Shown one piece after another: positions 1-40,664 of a stretch of 40,664 nucleotides of DNA. Within the stretch, counting starts at the first letter, position 1; every line of letters starts with the position of its first letter. Source of the stretch: a virus; the IMG/VR virus record IMGVR_UViG_3300050821_007467, positions 1 to 40,664 of that record. One strand, given 5' to 3'. The notes beneath the pieces were generated by a model, which was given only the letters and a program-made list of their open reading frames with translations, was not told where the DNA came from and made no database searches. Position numbers and translations under genes: made by a program.

Positions 1-942
1 AAGAATTTGCAATGGTATGCGGAACGCCAACGCAACATTTTCTTTGCTCATCTTGGCAATGTCAGCAATCGCAGACTCCTTGCCGCCACTGACACCCCAC
101 GGCTGCACCTTCAACCCTGCCGTCAAGATTGGCGTCCCACCCTGACGCAAGCCCTTGGATTGTTCATCCCAGCGGTCGCGCAATTGCTGCACTTGTTCCT
201 TATCAAGCACAAGGTCAGTAGAAAGCACCGCGCTAGGCCGTGCTTCATTCTGATAAAATTTCATTTGTTGACCGGTAATCGCCGCACCCAGACCAATGTC
301 AGCAATCGCAGCCTCAAGTGGCGACTGACCAAGCATCGGGCGCGGAAATTGTCGGTGCGTATTAAGTCGGATGTGCAACACATCCCGCATTGGAACCATA
401 AGCAATTCTGTCGATGTTCCCGTTAACCGATTGGTAATTACTTCATTGCCACCAAGCTGATAAAATACATCACCAGTAGTTGTAACATGCGGGCGGCACA
501 TTTCTGGAGACATCATGTGCAATTCATCAACTTCAAAACGGTCATTGCGCAGCGCAAGCGCATAGGCGTTACCCGTGAGGTAAAGCCCGCGCGTCATATT
601 CATCATGAAATCGGAAATTGATTGGTAGTCATTTGGATAACGCAAAATGCGACTAAGTGCTGAATTTGTTACACGTGTGCGGCCACCTTTGTTATTACTA
701 CGCCAATGATCACCAGCGCACATGGCTACGGTTTGCGCATATGCCGAAACGCAAGCCTCAACAATTGCAGATGAACTTATCGGGTAAACTGGATTAAGCC
801 CAAGCTGCCACCAATTAGAAGACGCACCATCCGGCAGCCAACCACCAGTAATTGGCAGCCAATACGGACCAGGGCGCACGTCGCCCTCGGCCGCACGTGT
901 CAACGACCGCCATCCGCTAACAATTAAATCACGCACTCCCAT
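1..942 (-). CDS. Portal protein, HK97 family (C-terminus beyond left edge)
   Basis: This is the dodecameric head portal through which DNA is packaged and ejected. The ATG at 942 opens a frame that runs off the left edge after 314 codons, so the gene is partial. Recognisable family features are the N-terminal region with NPVYPISSSAIVEACVSAYA, the TGNAYALALR stretch, the region ending QMKFYQNEARPSAVL, the DKEQVQQLRDRW segment followed by GGTPILTAGLKVQPW, and finally LAFRIPLQIL. In the HK97 portal family (PF04860) the same order is seen. The gene begins 8 bases after the stop of the preceding small gene and is the last gene of the late operon visible here. It lies downstream of the capsid gene rather than between terL and the protease, which is not the usual order. 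Confidence 0.93.
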   Translation of the reverse strand, partial: MGVRDLIVSGWRSLTRAAEGDVRPGPYWLPITGGWLPDGASSNWWQLGLNPVYPISSSAIVEACVSAYAQTVAMCAGDHWRSNNKGGRTRVTNSALSRILRYPNDYQSISDFMMNMTRGLYLTGNAYALALRNDRFEVDELHMMSPEMCRPHVTTTGDVFYQLGGNEVITNRLTGTSTELLMVPMRDVLHIRLNTHRQFPRPMLGQSPLEAAIADIGLGAAITGQQMKFYQNEARPSAVLSTDLVLDKEQVQQLRDRWDEQSKGLRQGGTPILTAGLKVQPWGVSGGKESAIADIAKMSKENVALAFRIPLQIL

Positions 943-950
943 TTACAAAA

Positions 951-1229
951 TTACTCAGTTGTCGTTTTGGGTGCGGTTGGTGCAGGTGCAGCGGGTGCAG
1001 CAGTCGCTTGGCGGGTTTGATAGCCACCGCCGCTAGCTGGCTTTGCTTCCATCTGTTTCTTTTTTTGCGGGTTTAATTCGTCTGGCGGCGGCGGTTCTGG
1101 CGGCGGATTTTGGATTTCCGATCCGTCATGCTCCTTGTCAATCACGTGCTCGCCCATCATGGCGCGGTCAAGCTCATCCTGCGTAGGTGTTGGTTGTATC
1201 TGACCTTCTTCGTGTTTTGCTTTGGCCAT
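951..1229 (-). CDS. Small PTPTQDEL-motif protein, copy B
   Basis: A 92-residue acidic, proline-rich protein of unknown function. The start at 1229 is chosen because GGAG lies about 8 bases upstream; a longer frame from 1256 lacks a Shine-Dalgarno sequence. It carries PTPTQDELDRAMMGEH followed by a DGS motif, then a proline run (PPPEPPPPDELNP) and an Ala/Pro/Thr-rich C-terminus. The next gene upstream (1343-1579) encodes a paralog sharing PTPTQDELxRAxxGEH and DGS, so the pair looks like a tandem duplication. I recall similar small proteins beside portal or capsid genes in alphaproteobacterial phages, without a known role. It is probably disordered and virion-associated (inference). Confidence 0.7.
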   Translation of the reverse strand: MAKAKHEEGQIQPTPTQDELDRAMMGEHVIDKEHDGSEIQNPPPEPPPPDELNPQKKKQMEAKPASGGGYQTRQATAAPAAPAPTAPKTTTE

Positions 1230-1342
1230 ATGAATACTCCGGTTAAAAAGGAACACTGCGCCGGACGCTTACAGTCGCCCCGACAGTTTGAAGCACGTCA
1301 ATTCGTGCTGACGCAGAGGTGGCCTGCCCTTGCAAACTTTTA

Positions 1343-1579
1343 CTATCTCGCGGGACGCCCGCTTGACTTGGCTTCCTTACGGTGACGCGCTTCTGCCGAC
1401 ACCGCCCCTTCATCAAGATCAGACCCGTCAGCCTCGTGCTCAGCGATGTGTTCGCCGAGATTAGCTCGGTTAAGTTCATCCTGCGTTGGCGTTGGTTTGC
1501 CCTTCATACGCTTGGCAAACTCCTCCATCGATTTTTCACGCAGCACTTTGCCAAAGTCTTCGCGCTTTTCTTCGGCCAT
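1343..1579 (-). CDS. Small PTPTQDEL-motif protein, copy A
   Basis: A 78-residue charged protein, paralogous to 951-1229. Its N-terminus (MAEEKREDFGKVLREKSMEE) is likely helical. The shared core KPTPTQDELNRANLGEH then a DGSD motif follows, and the tail is basic. A GGGAG Shine-Dalgarno sequence lies about 9 bases before the ATG. It sits between the capsid fusion and copy B in the head operon, separated from copy B by 113 bases that hold only copy B's leader. The function is unknown; a head-completion or minor virion role would suit the position but is inference. Confidence 0.72.
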   Translation of the reverse strand: MAEEKREDFGKVLREKSMEEFAKRMKGKPTPTQDELNRANLGEHIAEHEADGSDLDEGAVSAEARHRKEAKSSGRPAR

Positions 1580-1613
1580 TGGTAACTCTCCCTTTAAGGT
1601 TTGAACCCAGTGA

Positions 1614-1639
1614 CGCGGGCGAAAATAAGTCCGCCCGCG
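1614..1639 (-). other. GC-rich stem-loop after the capsid gene
   Basis: An 8-bp inverted repeat (CGCGGGCG at 1614-1621, CGCCCGCG at 1632-1639) with a 10-base AT-rich loop lies in the 99-base gap between the capsid stop and the next gene. Neither strand has a T-run after the stem, so it is not a classic intrinsic terminator. It might protect capsid mRNA or slow polymerase. Confidence 0.35.
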
Positions 1640-1678
1640 CCTTAACGCGCCTCGGTTTTTGCAATCCTCACCAGCGCA

Positions 1679-4159
1679 TTACCACGTAACGTTCTGCGTC
1701 CAGGCCACCGTGCCAGGGCGCCGAATGGCCCAGTTCAACGGCGCGATCATGCGCAGAGCAATGCTGTCGGTCTGAAACAGCGAACGCTGCGGTGAAGCAA
1801 CCGTGCCCGGTGAACCACTAACAAGATCCAACGGGGTCGTGTCCTCCATGTGTAGCGTGGCCGTATCGCTGAGCTCCATACGCACCGCGTCACCTTGCAT
1901 GGTAACAAAATCCGCAGCGTCGATAAGCACCACGGTTTTCGATGGCACTGAGGCTGAGTCGATAATTGGAATGTTAGCCAACGACCCACGGCCAATTTCA
2001 TCCTTGAACGGGAAGATGCCGGTGTTGGCTGCGGTCGCAAGAGACGCAGACAACATATCACCGGGATTCATCAGCCACGCAGGCGACCTTACATTGCCGT
2101 AGAGGCTAGTCACCAACGCACCGACCAGCGATTTGATATCGCCGACAACAGCCGGAATGCCACCACCAGCGGTGGCAGTGGTCACGGTTATGCCGTTAAG
2201 GATGCCAGCCGGACGAATAGTCGTCGCCGGATTAGCGTCAATCAGGACGCTGTCAATGGCAACAGCGGTGTCCTGCTGGATCGCCTCGCGGATCACGCCT
2301 TCAATCGCCGGGATTGAATGCTCGCTCATCTCGCGTGTGAACACGGAAATGACCGCGAGCTTTTTCGGCGTGAAGGTTTGCGAAGTGAACGCACCCTGAC
2401 GGACCGGGATGGCCATGCCTTCGCCAACGAAACTACCGGCAAGCGATGGCGTGCGGCTGCGGGTCGGCATGATGATCTTGCCAGCCTGCCCAAAAGCCAA
2501 AGTCAAACCTTTTGCCGACAACCTCGGGAAAATGCTTTTGGCAAAAAGCAAACCCATAAGGTCGGCATAGATTTGATGCACGAGCTCCTGCGCCCAACCG
2601 GGTACAGTGGTCATCGCAGGCGCCGATGGTGCACGCATCACCCAGTCAGTAACAACTTTGGTCTGCTCGTCTTCACCGTAGATTTTCGTCCGTGCGGCTT
2701 CGAGTGACACACCCCAGTTTTTTGCAGCGATCAATGCGGTGCCAGCGTGCACAAGCAGATCAATTGAATCCCACTCCTTCTTGCGGGATTTAATGATGAT
2801 CGGAGCAGTAACTGAGTCGTGGATGACCTCAGGCTGCGTGAACGTCGTAGTCGAAAGCGCTCGGCTACGCGATTCACCATTGGGCTTAACACTGTTGCCC
2901 ATCATATTTTTTTCAGCCTCGACCAACTGCGCATGCCGCTTGCAGGCACTCGCAATTTGATCATTAAGCTCTTGGGTCTTTACCATTTCAGCATCCGACA
3001 CATTGGTGTCGTCTTCCTTGGCAAGGTGCTCCTCAAGCTCAGTACGCTTACTGGTAATGTAGGTCTGCAAGTCGGTAATTCGTTGAGCTAACGACATTGT
3101 CGCGCCCTTTCGTATTTGAGATGTATTGGCTTGCCCGCCATGATTAACGGCACGCTTGACGGTACGGTTCCCTTTGCCATGCCCGGCGAAAACCATTTTC
3201 ATCGTGTCGTCAGATATCTTCAAGGACTTTGCAACCGAAAGCGCGTTCGAATTTGCCGGTACTGCTACCAGGCTGCACTCGACTAGCTGTTGCTTGCTAT
3301 AACGCGCTCCAGAAAACGGATCCCTGGGATTAATCGGGACAAACTCAAGCGGCTTAAAGCCGACACTAACCGCGCGCAATATTCCCGCTTCTACCAACGC
3401 GCGAATTTCGTCAATGCGCGGACTGGTGCCCTTCGGGGCAAGTTCCAGGTGGCCGCGCAACTGATTGCCTTTAACGCCAACGCCAGCCCACTTCCCAATT
3501 GGGAAATCGGCCTTATGACCAAACAAGGCAATCGGGTTTTTCTTGAAATCTTCAAGATCCCAACCCGCCGCCTCAATTATGTCTCCCATGCGGTCTACAC
3601 TGTCGTCACTGAGCACAAATTCATTGCCATTAATAGTGCCTGCATGGGTCTTGTGTTTTATGCCACGAGCTGATTTATCAGAATTCTCCCATGAGATCTG
3701 ACATATTGACTCAGCGTCGCTATCTGGCATGTCTCCTTCTGCCTGACTGGTCACTTCATCGATGCAACGATCCATAAAATCATCATGTGATTCATCATCT
3801 TCAGGATCAGGAGCATCAATGTCCTCATAATCCCCATCGTCAGCTTTCTTGGCCATGCTGCGCTCCTTGGATACACTGGTGCGATTTGACTTGGCGTCTT
3901 GCCAAGCCGACTCACAAAATTCACGCGCGTCCTCGCCCTCGGCTTCAAGGCAACGCTCCATAAATTCGTCATAGTCCTCGTCAGGGCTTGGATCAGAAAA
4001 TGCCGGTGGTTCTTTTACAGTTTTATTGCGCCAAATGTCCAAACAAATAGCAACGGACTGCTCTTGGGTGCGCTTGTCCTTGTCTGGCCCCATCATTTCT
4101 GGGACGCACCGTGCAGTGAATTCGCTTTGTGTTTCACCCTTGCGTGGTTTCATCGGCAT
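1679..4159 (-). CDS. Prohead protease-major capsid protein fusion (HK97 type)
   Basis: An 826-residue fusion. Residues 1-160 hold three Cys-bearing modules of the form aromatic-x-x-R-C...C...W (C18/C39/W43, C70/C82/W86, C132/C153/W157). Residues 170-310 match the U35/HK97 prohead protease: SDDSVDRMGD, His215 in ALFGHK and Ser265 in RAVSVGF, spaced about like the HK97 His-Ser pair. Residues 355-826 form the capsid: a coiled-coil delta-like segment (MSLAQRITDLQ...), then the HK97 fold with SAPAMTTVPGWAQE and the C-terminal QTDSIALRM...RRPGTVAW. In most phages protease and capsid are separate genes; here they are one frame with a possible internal start at 3097. The ATG at 4159 follows GGAG. The protease would cleave the scaffold-like delta region during head maturation (family knowledge). 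Confidence 0.93.
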   Translation of the reverse strand: MPMKPRKGETQSEFTARCVPEMMGPDKDKRTQEQSVAICLDIWRNKTVKEPPAFSDPSPDEDYDEFMERCLEAEGEDAREFCESAWQDAKSNRTSVSKERSMAKKADDGDYEDIDAPDPEDDESHDDFMDRCIDEVTSQAEGDMPDSDAESICQISWENSDKSARGIKHKTHAGTINGNEFVLSDDSVDRMGDIIEAAGWDLEDFKKNPIALFGHKADFPIGKWAGVGVKGNQLRGHLELAPKGTSPRIDEIRALVEAGILRAVSVGFKPLEFVPINPRDPFSGARYSKQQLVECSLVAVPANSNALSVAKSLKISDDTMKMVFAGHGKGNRTVKRAVNHGGQANTSQIRKGATMSLAQRITDLQTYITSKRTELEEHLAKEDDTNVSDAEMVKTQELNDQIASACKRHAQLVEAEKNMMGNSVKPNGESRSRALSTTTFTQPEVIHDSVTAPIIIKSRKKEWDSIDLLVHAGTALIAAKNWGVSLEAARTKIYGEDEQTKVVTDWVMRAPSAPAMTTVPGWAQELVHQIYADLMGLLFAKSIFPRLSAKGLTLAFGQAGKIIMPTRSRTPSLAGSFVGEGMAIPVRQGAFTSQTFTPKKLAVISVFTREMSEHSIPAIEGVIREAIQQDTAVAIDSVLIDANPATTIRPAGILNGITVTTATAGGGIPAVVGDIKSLVGALVTSLYGNVRSPAWLMNPGDMLSASLATAANTGIFPFKDEIGRGSLANIPIIDSASVPSKTVVLIDAADFVTMQGDAVRMELSDTATLHMEDTTPLDLVSGSPGTVASPQRSLFQTDSIALRMIAPLNWAIRRPGTVAWTQNVTW
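3095..3110 (-). promoter_or_regulatory. Possible internal start for free capsid protein
   Basis: In frame with the fusion, an ATG (3097-3095, codon 355) is preceded on the minus strand by AAAGGG about 7 bases upstream. It lies exactly where the protease linker ends and the capsid delta domain begins. Initiation here would make a separate 472-residue capsid precursor from the same mRNA, giving the excess of capsid over protease that assembly needs. This is inferred from position and Shine-Dalgarno match only. Confidence 0.45.
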
Positions 4160-4162
4160 GGC

Positions 4163-4357
4163 TTACTCCTTGCCGGGTGGCGGATGCTGCGCGGCTGCAT
4201 GCGCGTGTGACTGCGGCACCAACCAAATAGTGCCATTGCCTTCGTCCGTGAAATGCACTTCAATCAACGTGGCTAAGTCCTCGTCCACTGGCTCGCGCTT
4301 GTCATTCAAATAAGCCACCAACGCAGGGCGCCCTTCCACTTCCATTTCTACAATCAT
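4163..4357 (-). CDS. Small hypothetical protein in head operon
   Basis: A 64-residue protein starting at the ATG at 4357, which overlaps the stop of the polyvalent gene as ATGA, so translation is probably coupled. A longer frame to 4405 would lie inside that gene and is not preferred. The sequence (MIVEMEVEGRPALVAYLND..., EVHFTDEGNGTIWLVPQ) looks like a small beta-rich domain with a His/Pro-rich tail. No family recognised. It ends 3 bases before the capsid fusion start. Confidence 0.65.
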   Translation of the reverse strand: MIVEMEVEGRPALVAYLNDKREPVDEDLATLIEVHFTDEGNGTIWLVPQSHAHAAAQHPPPGKE

Positions 4358-6927
4358 TTTTTTATCTTCCAAACTTTGTCCACGGCGCGGTACAAACTGC
4401 GCCACACCCGTGAGTTGGCCCGCTTGTTGGCTAGGCTGGTACCCTTGGGCAACGGAAAGCTACCTTTCATGTAACGCTCTATGGCCATCTCAGCGAGCGT
4501 TTCATGCTGGGCTGCAAAAAAAGCTACACCAGATTTATCCTTTTCTTCCCATTGCTTCCAATATTTTTCACTGTATGGTGAAACACCATCACCGTTGACA
4601 AATTTTTCAGGAGCAGGTTTAAAATATGCTTCATGCATTAATGTATAAGCTGGATATTTTTTATCATAGGGCGCACGCAAACTACCATCCGGATGCATTA
4701 TTGCACTAGACCCACCAACACGCTCCCAATAATTTTCTGCTTCCGGTCTAGGTGGCGGAGGCGGCTCGGACATTACAGCTTTAAATTCTTCCTGATAACG
4801 GTCATAAGCATTTTGAAATTTAATATGCTCTATTTCATGCGCCGTAACTGCCTTAGCAGTTTGTTCACCATAAATTTGATCAGGAAATAATTTAATCTTG
4901 CCTCTTAAATTAGGATCCGGGTCGCGCGTATAAGCCAGCCCCGCCGCTACGCATTGCTTGCCGTTAAGCGTGAAATTATATTTTTCTTCTGACGTAGCAA
5001 TTATAATCTTGTCCGTGTCGTACTTTAAATCTTTAGCAACACCAAATGCCGCGTCCTTTACCTTTTCCACATGCGAGCGTGTGTCTATTTTAACTTGTGT
5101 TTCTTCCGCAGCGGTGCGGTCCTTGCCAATAATTAAACTAACTACTCCATGGCCCCTGCTAACTTCACGGAAGCCAGCATCCTTATAGGACTTAAGAACG
5201 GCTTCTTCATCATGAAAAGCGGCGCTTTCCACTCGCTGGGCGCCCATGTCAAAGGCGTGCTCGGCAGCACGCTTTATTACTGCCGTGCGGGCGGAGTTGT
5301 CCAGCCCACCACCAAACGCAACCATGGACTCTTTTTTACTGGCGCTATAGCGTGTGGCAACTGCAGCCTGCAATTTGTTGTCATCATCATAAGCAACAAA
5401 TAATGCTACATTGCCATGGTCAATAGCGGGTTGGTCGGTACGTAAATATAAGCCAAGCGCACCGCGTATTTGCTGGTAAGCAACGTCCTCATCACCACCC
5501 GCGCGCCTGGAAGTAGAATTATGTGCTTCCTCAGCTTGCTTAAGCCAAGTTGCAACACGCTCCTTACTTAGAATTTGGAACGGACCGTGACTACCTGCAG
5601 GTGCCTCGTCCGGCGTTGCACCACTGCCACCACCAGCGTCCGTGAAGCGACCATGATCGTCACGTGGGTGCTCAGACTCGTCAAAGTCCTTAAACGGCGC
5701 AGACGCCCCTTTGCAGGCAACACAGGCTTTGCCGCATGGCTCTACTACCAGGTTGGCGCTTAAGCCATAAAACTTGATGAAGCTTTTCTTGGGTGGGTTG
5801 CGCCCAAGCCTTTTGGATTCATCCCATTTTTCGGCACATACTTCATTAGCTTTGTCTTCACCAACGCAAGGTATAAGCGCCAATATGCAACGGTCCATAA
5901 AGTCATAGCGACCCTCATCCTGGTCAGGCCACAACTCTACTTCAGTTTCCTCACGCGGCTCGTGCGCCTTAGTTACTTTTTTTTTAAGCTCTTCAGTAAG
6001 CTGCAGCACTGCTAACGATTGCGCCTTGATCGCATCCCACCGTTGCTTTTTTAATACGGCTGCTAGTTCAGCGTCAGTGGCCTTGTTCCATTCATCACTG
6101 CCAACTTGTAACTCATCCAGTTGCCACAGCATCGCTGCAAACACTTTGCCGACCGGAATCATTAACTCAGCTTGGCCCGCTGGCTTCTTGCCCTTGCCGC
6201 CTGTCCATTTTTCAGCCTCGGCAAGCAACTTTGTAATGGAAATGTCAACGCGGAAAATCTTAACGGACTTGTCATCATGCAAATTGTTGTCCTTGGCGTC
6301 CAAACCCAACTGCCCTGCCCAGGTGTGATGGCCATCCAATATGTAGTCATCCTTGGAAACAATAATTCGCTTATAAACACCCTCCTTCTTAAGGCGCTTC
6401 ATAGAAACCGCAACCTTGGCGCCGTCTATTTGGTCCTGAGTGGCACGCAGATTGGCAGCATACTCCTTGCCCTTTTCAACTACATAGCCTTGATCTTCAA
6501 GGTGGGCAACAAACGCCTTGGTTTGCTTGGCCGGGATCACCGGCATTTCCACGCGCGGGATACCTTTACTTTCCGCGCAGAATAAGTTGGTGCCCTTAAC
6601 GCTGACATCACACAGGTTGAACAACGGGGCCTTTTCACCGTGCTCTTCCATTTCCTTGGCCGTTTCACCAAGGCGTTTTATCAAGGTGCTAACCTGCTTG
6701 GGCTGGCTTAGTTCAACTTTCTTTTTTTCAAACAATGCGCGTTGCGCGTCATAAACATTGTTAGTGTGAATGACGCCCTTTATAAGACGAGCACTAGTTG
6801 AATAACCTTCACCGGGATGCTTCCCCTCGTCACCGTCATCCGAACCATCGCTACCACCATCTGTCCATTTACCACCTGGATCGCGTGGCTCATTTGGATC
6901 ATATTTTGGTACTAGCACTGATGTCAC
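4354..6927 (-). CDS. Multidomain polyvalent protein: ParB-like, GNAT-like and zincin domains
   Basis: An 857-residue protein with a GTG start directly after the previous stop. Visible parts: a PRDPGGKWTD motif (14-23); a region resembling ParB/sulfiredoxin-like nucleases with ILDGHHTWA (196-204); a Cys module like those in the capsid fusion (FMDRC 343-347, C364, W368); a Cys cluster (C398, C402, C405); a second HPRDDHGRFTD motif (420-430); an acetyltransferase-like region (about 450-600, with VALFVAYDDDN and YKDAGFREVS); and a metallopeptidase-like region with HEIEH (697-701) and a downstream HETLAEMAIERY (808-819) that could give the third zinc ligand. Such fusions resemble 'polyvalent proteins', thought to be packaged and injected with DNA. 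Its place just upstream of the protease-capsid gene and the shared Cys module support virion packaging (inference). The domain motifs are visible; activity is not proven. Confidence 0.75.
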   Translation of the reverse strand: MTSVLVPKYDPNEPRDPGGKWTDGGSDGSDDGDEGKHPGEGYSTSARLIKGVIHTNNVYDAQRALFEKKKVELSQPKQVSTLIKRLGETAKEMEEHGEKAPLFNLCDVSVKGTNLFCAESKGIPRVEMPVIPAKQTKAFVAHLEDQGYVVEKGKEYAANLRATQDQIDGAKVAVSMKRLKKEGVYKRIIVSKDDYILDGHHTWAGQLGLDAKDNNLHDDKSVKIFRVDISITKLLAEAEKWTGGKGKKPAGQAELMIPVGKVFAAMLWQLDELQVGSDEWNKATDAELAAVLKKQRWDAIKAQSLAVLQLTEELKKKVTKAHEPREETEVELWPDQDEGRYDFMDRCILALIPCVGEDKANEVCAEKWDESKRLGRNPPKKSFIKFYGLSANLVVEPCGKACVACKGASAPFKDFDESEHPRDDHGRFTDAGGGSGATPDEAPAGSHGPFQILSKERVATWLKQAEEAHNSTSRRAGGDEDVAYQQIRGALGLYLRTDQPAIDHGNVALFVAYDDDNKLQAAVATRYSASKKESMVAFGGGLDNSARTAVIKRAAEHAFDMGAQRVESAAFHDEEAVLKSYKDAGFREVSRGHGVVSLIIGKDRTAAEETQVKIDTRSHVEKVKDAAFGVAKDLKYDTDKIIIATSEEKYNFTLNGKQCVAAGLAYTRDPDPNLRGKIKLFPDQIYGEQTAKAVTAHEIEHIKFQNAYDRYQEEFKAVMSEPPPPPRPEAENYWERVGGSSAIMHPDGSLRAPYDKKYPAYTLMHEAYFKPAPEKFVNGDGVSPYSEKYWKQWEEKDKSGVAFFAAQHETLAEMAIERYMKGSFPLPKGTSLANKRANSRVWRSLYRAVDKVWKIKK

Positions 6928-7281
6928 CTACGCAGCGGCGGGAGCACTGTCAATAGTAACGGTAATTCTTTGAGTTAATTCTTGAACTACGGGAGCATCG
7001 CGACCGCCAGAACGAATCCTGAGATACATTATAGGCGTCCACTCAGATTTCAAAATCAAAGCAGTACCGGCAAGAATATTGTAAGCAATTTCATTAGCAT
7101 TTGAGTCAAACAGATCACCAAAATTAGTACTGTCTGGAGAAACTCTAAATGAAATACAAGCCGAGGTCCAATCTTCTGGCATATAAATAGCAATCGGTGC
7201 GCCCATGCTGCAATCCACAACATTAGAGAGCGACTCACCCGCTTCAATTGTAACGACCTTGTTGATGTAACGAGCGGCCAT
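6928..7281 (-). CDS. Beta-rich hypothetical virion protein
   Basis: A 117-residue protein; the ATG at 7281 is preceded by GAGGG, whereas the longer frame begins with TTG. The pattern CISFRVSPDSTNFGDLFD, a hydrophobic strand IAYNILAGTALIL, then YLRIRSGGRDAPVVQELTQ and a strand-rich C-terminus recalls a recurring phage protein with an 'S.D...F..L.D' and 'LRIRSG' pattern, often near tail or fibre genes. No function is known to me. Its stop abuts the GTG of the polyvalent gene, so the two are co-transcribed. Confidence 0.65.
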   Translation of the reverse strand: MAARYINKVVTIEAGESLSNVVDCSMGAPIAIYMPEDWTSACISFRVSPDSTNFGDLFDSNANEIAYNILAGTALILKSEWTPIMYLRIRSGGRDAPVVQELTQRITVTIDSAPAAA

Positions 7282-7293
7282 AACCAACTTCCC

Positions 7294-7857
7294 TCATCTA
7301 CGCTCAAACGCCAACCAAGTTCCTTCGATATGACAAATGTCATGGCCGTTAAGTCGATCTAATTCCAGCACCGGAGCCACCTCAACACCACCGTTTTGAT
7401 AGTCATGCCAAATGATCACACCACCAGAGCGCACAATTGCACGGGCCAAGTCACTGTCATGACGCACGACCTCAGAGCTGTGATCGCCGTCAATGAACAC
7501 TGCATCAACAGGAAGAAGAAATTTGAAATTATTTGAAGTCAAATCAAGGGAACCTCGGGGAAATAGCCAACGATAAAACCTCGGGTCATCTGCGGCAAGA
7601 TATCCAGGCGAGGCGGAGCGCTCTGTCCATTGACCTGGCAGCTTGGTACGATAACTTGCATCAGTATCAATGCCAAGATAGCTACGCACTTCTGGCAATT
7701 CACGAAGAATTGCCTTGGCAGTGCGCCCCTCTGCCAATCCAATCTCAACCACTAAATCATGGTGCTTGGCTGACCTGACCAACGCTACAATTATCTCAAG
7801 CTCGCCTCGGTTTAGATACGTTGACGGCAGGTCGGTCCAATCCACCGGATAGATCAT
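7294..7857 (-). CDS. SAM-dependent methyltransferase (class I, Methyltransf_24-like)
   Basis: A 187-residue protein. The nucleotide-binding loop VVEIGLAEGRTAKAIL, the acidic end of strand 2 (YLGIDTDASY), DAVFIDGDHSSEVVRHD (motif IV/post-I region) and GGVIIWHDYQNGG are typical of small-molecule or sugar methyltransferases of the CmcI/Methyltransf_24 type, in which HDY and DGDH motifs recur. The start at 7857 lies 10 bases after the glycosyltransferase stop; upstream codons would overlap that gene. The pairing with a glycosyltransferase in the virion operon suggests methylation of a glycan or of a decorated virion protein (inference); the substrate is unknown. Confidence 0.82.
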   Translation of the reverse strand: MIYPVDWTDLPSTYLNRGELEIIVALVRSAKHHDLVVEIGLAEGRTAKAILRELPEVRSYLGIDTDASYRTKLPGQWTERSASPGYLAADDPRFYRWLFPRGSLDLTSNNFKFLLPVDAVFIDGDHSSEVVRHDSDLARAIVRSGGVIIWHDYQNGGVEVAPVLELDRLNGHDICHIEGTWLAFERR

Positions 7858-7867
7858 CAAGTTCAAA

Positions 7868-9043
7868 TCATTTTGTGCAATGACGGGCAACAAAGGCACT
7901 CTCCCAATCACCAGGACTAGTCTGTTTACAGATGCGCAAGTTTTGATAAAGCGGCAACTGCCAACGCCAGCTTGCCCAATGCGAAAGCATAAGTGTAATA
8001 CGCGGGTGCCCAATTGCCCCGGCCAGATGTACCGCAGCCGTGTCAACGGTCACAATTTCATCCATCAAGGACATCAAGGCGGCGCAATCGGCAAAGTCTT
8101 CAAACCTAATGCCGTTTTGCTGTACACTGTGCAACATAGCTTCGCCACCAAGATAACAAATAAATTTAGTGTGAGAACAAGAACGCGGAAAATCATCCTT
8201 GTGTTCAACACCAACGGACCACGCAATACCGATATTTTTATGGGTTCTATCAATTGTATTACGCCATTTATCAATCCATGCCGGAGCAACATTTAAATAA
8301 GGCGCAGCCCTCCCGGTCAAGTCGCTGAATTGCCCCATCAAAAGCAAAATAGAGCAAACATAGTCCGCATCAACAAGCTCATGCGTCACCGGCGCGACCT
8401 GTGCGGCCAAGCGTTCAAGCTCCGGTGGCACTTGCAGTACTACATCAGCGCCCATTGCTTGAAGCTGCGGCACAAACCGCAACATCATAATGGTGTCGCC
8501 AAAACCATGATCGTGGATCAGCAACAACTTCTTGCCAGCGATGGTCTCGCCGCGCCACGGCTTTAGTCCGCACTCCATCGCGACTGCCCACTGCGGGCGC
8601 ATGAATAGCGAAGAATTTTGTTCGCAATAGGCAAACTCATCAAAGCCTTCCTGCCAACACCCAAGCTGCAACAAGATCATAGCTCGGTTGTAGCGCGCCA
8701 GCACGGTGCGGGCACAAGCCAATGCTATATCAATTTCTGCAAGGGCTCGCAGCGGGTCATTATTGCGTATGAGCCTGGTCGAGCAATCAAGATGGCTAAT
8801 ATAGTCTGCAATGACACCATCACTAGGTTTACTTTCAATTGCGCAATAGCCAACGATTTTATCCCCGCGCCGCATCGCCATGCGCTCCGGAATAGTAATC
8901 GGTGTGCCATTGACATGCGCACTGACATTAAGAATTTCACCGTCCCTGGTCAAGCCACGCCAACCAACGGCAGTGTGTTCACAAACGATCACCGGCGCCA
9001 GGTCCGGTGCCTCAAACTGGAAAAAATGCTGTGGCTTGGTCAT
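7868..9043 (-). CDS. Glycosyltransferase, GT9/heptosyltransferase-like C-terminus
   Basis: A 391-residue protein starting at an ATG that overlaps the stop of the second capsid gene as ATGA. The middle has helical TPR-like sequence (NDPLRALAEIDIALACARTVLARYNRAMILLQLGCWQEGFDEF, shown by A/L/Y spacing). Then comes the hallmark W.GE...GKKLLLIHDHGFGDTIMMLRF, and a C-terminal DEIVTVDTAAVHLAGAIGHP like the donor-binding end of GT9/heptosyltransferase-like enzymes. TPR proteins with this C-terminus are common near phage and bacterial surface glycosylation genes. Its location between capsid-2 and the methyltransferase suggests glycosylation of virion proteins or of host surface sugars (inference). Confidence 0.82.
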   Translation of the reverse strand: MTKPQHFFQFEAPDLAPVIVCEHTAVGWRGLTRDGEILNVSAHVNGTPITIPERMAMRRGDKIVGYCAIESKPSDGVIADYISHLDCSTRLIRNNDPLRALAEIDIALACARTVLARYNRAMILLQLGCWQEGFDEFAYCEQNSSLFMRPQWAVAMECGLKPWRGETIAGKKLLLIHDHGFGDTIMMLRFVPQLQAMGADVVLQVPPELERLAAQVAPVTHELVDADYVCSILLLMGQFSDLTGRAAPYLNVAPAWIDKWRNTIDRTHKNIGIAWSVGVEHKDDFPRSCSHTKFICYLGGEAMLHSVQQNGIRFEDFADCAALMSLMDEIVTVDTAAVHLAGAIGHPRITLMLSHWASWRWQLPLYQNLRICKQTSPGDWESAFVARHCTK

Positions 9044-10119
9044 TTCCATGTCGGGGTCATCCACGCAACGCCGCGCGGATCACGCAGCGCCCAGCTAACC
9101 ACCCAGCGCATTTTGACCGCAATACTGTCCGTTTGCCACACGCTGCGTTCCGGTCCTACTGAACCAACTGGCTGCGGGGCCGTGTCCATGTGCAACGTTG
9201 CGGCGTTGCTGGTTTCAATTATTGGGTCAGTCCCGATAACGGAAGCGATGGCATTCTGCGCAATGGCCATTAAGTCATTGCCCATCGCGGACGAGCCAAA
9301 AATGGTGTTGGCGCTTTCTGATGGCGTTTCACCACCACGGATAAACCGCATCTGCAGCACGAATGAGCGTTGCGGTGAACCAACCAGGAAGAATGGCGTT
9401 TGTCCATTGCCAGCGACAGGCGCCACCGCACCAACTAAGGTGCTGATGTCTTCATAATAGGCTTCAAAAATGTCAGTGGCGCTGCTCGGCGTTAGTGCAG
9501 TGACGCCATTGCGCAGGCCAGCGGGTTGCGCCGCCGATGCCGCGCCTGTGCCAAAAAATGCTGCGTCAAGCGCAAGCCCCGCCGCCTTCATCAATGCATC
9601 ACTGACCAATGCTTCCGCATTTGATGACTCTATCATTTCACGCGTCAGCACCGCAATGCTGGCCAATTGATTGGGCTGCATCGAGGCTGGCGTTAACCCA
9701 AGATTGTGCACTGGGATCGGGGCACCCTCCGCCACAAACCCTGCAGCGGTTGCGTCCACGGCAAGCCCCGGCACCAGGATAGTGCCGTGCCCGTCAAACG
9801 CCAACACCAACCCCTCACGCATCACCCGTGTTGCTGATGAAACACCAGACATAACCTGAATGGCGTCGGTAACAAAAATCTGCGCAAGCTCCTGTGCCCA
9901 ACCGGGCACAGTGGTCATGGCTGGTGCACTGGCGGCACGCTCAATAATTTCGCCAATCAGCTTGTCGCGTGGCCACATTGTAGCTGCCACTTCCCCCGAC
10001 GAACGACGATAAACACTGGCCAATACCTTGGCCGTCAAAAAGCGTCGGAAGCAATTACCGGGTGGCAACGGCTCAGGTTTTGGCGCAAAAAACGCTTTTT
10101 TCACAGTACTGTCAAGCAT
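9040..10119 (-). CDS. Second HK97-fold capsid-like protein
   Basis: A 359-residue protein with a GAGGAA Shine-Dalgarno before the ATG at 10119. It is clearly paralogous to the capsid part of the fusion at 1679-4159: both contain SAPAMTTVPGWAQEL, LTREM, a P-A-G-x-x-N-G-V/I-T segment, ATLHM and a C-terminus QTDSIA(L/V)(R/K)M...W(A)(I/L)R..(P)GVAW. It lacks the protease and the coiled-coil delta segment and has a short basic N-terminus instead. It could be a minor capsid subunit, a capsomer for special positions, a decoration protein with the same fold, or a captured capsid gene. Sharing an operon with the fusion makes co-expression likely. Confidence 0.88.
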   Translation of the reverse strand: MLDSTVKKAFFAPKPEPLPPGNCFRRFLTAKVLASVYRRSSGEVAATMWPRDKLIGEIIERAASAPAMTTVPGWAQELAQIFVTDAIQVMSGVSSATRVMREGLVLAFDGHGTILVPGLAVDATAAGFVAEGAPIPVHNLGLTPASMQPNQLASIAVLTREMIESSNAEALVSDALMKAAGLALDAAFFGTGAASAAQPAGLRNGVTALTPSSATDIFEAYYEDISTLVGAVAPVAGNGQTPFFLVGSPQRSFVLQMRFIRGGETPSESANTIFGSSAMGNDLMAIAQNAIASVIGTDPIIETSNAATLHMDTAPQPVGSVGPERSVWQTDSIAVKMRWVVSWALRDPRGVAWMTPTWK

Positions 10120-10128
10120 GGTAGTTCC

Positions 10129-10233
10129 TCATTTGATTGTACCACCTGGTGGGAAGCCAACTGAAATCCAAAGCACAATGCCAAACACTAACGCTAAAGC
10201 CAAAATAATGAATAACCGCTCCCACCACTTCAT
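10129..10233 (-). CDS. 34-residue single-span membrane protein
   Basis: A short frame from the ATG at 10233 to the TGA at 10131-10129, nine bases before the capsid-2 gene. It is MKWWER followed by a strongly hydrophobic segment (FIILALALVFGIVLWISVGF) and a short polar tail, so one membrane span is predicted. AGGAA lies about 12 bases upstream, a somewhat long spacing. Function unknown; small membrane peptides in late operons can assist lysis or superinfection exclusion, but nothing here decides this. Confidence 0.5.
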   Translation of the reverse strand: MKWWERLFIILALALVFGIVLWISVGFPPGGTIK

Positions 10234-10257
10234 AGTTTGATTTGTTCCTGTTAGGGC

Positions 10258-10344
10258 GGTCGGTGTGACCCGCACCAAGCAACAAGCCACACCGACCATG
10301 AGAGGCACTGGCGGGGTGCACAACCCCAGGGAAGCGGGCCTCTC
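10258..10344 (-). other. Two strong stem-loops between RHH gene and capsid-2 unit
   Basis: Two inverted repeats lie side by side: GGTCGGTGTG/CACACCGACC (10258-10267 with 10288-10297), and an outer GAGAGGC/GCCTCTC (10300-10306 with 10338-10344) enclosing GGGGT/ACCCC (10313-10317 with 10323-10327). On the minus strand they follow immediately after the RHH stop codon. No T-run follows, so a processing site, a pause/attenuation structure or a structured RNA is more likely than a simple terminator. Confidence 0.4.
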
Positions 10345-10559
10345 TATTTGTCTTGATAATGCTTGAGCACAAACAACCGCACTGCTGATGTCAGACTACT
10401 AGGTTGATAACCTTGCTTGATCTGTTCAACTAACTCTTGTGTAGTGATATTTTGGTCCACTGCAATTTTATGCAGTGCGTCCCAAAATTCAACTTCCAGA
10501 CTTAGGCTAGTTTGTCTACCCCATACTTCTACTGAATGCTTCCTTGCTGTTTGCGCCAT
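10344..10559 (-). CDS. Ribbon-helix-helix protein (RHH_4-like)
   Basis: A 71-residue protein. The short strand RQTSLSLEVEFWDALHKIAVDQNIT followed by TQELVEQIKQ and SSLTSAVRLFVLKHY (sequence given in parts) matches the RHH_4 pattern: a beta strand with alternating residues, an FWDAL helix, and a C-terminal S-x-(L)-x-x-A-(L/V)-R-(L)-(F)-V-L helix. These proteins dimerise and bind DNA through the strand pair. In a late operon it could autoregulate structural genes. An unrelated hairpin pair follows its stop codon. Confidence 0.75.
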   Translation of the reverse strand: MAQTARKHSVEVWGRQTSLSLEVEFWDALHKIAVDQNITTQELVEQIKQGYQPSSLTSAVRLFVLKHYQDK

Positions 10560-10590
10560 GACGTTGCCCCATCATTGCGCCGCCCCGTGC

Positions 10591-11610
10591 TCATAACGAT
10601 GCATCATTGAACCATGCGATGATTAGACCTCCTGGAATGCCGGGATTGCCTAGCGGGCTGTTGTACGCCACGCCTGCTGCCCCGCGTGCAAATGCTGACG
10701 CGCCACCCTGACCGGGCCATGATGCGTTAGACCCGATTGCGCCACTACCCGCATCATACGAAACAGCGTAGGCATTGCCGCCCCTTTGTCCGGTGACGTT
10801 GAGGTCGCCGCCGGTCGCGGTGCCGCCCGGTGTGCCAATTCCGGTGTTGCTGTAGCTGGCCATATCGGCGGCACCAACGTACGCAGAGCCATTTGATCCG
10901 TTGGCCGTCAAAGTAGCAATCGTCTGCGTGCCACTGGCAAGCGTCGAGGCACTACCGTTGCCGCCATTGTTTCCGCTTACTGGTGCGCCCGCGTTTCCGC
11001 GCGTAAAGGTCAGCGTGTTGGCGGGCGTGAGACCAGTCAGGAACTTTTCCAGATAACCACCAGCGCCAGTACCCGCCGACCCGATTGTAACTCCACCCGC
11101 ACCGGTTCCGCCACTGGCGCCGCTGCCGCCCCACATGCGCACCCACGCACGGGTAGCACCGGGCGGGATCGTTATCGTTGCACTGGCCGTGTAATAAATC
11201 ATAGCCAGTAAGGCACCACCGCTAGCTGTCGGGCTTTCACTGGAAAGCGAAAAACTATCCTCCTGCCAATAGCCCGTAACATCACTGCAATAAGTGCCAA
11301 AAGCCTTCCCTGCTATCGTACGATCCTTTTCTCCAAGCAGGCAAAGGAAGGGCGGATTATGCTTAAGCGTAATTGTTCCTGGCGCCGTGGGTAGCCAGTA
11401 AATTCGCTTGGTTACTGTCGCTTGCTCACCGAGCTCGCCCGTTTGCCCTTGGCACGGAACTCCAAGGCTTGTGATAGTTCCCGCTCCAACAATTCGTACG
11501 CGGTTTGTGTCAACGCTGTCGTCGCCGGGAGCGATATTGACTGTCGCCGCCGCTTGGAGCTCAACTTCGGGGCTGTCGCCGAGTGCACAGTGGAACGGGG
11601 CAAGCGGCAT
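10591..11610 (-). CDS. Tail-fibre/adhesin-like protein with glycine-rich C-terminal domain
   Basis: A 339-residue protein. Residues 1-140 are beta-rich (VDTNRVRIVGAGTITSLG..., PGTITLKHNPPFLCLLG), resembling the stem region of phage fibre proteins. From about 150 the sequence becomes very rich in Gly, Ala, Ser and Thr, with ITIPPGATRAWVRMWGGSG, GGAGGYLEKFLTGL-like repeats and GNPGIPGGLIIAWF at the C-terminus. This is the pattern of the glycine-rich receptor-binding domain of phage fibres and adhesins (PG-II-like helices in T4-type gp38 adhesins). It probably contacts the host surface. It begins 5 bases after the Ig-like gene, with a weak ribosome site, so coupling is likely. Confidence 0.75.
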   Translation of the reverse strand: MPLAPFHCALGDSPEVELQAAATVNIAPGDDSVDTNRVRIVGAGTITSLGVPCQGQTGELGEQATVTKRIYWLPTAPGTITLKHNPPFLCLLGEKDRTIAGKAFGTYCSDVTGYWQEDSFSLSSESPTASGGALLAMIYYTASATITIPPGATRAWVRMWGGSGASGGTGAGGVTIGSAGTGAGGYLEKFLTGLTPANTLTFTRGNAGAPVSGNNGGNGSASTLASGTQTIATLTANGSNGSAYVGAADMASYSNTGIGTPGGTATGGDLNVTGQRGGNAYAVSYDAGSGAIGSNASWPGQGGASAFARGAAGVAYNSPLGNPGIPGGLIIAWFNDASL

Positions 11611-11615
11611 TTCAT

Positions 11616-12056
11616 CTAGGCAGGTTCTGGCTCACCAACCGGGCTTATCGTGCCAGCTACAGCCTCACCAGGCGCGACGGTTATATCCATCGTGGTGATC
11701 AGGCTGCGCACGCCTTCACCCAAGTCAGCGTCAGCAGTGGCCGTAACCTGCACCTGACCAGGCTTGCCAGCCCGCACCGAAACTTTGGTGCTGTCACTGC
11801 CGCTAATGCGGAATACGTTGGCAATGTCCTTGTCACTGGTTTCCCAAACTACGTCGCCGTCTACAACTGCTGGATTACCTGCTGCGTCAACGTAACTAAC
11901 TTGCACATCAACTTTCATACCAACTGGTAAAGTGTACACGACTATTGGTCCTTTCGCCTTGGTGGTTACGCCATTGCACGTGGTTGCTAGCCACGTGCCG
12001 GGTTCCGATACCTGCTCTATTAAAACCGTGCCGCCATAGGTGATCTTAATCGGCAC
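11616..12056 (-). CDS. Ig-like (BIG2-type) virion protein
   Basis: A 146-residue protein with a single bacterial Ig-like fold: VVYTLPVGMKVDVQVSYVDA, VVWETSDKDIANV, KVSVRAGKPGQVQVTATAD, and closing VAGTISPVG. The W-x-(T)-S-D and G-x-(V)-x-V-T-A-T-A-D spacing is that of BIG2 domains. Such domains occur on phage heads, tails and fibres and help weak adhesion to cells or surfaces. It lies between terL (2 bases away) and the fibre gene. Confidence 0.78.
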   Translation of the reverse strand: MPIKITYGGTVLIEQVSEPGTWLATTCNGVTTKAKGPIVVYTLPVGMKVDVQVSYVDAAGNPAVVDGDVVWETSDKDIANVFRISGSDSTKVSVRAGKPGQVQVTATADADLGEGVRSLITTMDITVAPGEAVAGTISPVGEPEPA

Positions 12057-12058
12057 GG

Positions 12059-13816
12059 CTATGCAATCAAGGTGCTAAGGTCAAGGGGCGCCGGAGGTTT
12101 TTTGACTAACGCCAGATTACAAGCCATCGCCATCGCTACCAATGCATCAATACGTGCCTGATACTGACTGATGCTTTTGTCAAACTTGCGGTTACCTGCA
12201 GGGTCACGCGTCACCACCGCATTGTTGGCGCACCACGTCAGCGCCGGGTGGCCACCATGCCGGAGCTTTTTGCCAACCAACAGGCGCTCCACAACGTCTA
12301 CGGCGGTTGACATGTCCTTGTAACCTTGGCCGTGCTCAACCAGCGGCACGTTGCAGCCGATGGCGTCAAGCTCACGTTTGAGCTCTTCCATGCGCCAGCG
12401 GTCAAAGGCTATGCCGCGTATCTTGTGCTTGCCGTGTAGCTCCGCGATCTTACGGGCTATTACGCGCGGGTCCGTGGTCATGCCAGCTTCAAAGACGATA
12501 CCCTCCTTGGCCCAGGCCGCGTAAGGGGCGCCGTCTTCATTGGTGCGGGCGTTAAGGTCACCCGGCACCCACACGTAAGGCACCACGCTGACTTCACCAC
12601 TGACAGGGTCCTGCGCCGCGAGTACCAAAGCGGACATATCCCGTGTACTGCCCAGGTCCAGGCCACCGTAGACAATCATCCCTGGATTGATGGCAGGCGT
12701 CGCCACGCACGCCTTCCACGCGGAAGGCTCTATGAACCGCGCCTCCGCAGCGATGCGCTGGTTTAGAATCAAGTTACGGAACGCATTTTCCTGTGCCGGT
12801 ATGCGCTGGCCCTGCAACGCCATGCGCCGCACATCCTCCATGCTGCGGAAGTCACCCAACGCCGGGTTGGCCATGTGCCAAGTTTTAACATCCCACGGGT
12901 CAGCCTCATCCGGGGCAGTGTACAACGTCAGGTGGAAGCTTGGATCTTTAATGTCCCCGGCTTTGACTTTAATGCCGTAGTCAATCAGTTGGCTGAACGG
13001 CGCCGCGCTGGTGGCAGCCTGCGTGCTGATGACCAATAACAGCGGCTCCTTGCGGGCGCCCATGGCGCTGTCCATAGTGTCGTACAGTTCGCGGCTGTTG
13101 GACTGGCCAAGCTCATCATACACCACAAAGCTAGGGCTAAGGCCCATCTTGGTTTTAGCTTCACTGGTCAGTGTGTAAAATACACTGTGATTGTCTAGGT
13201 CTTCAATATCCTTCCGAGCACGGTACACGTTGCTGCGGTCACGCAGGTAGTCATTGGCCCGCAGCATGGCGTACATTTCATTAAACAACTTGCTGGCCTG
13301 GAAACGATCGTTAGCACAGGCGTATACTTCACCGCGCTCTTCGGCCTCCGGCCCGGACAAATGACACAGCGCAAGCGCCGCCGCCAATTGGGTTTTACCA
13401 TTCTTGCGGCCCATACTGAGCACCGCCGTCCGCACCAGGCGCCGCCCTTCATTGTCCGTGGCGTAAACTGCCTCAATAAACTGCCGCTGCCAGGGTCGCA
13501 GGCTTAACTTCTGCCCCTCAAGCTCCCCGGAAGTAATTACAAGGCTTTCAATGAAGGCAATGACCTTGGCGGCACGATTGCGACCCGGCGTTTGCCAGGG
13601 CTGGCGCGGCTCACTGGGGTTATAAACCCCGCGCCTTCTGCGGCGATGCACTGGGGCGCCATTAATGCGCTGCAGGCGTGCGTCGCGTTCTTCCTGCACT
13701 GCAGCACGCAGCCGCATAGCCCGCTTTTCAATAGAGGTATATTTACCCCTGCCACCAGGGTTGGGGTTAGTTTCCACCTTTTTATTGGGCTTGGCGCCCG
13801 GACCACGTACACCCAC
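12059..13816 (-). CDS. terL: Terminase large subunit (HK97-like)
   Basis: A 585-residue DNA-packaging motor. Walker A is GRKNGKT (136-142), Walker B is VVYDE (231-235), followed by the coupling region LLLVISTQA. The RNase H-like nuclease domain shows GGLDLGSTRDMSALVL and FDRW, with a late D in QARIDALVAMAMA. Length and motifs match the Terminase_1/HK97 group. The start is GTG at 13816: an in-frame TAA lies two codons upstream and GAGG lies about 7 bases away; the ATG at 13820 is out of frame. No small terminase subunit is recognisable nearby; it may be outside the window or too diverged. Confidence 0.95.
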   Translation of the reverse strand: MGVRGPGAKPNKKVETNPNPGGRGKYTSIEKRAMRLRAAVQEERDARLQRINGAPVHRRRRRGVYNPSEPRQPWQTPGRNRAAKVIAFIESLVITSGELEGQKLSLRPWQRQFIEAVYATDNEGRRLVRTAVLSMGRKNGKTQLAAALALCHLSGPEAEERGEVYACANDRFQASKLFNEMYAMLRANDYLRDRSNVYRARKDIEDLDNHSVFYTLTSEAKTKMGLSPSFVVYDELGQSNSRELYDTMDSAMGARKEPLLLVISTQAATSAAPFSQLIDYGIKVKAGDIKDPSFHLTLYTAPDEADPWDVKTWHMANPALGDFRSMEDVRRMALQGQRIPAQENAFRNLILNQRIAAEARFIEPSAWKACVATPAINPGMIVYGGLDLGSTRDMSALVLAAQDPVSGEVSVVPYVWVPGDLNARTNEDGAPYAAWAKEGIVFEAGMTTDPRVIARKIAELHGKHKIRGIAFDRWRMEELKRELDAIGCNVPLVEHGQGYKDMSTAVDVVERLLVGKKLRHGGHPALTWCANNAVVTRDPAGNRKFDKSISQYQARIDALVAMAMACNLALVKKPPAPLDLSTLIA

Positions 13817-14331
13817 GCATTAACCTCGTTTTTCGGTTGCACAACCTAGAGTTATGAAATTAAGGCATGATAACTTGCCATACTGAAATACCTTAAATAC
13901 AACCTGCAGCCCTGCATGGCTTGAAAAAGCTACCTAAACACCTATGAAAACTGCCTGTAAGCCCCTGTAAATACTGAAAGTTTATGCTTTGTCCAAGGCC
14001 AGCCGGTATCAGGTGCGCTTCACGAAAAAATGTTTAATGAATACAAGCACTTAGTTATGACAGTTCCTTTTTTTCGGGTGCCGCCGCGTCAAACGGCCGC
14101 AAAAGGGCCTCTTTTTGTCTAGCCCCCCTGCCCCTGAAGCTACCATCACCTATCCCCCTGTTTTCATTAGGCTTTTTCAGGGATAATATGAAAAGCTTTC
14201 AATACGAGTTCCATACTTCATTACGTGCTAAATAACACCACTATCATATTGTGATTGTTGAATAAAATAGCTATGCTGAAACGCTGTAGCGTCCACATAT
14301 GAATGCGTGTATGAATGTGTCGCGTTATAAC
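13817..14331 (-). promoter_or_regulatory. Gap of about 515 bases before terL
   Basis: No convincing gene on either strand. On the minus strand it holds a direct repeat TTACAGGGGC-TTACAGGCAG (two TTACAGG copies 10 bases apart, near 13955-13975), two TGCAGG copies near 13905-13920, a C-run near 14120-14160 and a weak CAAAAGGG/CTCTTTTTG inverted repeat near 14100. A 31-codon basic frame at 14146-14051 has an AGGTG-like site but no recognisable relatives. The position, just before terL and after the HNH gene, suits a packaging (cos/pac) site or the late promoter, but no motif proves either. Confidence 0.35.
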
Positions 14332-14655
14332 CTACACACGCGGGGTGGTTGCATTGCTTGGGTGGCGTGGGTCAGTTGGCCAACCATCAAAGCCACATGC
14401 ATGCGTGTAACCATGTAGTTCCTCAATGTGCTTGGTTTTGTTGTGGCAGTGTATGCACAGGGATTGTAATTCACTGGTGACAAACAAATTATAATCACCA
14501 TGGTGTGGCACAACATGGTCAACGTGCGTGGCAGGCACAGCCATGCCAACAGCACGGCAATACTTACACAACGGTTCAGTACGTAGCTGGTGCCTGCGTC
14601 TACGCTTCCACGCAGCCAAGCCGTACCAACCCCAACGATGACGTCTGCTAGGCAT
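14332..14655 (-). CDS. HNH endonuclease, terminase-associated type
   Basis: A 107-residue nuclease. Two zinc-binding pairs (C30/C33 and C67/C70) frame the HNH core: VDHVVPHHGD with D46-H47, and CHNKTKH with H71-N72. The basic N-terminus and this spacing match small phage HNH proteins encoded beside terminase genes, such as HK97 gp74, some of which stimulate terminase cleavage (family knowledge). Its start overlaps the end of the zinc-finger gene by 8 bases. It probably helps genome packaging rather than homing, because its composition matches its neighbours. Confidence 0.85.
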   Translation of the reverse strand: MPSRRHRWGWYGLAAWKRRRRHQLRTEPLCKYCRAVGMAVPATHVDHVVPHHGDYNLFVTSELQSLCIHCHNKTKHIEELHGYTHACGFDGWPTDPRHPSNATTPRV

Positions 14656-14830
14656 GCCTCACCATCGCTGGGAATGGCAACTCTGGCTCATCATGCACCT
14701 GCACCGCTGGCACAGCGTTCTGACGCTTTGCAAAGTCCGCTTTGCATTGGTCACTGCACCAAGGCCCAATCCACGAGTCGCTGCCATAACGACACTTGAC
14801 TTCACGCATGCAGTTGACACACAACATCAT
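14648..14830 (-). CDS. Small zinc-finger protein
   Basis: A 60-residue protein with CVNC near the N-terminus and CSDQC at about residues 25-29 (four Cys, treble-clef or ribbon-like), ending in an acidic and Pro-rich tail. Either of two adjacent ATG codons could start it. It overlaps the HNH genes on both sides. Role unknown; a nucleic-acid or protein-binding accessory is plausible. Confidence 0.6.
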   Translation of the reverse strand: MMLCVNCMREVKCRYGSDSWIGPWCSDQCKADFAKRQNAVPAVQVHDEPELPFPAMVRHA

Positions 14831-15461
14831 GGACGTTGTCCTGTTTTACACCTTTCCGCAAATTGTCAACTCCCCAAAGCGGCTGCAAATTACTATAGTG
14901 AAAACACTCCTGCTGCTGCTCAGGCTTTGTTAAGTCAAACGCAACGCAAGGCTTGATATGGTCAACATGCCATACAGGCTCATTGTTAATGCGCCATTGA
15001 CCACGATTAGTCCAAGTCATACCAGGTAAAAATTGTTTTTCTAAATGTTCACGAAAATATTCCACGGTGCAACCAAGTAATTTAAGAGTGTTGGTAGCCT
15101 TCTTTTTTCCATCCAAAGCATTACGCAATCGGCTTCTTAGCATGCGTCTAAGTTGATGATCAATATCAGTTTTATATTTACCACGTGTATATTTTCGCCT
15201 CCACATTTTATTAATTTTTAAACGCTTGGCATGTCGCTCAGGTTTTTTGGTGTTTGCCTTTGCACACTCAACACACGCAAGATTGCGCCGCCATCCATTT
15301 AAGTGTGGATGCTTAACACAGATTTTTCCAAATCTGTATTTAGTGCTAGGCTGTATTGGCATTGTCCGTAAAAAACCGTTGTGAGATTCAAAAGATTCCC
15401 AACCGAACATGCTGCGCACGGCAGGGATTGTGCCTACCAACTGCCGAGCCTGCAACCACAC
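14802..15461 (-). CDS. HNH homing-type endonuclease (AT-rich insert)
   Basis: An open frame of 219 codons; the start is uncertain (GTG at 15461, ATG at 15410 or ATG at 15362), and none has a good ribosome site. The C-terminal half has LLGCTVEYFREHLEKQF, WHVDHIKPCVAFDL and YSNLQPLWGVDN, the pattern of a free-standing HNH family found as mobile genes in phages (LGC....F..HLE.QF / WHxDHIxP / NLQPLW). The N-terminus has two Cys pairs (CVKH, CVEC) and is very rich in Lys and Arg. The gene is clearly richer in A+T than its neighbours, which together with the missing ribosome site suggests recent insertion between the NusG-like gene and the zinc-finger gene. Confidence 0.8.
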   Translation of the reverse strand: MWLQARQLVGTIPAVRSMFGWESFESHNGFLRTMPIQPSTKYRFGKICVKHPHLNGWRRNLACVECAKANTKKPERHAKRLKINKMWRRKYTRGKYKTDIDHQLRRMLRSRLRNALDGKKKATNTLKLLGCTVEYFREHLEKQFLPGMTWTNRGQWRINNEPVWHVDHIKPCVAFDLTKPEQQQECFHYSNLQPLWGVDNLRKGVKQDNVHDVVCQLHA

Positions 15462-15479
15462 GCTCCCAAGCGTAGGATC

Positions 15480-16067
15480 TCAGGCAGCAACCTGCTGTAG
15501 AGCCTCGCCATTGCGCCTACGGCGCGCATTACGCTTGCGCGTCCGCAACACATGCAGCGGCTCAATGCTTTTCTCGGTAACCTCAACCGGTACCATTTGG
15601 CCCAGCCAAGGCATAAGCACCACGCAGCGCCCTGTACGCAGCCTGTACTGATACAAGCCTTCACAACCGTACATCACGCTTTCGTCAACTATCGCAACAC
15701 GGTCACCAAACGCAAAACGCTCGCGCACGTTTGTCAGTAGTGGCAAAACGTAGTCACCTTGCACCACGCGCGCCTCAGCCACCAGTTTACTGATAATTTC
15801 TTCCGCTAGGATTGCAGGTGCTGCACCAACACGCACATAGTCCAGCACACCGGTCAATTCACGCACCAGTGCCCAAAGCGTTTCTTGCATGTGGATGAAA
15901 ATGTAACGCGGGAAGGCTGGCACGCGCTCCGTCAGCATAACGCCGCGTCGTAAGCGCATAATTTCATGCTTGAACAGAAAGTGATTTATTTCATGCCGTG
16001 CAAGGCTGTTACTGGCGATACGTTCACCACGCGGTTCTGTAACGATGAGCGCCCAGCACGGCTGCAC
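15480..16067 (-). CDS. NusG-like transcription elongation/antitermination factor
   Basis: A 195-residue protein. The N-terminal domain matches the NGN fold: CWALIVTEPRGERIASNSL, ...LTERVPAFPRYIFIHM (the 'P.FPrYiFv' motif), VLDYVRVGAAPAIL. The C-terminal part has a KOW-like FAFGDRVAIVDE and a beta-rich remainder, then a very basic tail (RKRNARRRRN). RfaH/LoaP-type paralogs of NusG promote read-through of long operons. Encoded at the head of the late leftward cluster, it is a good candidate for switching on structural genes. I chose GTG 16067 because GAGG lies 5 bases upstream; TTG 16082 is possible. Confidence 0.82.
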   Translation of the reverse strand: MQPCWALIVTEPRGERIASNSLARHEINHFLFKHEIMRLRRGVMLTERVPAFPRYIFIHMQETLWALVRELTGVLDYVRVGAAPAILAEEIISKLVAEARVVQGDYVLPLLTNVRERFAFGDRVAIVDESVMYGCEGLYQYRLRTGRCVVLMPWLGQMVPVEVTEKSIEPLHVLRTRKRNARRRRNGEALQQVAA

Positions 16068-16074
16068 GGCTGCC

Positions 16075-16197
16075 TCACGCAATTTTCATGTTGTGGCCTT
16101 GGATTACGTAAGCGGCACAAGTTGGGTCAAAACGTTTAGCCGAGCCGGGGGAGCTTGGCAACACCTGCACCGAGGACTTGGTGGTTGTCAAACCCAT
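16075..16197 (-). CDS. Short leader ORF upstream of NusG-like gene
   Basis: A 40-codon frame from the ATG at 16197, ending in AAACGTTTTGACCC-coded KRFDPTCAAYVIQGHNMKIA; its stop overlaps the start region of the NusG-like gene. A perfect 9-bp hairpin containing GGGGTG ends just before the ATG, so its ribosome site may be hidden in RNA structure. It could be a real small protein or a regulatory leader peptide. A longer TTG-initiated frame to 16278 runs through the operator repeats and is not preferred. Confidence 0.45.
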   Translation of the reverse strand: MGLTTTKSSVQVLPSSPGSAKRFDPTCAAYVIQGHNMKIA

Positions 16198-16235
16198 GGC
16201 ACACACCCCTTTAGGGGTGTGCCAGGTTGACAACC
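16183..16235. repeat. Large imperfect inverted repeat
   Basis: The arms GGTTGTCAAACC (from 16183) and GGTTGACAACC (16225-16235) flank a perfect 9-bp stem CACACCCCT/AGGGGTGTG (16202-16210 and 16213-16221). Together they fold into a long cruciform or RNA hairpin of about 50 bases. No T-run follows on either strand, so it is more likely an operator, a replication-related structure or a translational control element than a terminator. Confidence 0.7.
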
Positions 16236-16326
16236 GTCCCAGGGATGCTAAGTGACAACACCTGACAACAGCCGACAAATCGGCTGATTATCGGCTGATT
16301 ATCGGTTGGCAAGTTGTCAGACAACA
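16225..16326. repeat. TTGTCA/TGACAA operator or iteron array
   Basis: TGACAAC-type units occur at 16228, 16253 and 16263, with a degenerate CGACAAAT at 16273; the last three are phased exactly 10 bases apart. They are followed by two 11-base direct repeats CGGCTGATTAT (16281-16291, 16292-16302) and a near-perfect palindrome GTTGTC-A-GACAAC (16313-16325). On the minus strand the 11-base repeats read CCGATAATCAG and hold GATAAT, a possible -10 element present twice. The array lies between the primase-helicase terminator and the NusG-like gene, so it may be the late promoter/operator or a replication origin. Confidence 0.6.
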
Positions 16327-16334
16327 AAACCCCC

Positions 16335-16358
16335 TAAAATAGGGCTGTTGGCAGCCCT
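16335..16358 (-). terminator. Intrinsic terminator of primase-helicase gene
   Basis: Read on the minus strand, AGGGCTG-CCAA-CAGCCCT forms a 7-bp stem with a 4-base loop, followed by ATTTTA. The stem begins inside the stop codon of the primase-helicase gene. It would separate replication transcription from the late cluster and is also a natural target for NusG-like read-through. Confidence 0.65.
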
Positions 16359-18390
16359 AAAAAGCTGTGCGTTCGTTGGCGCCAATGGTCCAAGCCATGG
16401 CCTCGTTGCAGGCCATCCAGCCAGACTCCACCAGGCGGCGCCGCGCGGTCGGGAAGGCCGTTGGCTGGCGTTGGGCGTCGTACAACCCGCGACTAATACA
16501 AGCGGCACGCCACGCTTCTTGAGTGGCACTTGGGTGCCCATTAAAGTTACTGCCGGACTGTGCCGTGGCAGCGCACAACGCCTCATAAAATTTCTGTTGC
16601 GCTGGCCCAAGCGGGCGCAACGTGCGGCCACCCTCGGGCATAGACCAAACCCAGGCGCCGTCATCAAGCCTAACCTGTACGTCAACAAAATCTTGGCGGG
16701 TGTCGGGCGTCCATTCACGAGCCTTTTTAAACTTTAAATTAAAATTCAAACTACGGTCATTAGTTTCATCAGCGCGTTCAAAATGAATATAATTGGTCAT
16801 CTGCCATTCACGCGTCTTGGTACCATAGCTGCGCGTCAGGTCATGGCCGGTGTGGTGTAACCAAACCTGAGCAATGTCGCGTTGGCTTAATTTGCGCATC
16901 CATGGTGTTACTTCATTCCATGACTCTTCATCCTTTTGGTCGCCACTGACTAGGCACATGATATTGTCAAAGATGATGCAGTCAACGCCACCAATGATTT
17001 TAATTTGCCGCTCTATCAGCAATTGTCCTTCCTTGGTGTTCAGCGGTTGGAAACCATCAATGTCTTCATGATTTAAAATGAACATGGTTTGTGGAATGAC
17101 ACCACCAAGCCGTAAAATTTCATCCTTTAATCGTTGCTTGGTGACGCGTCTTGACATTTCGCCATCTATTAGCAGTACGCGGTGCGGTGTAGGGCATTGC
17201 CAATGCAAAAATGGTTTGCCTGCAGCCATGGCCATCCCCAAGCCAATAGCCCACATGCTTTTACCTATGCCAGTTTCCGCAGTAATCAAGGTGCGTGCTG
17301 TAGTCGTTAGCCATTTGCCACATAAAAACACCGGCTCAGCTAATACGCGCATGTCCCAGTCCTCTAAGCGTAACGGTACCAACGGTATGCCGTGCTCATC
17401 CGTTGGTTGGCCCTCCATATTGACAACCTTGGGCGCAGGCTCAGTGGCAGCGGCTAAACCCTCCGCGACACCGACCACCTCATCTAGCGCCGCTACCTCG
17501 TAAAATTCCTGCGCCAAATGATATATTGTAGCGACCGTGATGCTGTGCACCTGCTGGCAGTCACGCCATTTGCGCTCACACTGCCACGCTATGTATTTAG
17601 GGCTGGTCGCGGACCATTCCTTGAACAGTGGTTTGCCGTCTTCGCCAAACTTGTCCCACAGGCCGCAACCAACCTTCCACCACACCCAATAATCATCAGC
17701 AGGAATGTCGGCCAGCACCAAGCGCATTTCCGCAAAATCGTGGGCTGTCCAGGTTAGCGGTTGCTTGCTGGCACGCTCATCATCTACCGGACTATAAGCG
17801 TTACCAACCTGGGCACGCTCGCGGGGCGCCTGCCGCGCGCTACAATGGCTAACAATCATGTCCCGCAACCATGTTGGCAATGCCACGGGTGCGCAGGCTT
17901 GCGTCAACGTATAGGCGCCGCCATGGTCCAAATGACCGGGCGGCACTATTATATAGCCGCCTTCACCTTTGATTTCTATGCCAGGGCCAAGCGTGCCCAG
18001 CGGAATGCTGCCACAACCCGGCTCCCAAATGAAAACTTCATGGCCACCGTTATTGGTTGGTGTACTGTGCTGCCGCGTCACCACCTTGCCGCGCTGCTTC
18101 AACCAAAGTCGCCAAGTAGCGACGCCATCTGCGACGTTGGGATCCTTGCGGTCCTTGTCCACCACCACCCAACCACTCAGCGGTCCACACGGCACACCGT
18201 TGAGCGCGTTGGGCCAAATTTCAAACCATCCTTTTATTACAGTTTCATTTGTTGTAGCATCCTTGAACCCGTGCCGCGTAAGCGGCCGTTTATTTAACGG
18301 GTTGCACGGGAAAACCGGAATGCCTGCACGGGCGTAAGCCAAAGCCACTTCTAACGCAGTACTGGTCGCCGACAGTTCTGCAAGGGACAT
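16357..18390 (-). CDS. Primase-polymerase/RepA-like helicase fusion
   Basis: A 677-residue replication protein. Residues 15-180 form an AEP-type primase-polymerase (Prim-Pol, PF09250): AGIPVFPCNP, GWVVVDKD with Asp78/Asp80, NNGGHEVF with His117, and IEIKGEGGYIIVPP. Residues about 218-290 look like the PriCT-2 linker. Residues 340-560 form an AAA_25/RepA-type hexameric helicase: Walker A ETGIGKS (372-378), LLIDGEMS, CIIFDNI (471-477) and WLHHTGHD. The C-terminus is a small helical region, perhaps winged-helix. The start at 18390 has GGGAGG 6 bases upstream; the frame open to 18564 has no such site. It is transcribed divergently from the early operon. Confidence 0.93.
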   Translation of the reverse strand: MSLAELSATSTALEVALAYARAGIPVFPCNPLNKRPLTRHGFKDATTNETVIKGWFEIWPNALNGVPCGPLSGWVVVDKDRKDPNVADGVATWRLWLKQRGKVVTRQHSTPTNNGGHEVFIWEPGCGSIPLGTLGPGIEIKGEGGYIIVPPGHLDHGGAYTLTQACAPVALPTWLRDMIVSHCSARQAPRERAQVGNAYSPVDDERASKQPLTWTAHDFAEMRLVLADIPADDYWVWWKVGCGLWDKFGEDGKPLFKEWSATSPKYIAWQCERKWRDCQQVHSITVATIYHLAQEFYEVAALDEVVGVAEGLAAATEPAPKVVNMEGQPTDEHGIPLVPLRLEDWDMRVLAEPVFLCGKWLTTTARTLITAETGIGKSMWAIGLGMAMAAGKPFLHWQCPTPHRVLLIDGEMSRRVTKQRLKDEILRLGGVIPQTMFILNHEDIDGFQPLNTKEGQLLIERQIKIIGGVDCIIFDNIMCLVSGDQKDEESWNEVTPWMRKLSQRDIAQVWLHHTGHDLTRSYGTKTREWQMTNYIHFERADETNDRSLNFNLKFKKAREWTPDTRQDFVDVQVRLDDGAWVWSMPEGGRTLRPLGPAQQKFYEALCAATAQSGSNFNGHPSATQEAWRAACISRGLYDAQRQPTAFPTARRRLVESGWMACNEAMAWTIGANERTAF

Positions 18391-18619
18391 GCGTCCCTCC
18401 CGATGTGTGATGCTGTTAAATTTTAAAGCAAAAAGGCACAACCGCGACCAAGCAGGCTGCCACGCGCCGCACCCGTTTGGCAACCGGGCATGACAAAATA
18501 TTTGTTTGGTTGATTGTCCCCTATATAGGGCGGCTGTGCACAACGGTCTTGCCAAACAACGCAAATTGCATTAAGCATAATGTGTCGGTACAACAGCACA
18601 GTAATGAAAGGAGCAGCAC
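18391..18619. promoter_or_regulatory. Divergent promoter region
   Basis: 229 bases between the leftward primase-helicase and the rightward early operon, with no gene. It holds a perfect 12-base palindrome CCCTATATAGGG (18519-18530) that could be an operator, and AT-rich stretches on both sides. The palindrome's TATATA may serve as a -10 element in either direction, but no well-spaced -35 box accompanies it. Confidence 0.5.
18566..18594 (+). promoter_or_regulatory. Candidate promoter of early operon
   Basis: TTGCAT (18566-18571), a 17-base spacer and TACAAC (18589-18594) precede an AAAGGAG ribosome site and the ATG at 18620. The predicted leader would be about 18 bases. The -10 box is a weak match, so this is tentative. 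Confidence 0.35.
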
Positions 18620-19057
18620 ATGACGCGGCAAGAAATCATCAACCAACTTGACACCTGGAATGACACCACCCACGGCGCGGTTGCGCGCAATGCGTTACGG
18701 CGCGCATTAGGTTGGCGTGAGGGCACCAGCTTTGGCGCCAAGCTTGCCGACGCCCTTATTAATGGCAACCAACAACAAACCCAGCACAGCACGCGCCCAG
18801 CCAGCACCGAGCAAGCCCTAAACCTGATTGAAGACATGTGCTTTGACCGTACTGGTGTGCACCGTGTGGCCAACATGTTGCTGAAGGCCAATTGGGACTA
18901 CACTGACCCATTGGGCATGATGCAAAAAGACCCTGACGAGGTTGAGGATTTTTTGCAAAGCTGCAGCATGGAAATAAATAAATGGTCTGAAATGCACCCA
19001 AGCCGTCGCAACCTGTTTAAAATGATTTGCGACGCCTACACCCGCAGTTTACGGTAA
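18620..19057 (+). CDS. Hypothetical protein, first gene of early operon
   Basis: A 145-residue, mostly helical protein with a strong ribosome site (AAAGGAG) before the ATG. The N-terminal 60 residues (MTRQEIINQLDTWN..., ALRRALGWREG) look like a small helical domain; a Gln/Thr-rich linker follows; then a second helical domain with LIEDMCFDRTGVHRVANMLLKA. No family recognised. Being first after the divergent promoter, it is a likely immediate-early protein, perhaps acting on the host. Confidence 0.72.
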   Translation: MTRQEIINQLDTWNDTTHGAVARNALRRALGWREGTSFGAKLADALINGNQQQTQHSTRPASTEQALNLIEDMCFDRTGVHRVANMLLKANWDYTDPLGMMQKDPDEVEDFLQSCSMEINKWSEMHPSRRNLFKMICDAYTRSLR

Positions 19058-19091
19058 TGGCTACCATACTAACCTATGTCAAGGTTAACCA

Positions 19092-19637
19092 ATGCCACAC
19101 CCCAATCGTGAAGAAAACGCCAAACCGGTCGCAAAGCTACTTGAAGCTGTACGCGGTGTTATAGAGCGTGATGTAAACCTGCATTTATACAGTCAAGAGG
19201 ATTTGCGCTTTACAATTCAAAGCAGGCAACGTGTTGCTAGAGCTTTAATTGAAAGCGGCGTAAGTGAACGTGACACAGCACGTACATTGGGTGTAGCGCG
19301 AACAACTGTTCGTCGTGATACTGGTAGAGAAACTTCAAGTGGACCAAATAGGTCCACTCGTAGCCAAGAAAGTTCAACAAATACAAGGGCAAGTGGGTCA
19401 AATAGGTCCACTAGACGCCGCAATGGCAATGATGAATTGCCAGACATTAATCAAGCTGGTTTAGGTGAGGCCAGCTTTTTATTAGAATTTTGCCAAGGGC
19501 AACACATATCTGTAATTGAACAATTCATACAATATAAAGAAAACGCTCATGCTAGTACTGTAAATAATCTTAGAGGTGCGTTAGAAGACGTCGTTGAAAA
19601 ATTCAAAGTGTACATAACACAACTAAGGGAGACATAA
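19092..19637 (+). CDS. HTH DNA-binding protein with internal repeat linker
   Basis: A 181-residue protein. Residues about 45-75 form a helix-turn-helix of the resolvase/HTH_23 kind: RVARALIESGVSERDTARTL and GVARTTVRRDTGRE. The linker carries two SG-x-NRSTR repeats, and the C-terminal third is helical (LEFCQGQHISVIEQFIQYKE, LEDVVEKFKVYITQL). The gene is richer in A+T than its neighbours. The repeat codons form two DNA palindromes (see 19338-19412). It could be a transcription regulator or a DNA-partition/organising protein. Confidence 0.7.
   Translation: MPHPNREENAKPVAKLLEAVRGVIERDVNLHLYSQEDLRFTIQSRQRVARALIESGVSERDTARTLGVARTTVRRDTGRETSSGPNRSTRSQESSTNTRASGSNRSTRRRNGNDELPDINQAGLGEASFLLEFCQGQHISVIEQFIQYKENAHASTVNNLRGALEDVVEKFKVYITQLRET
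19338..19412. repeat. Two palindromes 54 bases apart inside the HTH gene
   Basis: A perfect inverted repeat AGTGGACC-AAATA-GGTCCACT (19338-19358) and a near copy AGTGGGTC-AAATA-GGTCCACT (19392-19412) lie in the same frame 18 codons apart. They encode the two NRSTR repeats. Being 8-bp palindromes with an identical 5-base spacer, they might be operators for the encoded HTH protein or mRNA hairpins. Confidence 0.7.
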
Positions 19638-19640
19638 AAA

Positions 19641-20267
19641 ATGAGAGTACAAAGGCCACCAATGCCGGATAAGAATGCCCAAATAATCATGATTAATGAT
19701 GTCATTGTTGAAATACGTCAACGGATGGCTGATCCTACATATCCATATTGTGACAAAGGTGCGTATTACATGCAATGGGATGAATATGGTAGAGCCGCTT
19801 TCCCTCGTGGCATTGATCGTTATAATGCTATCCGTATAAGAGCATGGTCTTCAAGACCAATTAGGGAAATTTCTGAAGGGGTTGGTGGCTCTGAAGATGT
19901 GCGTAACACTTTTGCTATTGGGTTAGGAGGGCATGGCTATCGCATTCAGCCAGTCAGTAAAAGGTACGTGCGGGAACATGTTAGAAATGGTCATCGTTGG
20001 TGTGACCCACCCGCACCCAATGCTGATTTAAGTCAATGGACACGAATAGGTAAAGGTGATGATGAAATACTTGGTTGGGGCATATTAGTTTGCCCAGGAG
20101 CACACCCACTATATATGGCACACAGACAAAAAGACCGTGAACAATATCGCAGTCATGGTCTAACACTAGTTAAAAAGATCATAACTATTCCAGGACTTCC
20201 TGAAGCAATTAGACGCGACTATTTACGTGGCCTACCCGCACCTGAAGAGGGCACAACGGCGGAATAG
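19641..20267 (+). CDS. Hypothetical protein (208 aa)
   Basis: Starts three bases after the stop of the HTH gene and shares its lower G+C. Contents: a helical N-terminus (IIMINDVIVEIRQRMAD), several aromatic and Arg-rich stretches (DRYNAIRIRAWSSRP), and HRWCDPPAP, VCPGAHPLYMAHRQKDREQYRS with scattered His and Cys. No known family. The late part (REQYRSHGLTLVKKIITIPGLP) looks helical. With the HTH gene it forms an AT-rich pair closed by a terminator, suggesting a small acquired module. Confidence 0.65.
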   Translation: MRVQRPPMPDKNAQIIMINDVIVEIRQRMADPTYPYCDKGAYYMQWDEYGRAAFPRGIDRYNAIRIRAWSSRPIREISEGVGGSEDVRNTFAIGLGGHGYRIQPVSKRYVREHVRNGHRWCDPPAPNADLSQWTRIGKGDDEILGWGILVCPGAHPLYMAHRQKDREQYRSHGLTLVKKIITIPGLPEAIRRDYLRGLPAPEEGTTAE

Positions 20268-20294
20268 GTTTTAAACCTTGCGTTGTTTGTTAAC

Positions 20295-20330
20295 GGGTGG
20301 TAGCGTAACTGTTGCCACCCACTTTTTTAG
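20295..20330 (+). terminator. Intrinsic terminator or attenuator
   Basis: GGGTGG (20295-20300) pairs with CCACCC (20315-20320) and further G-T/A-T pairs extend the stem; six T residues follow at 20323-20328. It ends the AT-rich pair of genes just before the GTG of the next gene, so it may also attenuate the replication genes downstream. Confidence 0.65.
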
Positions 20331-20339
20331 GGGGACCAA

Positions 20340-20915
20340 GTGCCAGAAATTGCTGCAGCAGAAATCCAACACAACGCACCCACGCTTGCCAACATACGGT
20401 TGAAGGCTGCCGAAGCCCGCGACCTTAAACAGGCATGCGCTGACCTTGAAGAACGCCTTGAGCGAACCAAGGAAATCTACAACAACGTAATCTACAGCGA
20501 ACTACCAAGCATGATGCAGGCTGCAGGCATGGACCAACTTGGCCTACCAGCCGAGGGTAACAACCCAGCTTATGACATTGAGCTTAAGCGGCATATCACC
20601 GCCAACATTGCTGCGGCATGGCCGGAAGCGCAACGCAAAGCCGCATTTGCATGGCTTAAGGACAAAGGCCATGGTGACCTGATCAAAACCGCCATCACCG
20701 TCAGGTTGGCGCGTAACAGCCAAGCCATGGTCAAGCGGGTAGTAGCCGCGTTGCGCAAGCTTGGCGTAGAGCCAGAAATAAGTGAAACCGTGCACAACCA
20801 AACACTGGGCGCATGGTTACGTGAAGAAATTACTCAGGGCCGTGCCCCACCGCTTGACGTTGTCGGGGGACACCTGGGCAACGTCGCAGTTCTCAAACAG
20901 AGGAAACCAGACTAA
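20340..20915 (+). CDS. Phage protein of recurring replication-locus family
   Basis: A 191-residue protein from a GTG start with GGGGG close upstream. The first half is coiled-coil (LKQACADLEERLERTKEIYNNVIYSELPSMM), followed by a small domain with AGMDQLGLPAEG, AFAWLKDKGHGDLI and a C-terminal module HNQTLGAWLREEITQGRAPPLDVVGGHLG (given in parts). I have seen the pattern 'coiled coil, LP.LM..AG....LP, WL...GH.DLIK, TL.A.(L/V)RE....G..(P)' in replication loci of other phages, without an assigned function. It may act with the next gene. Confidence 0.68.
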   Translation: MPEIAAAEIQHNAPTLANIRLKAAEARDLKQACADLEERLERTKEIYNNVIYSELPSMMQAAGMDQLGLPAEGNNPAYDIELKRHITANIAAAWPEAQRKAAFAWLKDKGHGDLIKTAITVRLARNSQAMVKRVVAALRKLGVEPEISETVHNQTLGAWLREEITQGRAPPLDVVGGHLGNVAVLKQRKPD

Positions 20916-21724
20916 TGGCTAAAGTCACCAAGCAGAAAGAAAAAAGCAAAACCAATTTGACGGTCGTCAAGGGGCAAGTGCCTGCCAACCTTGAAGAGGC
21001 AATGGAAGCCGCCGCTGGCAAGGGCATTGACACCACCCCGCGCCAAATAATGCCCATAGCGGTGCCGCTGCAGCCGCTTTCACCACAGTGCAACAAGCAG
21101 AACCAAGCCTACATCAAAGGTGCCACGGCGGGCAGCATATGGCTGCGTGGTGCCACAACGCCAATCGTGGATGGCGACGATGGCATATTGTTCCAGCCAG
21201 TAGCTTGGGAAGAGCGTTTTGTGGAGTGGGTGCCGCGTGAAAAAGGTGGTGGCTTTGTCGCCGTGCATAAGGAAATGCCGGAAAAAGCTGTGCCAAAACG
21301 TGACACCAAAGGTGGCCGCAACCGCCCACCGCGCTACTACATGCCCAACGGCAATGAGGTTATCCGCACCAAGTGCTGGTATGGCTTTGTAGTCCAAGAA
21401 GACGAAACTAAACCGGCAATGCCGTACATGGTTAGTTTTCAATCCACCGGGTTTGCCGTGTATGAGTATTGGCAAAGCCTGATGAACGTCAAGGAAACAA
21501 AGTCAGGCGCCCGCGCTGCTGCCTACAACTATATCTACCGGCTGCGCATCAAGCAGCGCACCAACCCCATGGGCACGTGGTACGAGTTTGCCCCTGAGGA
21601 CGCTTTCATGATACGCAACATGGAAGAGTTTCACCGTGCTGACCAGATGTTTGATGACTGGAAATCAAACCGGCTACAGGCCGAGGCACCTGACGCCGTC
21701 GCCGAAGAAGAAGAGGGTATGTGA
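20915..21724 (+). CDS. Putative ssDNA-binding-like replication protein
   Basis: A 269-residue protein starting in a TAATG overlap. N-terminus basic and disordered (TKQKEKSKTNLTVVKGQ), then a beta-rich core: GSIWLRGATTPIVDGDDG, FQPVAWEERFVEWVPREKGGG, MPYMVSFQSTGFAVYEYWQSLM, TNPMGTWYEFAPEDAF. The C-terminus is acidic (DAVAEEEEGM). Phage proteins with the 'vvP..w...(F)..W.pr..GGG...' pattern and acidic tail lie in replication modules and some are taken for ssDNA-binding proteins; the function is not certain. No SSB-type tip such as DIPF is present. Confidence 0.55.
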   Translation: MAKVTKQKEKSKTNLTVVKGQVPANLEEAMEAAAGKGIDTTPRQIMPIAVPLQPLSPQCNKQNQAYIKGATAGSIWLRGATTPIVDGDDGILFQPVAWEERFVEWVPREKGGGFVAVHKEMPEKAVPKRDTKGGRNRPPRYYMPNGNEVIRTKCWYGFVVQEDETKPAMPYMVSFQSTGFAVYEYWQSLMNVKETKSGARAAAYNYIYRLRIKQRTNPMGTWYEFAPEDAFMIRNMEEFHRADQMFDDWKSNRLQAEAPDAVAEEEEGM

Positions 21725-22471
21725 GTGCAACTGCTAAAGGTGTTCCACTGCGCGCAGGGCCTAGCCAGCCTTGCGCGCTACAGCCAAACCAAGCTGGTGA
21801 CACCTGAGAGCGTTTTAGAACACACCGGCTGGGTTACCCTGTTTACCTATCTGCTGGGTGTGGAACTAAACACCGTGGCTGGTGGCTTTCAATACGCAGT
21901 TGACATGGATGAGCTATTAAGCCGTGCCGTGGTGCATGACATAGAAGAACTTGTCACTGGCGACATTGCCCGCCCGGTCAAGTATCACAGCACAGAAACC
22001 ATAGCCATTTTCAAAAAGCTCAAGGATGAAGGCATTATACGTGTGATTGAAGAACTACACCTGTGCAACACAGCCAACGAAATTGTGCTAGCCACCAGCA
22101 ACCGTGCCAAACTTGGCAAAATAGGTGCGCTTGTTGACTTGGCGGACAAGGCTGCCGTGGTTTACAAGCTGTGGGATGAAATTCTATGCCGTGGTAACCT
22201 AACAATGGTGAAGCAGGCCAATAACGTAGCCAAGTTCCTGCCAGCCTTGAAACGCAAACTAGACAATGATCAATGGTTCAACGCCGAACAACGCCTGTAT
22301 TTGGTAGTGCTGTGTGTTGAATTAATCCGCATAGTGCAGGAAGCTGCCGACCAAGACAACCGCATGTTAGGGACCATACATGAAGATTACAATCCTGGAG
22401 AAACTACCAGCAGAAATGCTACAGCAAGCTTGGGCACTCAGCCGCGACCCGACAGCGACGACGCCGCTTAA
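21725..22471 (+). CDS. HD-domain nucleotidase, YfbR-like
   Basis: A 248-residue protein with GTG start directly after the previous stop. Motifs match the HD phosphohydrolase YfbR (5'-deoxynucleotidase): His33 in SVLEHTGW, His71-Asp72 in VVHDIEELVTGDI, and Asp138 in ALVDLADKAA. YfbR removes phosphate from dNMPs; phage homologs also include dNTP hydrolases such as DatZ. Next to a ThyX-like and a deoxyribosyltransferase gene, it most likely edits the nucleotide pool. The last 30 residues are low-complexity and overlap the next gene by 92 bases, so the true C-terminus may be a read-through extension. Confidence 0.8.
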   Translation: MQLLKVFHCAQGLASLARYSQTKLVTPESVLEHTGWVTLFTYLLGVELNTVAGGFQYAVDMDELLSRAVVHDIEELVTGDIARPVKYHSTETIAIFKKLKDEGIIRVIEELHLCNTANEIVLATSNRAKLGKIGALVDLADKAAVVYKLWDEILCRGNLTMVKQANNVAKFLPALKRKLDNDQWFNAEQRLYLVVLCVELIRIVQEAADQDNRMLGTIHEDYNPGETTSRNATASLGTQPRPDSDDAA

Positions 22472-23444
22472 GGAAATTTGCTCGGTTGACGCTCCTGTGC
22501 TTGAGTTATGTGGCGCAGTGCTGCATTTTGAAGACTTTATGATCTTAGAGCGCGAAATATTCACCAGCATGCGCAATCACCATCTGTGGGCACGCACCAG
22601 TCGCGTTGATGACCCGCTGCAATTTACCGTACCTGAGGAATTACGGCAGTATGTTAACAGCAGGGCAGCGCTCGTCAACATGGGCGCTGCCATTGCCGCT
22701 GGCAAACCACAAGACCAATGGCGCATGTACCTACCCGTGGCCGCACATACATCTTGGTGCAGTTATCTGACCGTGCGTGACCTGTGCAAATTTTCAAAAT
22801 ACTTTGAATATGCCAGCGAATTTACGGATGAAAATTTACAGGATAGATTTGAGGACGTTGGCCTTGAATTATTGCGCATACTACATGAAATGCTGCCAGA
22901 AGCATGTGTCACCGCGCTGTTTAAAAGTTTAAGCTTGGACAAATATTTGTATGAGGGTTTTATCACACAAAATTACGTGGCACCCGTGCAGCTTGGCAAT
23001 TACACTCTGGTGCAAGCGCGCGTGCCACTGGCCTTGCGTGCACAGATTGTGCGGCATAGGCCGTTACAATTCGTAGATGACTTTTGGCACCTGTTAGGTA
23101 ACCCGTCTGTATTGGAAATGGACCTGCATGAACAAATAACAATGGAATTAGTTGCACCCACCAGCTTTTGGCAAACCATTATGTCCAAACGCGCGTGCTG
23201 GATTGCACAAGCGGACCTATGGGCACCCATCACTAGCCAGTTTGGCCCTGGCACGTTGCCATGTGCTGACGGCCATTGCCCCTACCCTACCGACAACGAG
23301 TTACGCAGGCAGGGCAAGGATCCAAACGTGATTTGCCCAATTTACTGCAGGCTACATAGCATAGACAAAGTCCCATGGCTGCCAGCCATGCAGGCTGAAC
23401 TAACTCACCGCGCACCCTTTTGGAAAGGTTATGTAAGTGAATAG
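22380..23444 (+). CDS. ThyX-like protein with C-terminal Cys cluster (tentative)
   Basis: A 354-residue protein starting at an ATG with AGGGA 7 bases upstream, within the end of the HD gene. Residues 54-75 (MILEREIFTSMRNHHLWARTSR) resemble the ThyX signature region (R..R.....S.R), and 220-240 (LRAQIVRHRPLQFVDDFWHLL) a second R-H-R segment. Both lack the full RHRx7S pattern, so the enzyme may be diverged. C295, C300, C319 and C323 could bind zinc, which is unusual for ThyX. If it is a flavin-dependent thymidylate synthase relative, it would methylate or otherwise modify dUMP. Confidence rests on weak motif similarity and on neighbours in nucleotide metabolism. Confidence 0.5.
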   Translation: MKITILEKLPAEMLQQAWALSRDPTATTPLKEICSVDAPVLELCGAVLHFEDFMILEREIFTSMRNHHLWARTSRVDDPLQFTVPEELRQYVNSRAALVNMGAAIAAGKPQDQWRMYLPVAAHTSWCSYLTVRDLCKFSKYFEYASEFTDENLQDRFEDVGLELLRILHEMLPEACVTALFKSLSLDKYLYEGFITQNYVAPVQLGNYTLVQARVPLALRAQIVRHRPLQFVDDFWHLLGNPSVLEMDLHEQITMELVAPTSFWQTIMSKRACWIAQADLWAPITSQFGPGTLPCADGHCPYPTDNELRRQGKDPNVICPIYCRLHSIDKVPWLPAMQAELTHRAPFWKGYVSE

Positions 23445-23493
23445 GCTAGCTGACGCACTGTGCAGCATCCTCCATAGAACAGAAAAGAACCAA

Positions 23494-23979
23494 ATGCCAA
23501 TCAACATCTACCTAGCAGCACCGTTTTTCACACCAAGTCAACTTGAGACGGTTGGGCAGCTTGAGTTTATAATTCAAAGTTACAAACAATTCCAACTATA
23601 CAGTCCACGACAAAGTGGCATAATCCTCAAGGATTTGTCTGCGGTAGACCGCGAACTAGCAGCCGACAAAGTGCTGCAAGAAAACGTCAAGCAAGTGCGC
23701 TGGGCGGACGTGGTTGTGGCCCTGGTAGATGATAGAGATCCAGGGACAATTTGGGAAATGGGTCTGCACCACGGCATTGGCCTAATGGCACCGTGGCCAC
23801 CGCGCGCAACCATCACTTATACCGCGCATGACTACGGACTAAATGTAATGCTGGCACGCAGCGTGGCGGCACATTGTTGTGGGATGGAGGAACTAGCGAA
23901 ATGCCTAGACATACTGGCCAAAAGTGGCGTCGGCGCCCTAAGAACAACGCTGTTGAAGCGGCCAACAACAGCGACGTAA
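23494..23979 (+). CDS. Nucleoside 2-deoxyribosyltransferase
   Basis: A 161-residue enzyme. INIYLAAPFF with a following Q, QLYSPRQSG, Asp72 in WADVVVALVDDRDPGT and Glu88 in TIWEMG match the family, where the Glu forms the covalent deoxyribosyl intermediate and the Asp binds the sugar. It exchanges bases between deoxynucleosides. The start at 23494 is where family homology begins; an upstream GTG at 23437 overlaps the previous gene and would add 19 residues. Phages use it to salvage or to introduce unusual bases. Confidence 0.88.
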   Translation: MPINIYLAAPFFTPSQLETVGQLEFIIQSYKQFQLYSPRQSGIILKDLSAVDRELAADKVLQENVKQVRWADVVVALVDDRDPGTIWEMGLHHGIGLMAPWPPRATITYTAHDYGLNVMLARSVAAHCCGMEELAKCLDILAKSGVGALRTTLLKRPTTAT

Positions 23980-24179
23980 CCATACTAACCAAGTCCGAGC
24001 TAGATTTGCTGCTGGCCATGTTTGCGCACTTTAACCGTGAAGCGTGGCCAGCAGAATGGTTGGAAATGAACATAAACGTAGATCAACTGGAAGAAAAGAT
24101 ATGGCAACTAAAAAAGCTCCATCACCCAAGCCGCATAACCTCGACCAAGAAAAAACAGACAGCAACCTTGGCCACCTGA
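23901..24179 (+). CDS. Small hypothetical protein
   Basis: A 92-residue protein from an ATG at 23901 with GGAGG about 10 bases upstream; it overlaps the end of the deoxyribosyltransferase gene by 79 bases. The basic N-terminus (MPRHTGQKWRRRPKNN) is followed by two predicted helices (SELDLLLAMFAHFN, VDQLEEKIWQLKKLHH). Not recognised. The next small gene starts inside it at 24101. Confidence 0.5.
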   Translation: MPRHTGQKWRRRPKNNAVEAANNSDVTILTKSELDLLLAMFAHFNREAWPAEWLEMNINVDQLEEKIWQLKKLHHPSRITSTKKKQTATLAT

Positions 24180-24328
24180 TGATAGCATGGCACCATGATA
24201 TTTGTCAGGTGACCGGCACCTTGGCGCTGCGCATTACCAAGCGCACCATCACGCGCCGCGAGGTTCAGGAATGGGCCAACGCCCTGACCACGACTGCCAA
24301 GCAGATGCAGGACTGGGTTAATACGTAA
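24101..24328 (+). CDS. Small hypothetical protein
   Basis: A 75-residue protein from an ATG with GGAAGAAAAG upstream. N-terminus Lys/Pro-rich, then two helices (HLMIAWHHDICQVTGTLALR, REVQEWANALTTTAKQMQDW). No family recognised. It overlaps the previous gene by 79 bases and its stop overlaps the HAD start (TAATG), so translation is coupled. Confidence 0.55.
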   Translation: MATKKAPSPKPHNLDQEKTDSNLGHLMIAWHHDICQVTGTLALRITKRTITRREVQEWANALTTTAKQMQDWVNT

Positions 24329-24684
24329 TGAATTTGTTGGTAAGTGATATTGATGGTACCTTGGCCAATGACAATAAGCCCGTGCTGCCTATGTGCCAGC
24401 TATTGCAAAGCCTCGCCCACAATGGTGATTGGCAATTGGCATTCGTCACCAGTCGCCAAGCCAAGCTACGGCAACCTACCATGGCGTGGCTCATGCAGCA
24501 CTGCCCGGTTGGTGACCAAATATTAATGCGCCCTGATGATGACTGGGACCCCGCACCATTGTTGAAACAACGATTGGTTTTGACCTTGCTTAAGGACTAC
24601 ACAAATGTCATAGCAATTGACAGCAGAGACGATATCTGTTTGGTCTATAAGCAAATAGGCTTGCAGGTGCTGCAATGTCTTTAA
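24328..24684 (+). CDS. HAD phosphatase, polynucleotide kinase 3'-phosphatase-like
   Basis: A 118-residue HAD enzyme. Motif I is SDIDGT (Asp7/Asp9), motif II AFVTSRQ, the Lys of motif III lies in PLLKQRL, and motif IV is IAIDSRDDI. The RPDDDWDP segment resembles the C-terminal phosphatase domain of T4 polynucleotide kinase, which removes 3' phosphates from nucleic acid ends; a stand-alone nucleotide phosphatase is also possible. Its last 20 codons are repeated, diverged, after the inserted homing gene (25162-25230), so the 3' end now in use was probably brought in with that insert. The stop overlaps the homing gene start. Confidence 0.82.
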   Translation: MNLLVSDIDGTLANDNKPVLPMCQLLQSLAHNGDWQLAFVTSRQAKLRQPTMAWLMQHCPVGDQILMRPDDDWDPAPLLKQRLVLTLLKDYTNVIAIDSRDDICLVYKQIGLQVLQCL

Positions 24685-25154
24685 CTGTTGCTTATCTTCG
24701 TAGCATTTTACACTATAACAAGCGCACAGGAATCTTTACTTGGCGTGTTACAAAAAGGTGTGTGTGTATTGGTATGATTGCTGGTTGTATCACTCACAAA
24801 AAATATATTCGTATTCAAATTAATGGTCGTCCATATATGGCACATCGTCTTGCTTGGTTATATGTAACTGGTAGTTGGCCTAAAGAAGAAATTGATCATA
24901 AAGATTGTAACGGAATTAATAATAAATGGAAAAATCTGCGTCAAGCAAACCGCACACAACAATGTCAAAATACAAGAATTTTTTTAAAAGGAGTTAGAAA
25001 ATCAAAACGCAACTTGAAAAAACCATGGCGCGTAACAATTCAAGCCAATTACAAAATATATAATTTAGGAAGTTTTTCAACAATTGCTGAAGCAAAAGCT
25101 ATTTATGCCGCTGCAGCAAAACGTTTACATGGTGAATTTGCAAGGATAGAATAA
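24675..25154 (+). CDS. HNH-AP2 homing endonuclease (inserted, AT-rich)
   Basis: A 159-residue mobile endonuclease. The HNH core is AHRLAWLYVTGSWPKEEIDH, then KDCNGINNKWKNLRQA (His57, Asp74-His75, Asn82/83, NLR 87-89), as in phage HNH_3 genes. The C-terminal AP2-like DNA-binding part has KPWRVTIQANYKIYNLGSF, then STIAEAKAIYAAA and LHGEFA. Its A+T content is far above the neighbours. The start codon overlaps the HAD stop exactly as the next gene's start (25215) overlaps the HAD remnant, which shows where it landed. It probably cleaves genomes lacking the insert and spreads by repair. Confidence 0.9.
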   Translation: MSLTVAYLRSILHYNKRTGIFTWRVTKRCVCIGMIAGCITHKKYIRIQINGRPYMAHRLAWLYVTGSWPKEEIDHKDCNGINNKWKNLRQANRTQQCQNTRIFLKGVRKSKRNLKKPWRVTIQANYKIYNLGSFSTIAEAKAIYAAAAKRLHGEFARIE

Positions 25155-25161
25155 TGTATGC

Positions 25162-25230
25162 TGTGACAACGACGTTTGTGCAGTTTACAAACAACTAGGA
25201 ATACAGGTGCTCCAATGTTTGACAAACTGA
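25162..25230 (+). pseudogene. Remnant of the original HAD gene 3' end
   Basis: In one frame these bases encode CDNDVCAVYKQLGIQVLQCL plus TN and a TGA stop. The HAD gene ends RDDICLVYKQIGLQVLQCL, so about 13 of 17 core residues are identical although many third codon positions differ. The remnant lacks a start and begins just after the homing gene stop. The most economical reading is that the insertion displaced the resident 3' end and supplied its own diverged copy. Confidence 0.8.
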
Positions 25231-25412
25231 CGGAATGGGAACGTCGCGCCAACGCTGGTGACAGTCGCTATGCAATGGCACTGGGCCTTATGGCAATTGC
25301 CAATGCAATCAACGCTCTGGCCTATAAGGAAAGTGCAATAGTAGAAAGTGTTGGTGCTTCCATAGATGAAAAATTTGATGCGCTAATGGAAGTGATGGAA
25401 GGTAAAAAATAA
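25215..25412 (+). CDS. Small hypothetical protein
   Basis: A 65-residue helical protein. The start at 25215 lies in the HAD remnant (CAATG), so before insertion it was translationally coupled to the HAD gene. Sequence: FDKLTEWERRANAGD, ALGLMAIANAINALA, VGASIDEKFDALMEVMEG; amphipathic helices with no recognised family. Its stop overlaps the dehydrogenase start by one base (TAATG). Confidence 0.65.
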   Translation: MFDKLTEWERRANAGDSRYAMALGLMAIANAINALAYKESAIVESVGASIDEKFDALMEVMEGKK

Positions 25413-26089
25413 TGCATGCCATTGTAACCGGTGGGCGTGGTGGCTTGGGCCGTGCATTGGTCAGCGAGCTCGCGCAGCACTATAACGTAACCATTTGGGA
25501 TTTGCCCAACGTTGATGTTACCAGCACCCAAAGCATACGGAACGCCATAACCGCGCTTAAAGGTGCCCACGTTGACTTGCTGGTGAATTGCGCTGGGGTG
25601 AATGTGGTGAATTATCTTAAGGACTTGACACCCACGCAATGGCACAAGGTTATGGCCGTCAACGCCACCGGCATTTATAACACCGTGCACGCGCTGCTGC
25701 CGCTGCTGCGTGACGGCACTGTATGCAACATCATCAGCAACGCCAGCCATGTGCCGATGACTGCCTCTATTGCCTACAACGCCAGCAAAGCCGCCGCGCA
25801 TATGATGACGCGCCAGATGGCCCATGAACTATTTGTTACGGACCGCATTATCGTTTTTGGCGTCAGCCCCAACCGGCTGGCTGGCACGGCAATGTCCAGC
25901 AGCGTTGACGCACAGGTTAGCAAAGTCCGGGGCTGGACCTGGGACGAAGTTAAAGCCAAGCAAACAAGTAGCTTGCCAGTGGGCGCCGAAACACCTATAA
26001 ATGCCGTTGCCGAGTTGGTTGGTTGGTTGCTAACAGAAAAAGCAAGGCACTACTACCTACACGGCTGCATTCTGCCATATGGGTCTTAA
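25412..26089 (+). CDS. Short-chain dehydrogenase/reductase (SDR)
   Basis: A 225-residue SDR. The Rossmann nucleotide-binding loop is TGGRGGLG (6-13), NCAG at 59-62 supports the central sheet, and the catalytic set is Ser109, Tyr122 and Lys126 (YNASK). DLPNVDVT near residue 30-37 suggests NAD(H) preference, since an acidic residue follows strand 2. SDRs reduce or oxidise alcohols, sugars or keto groups; the substrate is unknown. It sits within the nucleotide-related operon, unusual cargo for a phage. A sugar-nucleotide or base-modification step is possible but unproven. Confidence 0.9.
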   Translation: MHAIVTGGRGGLGRALVSELAQHYNVTIWDLPNVDVTSTQSIRNAITALKGAHVDLLVNCAGVNVVNYLKDLTPTQWHKVMAVNATGIYNTVHALLPLLRDGTVCNIISNASHVPMTASIAYNASKAAAHMMTRQMAHELFVTDRIIVFGVSPNRLAGTAMSSSVDAQVSKVRGWTWDEVKAKQTSSLPVGAETPINAVAELVGWLLTEKARHYYLHGCILPYGS

Positions 26090-26163
26090 ATGTTAACGCA
26101 GAATTTATTTGGACAGGTTTAATTCACCAAAAGAAGCGCATGAGGCATATATGGGAATGGACC

Positions 26164-26505
26164 ATGAGAACCAATCTAGCTGACAAAATTTGGCAAAAAA
26201 CCGAGTTTGATTTACAAATTGGTGAACTATTGACCAAAGCAAAAGCAGCCTGTGACGCTGGGCGTGAGCCAGACGCTGCAATTGCCCCTACTATTAGGAA
26301 ATTAGAAATACGATCAAAGGCATTGGCGCTAGAAATTGGTGAAATGATGATAGCTAAACCGCACAAAGTGCAGCTTGCCATGGGCAAAGCCTATGACGCC
26401 GCATTGGTAGCTGCCTATGTTGCATATGCCAAGGATCCAAATCAAAAAACCTATGATAAAATTTTAGATAAACTGTTGCGTATAGTAAAGGCTGCCCAAC
26501 AATGA
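26164..26505 (+). CDS. Helical hypothetical protein
   Basis: A 113-residue, mostly helical protein. I chose the ATG at 26164 because GGGAA lies 6 bases upstream; 26140 is an alternative and the frame is open to 26023. Pattern: LADKIWQKTEFDLQIGELLTKA, IAPTIRKLEIRSKALALEIG, MMIAKPHKVQLAMGKAYDAAL; Ala- and Lys-rich. No family recognised. It overlaps the next gene by 4 bases (ATGA). Confidence 0.6.
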   Translation: MRTNLADKIWQKTEFDLQIGELLTKAKAACDAGREPDAAIAPTIRKLEIRSKALALEIGEMMIAKPHKVQLAMGKAYDAALVAAYVAYAKDPNQKTYDKILDKLLRIVKAAQQ

Positions 26506-27002
26506 AGATGGACCAAATTGCTGTAGCCGTAACCAACGCCCAGCAGCGGGACGTTGTCATGGAGCATTTCAATTTAAAAGAGCGACCATGGATTAATGAC
26601 ATTGTTACGTGCCGCAGTTGGGTACTAGGTGAAGGCCATAAAGAGCATCAAAATGTTGCGCACTTAATGTTCAACTACAGCATGCATATGGAATTTGAAA
26701 TTATCCAATGGCTTGAGGGGCCAAACTGGCACCTGCGCAGCCCATGGTATGGCTTGGGCAATCCATTTTTCAGCCACGTTGGCGTGCACCTAGACGAATG
26801 GGAAGCATGGCCAACGGAAACCAACACCTGCAGACTGGTGCAAAAAACCATAACGCTTGAACATACCAACACAGACTTCAGCAACCCACGCAGTGAACTG
26901 TTTGGTAGGCAGTACCAGTACCAAATCTACGCCTTTAGCCCTGGATGCTATTTCAAATACATCAAGCGCATCCAACCACCAACAGAAAGGACCACACCAT
27001 GA
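26502..27002 (+). CDS. VOC/glyoxalase-fold-like phage protein
   Basis: A 166-residue protein. The opening MKMDQIAVAVTNAQQRD, central MHMEFEIIQWLEGPNWHLRS and FFSHVGVHLDEWEAW follow the beta-alpha-beta-beta-beta rhythm of the vicinal oxygen chelate fold, with H and E at ligand-like positions. Proteins with 'EFE(L/I)I.(Y/W).EGPNWH...FISH(V/L)G.H' recur in phages, without a known substrate. Overlaps the flanking genes as ATGA at both ends. Assignment to the fold is by motif rhythm only. Confidence 0.55.
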   Translation: MKMDQIAVAVTNAQQRDVVMEHFNLKERPWINDIVTCRSWVLGEGHKEHQNVAHLMFNYSMHMEFEIIQWLEGPNWHLRSPWYGLGNPFFSHVGVHLDEWEAWPTETNTCRLVQKTITLEHTNTDFSNPRSELFGRQYQYQIYAFSPGCYFKYIKRIQPPTERTTP

Positions 27003-27349
27003 AATATATTGATGTAAGGCTGCGCATACCCATAAACAAAATGGGCGTGCTGGTAGACGCATTACCCGAATGGGCCAACATGGTCGGCTATGACAAGCTT
27101 GAGCCGGTTGAGCGCCGCGCCTATGCAAAGCGCCAAAACGGCAAAACCCAAAAAGGCGTTTACAAACCCGGCAAGGGCACGGCTGCCGAAGCTGTGCTGA
27201 AAGCATTGAACAAGCCAATGCGCCGGTTTGAAATTATCAATAAACTTAACGGCAAGCAAAAGGAAAAAGCCGTCAGTAGCGCCATTCATAGCTTGGCTAA
27301 CAAAGGCTTACTTGTAAGGGAGGGCGACGCCTATGCTCGCGCGCACTAA
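26999..27349 (+). CDS. Winged-helix-like small protein
   Basis: A 116-residue protein. The ATG at 26999 overlaps the previous stop as ATGA and AAAGGA lies 8 bases upstream. The N-terminal half has a strand (YIDVRLRIPI) and a basic linker with KRQNGKTQKGVYKPGKG; the C-terminal half AAEAVLKALNKPMRRFEIIN, SSAIHSLANKGLLVREG reads as a winged helix (helix, turn, recognition helix, wing). It is probably a DNA-binding regulator or accessory of the early operon. Confidence 0.62.
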   Translation: MKYIDVRLRIPINKMGVLVDALPEWANMVGYDKLEPVERRAYAKRQNGKTQKGVYKPGKGTAAEAVLKALNKPMRRFEIINKLNGKQKEKAVSSAIHSLANKGLLVREGDAYARAH

Positions 27350-27608
27350 AGCCAGCCGCACACTGCGGGTCTATAAATCATATAACTTCCTGGACAAGGA
27401 CCCCATTGTTGACTACACCCGGACCAAGGTATTTGCCAACGGTGGCCCCAGCAAAATAGCCAAGGAAAGTAACGTGGCACCCACCACGTTGTACGGTTGG
27501 TATAAAGGCCGCACCCGCCGCCCGCAATTTGCCACCGTGGCTGCCGTGCTGTTAGCCTGTGGCGAGCGCACCGTAGACCTGCGCAGTGTAATGCGCCGTG
27601 GAAAATAG
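27333..27608 (+). CDS. HTH protein, phage Cro/XRE-like
   Basis: A 91-residue protein with a helix-turn-helix: TKVFANGGPSKIAKESNVAP and TTLYGWYKGRTRRPQFATV. The G-x-(P)-x-x-(I)-A-x-x-(S)-(N)-V-x-x-(T)-(T)-(L)-x-x-W pattern matches YdaS/XRE-like phage regulators, which bind operators as dimers. It overlaps the previous gene by 17 bases. It might repress early or alternative promoters; no operator is identified. Confidence 0.75.
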   Translation: MLARTKASRTLRVYKSYNFLDKDPIVDYTRTKVFANGGPSKIAKESNVAPTTLYGWYKGRTRRPQFATVAAVLLACGERTVDLRSVMRRGK

Positions 27609-27610
27609 CC

Positions 27611-27838
27611 ATGCTGGAAATAAGAACCCGTGAGGACTTTGAAGCCTTCCTGACCATGGCAGCCCGTGGTGACCGCGCCATTTATTATCGCGGCTACCTC
27701 GCTGCTGAGCAAGCCAGCAAGCCAGTGCTGCGTGAGCTTAATGTAGCGGTCAACGCTGCCAAGGAAAATGACCAAGTTGTGATGCTCCAGAAAAAATTGG
27801 CTGACTACCTGTACGAGTACCACGTCATAAGGACGTAG
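27611..27838 (+). CDS. Small hypothetical protein
   Basis: A 75-residue protein beginning 2 bases after the HTH gene. Contents: TREDFEAFLTMAARGDRAIYYRG, then AAEQASKPVLRELNVAVNAAKEN and a helical C-terminus ending LYEYHVI. The 'YYRG.LA' segment recalls a small phage family with conserved YY-x-G-x-L before a helix; no function known to me. Confidence 0.62.
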   Translation: MLEIRTREDFEAFLTMAARGDRAIYYRGYLAAEQASKPVLRELNVAVNAAKENDQVVMLQKKLADYLYEYHVIRT

Positions 27839-27839
27839 C

Positions 27840-28028
27840 ATGGCTGACGAACAAGCCATTATCAATTGCACTGGTTGTGGGGTGCCAATCCTCACATGGT
27901 GGGCGTCAGGGAACCATGGTCTACTGCGCGGTGACTATGTTTTAATTGCCGACACGGTGTGGCACCCTAAATGCTGGGAAAAGCAAACGGAAAAGTATGC
28001 ATGGCCAGAACTACCGACCAAATCCTAG
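27840..28028 (+). CDS. Small zinc-binding-like protein
   Basis: A 62-residue protein with CTGCG near the N-terminus and HPKCW near residue 43-47, which could form a Cys3-His zinc site. WWASGNHGLLRGDYVLIAD lies between. Unrecognised. The stop overlaps the next gene's start region. Confidence 0.6.
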   Translation: MADEQAIINCTGCGVPILTWWASGNHGLLRGDYVLIADTVWHPKCWEKQTEKYAWPELPTKS

Positions 28029-28312
28029 AGGCTGCCGCCAACACCTACCGCGAGCGCCACCCAATTTATGGCCGCAACTGGCACAAGGTTGGTGCAGCAA
28101 TGGCGGCAATGTTCCCGGATGGCCTGACCTTAAACACACCAAATGACTTTACCAGGTTTTACTTGTTCACCCTGCAAATCATGAAACAGACTCGTTATGC
28201 CAATAACTTTGCAAGTGGTGGGCACCCTGACAGTGCTTTGGATAATTCTGTTTACAGTGCTTTGCTACTGGCTGTGGACGAGGAAATAAAAGATGGCCAA
28301 GGCAATAACTAA
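28001..28312 (+). CDS. DUF6378-like phage protein
   Basis: A 103-residue helical protein starting at the ATG at 28001 (GGAAAAG upstream). Pattern: TTDQILEAAANTYRERHPIYGRNW, then HKVGAAMAAMFPDG and a helix LFTLQIMKQTRYANN, followed by HPDSALDNSVYSALL. This 'E(A)A....R....YG.....(F)..(I)(A)..W...D...(M)(I).(K)(L)...' order resembles phage DUF6378, related in layout to MazG-type all-alpha pyrophosphohydrolases. Catalytic activity is unproven, and the match is approximate. Confidence 0.6.
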   Translation: MARTTDQILEAAANTYRERHPIYGRNWHKVGAAMAAMFPDGLTLNTPNDFTRFYLFTLQIMKQTRYANNFASGGHPDSALDNSVYSALLLAVDEEIKDGQGNN

Positions 28313-28508
28313 ATACACCACCAATCAACTGGTGCAGGTTAAGGGACGCAAGGCACCCGCGCGCATTAGCTGGCCCGTGGCAATACGCGTACCAACCATC
28401 ATCAATGGTGACTTTGTAATGCAGCAGCGCATAATGTACAAATTCGTTGAAGGCAGTTATGCGTTCTACGCCTGGGAAGATGATGTAACATTGGCCAAAT
28501 CAAAATGA
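28293..28508 (+). CDS. Small hypothetical protein
   Basis: A 71-residue protein, basic N-terminus (KAITKYTTNQLVQVKGRKAPAR) followed by beta-rich stretches (VAIRVPTIINGDFVMQQRIM) ending in YAFYAWEDDVTLAKSK. It overlaps the preceding gene by 20 bases and the next by 4. No family recognised. Confidence 0.6.
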   Translation: MAKAITKYTTNQLVQVKGRKAPARISWPVAIRVPTIINGDFVMQQRIMYKFVEGSYAFYAWEDDVTLAKSK

Positions 28509-28765
28509 AATTCGTACCGTTGCCATCAAAGTTCCAAGAACTACGTGTGTGGGGCACCACGGTTGATGATAGATTTACATTTGTCGTAAGTAAGGATGAA
28601 GAAGAGCGCGAATGGCGTGCCAGCGTTAAGGCCGTAGGTGCCAAGCGGTTTGACAACACCCGCCACGACCTTGGTGAGTTTGACAGTAAAGAAGCAGCCG
28701 AGGCAGCTTGTGAAACGTTTTATGCACAGTGGAAAAGTGACCGCAAGGATGACCGCCAATGTTAA
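28505..28765 (+). CDS. Small hypothetical protein
   Basis: An 86-residue protein starting in an ATGA overlap. A beta-rich first half (ELRVWGTTVDDRFTFVVSKDEE) is followed by EWRASVKAVGAKRFD and a helix DSKEAAEAACETFYAQW. The 'D(S)KEAAEAAC..F...W' ending is common in small phage proteins of unknown role. It overlaps the exonuclease start by 7 bases. Confidence 0.6.
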   Translation: MKFVPLPSKFQELRVWGTTVDDRFTFVVSKDEEEREWRASVKAVGAKRFDNTRHDLGEFDSKEAAEAACETFYAQWKSDRKDDRQC

Positions 28766-29322
28766 GGGCCATGTTGTTTGACACCGAGACAACAGGACTT
28801 ATGTCTACCGCCTTGCTGCAGGCAGATCGGCAGCCCAGCGTGATAGAGTTTTACGGCGCCCTGTACACGTTCAACGGTACCAGCAAGTATAGGCTACTGC
28901 GTGAATTAGACTTGCTGATAAAACCACCAACACCGTTTAAGGAAGAAGGCACCCGCCGCAAAAACATCACCGCCATCACCGGGCTTACAAATGACATGCT
29001 TGCAGGCAAGCCAATGTTTGCTCAAGTGGCCAAGCAAATTTTTAGCTTTATTGAAGAAGCCCCATTGGTAATCGCGCACAACTTGGCCTTTGACAAGGAA
29101 GTGTTGAACCTTGAGGGGCAACGCTTGCAGCGCGTTATTAACTGGCCAATGGGCCTATGTACCATAGAGCAAACCGCGCACCTAAAAGGCGACCGCATGA
29201 AGCTTGAGGAAATGTACACTCACCTGTTCAAGGAAAAATTCGCCACCGCGCACCGCGCCAAAGCGGACGTGCAAGCCCTGGCCAAATGCTGCAATGAGCT
29301 ACACCGGCAGGGGATTATTTAA
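28759..29322 (+). CDS. DnaQ-like 3'-5' exonuclease (DEDDh)
   Basis: A 187-residue proofreading-type exonuclease. ExoI is LFDTETTG (Asp8, Glu10), ExoII is VIAHNLAFDKEVL (Asp112), ExoIII epsilon is AHRAKADVQALAKC (His165, Asp170). ITGLTNDML is also typical. It probably works with the phage DnaE polymerase encoded about 1 kb downstream, replacing host epsilon. The start overlaps the preceding gene. No PHP or clamp-binding motif is obvious. Confidence 0.92.
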   Translation: MLRAMLFDTETTGLMSTALLQADRQPSVIEFYGALYTFNGTSKYRLLRELDLLIKPPTPFKEEGTRRKNITAITGLTNDMLAGKPMFAQVAKQIFSFIEEAPLVIAHNLAFDKEVLNLEGQRLQRVINWPMGLCTIEQTAHLKGDRMKLEEMYTHLFKEKFATAHRAKADVQALAKCCNELHRQGII

Positions 29323-29549
29323 TGGAAGGATTATGGTTGTTTGTAAGCCTCAACGTGTTGGCTCTGCTCGTGAGTGTGTTCCTAATCAATATTCCGCGTC
29401 GGATGCGGATACGAATGGATCATCATATGAAACATGACCAAACACCATTTGAACGTAAACAAAACCGCATTGCCGTTTTATGGTTTGCGGTTATACTGCT
29501 AATCATTTGTATTGGTGGTATGGGGTTTGGCCTATTGGTGCTGCGATGA
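29322..29549 (+). CDS. Small protein with two membrane segments
   Basis: A 75-residue protein, two hydrophobic spans: LWLFVSLNVLALLVSVFLI (about 4-22) and VLWFAVILLIICIGGMGFG (about 53-71), with a polar His/Lys/Arg-rich loop. Both ends are likely on the same side. The size suits a holin or a membrane anchor, but no lysin gene is near, so this is not assigned. It overlaps the exonuclease stop by one base and the next gene as ATGA. Confidence 0.62.
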   Translation: MEGLWLFVSLNVLALLVSVFLINIPRRMRIRMDHHMKHDQTPFERKQNRIAVLWFAVILLIICIGGMGFGLLVLR

Positions 29550-29815
29550 ACATATTAGACGTTGCCGTGCCACCCAGCCCGTGCCTTGCTTGCGGCAAAA
29601 TGAATGACATGGCCATGGGCACTACGCCAGACACTAGACCAAGCCCTGGTGACTTTACCATATGTGCCACGTGTGGGCACGTCATGGTGTTTGCGGCGGA
29701 CCTAACATTGCGCAACCCAATAGGTAAGGAAATGGTTGCCATGGCTGGCGACATACGCCTGCTCAAAGTACAAGCTGCGCGTGTGATGGCTCTCAAGGCC
29801 AAGGAGCGCAAATGA
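29546..29815 (+). CDS. Zinc-ribbon-like small protein
   Basis: An 89-residue protein from an ATG that overlaps the previous stop (ATGA). CLACG (about 13-17) and CATCG (about 40-44) form a four-Cys ribbon. The C-terminal half is a basic helix (IRLLKVQAARVMALKAKE). The 'C.ACG...D.A........P.PGD(F)..C..CG.(V)..(F)' pattern is a known small phage type of unknown role. Confidence 0.65.
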   Translation: MNILDVAVPPSPCLACGKMNDMAMGTTPDTRPSPGDFTICATCGHVMVFAADLTLRNPIGKEMVAMAGDIRLLKVQAARVMALKAKERK

Positions 29816-29970
29816 AAACCACCACCAGTGAACCACAACATATGAATGCGGCCATGTTGCAAGAGCTAGACCGTTTACGGTTAAAAGTGCGCCAGCAGGA
29901 AGCCATGATCCGCGCACAGGCTGAAAAAATCAAAGAGCTTCAAGACGAGATTGCACTTGTAAGCAAATGA
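29812..29970 (+). CDS. Small coiled-coil protein (52 aa)
   Basis: A short frame from the ATG at 29812 to the TGA at 29968-29970, overlapping both neighbours as ATGA. The heptad-like sequence MLQELDRLRLKVRQQEAMI then RAQAEKIKELQDEIALVSK predicts a single coiled coil. It may dimerise with another early protein; function unknown. Confidence 0.6.
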   Translation: MKTTTSEPQHMNAAMLQELDRLRLKVRQQEAMIRAQAEKIKELQDEIALVSK

Positions 29971-30167
29971 AGAAACGTTGGACCACACCAAGCATAAAGC
30001 TGTGGCCAACGGGCGCCCCGGCTCATCAGCGGCACAACTGGGACCGGGGCGCCACCTTTTTGCATGGTGTGCCAAATTACTGGCAATTAGCGGCAATTAC
30101 TGGCACATGTTTAACTACTTGTGCGCATGTGCCAATTGGCACAACCGTCGTGGCAATTGGCGCATAA
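29967..30167 (+). CDS. Possible small protein overlapping phased repeats
   Basis: A 66-codon frame starting in an ATGA overlap with the coiled-coil gene. The first 30 residues (KKRWTTPSIKLWPTGAPAHQ...) may be genuine, but the second half is encoded by the 10-base repeats at 30071-30142 and is low in charged residues. Either the repeats lie inside a real gene or the frame is accidental beyond residue 35. Confidence 0.35.
   Translation: MKKRWTTPSIKLWPTGAPAHQRHNWDRGATFLHGVPNYWQLAAITGTCLTTCAHVPIGTTVVAIGA
30071..30142. repeat. 10-base phased repeats and palindrome before the polymerase gene
   Basis: Three units TGGCAATTAG, CGGCAATTAC, TGGCACATGT follow each other at 30081-30110, preceded by GCCAAATTAC (30071-30080), all in exact 10-base register. 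TGGCACATG and CATGTGCCA (near 30127-30135) form an inverted pair, and GTGCCAATTGGCAC (30129-30142) is a perfect 14-base palindrome. One more GGCAATTGGC lies at about 30152. From 30168 to 30296 I see no gene. The setting, just upstream of a polymerase gene, fits an operator or replication element. Confidence 0.55.
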
Positions 30168-30296
30168 AAGCAAGACTCCTGCGCCAAGGTTACGGACTTT
30201 TGAGGGTACGGCTCCGGGGACTGTGGGTAACTATGGGTATAACTTACCATGGTACCGCGTCGATAGGATTGGCATAGGGCGAGGAGGCCAGCGGCT

Positions 30297-33275
30297 ATGC
30301 GCGTGCGCACAGGTTTCAGTTTTAAGTCAGCCAGCGGGCATTTAAACGAGGTACAGGCCCGTTTGCAGGCCATAGGTTGGCCCTGCCTGCCCATTAGCGA
30401 CCGCTGCAGCACCTATGCATGGGCCAACTGGGCCAAAGCCGCCAACGCGGCTGGGTTACCACCCGTTTACGGGGTGGAACTTGCGGTAGTGCCAAATAGC
30501 CACGGTAAAAATCCACCAGTGGATTTTTGGACTTTTTACGCCAAGCAGGACGTGCGTGTATTGCACGCATTGGTCACGCAGGCCACCGCGCGGGTCATTG
30601 GCGCCGAGCCATGCTTGACCTACGCCGAAGCCCTTGCCGCAACCGGCTGCATTAAAATCGCTGGCGAGCGCTGCCAGTTAGCGCAAGTGCACAAAAAGTT
30701 TTATGGCAAGGGTAAAGATCTTTACCTCGCATTGTCCCCGGCTCTACCACATGGACTATACAAGTCCGCAAAAAGCCAGGGATGGCCTTTTATAGCCACT
30801 AGCAGCAATGCCTACACCAACGCCGCTGACCGTGAGTTTTATCGCGTGGCAATCGGCAAGCGTGCCGCGATGCAAAGCTACCCACAACATATTCTGGATG
30901 ATGACGAATGGCGCGCTGCCTGCGCCTGGGTAGACAAGGCTACGCTGCAGGCAGCGCTGCGCACACGGGCTGCGGCATTCAAAGTATGCAAGGCCACGCT
31001 GCCAAGGGCAACCCTGCTGCAGCCCAAGCGCCCCACCACGTTGCGGACAATGTGCAGCGCAGGTGCTAGGGACCTTAATGTTGACTTACAAGACCCAATC
31101 TATAAGCAAAGGCTGGACCGCGAACTTAAGATGATCGCGGAAAAGAACTTTGAGGACTATTTCTACATTGTTGCCGAGCTCGTGACCTGGGCCAAGCAGC
31201 GCATGGTCGTAGGGCCAGCGCGCGGCAGTAGCTGCGGCAGCCTTGTGTGCTACCTACTGGGCATCACCGCCGTTGACCCTATACCTTTTGGATTATTATT
31301 TGAACGATTTATAGACGTAACCAGGAATGATTTGCCAGACATTGACATAGACTTTAGCGACGCCCATCGCGACGAAGTTTTTGCCCACGCTGAAGAGCTA
31401 TATGGGGCGGAGCGCGTAGCGCGGTTAGGGACAGTGAGTCATTACAAAGCCCGCAGCGCCCTTAATGCTGCAGCCGCCGCGCTACGCATCCCTAGTTGGC
31501 AAGTGGACAAGGTTGCCGACAGTATGATTGAACGCACAAGTGGTGACGCGCGCGCCAATGAAGCACTCGCTGACACTTTCAAGGCCACGGAAGCTGGCCG
31601 CAAATTACTGGCGGACTGGCCCGCGCTCACCATTGCTACCCGGCTCGAGGGGCACCCAACCAACGCGGGGCAGCATGCGGCTGGGCTGGTGTTGACCAAT
31701 GGCGCGGTGGCGGACTACGTTGCCATTGACGCCCGCACAGGCGCAGCCATGTGTGACAAGCGTGACGTTGACACCTTCGGCCTGTTAAAAATTGACGCAC
31801 TTGGGCTGACGCAGCTTAGTGTTTTTGAGCGCACCCTGGAGCTAATTGGCCGGGAGCCACGCGCAGGTTTTTTGGAAGGCATTCCCCTGGATGATCCAGC
31901 CGCCTTTGCGGTGTTGAACAAACAGAACTTCGCCGGGGTGTTTCAGTTTAATGGCATTGCGGTGCAGTCCATGGCCAAGGGTGTGCAAGCCAATCACATC
32001 AATGACATTGTGGTGATGACGGCACTGGGGCGCCCTGGCCCAATGGGCAGCGGTGGCGCCCAACACTGGGCGCGGCGCCGCAACAAGCAGGAGCAAATTG
32101 TTTACGCCCACCCGCTCGTGGAGCCTTACCTAGCGGAAACGCTGGGCGTCATTACCTACCAAGAGCAAGTGATGCAGCTTGGGCGCGGCATTGGTGACTT
32201 GAGTTGGGGTGACGTAACCGCGCTGCGCAAAGCTATGAGCAAGTCCATGGGGCAGGACTACTTTGACCAGTTCGGCAGCAAATGGAAAACTGCAGCACAA
32301 GCCAAGGGTATGCCGGAAGCCACTGCTGACAAGTTCTGGTTGGAGCTTTGCACATTCGGCAACTGGGGTTTTAACAAAAGCCATGCGGTGGCCTACGGCT
32401 TGGTCAGTTACTGGTGTTTATGGTTTAAGGCGTATTACCCGGTGGAGTTTGCTGCCGCTACCTTGGACGCGGAAACTGACCCCGCCCGCCAGATTGCATT
32501 GCTGCGTGAGCTTAAAGTGGAGGGTATAGAATACAGACCCGTTGACATACACCGCAGCACTGACCGCTGGACGCCCATCATGGAAGGCAACACCAGTGTG
32601 CTGGTAGGTCCGCTAACGGCCATCAAAAACATCGGGCCAGCCAAGGCAAAGGCCATCATGGATTGCCGTAAAAGCAACAAGCCATTGCCAACCGCCCTGG
32701 CAGAAACGTTGGCTAACGCCAAGACGCAAATCCAAAGCCTGTACCCGGTGGCTGACCGCATTGCGGCGCTATACCCAACGCTGGAGCAACTAGACGGCCA
32801 AAACAAACTGCGGATAAAACTGCCCAGCGGTGAAGACCTACTCATGCGCACCAAGCCTAAAAATATCCGCGAGGTACAAGCCAACGGCAATGACCACGAA
32901 GTAATGATTATTGGTGTGGTGAACAAAATAGCTCCTAAGGACGAAAATGAAGCCGTGAACGTGGCCAAGCGTGGCGGCATTGTTTATGACGGGCCACATT
33001 TGGCGGTCAACCTATTTTTCAAGGACGACACAGACCAAATATTTGCTAAAATAAACCGCTATGACTATGATGAATTGTCCAAGGACATTATTGAGCGTGG
33101 CGGTTTGGGCCAAGCCATATACGCGGTCAAGGGTGTGGTGCCGCGCGACTTTAGGATGATCAAGGTGCGCAACTACAAATTTCTAGGTTACCTTGAAGAC
33201 CTAAATTTAAAACCACCTGGAGGCGGTACGACCAGCGACGACGACAAAAAGCCGCCGCCTGCGCCTGGACCATAA
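30297..33275 (+). CDS. dnaE: DNA polymerase III alpha subunit (C-family), phage type
   Basis: A 992-residue replicative polymerase, shorter than bacterial DnaE (about 1160). Catalytic signatures: GPARGSSCGSLV (307-317), PDIDIDF with Asp350 and Asp352, and KIDALGL with Asp500, equivalent to E. coli Asp401, 403 and 555. LGRPGPM, the finger region around ITYQEQVMQ, and the helix-hairpin-helix IKNIGPAKAKAI are also present. The N-terminal PHP domain is degenerate: the usual HxH start is replaced by VRTGFSF, so PHP nuclease activity is unlikely and proofreading may rest on the DnaQ gene. The C-terminus has an OB-like segment and a Pro-rich tail. A GAGGAGG ribosome site precedes the ATG. Confidence 0.96.
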   Translation: MRVRTGFSFKSASGHLNEVQARLQAIGWPCLPISDRCSTYAWANWAKAANAAGLPPVYGVELAVVPNSHGKNPPVDFWTFYAKQDVRVLHALVTQATARVIGAEPCLTYAEALAATGCIKIAGERCQLAQVHKKFYGKGKDLYLALSPALPHGLYKSAKSQGWPFIATSSNAYTNAADREFYRVAIGKRAAMQSYPQHILDDDEWRAACAWVDKATLQAALRTRAAAFKVCKATLPRATLLQPKRPTTLRTMCSAGARDLNVDLQDPIYKQRLDRELKMIAEKNFEDYFYIVAELVTWAKQRMVVGPARGSSCGSLVCYLLGITAVDPIPFGLLFERFIDVTRNDLPDIDIDFSDAHRDEVFAHAEELYGAERVARLGTVSHYKARSALNAAAAALRIPSWQVDKVADSMIERTSGDARANEALADTFKATEAGRKLLADWPALTIATRLEGHPTNAGQHAAGLVLTNGAVADYVAIDARTGAAMCDKRDVDTFGLLKIDALGLTQLSVFERTLELIGREPRAGFLEGIPLDDPAAFAVLNKQNFAGVFQFNGIAVQSMAKGVQANHINDIVVMTALGRPGPMGSGGAQHWARRRNKQEQIVYAHPLVEPYLAETLGVITYQEQVMQLGRGIGDLSWGDVTALRKAMSKSMGQDYFDQFGSKWKTAAQAKGMPEATADKFWLELCTFGNWGFNKSHAVAYGLVSYWCLWFKAYYPVEFAAATLDAETDPARQIALLRELKVEGIEYRPVDIHRSTDRWTPIMEGNTSVLVGPLTAIKNIGPAKAKAIMDCRKSNKPLPTALAETLANAKTQIQSLYPVADRIAALYPTLEQLDGQNKLRIKLPSGEDLLMRTKPKNIREVQANGNDHEVMIIGVVNKIAPKDENEAVNVAKRGGIVYDGPHLAVNLFFKDDTDQIFAKINRYDYDELSKDIIERGGLGQAIYAVKGVVPRDFRMIKVRNYKFLGYLEDLNLKPPGGGTTSDDDKKPPPAPGP

Positions 33276-33278
33276 CAA

Positions 33279-33365
33279 ATGCGCCCACTCACCGTCATTT
33301 TGATATTGGTCGCATTTGCGATTTGCCTGGAGCTATTGGGCGCGCATGTAATTCACTTTAGGTAA
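33279..33365 (+). CDS. 28-residue membrane miniprotein (possible)
   Basis: A short frame beginning 3 bases after the polymerase stop: MRPLTVILILVAFAICLELL plus GAHVIHFR, one predicted membrane span. No clear ribosome site; it could be coupled to the polymerase stop. Ends just before a strong hairpin. Low certainty because of its size. Confidence 0.4.
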   Translation: MRPLTVILILVAFAICLELLGAHVIHFR

Positions 33366-33389
33366 AAAGCCCCGGCACTGGGCCGGGGC
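33363..33389 (-). terminator. Intrinsic terminator between convergent genes (element E1)
   Basis: Read on the minus strand, GCCCCGGC-CCAGT-GCCGGGGC forms an 8-bp stem followed by TTTTTA, a strong terminator for the leftward gene at 33396-33677. The plus-strand side has only AAGTATTTAG after the stem, so rightward termination would be weaker. It is a near copy of the promoter-bearing hairpin at 33717-33745. Confidence 0.75.
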
Positions 33390-33395
33390 AAGTAT

Positions 33396-33677
33396 TTAGT
33401 TGCGTGGCTTTTTGTTAGCCCAACAGGCTGCATTTTCGCCTGCAGTTTCGGCTACAGCCACAAGGCTGGCGTTAACGTACCGGCGCCCGTCGTCAAGCTG
33501 GGCAACCCACCCATTAATGGCGCCGTTTTTGGTGGTGGGGTAAATGGTAACGCCTTGCCATGCCATTTGGCTGTCGGTAAAGGCTGCAAGCCGGAAATGA
33601 TTGGACATTTCCTCAGTAACTGTTGGGCCACCGCAGCGGCCAAACACGTTGTTGATTACGTTAAGGTTGGTAGCCAT
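33396..33677 (-). CDS. Hypothetical protein (93 aa)
   Basis: A small protein with a promoter (33717-33745) and terminator (33363-33389) of its own. N-terminus helical/polar (ATNLNVINNVFGRCGG), then beta-rich segments (WQGVTIYPTTKNGAINGWVAQL, RRYVNASLVAVAE). No family recognised. Monocistronic layout suggests separately timed expression. Confidence 0.68.
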   Translation of the reverse strand: MATNLNVINNVFGRCGGPTVTEEMSNHFRLAAFTDSQMAWQGVTIYPTTKNGAINGWVAQLDDGRRYVNASLVAVAETAGENAACWANKKPRN

Positions 33678-33716
33678 GGATAAAGCACCTTTTGGTTGGG
33701 GGTGGTTAATGCGGTA

Positions 33717-33745
33717 TATATAGCCCCGGCACTAGGCCGAGGCAA
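33717..33745 (-). promoter_or_regulatory. Promoter with hairpin spacer (element E2)
   Basis: On the minus strand TTGCCT (33745-33740), a 17-base spacer and TATATA (33722-33717) give a good sigma-70-type promoter for the gene at 33396-33677. The spacer is itself the hairpin CGGCCTAGTGCCGGGGC. The same sequence with a T-run instead of TATATA is the terminator at 33363-33389. Confidence 0.65.
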
Positions 33746-33752
33746 GCCATTT

Positions 33753-33974
33753 TCAGCTTGGCGTTGTGGGGTATTCAATCTTTTTGCCATGCTTTTGGGC
33801 CGTGCGTTTCAACACAGCAAACATTTTGCGGCAGTAGGCCGCGTCCTTTTTTGCCAGTCTAACCATGGCACGCCACTCCGCACGCTCGTCCGCATTGGTT
33901 GCGGCTGCAAGCTGGGCCAACATGTACGCTATTAAGCTTTCCCGATCGCCGTCAACAACGGTAAATATTTTCAT
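33753..33974 (-). CDS. Small helical hypothetical protein
   Basis: A 73-residue protein with AAAAGGTGATGA upstream of its ATG. Helical: ESLIAYMLAQLAAATNADER, AEWRAMVRLAKKDAAYCRKM, FAVLKRTAQKHGKK. Unrecognised. A long-range relation to the neighbouring small gene is not visible. It is divergent from the nuclease at 34095. Confidence 0.62.
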   Translation of the reverse strand: MKIFTVVDGDRESLIAYMLAQLAAATNADERAEWRAMVRLAKKDAAYCRKMFAVLKRTAQKHGKKIEYPTTPS

Positions 33975-33989
33975 TCATCACCTTTTAAA

Positions 33990-34018
33990 TTGGAGGTTGC
34001 TAAGGCACTGAACATAAT
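33990..34018 (+). promoter_or_regulatory. Candidate promoter for rightward nuclease cluster
   Basis: TTGGAG (33990-33995), a 17-base spacer and CATAAT (34013-34018) precede the nuclease start at 34095 by 77 bases. The -35 box is a partial match only. No other promoter-like pair is seen in this divergent gap. Confidence 0.35.
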
Positions 34019-34094
34019 GCTTGTGGCCGCTGGCACCAGTGCGTAATTTGCGTGGCAGCCATTTTTATGATGGATCGCACGAGGTTACAGACAA

Positions 34095-34511
34095 ATGCCA
34101 GACGCCCACCTGCGCCAGTTATTCCAAGCGCACCTGCAGCCGCTGGGCTTCCACATACAGTCCATCGAAAGCTGGAGCACCGGACAAGGTACGCCTGATT
34201 TTAACTACTGCGCCAACGGCGCGGAGGGTTGGGTTGAATGCAAAGCCACTAAGCACTGGCGCGCGGACATGCGCCCGCACCAAGTGGCTTGGGTTATGCG
34301 CCGCACTCGCGCGGGCGGCAGGGTGTGGGTAGCCTGCAGGCGGCAAAGCAACGTGCGCTTGCAATGGCAGGATGAGCTATGGCTGGTGCCAGGGCGTTGT
34401 GTGCAAAAGCTCACTAGCGACCGCCTAGACGAAGTTGCAGGCGCCAAGGTGTGGCATGGTGGCCCAGCGCGTTGGGATTGGGCCGCTATCGCAGCATTGT
34501 TGACAGAGTAA
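34095..34511 (+). CDS. PD-(D/E)xK nuclease, VRR-NUC/resolvase-like
   Basis: A 138-residue nuclease. GTPDFNYC (Asp35) followed by GWVECKA (Glu48-x-Lys50), then PHQVAWVMRRTRAGGRVWVACR, is the core of VRR-NUC and Holliday junction resolvase-like phage nucleases: PD, ExK and a Q-x-x-W helix before a strand. It would act on branched or flap DNA during replication, recombination or packaging. The remainder (ELWLVPGRCVQKL) is beta-rich. GAGG lies about 10 bases before the ATG. Confidence 0.82.
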   Translation: MPDAHLRQLFQAHLQPLGFHIQSIESWSTGQGTPDFNYCANGAEGWVECKATKHWRADMRPHQVAWVMRRTRAGGRVWVACRRQSNVRLQWQDELWLVPGRCVQKLTSDRLDEVAGAKVWHGGPARWDWAAIAALLTE

Positions 34512-34516
34512 ATCTA

Positions 34517-34618
34517 ATGGAAATTTTTCTGTGGGTTTCCGCAATTGGCTTTTGGTGGGTTGTGGCAGCCTGCGTGGCTGCTGTTATTTTGGCGCGCCTG
34601 CGCCGGAAGCGTAAGTAG
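34517..34618 (+). CDS. 33-residue membrane protein
   Basis: A short frame 5 bases after the nuclease stop: MEIFLWVSAIGFWWVVAACV, AAVILARLRRKRK. One hydrophobic span and a basic cytoplasmic-looking tail. Too short for homology judgement; a small membrane peptide is likely. Confidence 0.5.
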   Translation: MEIFLWVSAIGFWWVVAACVAAVILARLRRKRK

Positions 34619-34725
34619 GTATTAGGGTAGCCTTACCTGAAATTAGCCGGTCGCTGGTTGGAGGTATTTCATAGGGTGGCACATGGGTAGCCTGGACCAG
34701 TTTAAACGCGCCCACGGGGCTTAGA

Positions 34726-34917
34726 ATGGCAGCAATCGGCGGTTTAAAGCTGGGGGTTGGTGGGCGTTGGGCGTTAACCGGCGCCTGCCGGGTATGCGGC
34801 TACCCATTGCGCCCTGGTGCCGACTATTGCCGCACCTGCGACGCGAACTATCGTGCCGCCATGCGCAAGGCCAAACTGGTGTTGCCACGGGCGCGCAAGC
34901 ATAAAAAAGTCCCCTGA
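34726..34917 (+). CDS. Small zinc-ribbon protein
   Basis: A 63-residue protein with CRVCG (about 21-25) and CRTC (about 35-38): the CxxC-x10-CxxC ribbon. Basic C-terminus (RKAKLVLPRARKHKKVP), likely nucleic-acid binding. The stop lies inside the stem of an intrinsic terminator. A 13-codon frame (34684-34725) directly upstream may be a leader or noise. Confidence 0.65.
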   Translation: MAAIGGLKLGVGGRWALTGACRVCGYPLRPGADYCRTCDANYRAAMRKAKLVLPRARKHKKVP

Positions 34918-34945
34918 GCATAGGGGGGCCACTGCTCAGGGGTTT
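34911..34945 (+). terminator. Intrinsic terminator of nuclease/zinc-ribbon cluster
   Basis: CCCCTGAGCA (34911-34920) pairs perfectly with TGCTCAGGGG (34933-34942) over a 12-base loop, followed by TTT. The T-run is short, but the 10-bp stem is strong. Confidence 0.65.
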
Positions 34946-35057
34946 CACCAGGGCAGCGGCTTACCAACTGCCGCCCTGATGGAAGTTAATTAGCTGGGCG
35001 CCTGCCTCTTGGCAATTGTCACCCAGCCTCTACAGCAGTTACGCTAGCGCCGTAGGT
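34946..35057. other. Convergent intergenic gap
   Basis: 112 bases between convergent genes. An imperfect hairpin (AGGGC.GCGGC paired with GCCGCCCT, near 34953-34978) and a second GCTGGG/CCCAGC pair lie here. Neither has a clear T-run. No gene seen. Confidence 0.35.
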
Positions 35058-35297
35058 TTAGCTCTGCAGCCCGCCGTTCCGCAGCGCGGTCATAACGGTG
35101 GGGTAGTCGCCCTGCACCATAAAGCCGCGCCCGTCGGCCAGCCGGATGATGCACTGAGTGCCGTCAGCCCGGTTGCCAAGCACCGCGCTAACATGCACGG
35201 GGTTGATCGCAATCGGCTCAACGGGCCGTACTGTCGGGGTTTCGCCCTCGTCGTTAAACTCGTCGGTGGCGCGGGCACGTGTAAATTCAACCAACAT
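35058..35297 (-). CDS. Small FlbD-like beta protein
   Basis: A 79-residue protein with a perfect AGGAGG 7 bases before the ATG and its own promoter (35360-35388). The core AINPVHVSAVLGNRADGTQC, IIRLADGRGFMVQGDYPTVM has the rhythm of FlbD-like/SH3-like small proteins ('I.(V)..(I)..V.......T.I.L.DG....V.(G)....V'). Role in the phage unknown. High-level expression is likely given the strong signals. Confidence 0.62.
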   Translation of the reverse strand: MLVEFTRARATDEFNDEGETPTVRPVEPIAINPVHVSAVLGNRADGTQCIIRLADGRGFMVQGDYPTVMTALRNGGLQS

Positions 35298-35359
35298 GGT
35301 GTTTACCTCCTATTTGGTCGGTTGCGGCTTGCCGGTATTGGCTGCCCTTCAACATACAT

Positions 35360-35388
35360 AATATAGGCGCGTTGTTTGTTTTTGACAA
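35360..35388 (-). promoter_or_regulatory. Promoter of the 79-residue gene
   Basis: On the minus strand TTGTCA (35388-35383), 17-base spacer, TATATT (35365-35360): five of six consensus bases in each box. The leader of about 55 bases ends in AGGAGGTAAACACC before the start codon. Confidence 0.75.
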
Positions 35389-35394
35389 GCCATT

Positions 35395-36330
35395 TTATGA
35401 ATTTTCATGCTCATTTATTTCAGGTACATTGGCACCATTCCTTGCCACGTCAATAACGTGCACCTTGCCACGCTTTTCAAAAAATCTAAGCTTGCCATCA
35501 GCTTCCAATTCCCGGCAAAACTGCAATATTTTTTCCGGGGCTATGTCATTAAAAAACCCTTGCAAGCGTGTCAGGTTAATTCCCAAACCTCTGACAGTAA
35601 CAGCTTCCATAATGGCGCTTTTGGTGCGTGCGTGTTCTTGTTCTTCACGCTTCCATTCCGGCACGTAATGGCGCTCCGGCGTTTCAGCTTTATAGTTTTC
35701 GTATACTCCTATTTCGGTGGTCAACCGCCGCAGTTTGCGCATGGTGGTGGGGTTCCTTAGCCTACGCAGTGCATGCATTTCCATCTGCCTGATGCGTTCA
35801 CGGCCAACACCAAATTCATTGCCAATCTCCTCCAAAGTTTTTTCCGCACCGTCAAAGCCAAACCGCTCCGCTAGTACACGATGCTCGCGCGGGCTAACAC
35901 GCTCAATCATTAGACTAAACAATTTTTGCTGTAGTTCCTTGTCTGCCAATGCTTGCTCAGGGTCAACTGGCTCTTGCGTAACTAATGCACGCACCTCGTC
36001 AAATGTAATTTCAAACTCACCGTTGTTTTTGGCCAAGGCACGGTCCAGGTGCTGCTCGGGGAATAAACTCTCTGGTGGCAGGCGCAGTAAGGCTGACATT
36101 TTCAATACTGAGTCAAACCATTCACCTTTTTTATTAATCGGTGCGCGCGTAAGTGACAAGTATCTATAGAGCAGGCTTATGGCAAAGCCAGCGTCCTCAC
36201 TAAATTTTTTCATTGTGCGGTAGCCGCGCATGCGGATGGCCCGCAGCAATGGGCCATTTTTAATTTTGAACTGGACAACGTAGTCGCTGCCCTGCTCTGG
36301 TGGGTCGTATATGTCTATTTGGTTGGGCAT
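35395..36330 (-). CDS. Sigma region-4 protein with N-terminal HTH
   Basis: A 311-residue transcription factor. Residues 25-95 look like an HTH module (NGPLLRAIRMRGYRTMKKFS, EDAGFAISLLYRYLSL, ending in LPPESLFPEQ) seen before sigma-like domains in other phages. Residues 124-193 form sigma-70 region 4: PEQALADKELQQKL, PREHRVLAERFG, KTLEEIGNEFGVGRERIRQM, ALRRLRNP. Region 2 (core binding and -10 melting) is absent, so it cannot act as an ordinary sigma factor alone. The C-terminal 90 residues (TKSAIMEAVTVRGLGINL, ILQFCRELEADGKLRFFEKR) resemble a winged helix. It may redirect host polymerase through its -35-binding domain and its HTH. Confidence 0.85.
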   Translation of the reverse strand: MPNQIDIYDPPEQGSDYVVQFKIKNGPLLRAIRMRGYRTMKKFSEDAGFAISLLYRYLSLTRAPINKKGEWFDSVLKMSALLRLPPESLFPEQHLDRALAKNNGEFEITFDEVRALVTQEPVDPEQALADKELQQKLFSLMIERVSPREHRVLAERFGFDGAEKTLEEIGNEFGVGRERIRQMEMHALRRLRNPTTMRKLRRLTTEIGVYENYKAETPERHYVPEWKREEQEHARTKSAIMEAVTVRGLGINLTRLQGFFNDIAPEKILQFCRELEADGKLRFFEKRGKVHVIDVARNGANVPEINEHENS

Positions 36331-36506
36331 CTAAAACTGTATCCGCTGCGTGCCTCTAAGACGTTGAGCTCGTGAACCCGTGCCACGGCACGAATGTGAG
36401 AAACGCAGTTGTTGGTAATCTCGTGGACCACGGAGAAGCTCGAGTGCTCACGCGCCACTTTATCGATCTTATCGGCTAAGTCGCGGAGCTCTTCGCAAGT
36501 AGTCAC
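36315..36506 (-). CDS. Small helical hypothetical protein
   Basis: A 63-residue protein. GTG at 36506 is chosen because GGAGG lies 8 bases upstream; the TTG at 36512 is too close to that site. Helices: CEELRDLADKIDKVAREHS and VVHEITNNCVSHIRAVARV. The stop overlaps the sigma-like gene start by 16 bases, so the two are coupled; it could be a partner of that factor. Confidence 0.58.
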   Translation of the reverse strand: MTTCEELRDLADKIDKVAREHSSFSVVHEITNNCVSHIRAVARVHELNVLEARSGYSFRCPTK

Positions 36507-36529
36507 AGCCAATCCCTCCTTCGCATCTC

Positions 36530-36961
36530 TTAGCCGCGCGGCGGGCCGAACACTGGCCGGTTGCCAATTACGGCAAATTCCTTGCCGTGCAGTTGGGTCT
36601 TGCCGGTGTAGTGCTCAAAGCCCTGGACGGACAACTCCATAAATTGCACATTTTTTATCACAGAGGCCGGGTCAAGATTGGTTGAGATGCTTTCGCCATC
36701 TTCACGGACACCCATAATAAGTCCGCGCCCAGCCAGCGGCTGCTGGTAGCCGCGCCAAATAAAAAAGTAGCGCGGGTCCTTAAGCAGGCCGTTATCGTCT
36801 ACATAGAGGGCATTGCGCCTGTCAAGCTGTATGGCGGTGAAACAGTCACACACCAAACCGTTGGGCTTGTCGGTCAGTAACGCGTACATCGCGTCTATCC
36901 CCTTGCTGCACTCCAGCAGGCCAACGCTATGACGGATCGGGTCTATCAGGATAACTTTCAT
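36530..36961 (-). CDS. DUF3846-like phage protein
   Basis: A 143-residue protein starting at 36961 (AAAGGTG 6 bases upstream; the frame open to 37057 lacks a site). MKVILIDPIRHSVGLLEC, then RRNALYVDDNGLLKDPRYF and QPLAGRGLIMGVREDGES follow the DUF3846 order, common in phages, with 'YVDD.GLL' and 'LAG.G(L/V)(I/V).G' motifs. Function unknown. Confidence 0.72.
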   Translation of the reverse strand: MKVILIDPIRHSVGLLECSKGIDAMYALLTDKPNGLVCDCFTAIQLDRRNALYVDDNGLLKDPRYFFIWRGYQQPLAGRGLIMGVREDGESISTNLDPASVIKNVQFMELSVQGFEHYTGKTQLHGKEFAVIGNRPVFGPPRG

Positions 36962-37105
36962 AGTGCACCTTTGCTTGGTTAAAATTAGTGGCCCCCATGA
37001 CGCAGGGTGGCCGCGCGGTTTGATCAGCACCCGGAAAGTGACGCATGGGCCTACCAAAACACATGCGCTGTAAAACGGGTCACCTCAAACTGGCGCTGTT
37101 ATTAG

Positions 37106-37123
37106 CCCCACCTGCGCCTGGGG
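37106..37123 (-). other. Small stem-loop in 168-base gap
   Basis: CCCCA/TGGGG (37106-37110, 37119-37123) with an 8-base loop lies 7 bases after the stop of the gene at 37130. No T-run follows. The rest of 36962-37129 shows no gene and no well-formed promoter. Confidence 0.3.
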
Positions 37124-37129
37124 TAATTG

Positions 37130-37423
37130 TTACTGTGCGCGTGCCTTTGCCTCCTCAGCCAAGCGCGCGCAGGTCTTGGTCATATTTTCCTTAAACCATT
37201 CCTGCATGCCATGGTCCCTAAACATTAGCGATGCAGCCACGTTGCCCATGGCGCACAACACAGCCTCGGCCCGCTCCTTACTAACCGTTGCACGGGTTGG
37301 CTCAAACACATCGTTGTTCATCAACGGTTCGATCTCCAGGTTCAAAATGTGGCCATAAATCAATTCATAAAGGTTCCACATAATGGTACCAATTTCTAAC
37401 TCCTCCTCGGTCGGCTCAGGCAT
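37130..37423 (-). CDS. Helical hypothetical protein (97 aa)
   Basis: Starts at ATG 37423 behind GGAAGG. Acidic N-terminus (PEPTEEELEIGTIMWNLYEL), a helix IYGHILNLEIEPLMNND, then RAEAVLCAMGNVAASLMFRD and a C-terminal helix KTCARLAEEAKARAQ. No family recognised. Two bases after the secreted-protein stop. Confidence 0.65.
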   Translation of the reverse strand: MPEPTEEELEIGTIMWNLYELIYGHILNLEIEPLMNNDVFEPTRATVSKERAEAVLCAMGNVAASLMFRDHGMQEWFKENMTKTCARLAEEAKARAQ

Positions 37424-37425
37424 GG

Positions 37426-37707
37426 TCACCTTCCCTTGGCACCGCTCCATTGCGGGTGCGTGGTGTTGGTCACACTACCACTAAAATGGCCGTTGCGGTC
37501 ATACAGACTGGTGGTGCCGTCGCTGTTACGGATGCTGCTACCGTTAAACCTACCGTCACGATCGCTGTAGCTAGTAGTGTTTTCATGGCTGCTACTGCTA
37601 CCGGCAAAATGACCCTGGTCATCCCAGAAGGATTTAGTTTCCGTGGTAGTTTGTGCGGCTGCGGTGCCTGCGCACAACGCCAACACAAAAGCAATGCTAA
37701 GTTTCAC
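37426..37707 (-). CDS. Secreted protein with YxDxxGxFxGS repeats
   Basis: A 93-residue protein. GTG at 37707 lies 5 bases after GGAGG; an in-frame ATG at 37719 is an alternative. Residues 1-18 form a signal peptide (KLSIAFVLALCAGTAAAQ) with an AxA cleavage site. The mature part has three tandem units of about 20 residues: FWDDQGHFAGS, YSDRDGRFNGS, LYDRNGHFSGS, each followed by a Ser/Asn/Thr-rich stretch. Similar repeats occur in small secreted proteins of rhizobia, which suggests host origin. A periplasmic or surface role, such as altering receptors, is inference. Confidence 0.75.
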   Translation of the reverse strand: MKLSIAFVLALCAGTAAAQTTTETKSFWDDQGHFAGSSSSHENTTSYSDRDGRFNGSSIRNSDGTTSLYDRNGHFSGSVTNTTHPQWSGAKGR

Positions 37708-37855
37708 GGCTGCCTCCATTCAGGTAGTGCACAAGGTAGCGGGCGTCACCTTCTAGGCTGGTGTCCTCAACGGAAACAAACTCACCGTTCGGTTTGTAAA
37801 AGCCAACCGTGTAAAGCCAGTTGTGCTCCTCCTTAGTTCGCAAATAAATCCACAT
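37697..37855 (-). CDS. Small phage protein (52 aa), MWxYxRT type
   Basis: Starts at ATG 37855 directly after the stop of the preceding gene (GGAGTCAGTAA before it). MWIYLRTKEEHNWLYTVGFY, KPNGEFVSVEDTSLEGDARY, LVHYLNGG are typical of a short family widespread in phages ('MW.Y.RTE..LWTVGFY.P.G......S......A...VHYLNGG'). Function unknown. It overlaps the secreted-protein start by 11 bases. Confidence 0.75.
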   Translation of the reverse strand: MWIYLRTKEEHNWLYTVGFYKPNGEFVSVEDTSLEGDARYLVHYLNGGSRET

Positions 37856-38062
37856 TTACTGACTCCTTTCCCATTGGTCATCAAACTCTTCATTAGCACG
37901 ATCAATTTCGGACTGCTCCGCCAATGCGAGCAGACGTCGTAGTTCACCTGTGGTGAGATAAACCTTGCCCTTGTTGGCTTCCATCTGACGCGGTTCGGTC
38001 TGTATCCAAATTTCGCCATTGTCATAAATGCCATAGGCGTAGTTATTGACGGTCGTCATCAT
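37856..38062 (-). CDS. Small hypothetical protein
   Basis: A 68-residue protein; two adjacent ATG codons could start it. NYAYGIYDNGEIWIQTEPRQ looks beta-rich, and KGKVYLTTGELRRLLALAEQ, SEIDRANEEFDDQWERS helical. No family recognised. It overlaps the cyclotransferase-like gene by 20 bases, and its stop abuts the next ATG. Confidence 0.62.
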   Translation of the reverse strand: MMTTVNNYAYGIYDNGEIWIQTEPRQMEANKGKVYLTTGELRRLLALAEQSEIDRANEEFDDQWERSQ

Positions 38063-38450
38063 CTAGCCTCCGCGCTGTGCCATCGTAAACCCAAGTATTG
38101 CCGTTAATCCACTGAGCGCCAACGCGAGTTTCAGCCCAATACTTTTCATCACCAATGTAAACCCAAGCAACGTCTTCACTGCGGTCGGCATACGTAACGT
38201 GCCAGGGCTGCCGGTGGTACATGCGCCCTTCACCCTCAAGATGGTCAAGCCAGCGCAACGTGTCAGCGTCAATTTCATAAACCTCACCAGCTACAATAAG
38301 GCCCTCTTCAGCAGGCATGCAAACCGGGAAACCACTGTCCAACAGTATATGGGCGCCCGTAAGCATAGCAGGGCCAATAAACTTGGCGTTAGCCAGCAAT
38401 TTATGGTTACCAAAGCCGCGCTTCAGCGTGCCGTAGACAAAAACTTTCAT
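38043..38450 (-). CDS. Gamma-glutamylcyclotransferase-like (AIG2/GGCT) protein
   Basis: A 135-residue protein beginning at 38450 with GGAG 7 bases upstream; the frame open to 38477 overlaps its neighbour. VFVYGTLKRGFGNHKLL (the YGTLxxG substrate loop), GEVYEIDADTLRWLDHLEGE and the MYHR segment with conserved Glu match the GGCT/AIG2 fold. Enzymes of this fold cyclise gamma-glutamyl amines or peptides; several phages encode such proteins, with undefined substrates. It lies among small genes under the promoter at 38675-38703. Confidence 0.85.
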   Translation of the reverse strand: MKVFVYGTLKRGFGNHKLLANAKFIGPAMLTGAHILLDSGFPVCMPAEEGLIVAGEVYEIDADTLRWLDHLEGEGRMYHRQPWHVTYADRSEDVAWVYIGDEKYWAETRVGAQWINGNTWVYDGTARRLDDDDRQ

Positions 38451-38668
38451 TTGTGGTCTCCATTCAAGTAAAACCACCTAACCTTGAAATTGCGCGGCTT
38501 GGCGTAGTCGCGGATTTCCATTTTAATGGCGCCCTTAACCAAGGCTGCGGCAATTTCTGCTTGGGTGTGATGCAGCAGCAGCGCGTCGTGAGTAGCGCCC
38601 GTGGGGCAGCCCTTAAGCCGCTGGGCCACTGTCATGGCCGGTTCAAGGTTGGTGGTGTGTTTGTTCAT
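38447..38668 (-). CDS. Small hypothetical protein, possibly leaderless
   Basis: A 73-residue protein, overlapping the next start as ATGA. LKGCPTGATHDALLLHHTQA, EIAAALVKGAIKMEI, VRWFYLNGDHK; no family recognised. The predicted transcription start of the promoter at 38675-38703 falls on its ATG, and no ribosome site is seen. An internal ATG at 38635 would give a leadered, 62-residue form. Confidence 0.58.
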   Translation of the reverse strand: MNKHTTNLEPAMTVAQRLKGCPTGATHDALLLHHTQAEIAAALVKGAIKMEIRDYAKPRNFKVRWFYLNGDHK

Positions 38669-38674
38669 GGCGTA

Positions 38675-38703
38675 TATGTAGCATTGCTCTATGAATTATG
38701 CAA
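38675..38703 (-). promoter_or_regulatory. Promoter for 38668-37130 gene group
   Basis: On the minus strand TTGCAT (38703-38698), 17-base spacer, TACATA (38680-38675). It overlaps the 3' end of the HNH gene. The first transcribed base would be near 38668, the A of the start codon. Confidence 0.55.
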
Positions 38704-39009
38704 TGACTTTTTCAATATTTCAAACGGTGAGCGCGGAGTGTCATCGCCAACCACGCAACTGAATTCTTTACCAATACGGTTGGTTTCCTGGTTGCGCTCA
38801 TTGTTGCAAGGGGCGCAGGCAGCGACAATGTTGTCAGCCCTGGTCTTGCCACCAGCGTAACGCGGGGTCGGGTAATGGTCCGCCGTCATTGCTTCCAGCG
38901 GGAATGGCTGCTGGCAATGGAAACACAAACCACCTTGCGCATGATGGGCGCGGCGCATAAGTTGCCTGCGCACTACACCCTCCTTCAATTGGCGCGGGCG
39001 CCGTGCCAT
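38689..39009 (-). CDS. HNH endonuclease (third copy type)
   Basis: A 106-residue HNH protein. LCFHC (C29, C32), TADHYPTPRYAGG (D44-H45) and CAPCNNERN (C65, C68, N69) form the zinc-supported HNH core. A basic N-terminal helix (RRPRQLKEGVVRRQLMRRAHH) may bind DNA. Its composition matches its neighbours, so it looks resident. It differs in sequence from the two HNH genes near terL. Role in DNA processing is likely, substrate unknown. Confidence 0.85.
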   Translation of the reverse strand: MARRPRQLKEGVVRRQLMRRAHHAQGGLCFHCQQPFPLEAMTADHYPTPRYAGGKTRADNIVAACAPCNNERNQETNRIGKEFSCVVGDDTPRSPFEILKKSLHNS

Positions 39010-39149
39010 TAGTCATCTTCCTTTTTTTTGGCAGGCAACGCCATGCCAATGCCGGAGCCAATCTGCAGCGCCCAACTAAACAGGTACAACACCCACAACA
39101 CAGCCTGCAGCATGTACAAGCCAAAAAGCTTAAGGCGTTTCATGGTCAT
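39009..39149 (-). CDS. Small membrane protein (46 aa)
   Basis: The ATG at 39149 overlaps the previous stop as ATGA. KRLKLFGLYMLQAVLWVLYL, FSWALQIGSGIGMALPAK: one long or two short hydrophobic spans, then KKKEDD. Its stop overlaps the HNH start (TAATG). Function unknown. Confidence 0.55.
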   Translation of the reverse strand: MTMKRLKLFGLYMLQAVLWVLYLFSWALQIGSGIGMALPAKKKEDD

Positions 39150-39346
39150 CGCTGCACCCCTGCTAGTTCCCGCCAACACAACATGTTGCCAGCGCGGCAT
39201 TCAATGGCACGCCAAGGCTCTGAGAGTTTCCCTTTAAAAAGAACGGCAAGGCCAAGGCTGCGCGTCGCGTCATTAAGTGAAAATCCGGTTGCGGTCTTAG
39301 TTTCCCCGGTGTTGAAATTTTTGAACGTGAAGGTATAGGTCATCAT
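39146..39346 (-). CDS. Small hypothetical protein
   Basis: A 66-residue protein beginning with two ATG codons, in an ATGA overlap with the upstream gene. YTFTFKNFNTGETKTATGFS is beta-like; NDATRSLGLAVLF and AIECRAGNMLCWRELAG follow. Not recognised. Confidence 0.58.
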   Translation of the reverse strand: MMTYTFTFKNFNTGETKTATGFSLNDATRSLGLAVLFKGKLSEPWRAIECRAGNMLCWRELAGVQR

Positions 39347-39612
39347 CGATCACCCATGCCGTAGCGGGCAACGTGCGCTTCGCCAAGCGGGCCACGGAAG
39401 CAAGCCTCACAGGTGGGGCGGCTGTCTTGCCCGGTGGGGTTAATGTAGAAAAATCCTAAGTCGTCGCACCACATGTTCTGGGCGCCGCACCAGCCACACG
39501 TGGCGCCGTCAGCGCACTCGGCCACGGCAGCAGCCCATTCCGTAAAGCTGAAGCGCGTGAACGTAAACTCGCCAAGCGGTTCGGTCACGTCAAAGCTAAC
39601 ATTAGGTGTCAT
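39343..39612 (-). CDS. Small zinc-binding protein
   Basis: An 89-residue protein. The cysteines in ATCGWCGAQNMWC and PTCEACFRG give two CxxC pairs and one extra Cys, likely a zinc site. The first part is beta-rich (SFDVTEPLGEFTFTRFSF). Three bases after the DUF6011 gene. Not assigned to a family. Confidence 0.62.
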   Translation of the reverse strand: MTPNVSFDVTEPLGEFTFTRFSFTEWAAAVAECADGATCGWCGAQNMWCDDLGFFYINPTGQDSRPTCEACFRGPLGEAHVARYGMGDR

Positions 39613-39615
39613 TTG

Positions 39616-40155
39616 TTATGCTCCCACCAACTGTATACACTCGGGGCCAAAACCGCTCACAATGCTCTCCGGCACAGTAAGCTTGCGCCCACAGCGGCCA
39701 CATCGTCCCTCGTGGAAAATCTCCAGCTTGTCGGCTGGCAGGTTGCCCTTATTAAGTTGGCGCCATGCCCAGTCAAAAGCCTTTGCGCTAGGTGCGTCAA
39801 TGGCCACCTTGGCCTTGCGGCCACCGTGGTAATAAATGCCAGGGCCAGCCACCATCGTGTTTTTGATAAAGCCCATGTAAACGTAGTTGCTTTCGTTGTC
39901 GGCGCCATTCATCAGCGCAACAAACGTCACGCGGCCATCCTCGCTGGCACGCAGCCGGTAGGTGAACCGGGTACCGGTAGCCACGCTGCGCAGGGTAACG
40001 GTGGCGTTGCCAGCCCGCATGAATTTCAGGGCGGCAGCAGCCGTGGTAAGCTGGCCCGTGGTCGGCTCGGTGCTGTTAACCTCGGCAACCTCGTCGCCGG
40101 GTAATTCGTTGCCTAGATGGGCAAAGGGGTCGTTAGTGGGGCAGGTAGCGCACAT
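39616..40155 (-). CDS. DUF6011-type phage protein
   Basis: A 179-residue protein from the ATG at 40155 (AAGG about 10 bases upstream; a longer frame to 40206 would overlap the promoter). The N-terminus has CATCP; the middle FTYRLRASEDGRVTFVALMN, NYVYMGFI, then FDWAWRQLNKGNLP. The C-terminus EIFHEGRCGRCGRKLTVPES, IVSGFGPEC is the DUF6011 zinc motif (CGxCG(R/K).L..P.S...G.GP.C). It recurs in phages next to single-strand DNA or replication genes; role unknown. Confidence 0.8.
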   Translation of the reverse strand: MCATCPTNDPFAHLGNELPGDEVAEVNSTEPTTGQLTTAAAALKFMRAGNATVTLRSVATGTRFTYRLRASEDGRVTFVALMNGADNESNYVYMGFIKNTMVAGPGIYYHGGRKAKVAIDAPSAKAFDWAWRQLNKGNLPADKLEIFHEGRCGRCGRKLTVPESIVSGFGPECIQLVGA

Positions 40156-40191
40156 GGTGGTAAGCCTTGGTTGGGTGTTGTTTGCATGCTT

Positions 40192-40220
40192 TATATAGCA
40201 GCCCACCCCTGCTATGGCAA
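40192..40220 (-). promoter_or_regulatory. Promoter of DUF6011 gene group
   Basis: On the minus strand TTGCCA (40220-40215), 17-base spacer, TATATA (40197-40192), then AAGC. A near-perfect hairpin, CCACCC.TGC paired with GCA.GGGTGG, overlaps the -35 box and spacer, so promoter and hairpin are combined here as at 33717-33745. Confidence 0.72.
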
Positions 40221-40238
40221 GGGTGGTTTTATGAATTT

Positions 40239-40664
40239 TCAGAACGGTATTTCGTCGTTCTGCGGTGCCTCGGGGGCGGCGGTTTCAATGCGCGGGTTTT
40301 TGAAAAACCCGAACATGGGGTCATTCGGGCTGCGCTGCACCGTGGCCGTAAAAGTAACCGTGGTGCCCTTGTCATCAACCGTCAGGGGTTGCGGCAGGGT
40401 GCCCCACAGCTTCCATCCATCGGCGTGTTTAACCAGCATTTTCAGCACGCCATAGCGGTTAAAGCGGTCTTCCTGGCGCTTCACGCTGACAATTTCGCCG
40501 GTAATTTGTACCGGGGCGCCCGTGCAAACCTCCTCCGGGATTGGCATGGCTTGCGCGTGCGTCATCCTGCTCTGCGGCGGGTTCAGTAACTGGTCGCGCA
40601 AGCGGCCAAGGTAGGCCCACTGTTTTTCACTCAGGCTGCCGTAGCGCACCATTTTTTCCATGAT
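40239..40664 (-). CDS. OB-fold-like protein with SSB-type tail (partial)
   Basis: At least 140 residues; the frame is open to the right edge, so the N-terminus may lie outside, although an ATG at 40661 could be the start. RYGSLSEKQWAYLGRLRDQL is a helix seen in front of similar phage domains. The core ITGEIVSVKRQED, VLKMLVKHADGWKLWGTLP, GTTVTFTATVQRSPNDPMFG reads as an OB fold. The C-terminus NDEIPF closely resembles the DDDIPF tip of SSB proteins, which recruits replication partners. It is a candidate ssDNA-binding or SSB-mimic protein. Confidence 0.7.
   Translation of the reverse strand: MMEKMVRYGSLSEKQWAYLGRLRDQLLNPPQSRMTHAQAMPIPEEVCTGAPVQITGEIVSVKRQEDRFNRYGVLKMLVKHADGWKLWGTLPQPLTVDDKGTTVTFTATVQRSPNDPMFGFFKNPRIETAAPEAPQNDEIPF

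What the first reader, a model, noticed from the sequence alone, without database searches (positions are those of the whole stretch)
4354..6927. ParB-like, GNAT-like and zincin domains fused in a head-operon protein
One frame holds DGHH (ParB-like), an acetyltransferase-like stretch and HEIEH with a downstream E-rich helix, set between virion genes. This composition resembles polyvalent proteins proposed to enter the cell with phage DNA. The combination, and its position next to the protease-capsid gene, may describe an injected effector not yet characterised.
Basis: partly seen in the sequence, partly recalled or inferred. Interest (0 to 1): 0.75.

Follow-up and report, generated by a model that had tools for sequence, protein, structure and literature searches.

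The report
Tagged, probably injected phage effector protein
This phage gene makes a string of enzyme-like modules (ParB-like, acetyltransferase-like and metalloprotease-like) that is probably carried in the virus head and injected into the bacterium, and it bears a short peptide tag that, in hundreds of copies in related uncultured phages, precedes many different injected-type enzymes and is sometimes joined directly to the capsid or portal protein.

Summary
ORF 4354-6927(-), 857 aa, lies in the head operon between a terminase/second-capsid block and a protease-capsid gene. Predicted folds confirm a ParB/sulfiredoxin domain (DGHH invariant in 36/36 relatives) and a GNAT domain. Alignment supports a zincin (HExxH 19/19, downstream xET[LIM]AE 19/19). 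Pfam recognises none of it. The GNAT lacks the canonical acetyl-CoA loop, and the ParB is not Pfam's DdrB-ParB.

Each half starts with a short tag, [FYW]D..xPRDxxG[KR][WF]T.GGG. About 240 copies occur in 178 of 2212 ORFs in related loci (3 expected in shuffles). They precede ParB, GNAT, zincin and other tagged proteins that match zeta-toxin, ADP-ribosyltransferase and topoisomerase families, but not head domains. Tagged cargo is repeatedly fused to the protease-major capsid protein, to a second capsid protein, or to the portal C-terminus. A second helical module (FMxRC..W) occurs only in protease-capsid proteins and, nearly always, tagged cargo.

Most likely it is a head-packaged effector string, with tag and helical module acting in loading or handling. 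New variant of polyvalent proteins.

The parts
4354..6927 (-). Whole target ORF, 857 aa: tag1 - ParB - helices - FMxRC..W module - tag2 - GNAT-like - zincin
6853..6903 (-). Tag 1 (residues 9-25, YDPNEPRDPGGKWTDGG), low-confidence/disordered in the model
6172..6795 (-). ParB/sulfiredoxin-like domain, residues 45-252
6325..6336 (-). DGHH motif, residues 198-201, invariant in 36/36 relatives
5818..5928 (-). Helical FMxRC..C..W ('fm') module, residues 334-370, shared with the protease-MCP N-terminus
5626..5685 (-). Tag 2 (residues 415-434, FDESEHPRDDHGRFTDAGGG)
5119..5568 (-). GNAT-fold domain, residues 454-603; canonical acetyl-CoA loop not conserved
4366..5073 (-). Zincin-like metallopeptidase domain, residues 619-854
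4825..4839 (-). HEIEH (HExxH) motif, residues 697-701
   Evidence: HExxH in 19/19
4486..4506 (-). HETLAEM motif, residues 808-814, likely third zinc ligand
   Evidence: xET[LIM]AE[MI] in 19/19
4163..4357 (-). 64-aa ORF overlapping the target stop (ATGA) and ending 3 nt before the capsid start; standalone copy of an N-terminal 'GRPA..AYL.DKFEPV' leader found on tagged cargo and on one protease-MCP
1679..4159 (-). S78 protease - HK97-type major capsid protein fusion (phrog_617)
3680..4138 (-). Three fm-module copies at the N-terminus of the protease-MCP
   Evidence: sequence; module search
6928..7287 (-). 119-aa conserved small protein abutting the target start (stop-start contact); homologues in other loci of the set
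9040..10119 (-). Second, protease-less capsid-like protein; in L004, L018 and L198 its relatives carry a tag N-terminal to the capsid domain
12059..13816 (-). Terminase large subunit
1..942 (-). Portal protein (partial, contig end)

Best explanation
The ORF encodes a head-packaged polyvalent effector. It is built as two tagged cargo units, tag1-ParB and tag2-GNAT/zincin, joined by a helical module (fm) that is also repeated at the N-terminus of the phage's own protease-capsid precursor. Proposed path: (1) it is made late with the head proteins (shown: same operon, overlapping small ORF); (2) it enters the prohead during assembly, by fm-fm contact with the capsid precursor and/or by the N-terminal tag acting as a capsid-targeting peptide (inferred); (3) the S78 maturation protease and/or its own zincin trims the string (inferred); (4) it is ejected with the DNA, and the ParB-like enzyme acts on nucleic acid or nucleotides while the zincin acts on host proteins or on the string itself (inferred). 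In relatives the same cargo is loaded by direct fusion to the protease-MCP, a second MCP or the portal.
For: Folds: GNAT, ParB/Srx, zincin motifs. Operon position. Tagged cargo fused to the protease-MCP N-terminus in 11 distinct ORFs, to MCP alone in 3, to the portal C-terminus in 5 (e.g. L003 1137 aa, L021 1671 aa, L093 880 aa portal-tag-tag-zincin). The fm module occurs in 56 S78/MCP proteins and in 12 other proteins, 10 of them strictly tagged, out of 2212 unique ORFs. The tag ends within 80 aa upstream of GNAT 10/10 and ParB 42/81, but 0 of 284 head and neighbour domains. The 94 tagged proteins scanned match effector families (zeta toxin 7, ART 6, topoisomerase I 4, ParB_N 2, GNAT 2) or head proteins (MuF 8, portals, head maturation proteases). 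117 of 129 tag DNA-pattern matches are in frame inside an ORF. Precedent: the first 30 residues of P1 DarB direct a reporter to the capsid, and DarB, DdrB and DarA are in the virion (PMC9024508); polyvalent proteins are predicted to be packaged (PMC5512222).
Against: No proteomics; every locus of this group is an uncultured metagenomic contig. The tag's partner and function are unknown. In every fused ORF inspected the capsid's own ATG is kept, mostly with a ribosome-site-like sequence, so fusion proteins may be minor or may partly reflect stop-codon loss. Only 7/29 zincin and 42/81 ParB domains have a tag directly in front. Cultured phages with a related ParB (F116, JC1) and cultured relatives of the tagged portals lack the tag, so it is not general. 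The GNAT is probably not a canonical acetyltransferase.
Confidence: 0.7

Rival explanations
1. The tag is a maturation-protease processing site (T4 LxE-like): the S78 protease or the cargo's own zincin cuts at each tag to release individual effectors inside the prohead.
For: Tags sit at module borders, up to six per protein (L076) by the loose motif, and are followed by Gly-rich, probably accessible linkers; models give low confidence there. P1 DarA and DdrB are reported or believed to be processed.
Against: In tag-ParB-fm-S78-MCP ORFs the tag lies N-terminal of the cargo, so cutting at the tag alone would not free the cargo from the capsid protein. No tag precedes the MCP domain inside protease-MCP proteins (0/84).
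Confidence: 0.25
2. The tag is only a recombination-friendly linker through which phages swap effector modules; it has no binding role.
For: Extensive module shuffling; tags within a locus are more alike (0.65) than between loci (0.52).
Against: Invariant residues use many synonymous codons (P 4, R 6, G 4 codons), so the peptide, not the DNA, is conserved; a bare linker would not keep R, G, W, T near 100%.
Confidence: 0.2
3. The protein is a head-assembly or regulatory factor that stays in the producing cell (for example a partition-like ParB or a scaffold protease), not an injected effector.
For: ParB fold and head-operon position; no direct evidence of ejection.
Against: Direct fusions of the same domains to capsid and portal; swap partners are toxin-type domains such as zeta toxin and ART. 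No ParA-like partner was recognised among the window genes scanned, though not every ORF was scanned.
Confidence: 0.12
4. The tagged proteins act mainly against competing bacteria or co-infecting phages (toxin role) rather than supporting early infection.
For: Zeta-toxin, ART and glucosaminidase families among tagged proteins resemble MuF polymorphic toxins (PMC5576092).
Against: The target's own domains (ParB, zincin) are those of P1-type early-infection helpers (PMC5512222).
Confidence: 0.2

Closest known systems
Polyvalent proteins of phages (Iyer et al. 2017, PMC5512222), incl. P1 DdrB
   Same: Several unrelated enzymatic domains (ParB/Srx, zincin, GNAT) in one late-operon protein; portal and MuF fusions known there too
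   Different: ParB family outside Pfam ddrB-ParB; repeated tag and fm module; fusion to the protease-major capsid protein; none of these found in the searched passages of that paper
Capsid-targeting sequence of P1 DarB and T4 internal proteins (PMC9024508)
   Same: Short N-terminal peptide on an internal virion protein; tag 1 lies in residues 9-25 here
   Different: P1 DarB shows no tag motif; here the tag also occurs inside proteins, often once per cargo unit
MuF polymorphic toxins (PMC5576092)
   Same: Effector domains attached to a minor head protein; 8 of 94 tagged proteins match MuF
   Different: The target has no MuF domain; cargo is free or joined to capsid or portal
PHROG 2859 (unknown function; matched by 36/36 ParB members here)
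   Same: Contains the same ParB-like domain; ParB region also found in F116 and JC1 proteins
   Different: The F116 and JC1 ParB proteins carry no tag
Encapsulin cargo-loading peptides (HK97-fold shells; own knowledge, search)
   Same: Possible analogy: short peptide plus flexible linker loads enzymes into an HK97-fold shell
   Different: No sequence relation tested; here the peptide is N-terminal of cargo and in phages

Membership tests
Phage polyvalent proteins | At least two biochemically disparate domains in one polypeptide | tested here: met
   ParB/Srx, GNAT fold, zincin motifs
Phage polyvalent proteins | Encoded with late/virion genes of a portal-terminase phage | tested here: met
Phage polyvalent proteins | Packaged and delivered early in infection | not testable with these tools
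   needs virion proteomics; capsid/portal fusions in relatives are indirect support
DdrB-like ParB (PF18763) | Profile match | tested here: not met
   no match in the window at E<=10; not among Pfam hits of any of 36 members at E<=1
DdrB-like ParB (PF18763) | Conserved active-site Arg | tested here: inconclusive
   position after DGHH is T/H/R/S/N/K; equivalence inferred from motif only
ParB/sulfiredoxin superfamily | Fold | tested here: met
   top matches ParB-N, Noc, Srx (weak E-values 0.006 and up); rows 1-17 all ParB/Noc/PadC/KorB/Srx, Z up to 8.3
GNAT | Fold | tested here: met
   all 50 listed PDB matches GNAT-type; Z 12.3
GNAT | Acetyl-CoA loop Q/RxxGxG/A | tested here: not met
   replaced by a G[AG]xDxxA-like stretch in the eight rows
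Zincin metallopeptidase | HExxH and downstream Glu helix | tested here: met
   19/19 and 19/19 rows
Zincin metallopeptidase | Fold | tested here: inconclusive
   well-predicted region but the fold search was filled by the GNAT half
P1/T4-type capsid-targeting sequence | Short N-terminal peptide sufficient to load a heterologous protein | not testable with these tools
   tag 1 is at residues 9-25; sufficiency needs an experiment
MuF polymorphic toxin | MuF domain | tested here: not met
   no Pfam hit in the target

The most novel reading that the evidence does not exclude
PRDxxG[KR]W-GGG is a general effector-loading peptide of a large group of uncultured HK97-type phages: each injected enzyme carries its own tag, strings of tagged enzymes are assembled like beads, and some phages attach the string directly to the protease-capsid precursor or portal to set its copy number per head.
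Probability: 0.35. Interest if true: 0.82.

Novelty: new variant of a known kind. Interest (0 to 1): 0.62.

Why it matters
How tailed phages outside T4 and P1 choose which proteins to pack with their DNA is largely open. A short conserved peptide that precedes unrelated effector-type domains, and appears on free proteins as well as on capsid and portal fusions, would give a sequence handle for finding injected effectors without knowing their function. It would also make the loading question directly testable with reporter fusions. The recurrent fusion of ParB/GNAT cargo to the protease-major capsid protein was not found in the literature searched.

Tried and rejected
Chance motifs: rejected; folds and 36/36 and 19/19 conservation. 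Assembly error as cause of the ParB-capsid fusion: rejected, seen in distinct contigs of differing sequence from several metagenomes. Obligate capsid fusion: not supported; the internal capsid ATG persists. DdrB-ParB membership: profile not met. Host identification: two genome-contig scans gave none, then four distant MAG loci; host remains unknown. A tblastn of the bare tag against cultured phages found nothing, which is inconclusive for so short a query. Tag DNA pattern in 398 genomes drawn from the group of the L104 genome: one match. PDB sequence search: no hit. Zincin fold search: not separated from the GNAT half (no structure jobs left), so its fold rests on motifs, alignment and a confident model. 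Papers searched for a description of the tag or of capsid-polyvalent fusions: none found; subscription papers are not held. Enrichment of tags inside the head block against outside it was modest (15.5% vs 10.1% and 7.8%), because contigs are short and many divergent head genes were not recognised; it is not used as an argument.

Full report
What is there. The frame at 4354-6927 on the minus strand is open for 857 codons. It starts with GTG directly after the stop of a 119-aa ORF. Its TGA stop overlaps (ATGA) the start of a 64-aa ORF that ends 3 nt before the capsid start (sequence). It therefore sits in one strand-consistent head operon: TerL, tail-fibre-like protein, second capsid-like protein, GT/TPR protein, methyltransferase, 119-aa protein, target, 64-aa ORF, S78 protease-HK97 capsid fusion, portal. 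The contig is a virus record of 40,664 bases.

Domains. Pfam finds nothing in the protein at E<=1. PHROG 2859 (unknown function) matches residues 104-244 at 2e-24, with a weak ParB-like hit. A 36-member alignment of the ParB region shows an invariant DGHHxW core. The predicted N-half places residues 150-250 with ParB, Noc and sulfiredoxin structures (Z up to 8.3, Foldseek E 0.006 at best, but the list is nearly all one superfamily). Residues 449-857 were predicted at mean pLDDT 90. The first half is a GNAT fold (Z 12.3). However, the acetyl-CoA loop Q/RxxGxG/A is replaced in all eight aligned GNAT rows, so enzyme activity is doubtful. The C-terminal part carries HExxH in 19/19 and xET[LIM]AE[MI] in 19/19 aligned rows, the signature of a zincin with a downstream Glu helix. 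Its fold was not tested separately, because the GNAT half filled the structure search.

Modular relatives. The same domains recur in other combinations in uncultured phages. L002 has tag-GNAT-zincin (462 aa). L005 has ParB-zincin without GNAT. L006 has fm-tag-zincin. L020 has GNAT-ParB. In L003, L004, L013, L017, L018, L021, L050, L052, L060 and L062 the ParB domain, sometimes with GNAT, continues in frame into fm-S78 protease-major capsid protein (ORFs of 905-1933 aa). In L093-L095 the zincin is attached to the portal C-terminus after two tags. By the strict motif, tags lie N-terminal of S78 in 11 distinct ORFs, N-terminal of a lone capsid domain in 3, and C-terminal of the portal domain in 5. 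In the fused ORFs inspected, the capsid gene's own ATG is retained, mostly with a ribosome-site-like sequence, so capsid is probably also made alone. The fusion product may be a minor subunit.

The tag. The target has the same short motif at residues 9-25 and 415-434. Across the loci a strict motif finds 240 tags in 178 of 2212 unique ORFs, against 3.15 in residue shuffles. Among 228 distinct tags, 194 have the short spacing and show P 0.97, R 1.00, D 0.98, G 1.00, W 0.92 (otherwise F), T 0.94, then a Gly-rich run; a longer spacing variant (PR.PAG.P.GGQF) also exists. R and G at 1.00 are in part fixed by the regular expression. Codons of the conserved residues vary synonymously, so the peptide is what is kept. 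The tag ends within 80 aa before 10/10 GNAT, 42/81 ParB and 7/29 zincin domains with room upstream, but before 0 of 284 terminase, protease, capsid, portal and other neighbour domains. A sample of 116 loci fetched by the tag's DNA pattern alone has 117 of 129 matches in frame in an ORF. Of the 39 loci with both a strict tag gene and a recognised head gene, 31 have them within two genes, 11 of these in the same gene. Families matched by 94 tagged proteins include Zeta_toxin 7, ADP-ribosyltransferase 6, Topoisomerase I 4, ParB_N 2, GNAT 2, 2H and glucosaminidase 1 each, and also MuF 8, portals and head maturation proteases. Cultured relatives of the tagged portals (Brevundimonas phage Polewnik, about 50% identical) lack the tag. 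Of 398 cellular genomes, one had the pattern.

The fm module. A helical stretch FMxRC..C..W at target residues 334-370 also occurs three times at the N-terminus of the window's protease-capsid protein. An iterated profile finds it in 56 proteins with S78/MCP domains and in 12 others, 10 of which carry the strict tag. A third, 48-aa leader stands alone between target and capsid here, but forms the N-terminus of 14 tagged cargo proteins and of one protease-capsid protein (L099). Modules that occur on both capsid precursor and cargo point to a shared place, the prohead interior.

Mechanism. The best explanation is packaging in the head and ejection with DNA (0.7). Packaging precedents are P1 DarB, whose first 30 residues suffice to load a reporter (PMC9024508), and predicted packaged polyvalent proteins (PMC5512222). 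Inferred, not shown: the tag and/or fm act in loading; the S78 protease or the zincin trims the string; ParB acts on nucleic acid or nucleotides. The main rival for the tag is a processing site. Against it, in tag-ParB-fm-S78-MCP proteins the tag is on the far side of the cargo, so cutting there would not free it.

Novelty. As a protein it is a new member of the polyvalent class; ParB, zincin and GNAT combinations and portal fusions are described by Iyer et al. 2017. New in the material searched are the repeated effector tag, the capsid-cargo shared module, and fusion of polyvalent cargo to the protease-major capsid protein. I therefore rate it a new variant of a known kind.

Limits. All relatives of this group are metagenomic contigs with mechanical gene calls. 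The tag expression was written after seeing examples, and part of the set was fetched with a query that included the first tag. Alignments for folding were 20 and 40 rows. No host, no virion and no activity has been observed.

Noticed in passing
window 15480-16082 (-): NusG-like transcription factor (Pfam NusG E 2.6e-11), on the same strand and upstream of the terminase/head block; possible antiterminator for the late operon.
   Followed up: no
window 35395-36330 (-): 311-aa protein with sigma-70 region 4 (E 3e-14); possible phage sigma factor.
   Followed up: no
window 30297-33275 (+): 992-aa DNA polymerase III alpha-type polymerase with PHP domain, near a DnaQ-like exonuclease (28759-29322).
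   Followed up: no
window 9040-10119 (-): Second capsid-like protein without protease in the same operon (phrog_617); a matching pair occurs in many relatives.
   Followed up: partly
window 7294-9064 (-): Methyltransferase and glycosyltransferase/TPR genes inside the head operon, conserved with position in several relatives; possible virion glycosylation or methylation.
   Followed up: no
window 6928-7287 (-): 119-aa protein (GESLS..DC...R..SGTR pattern) conserved in other loci, no Pfam or PHROG hit; role unknown.
   Followed up: partly
L046:7101-9980: Between two tags, a thioredoxin-reductase-like FAD/NAD-binding sequence as apparent cargo (read from sequence).
   Followed up: no
L204:2-4369; L175:1527-3536: Other post-tag segments: P-loop zeta-toxin-like, HD-like and JAB/RadC-like sequences (read by eye; not each scanned alone).
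   Followed up: partly
L227:1231-2148: Only tag match in 398 cellular genomes: a 305-aa ORF with tag and an unrecognised C-terminal part; possibly a prophage remnant.
   Followed up: partly
L076:3765-9329: 1854-aa protein with six loose-motif tags and a C-terminal zincin, the longest tag series seen.
   Followed up: no
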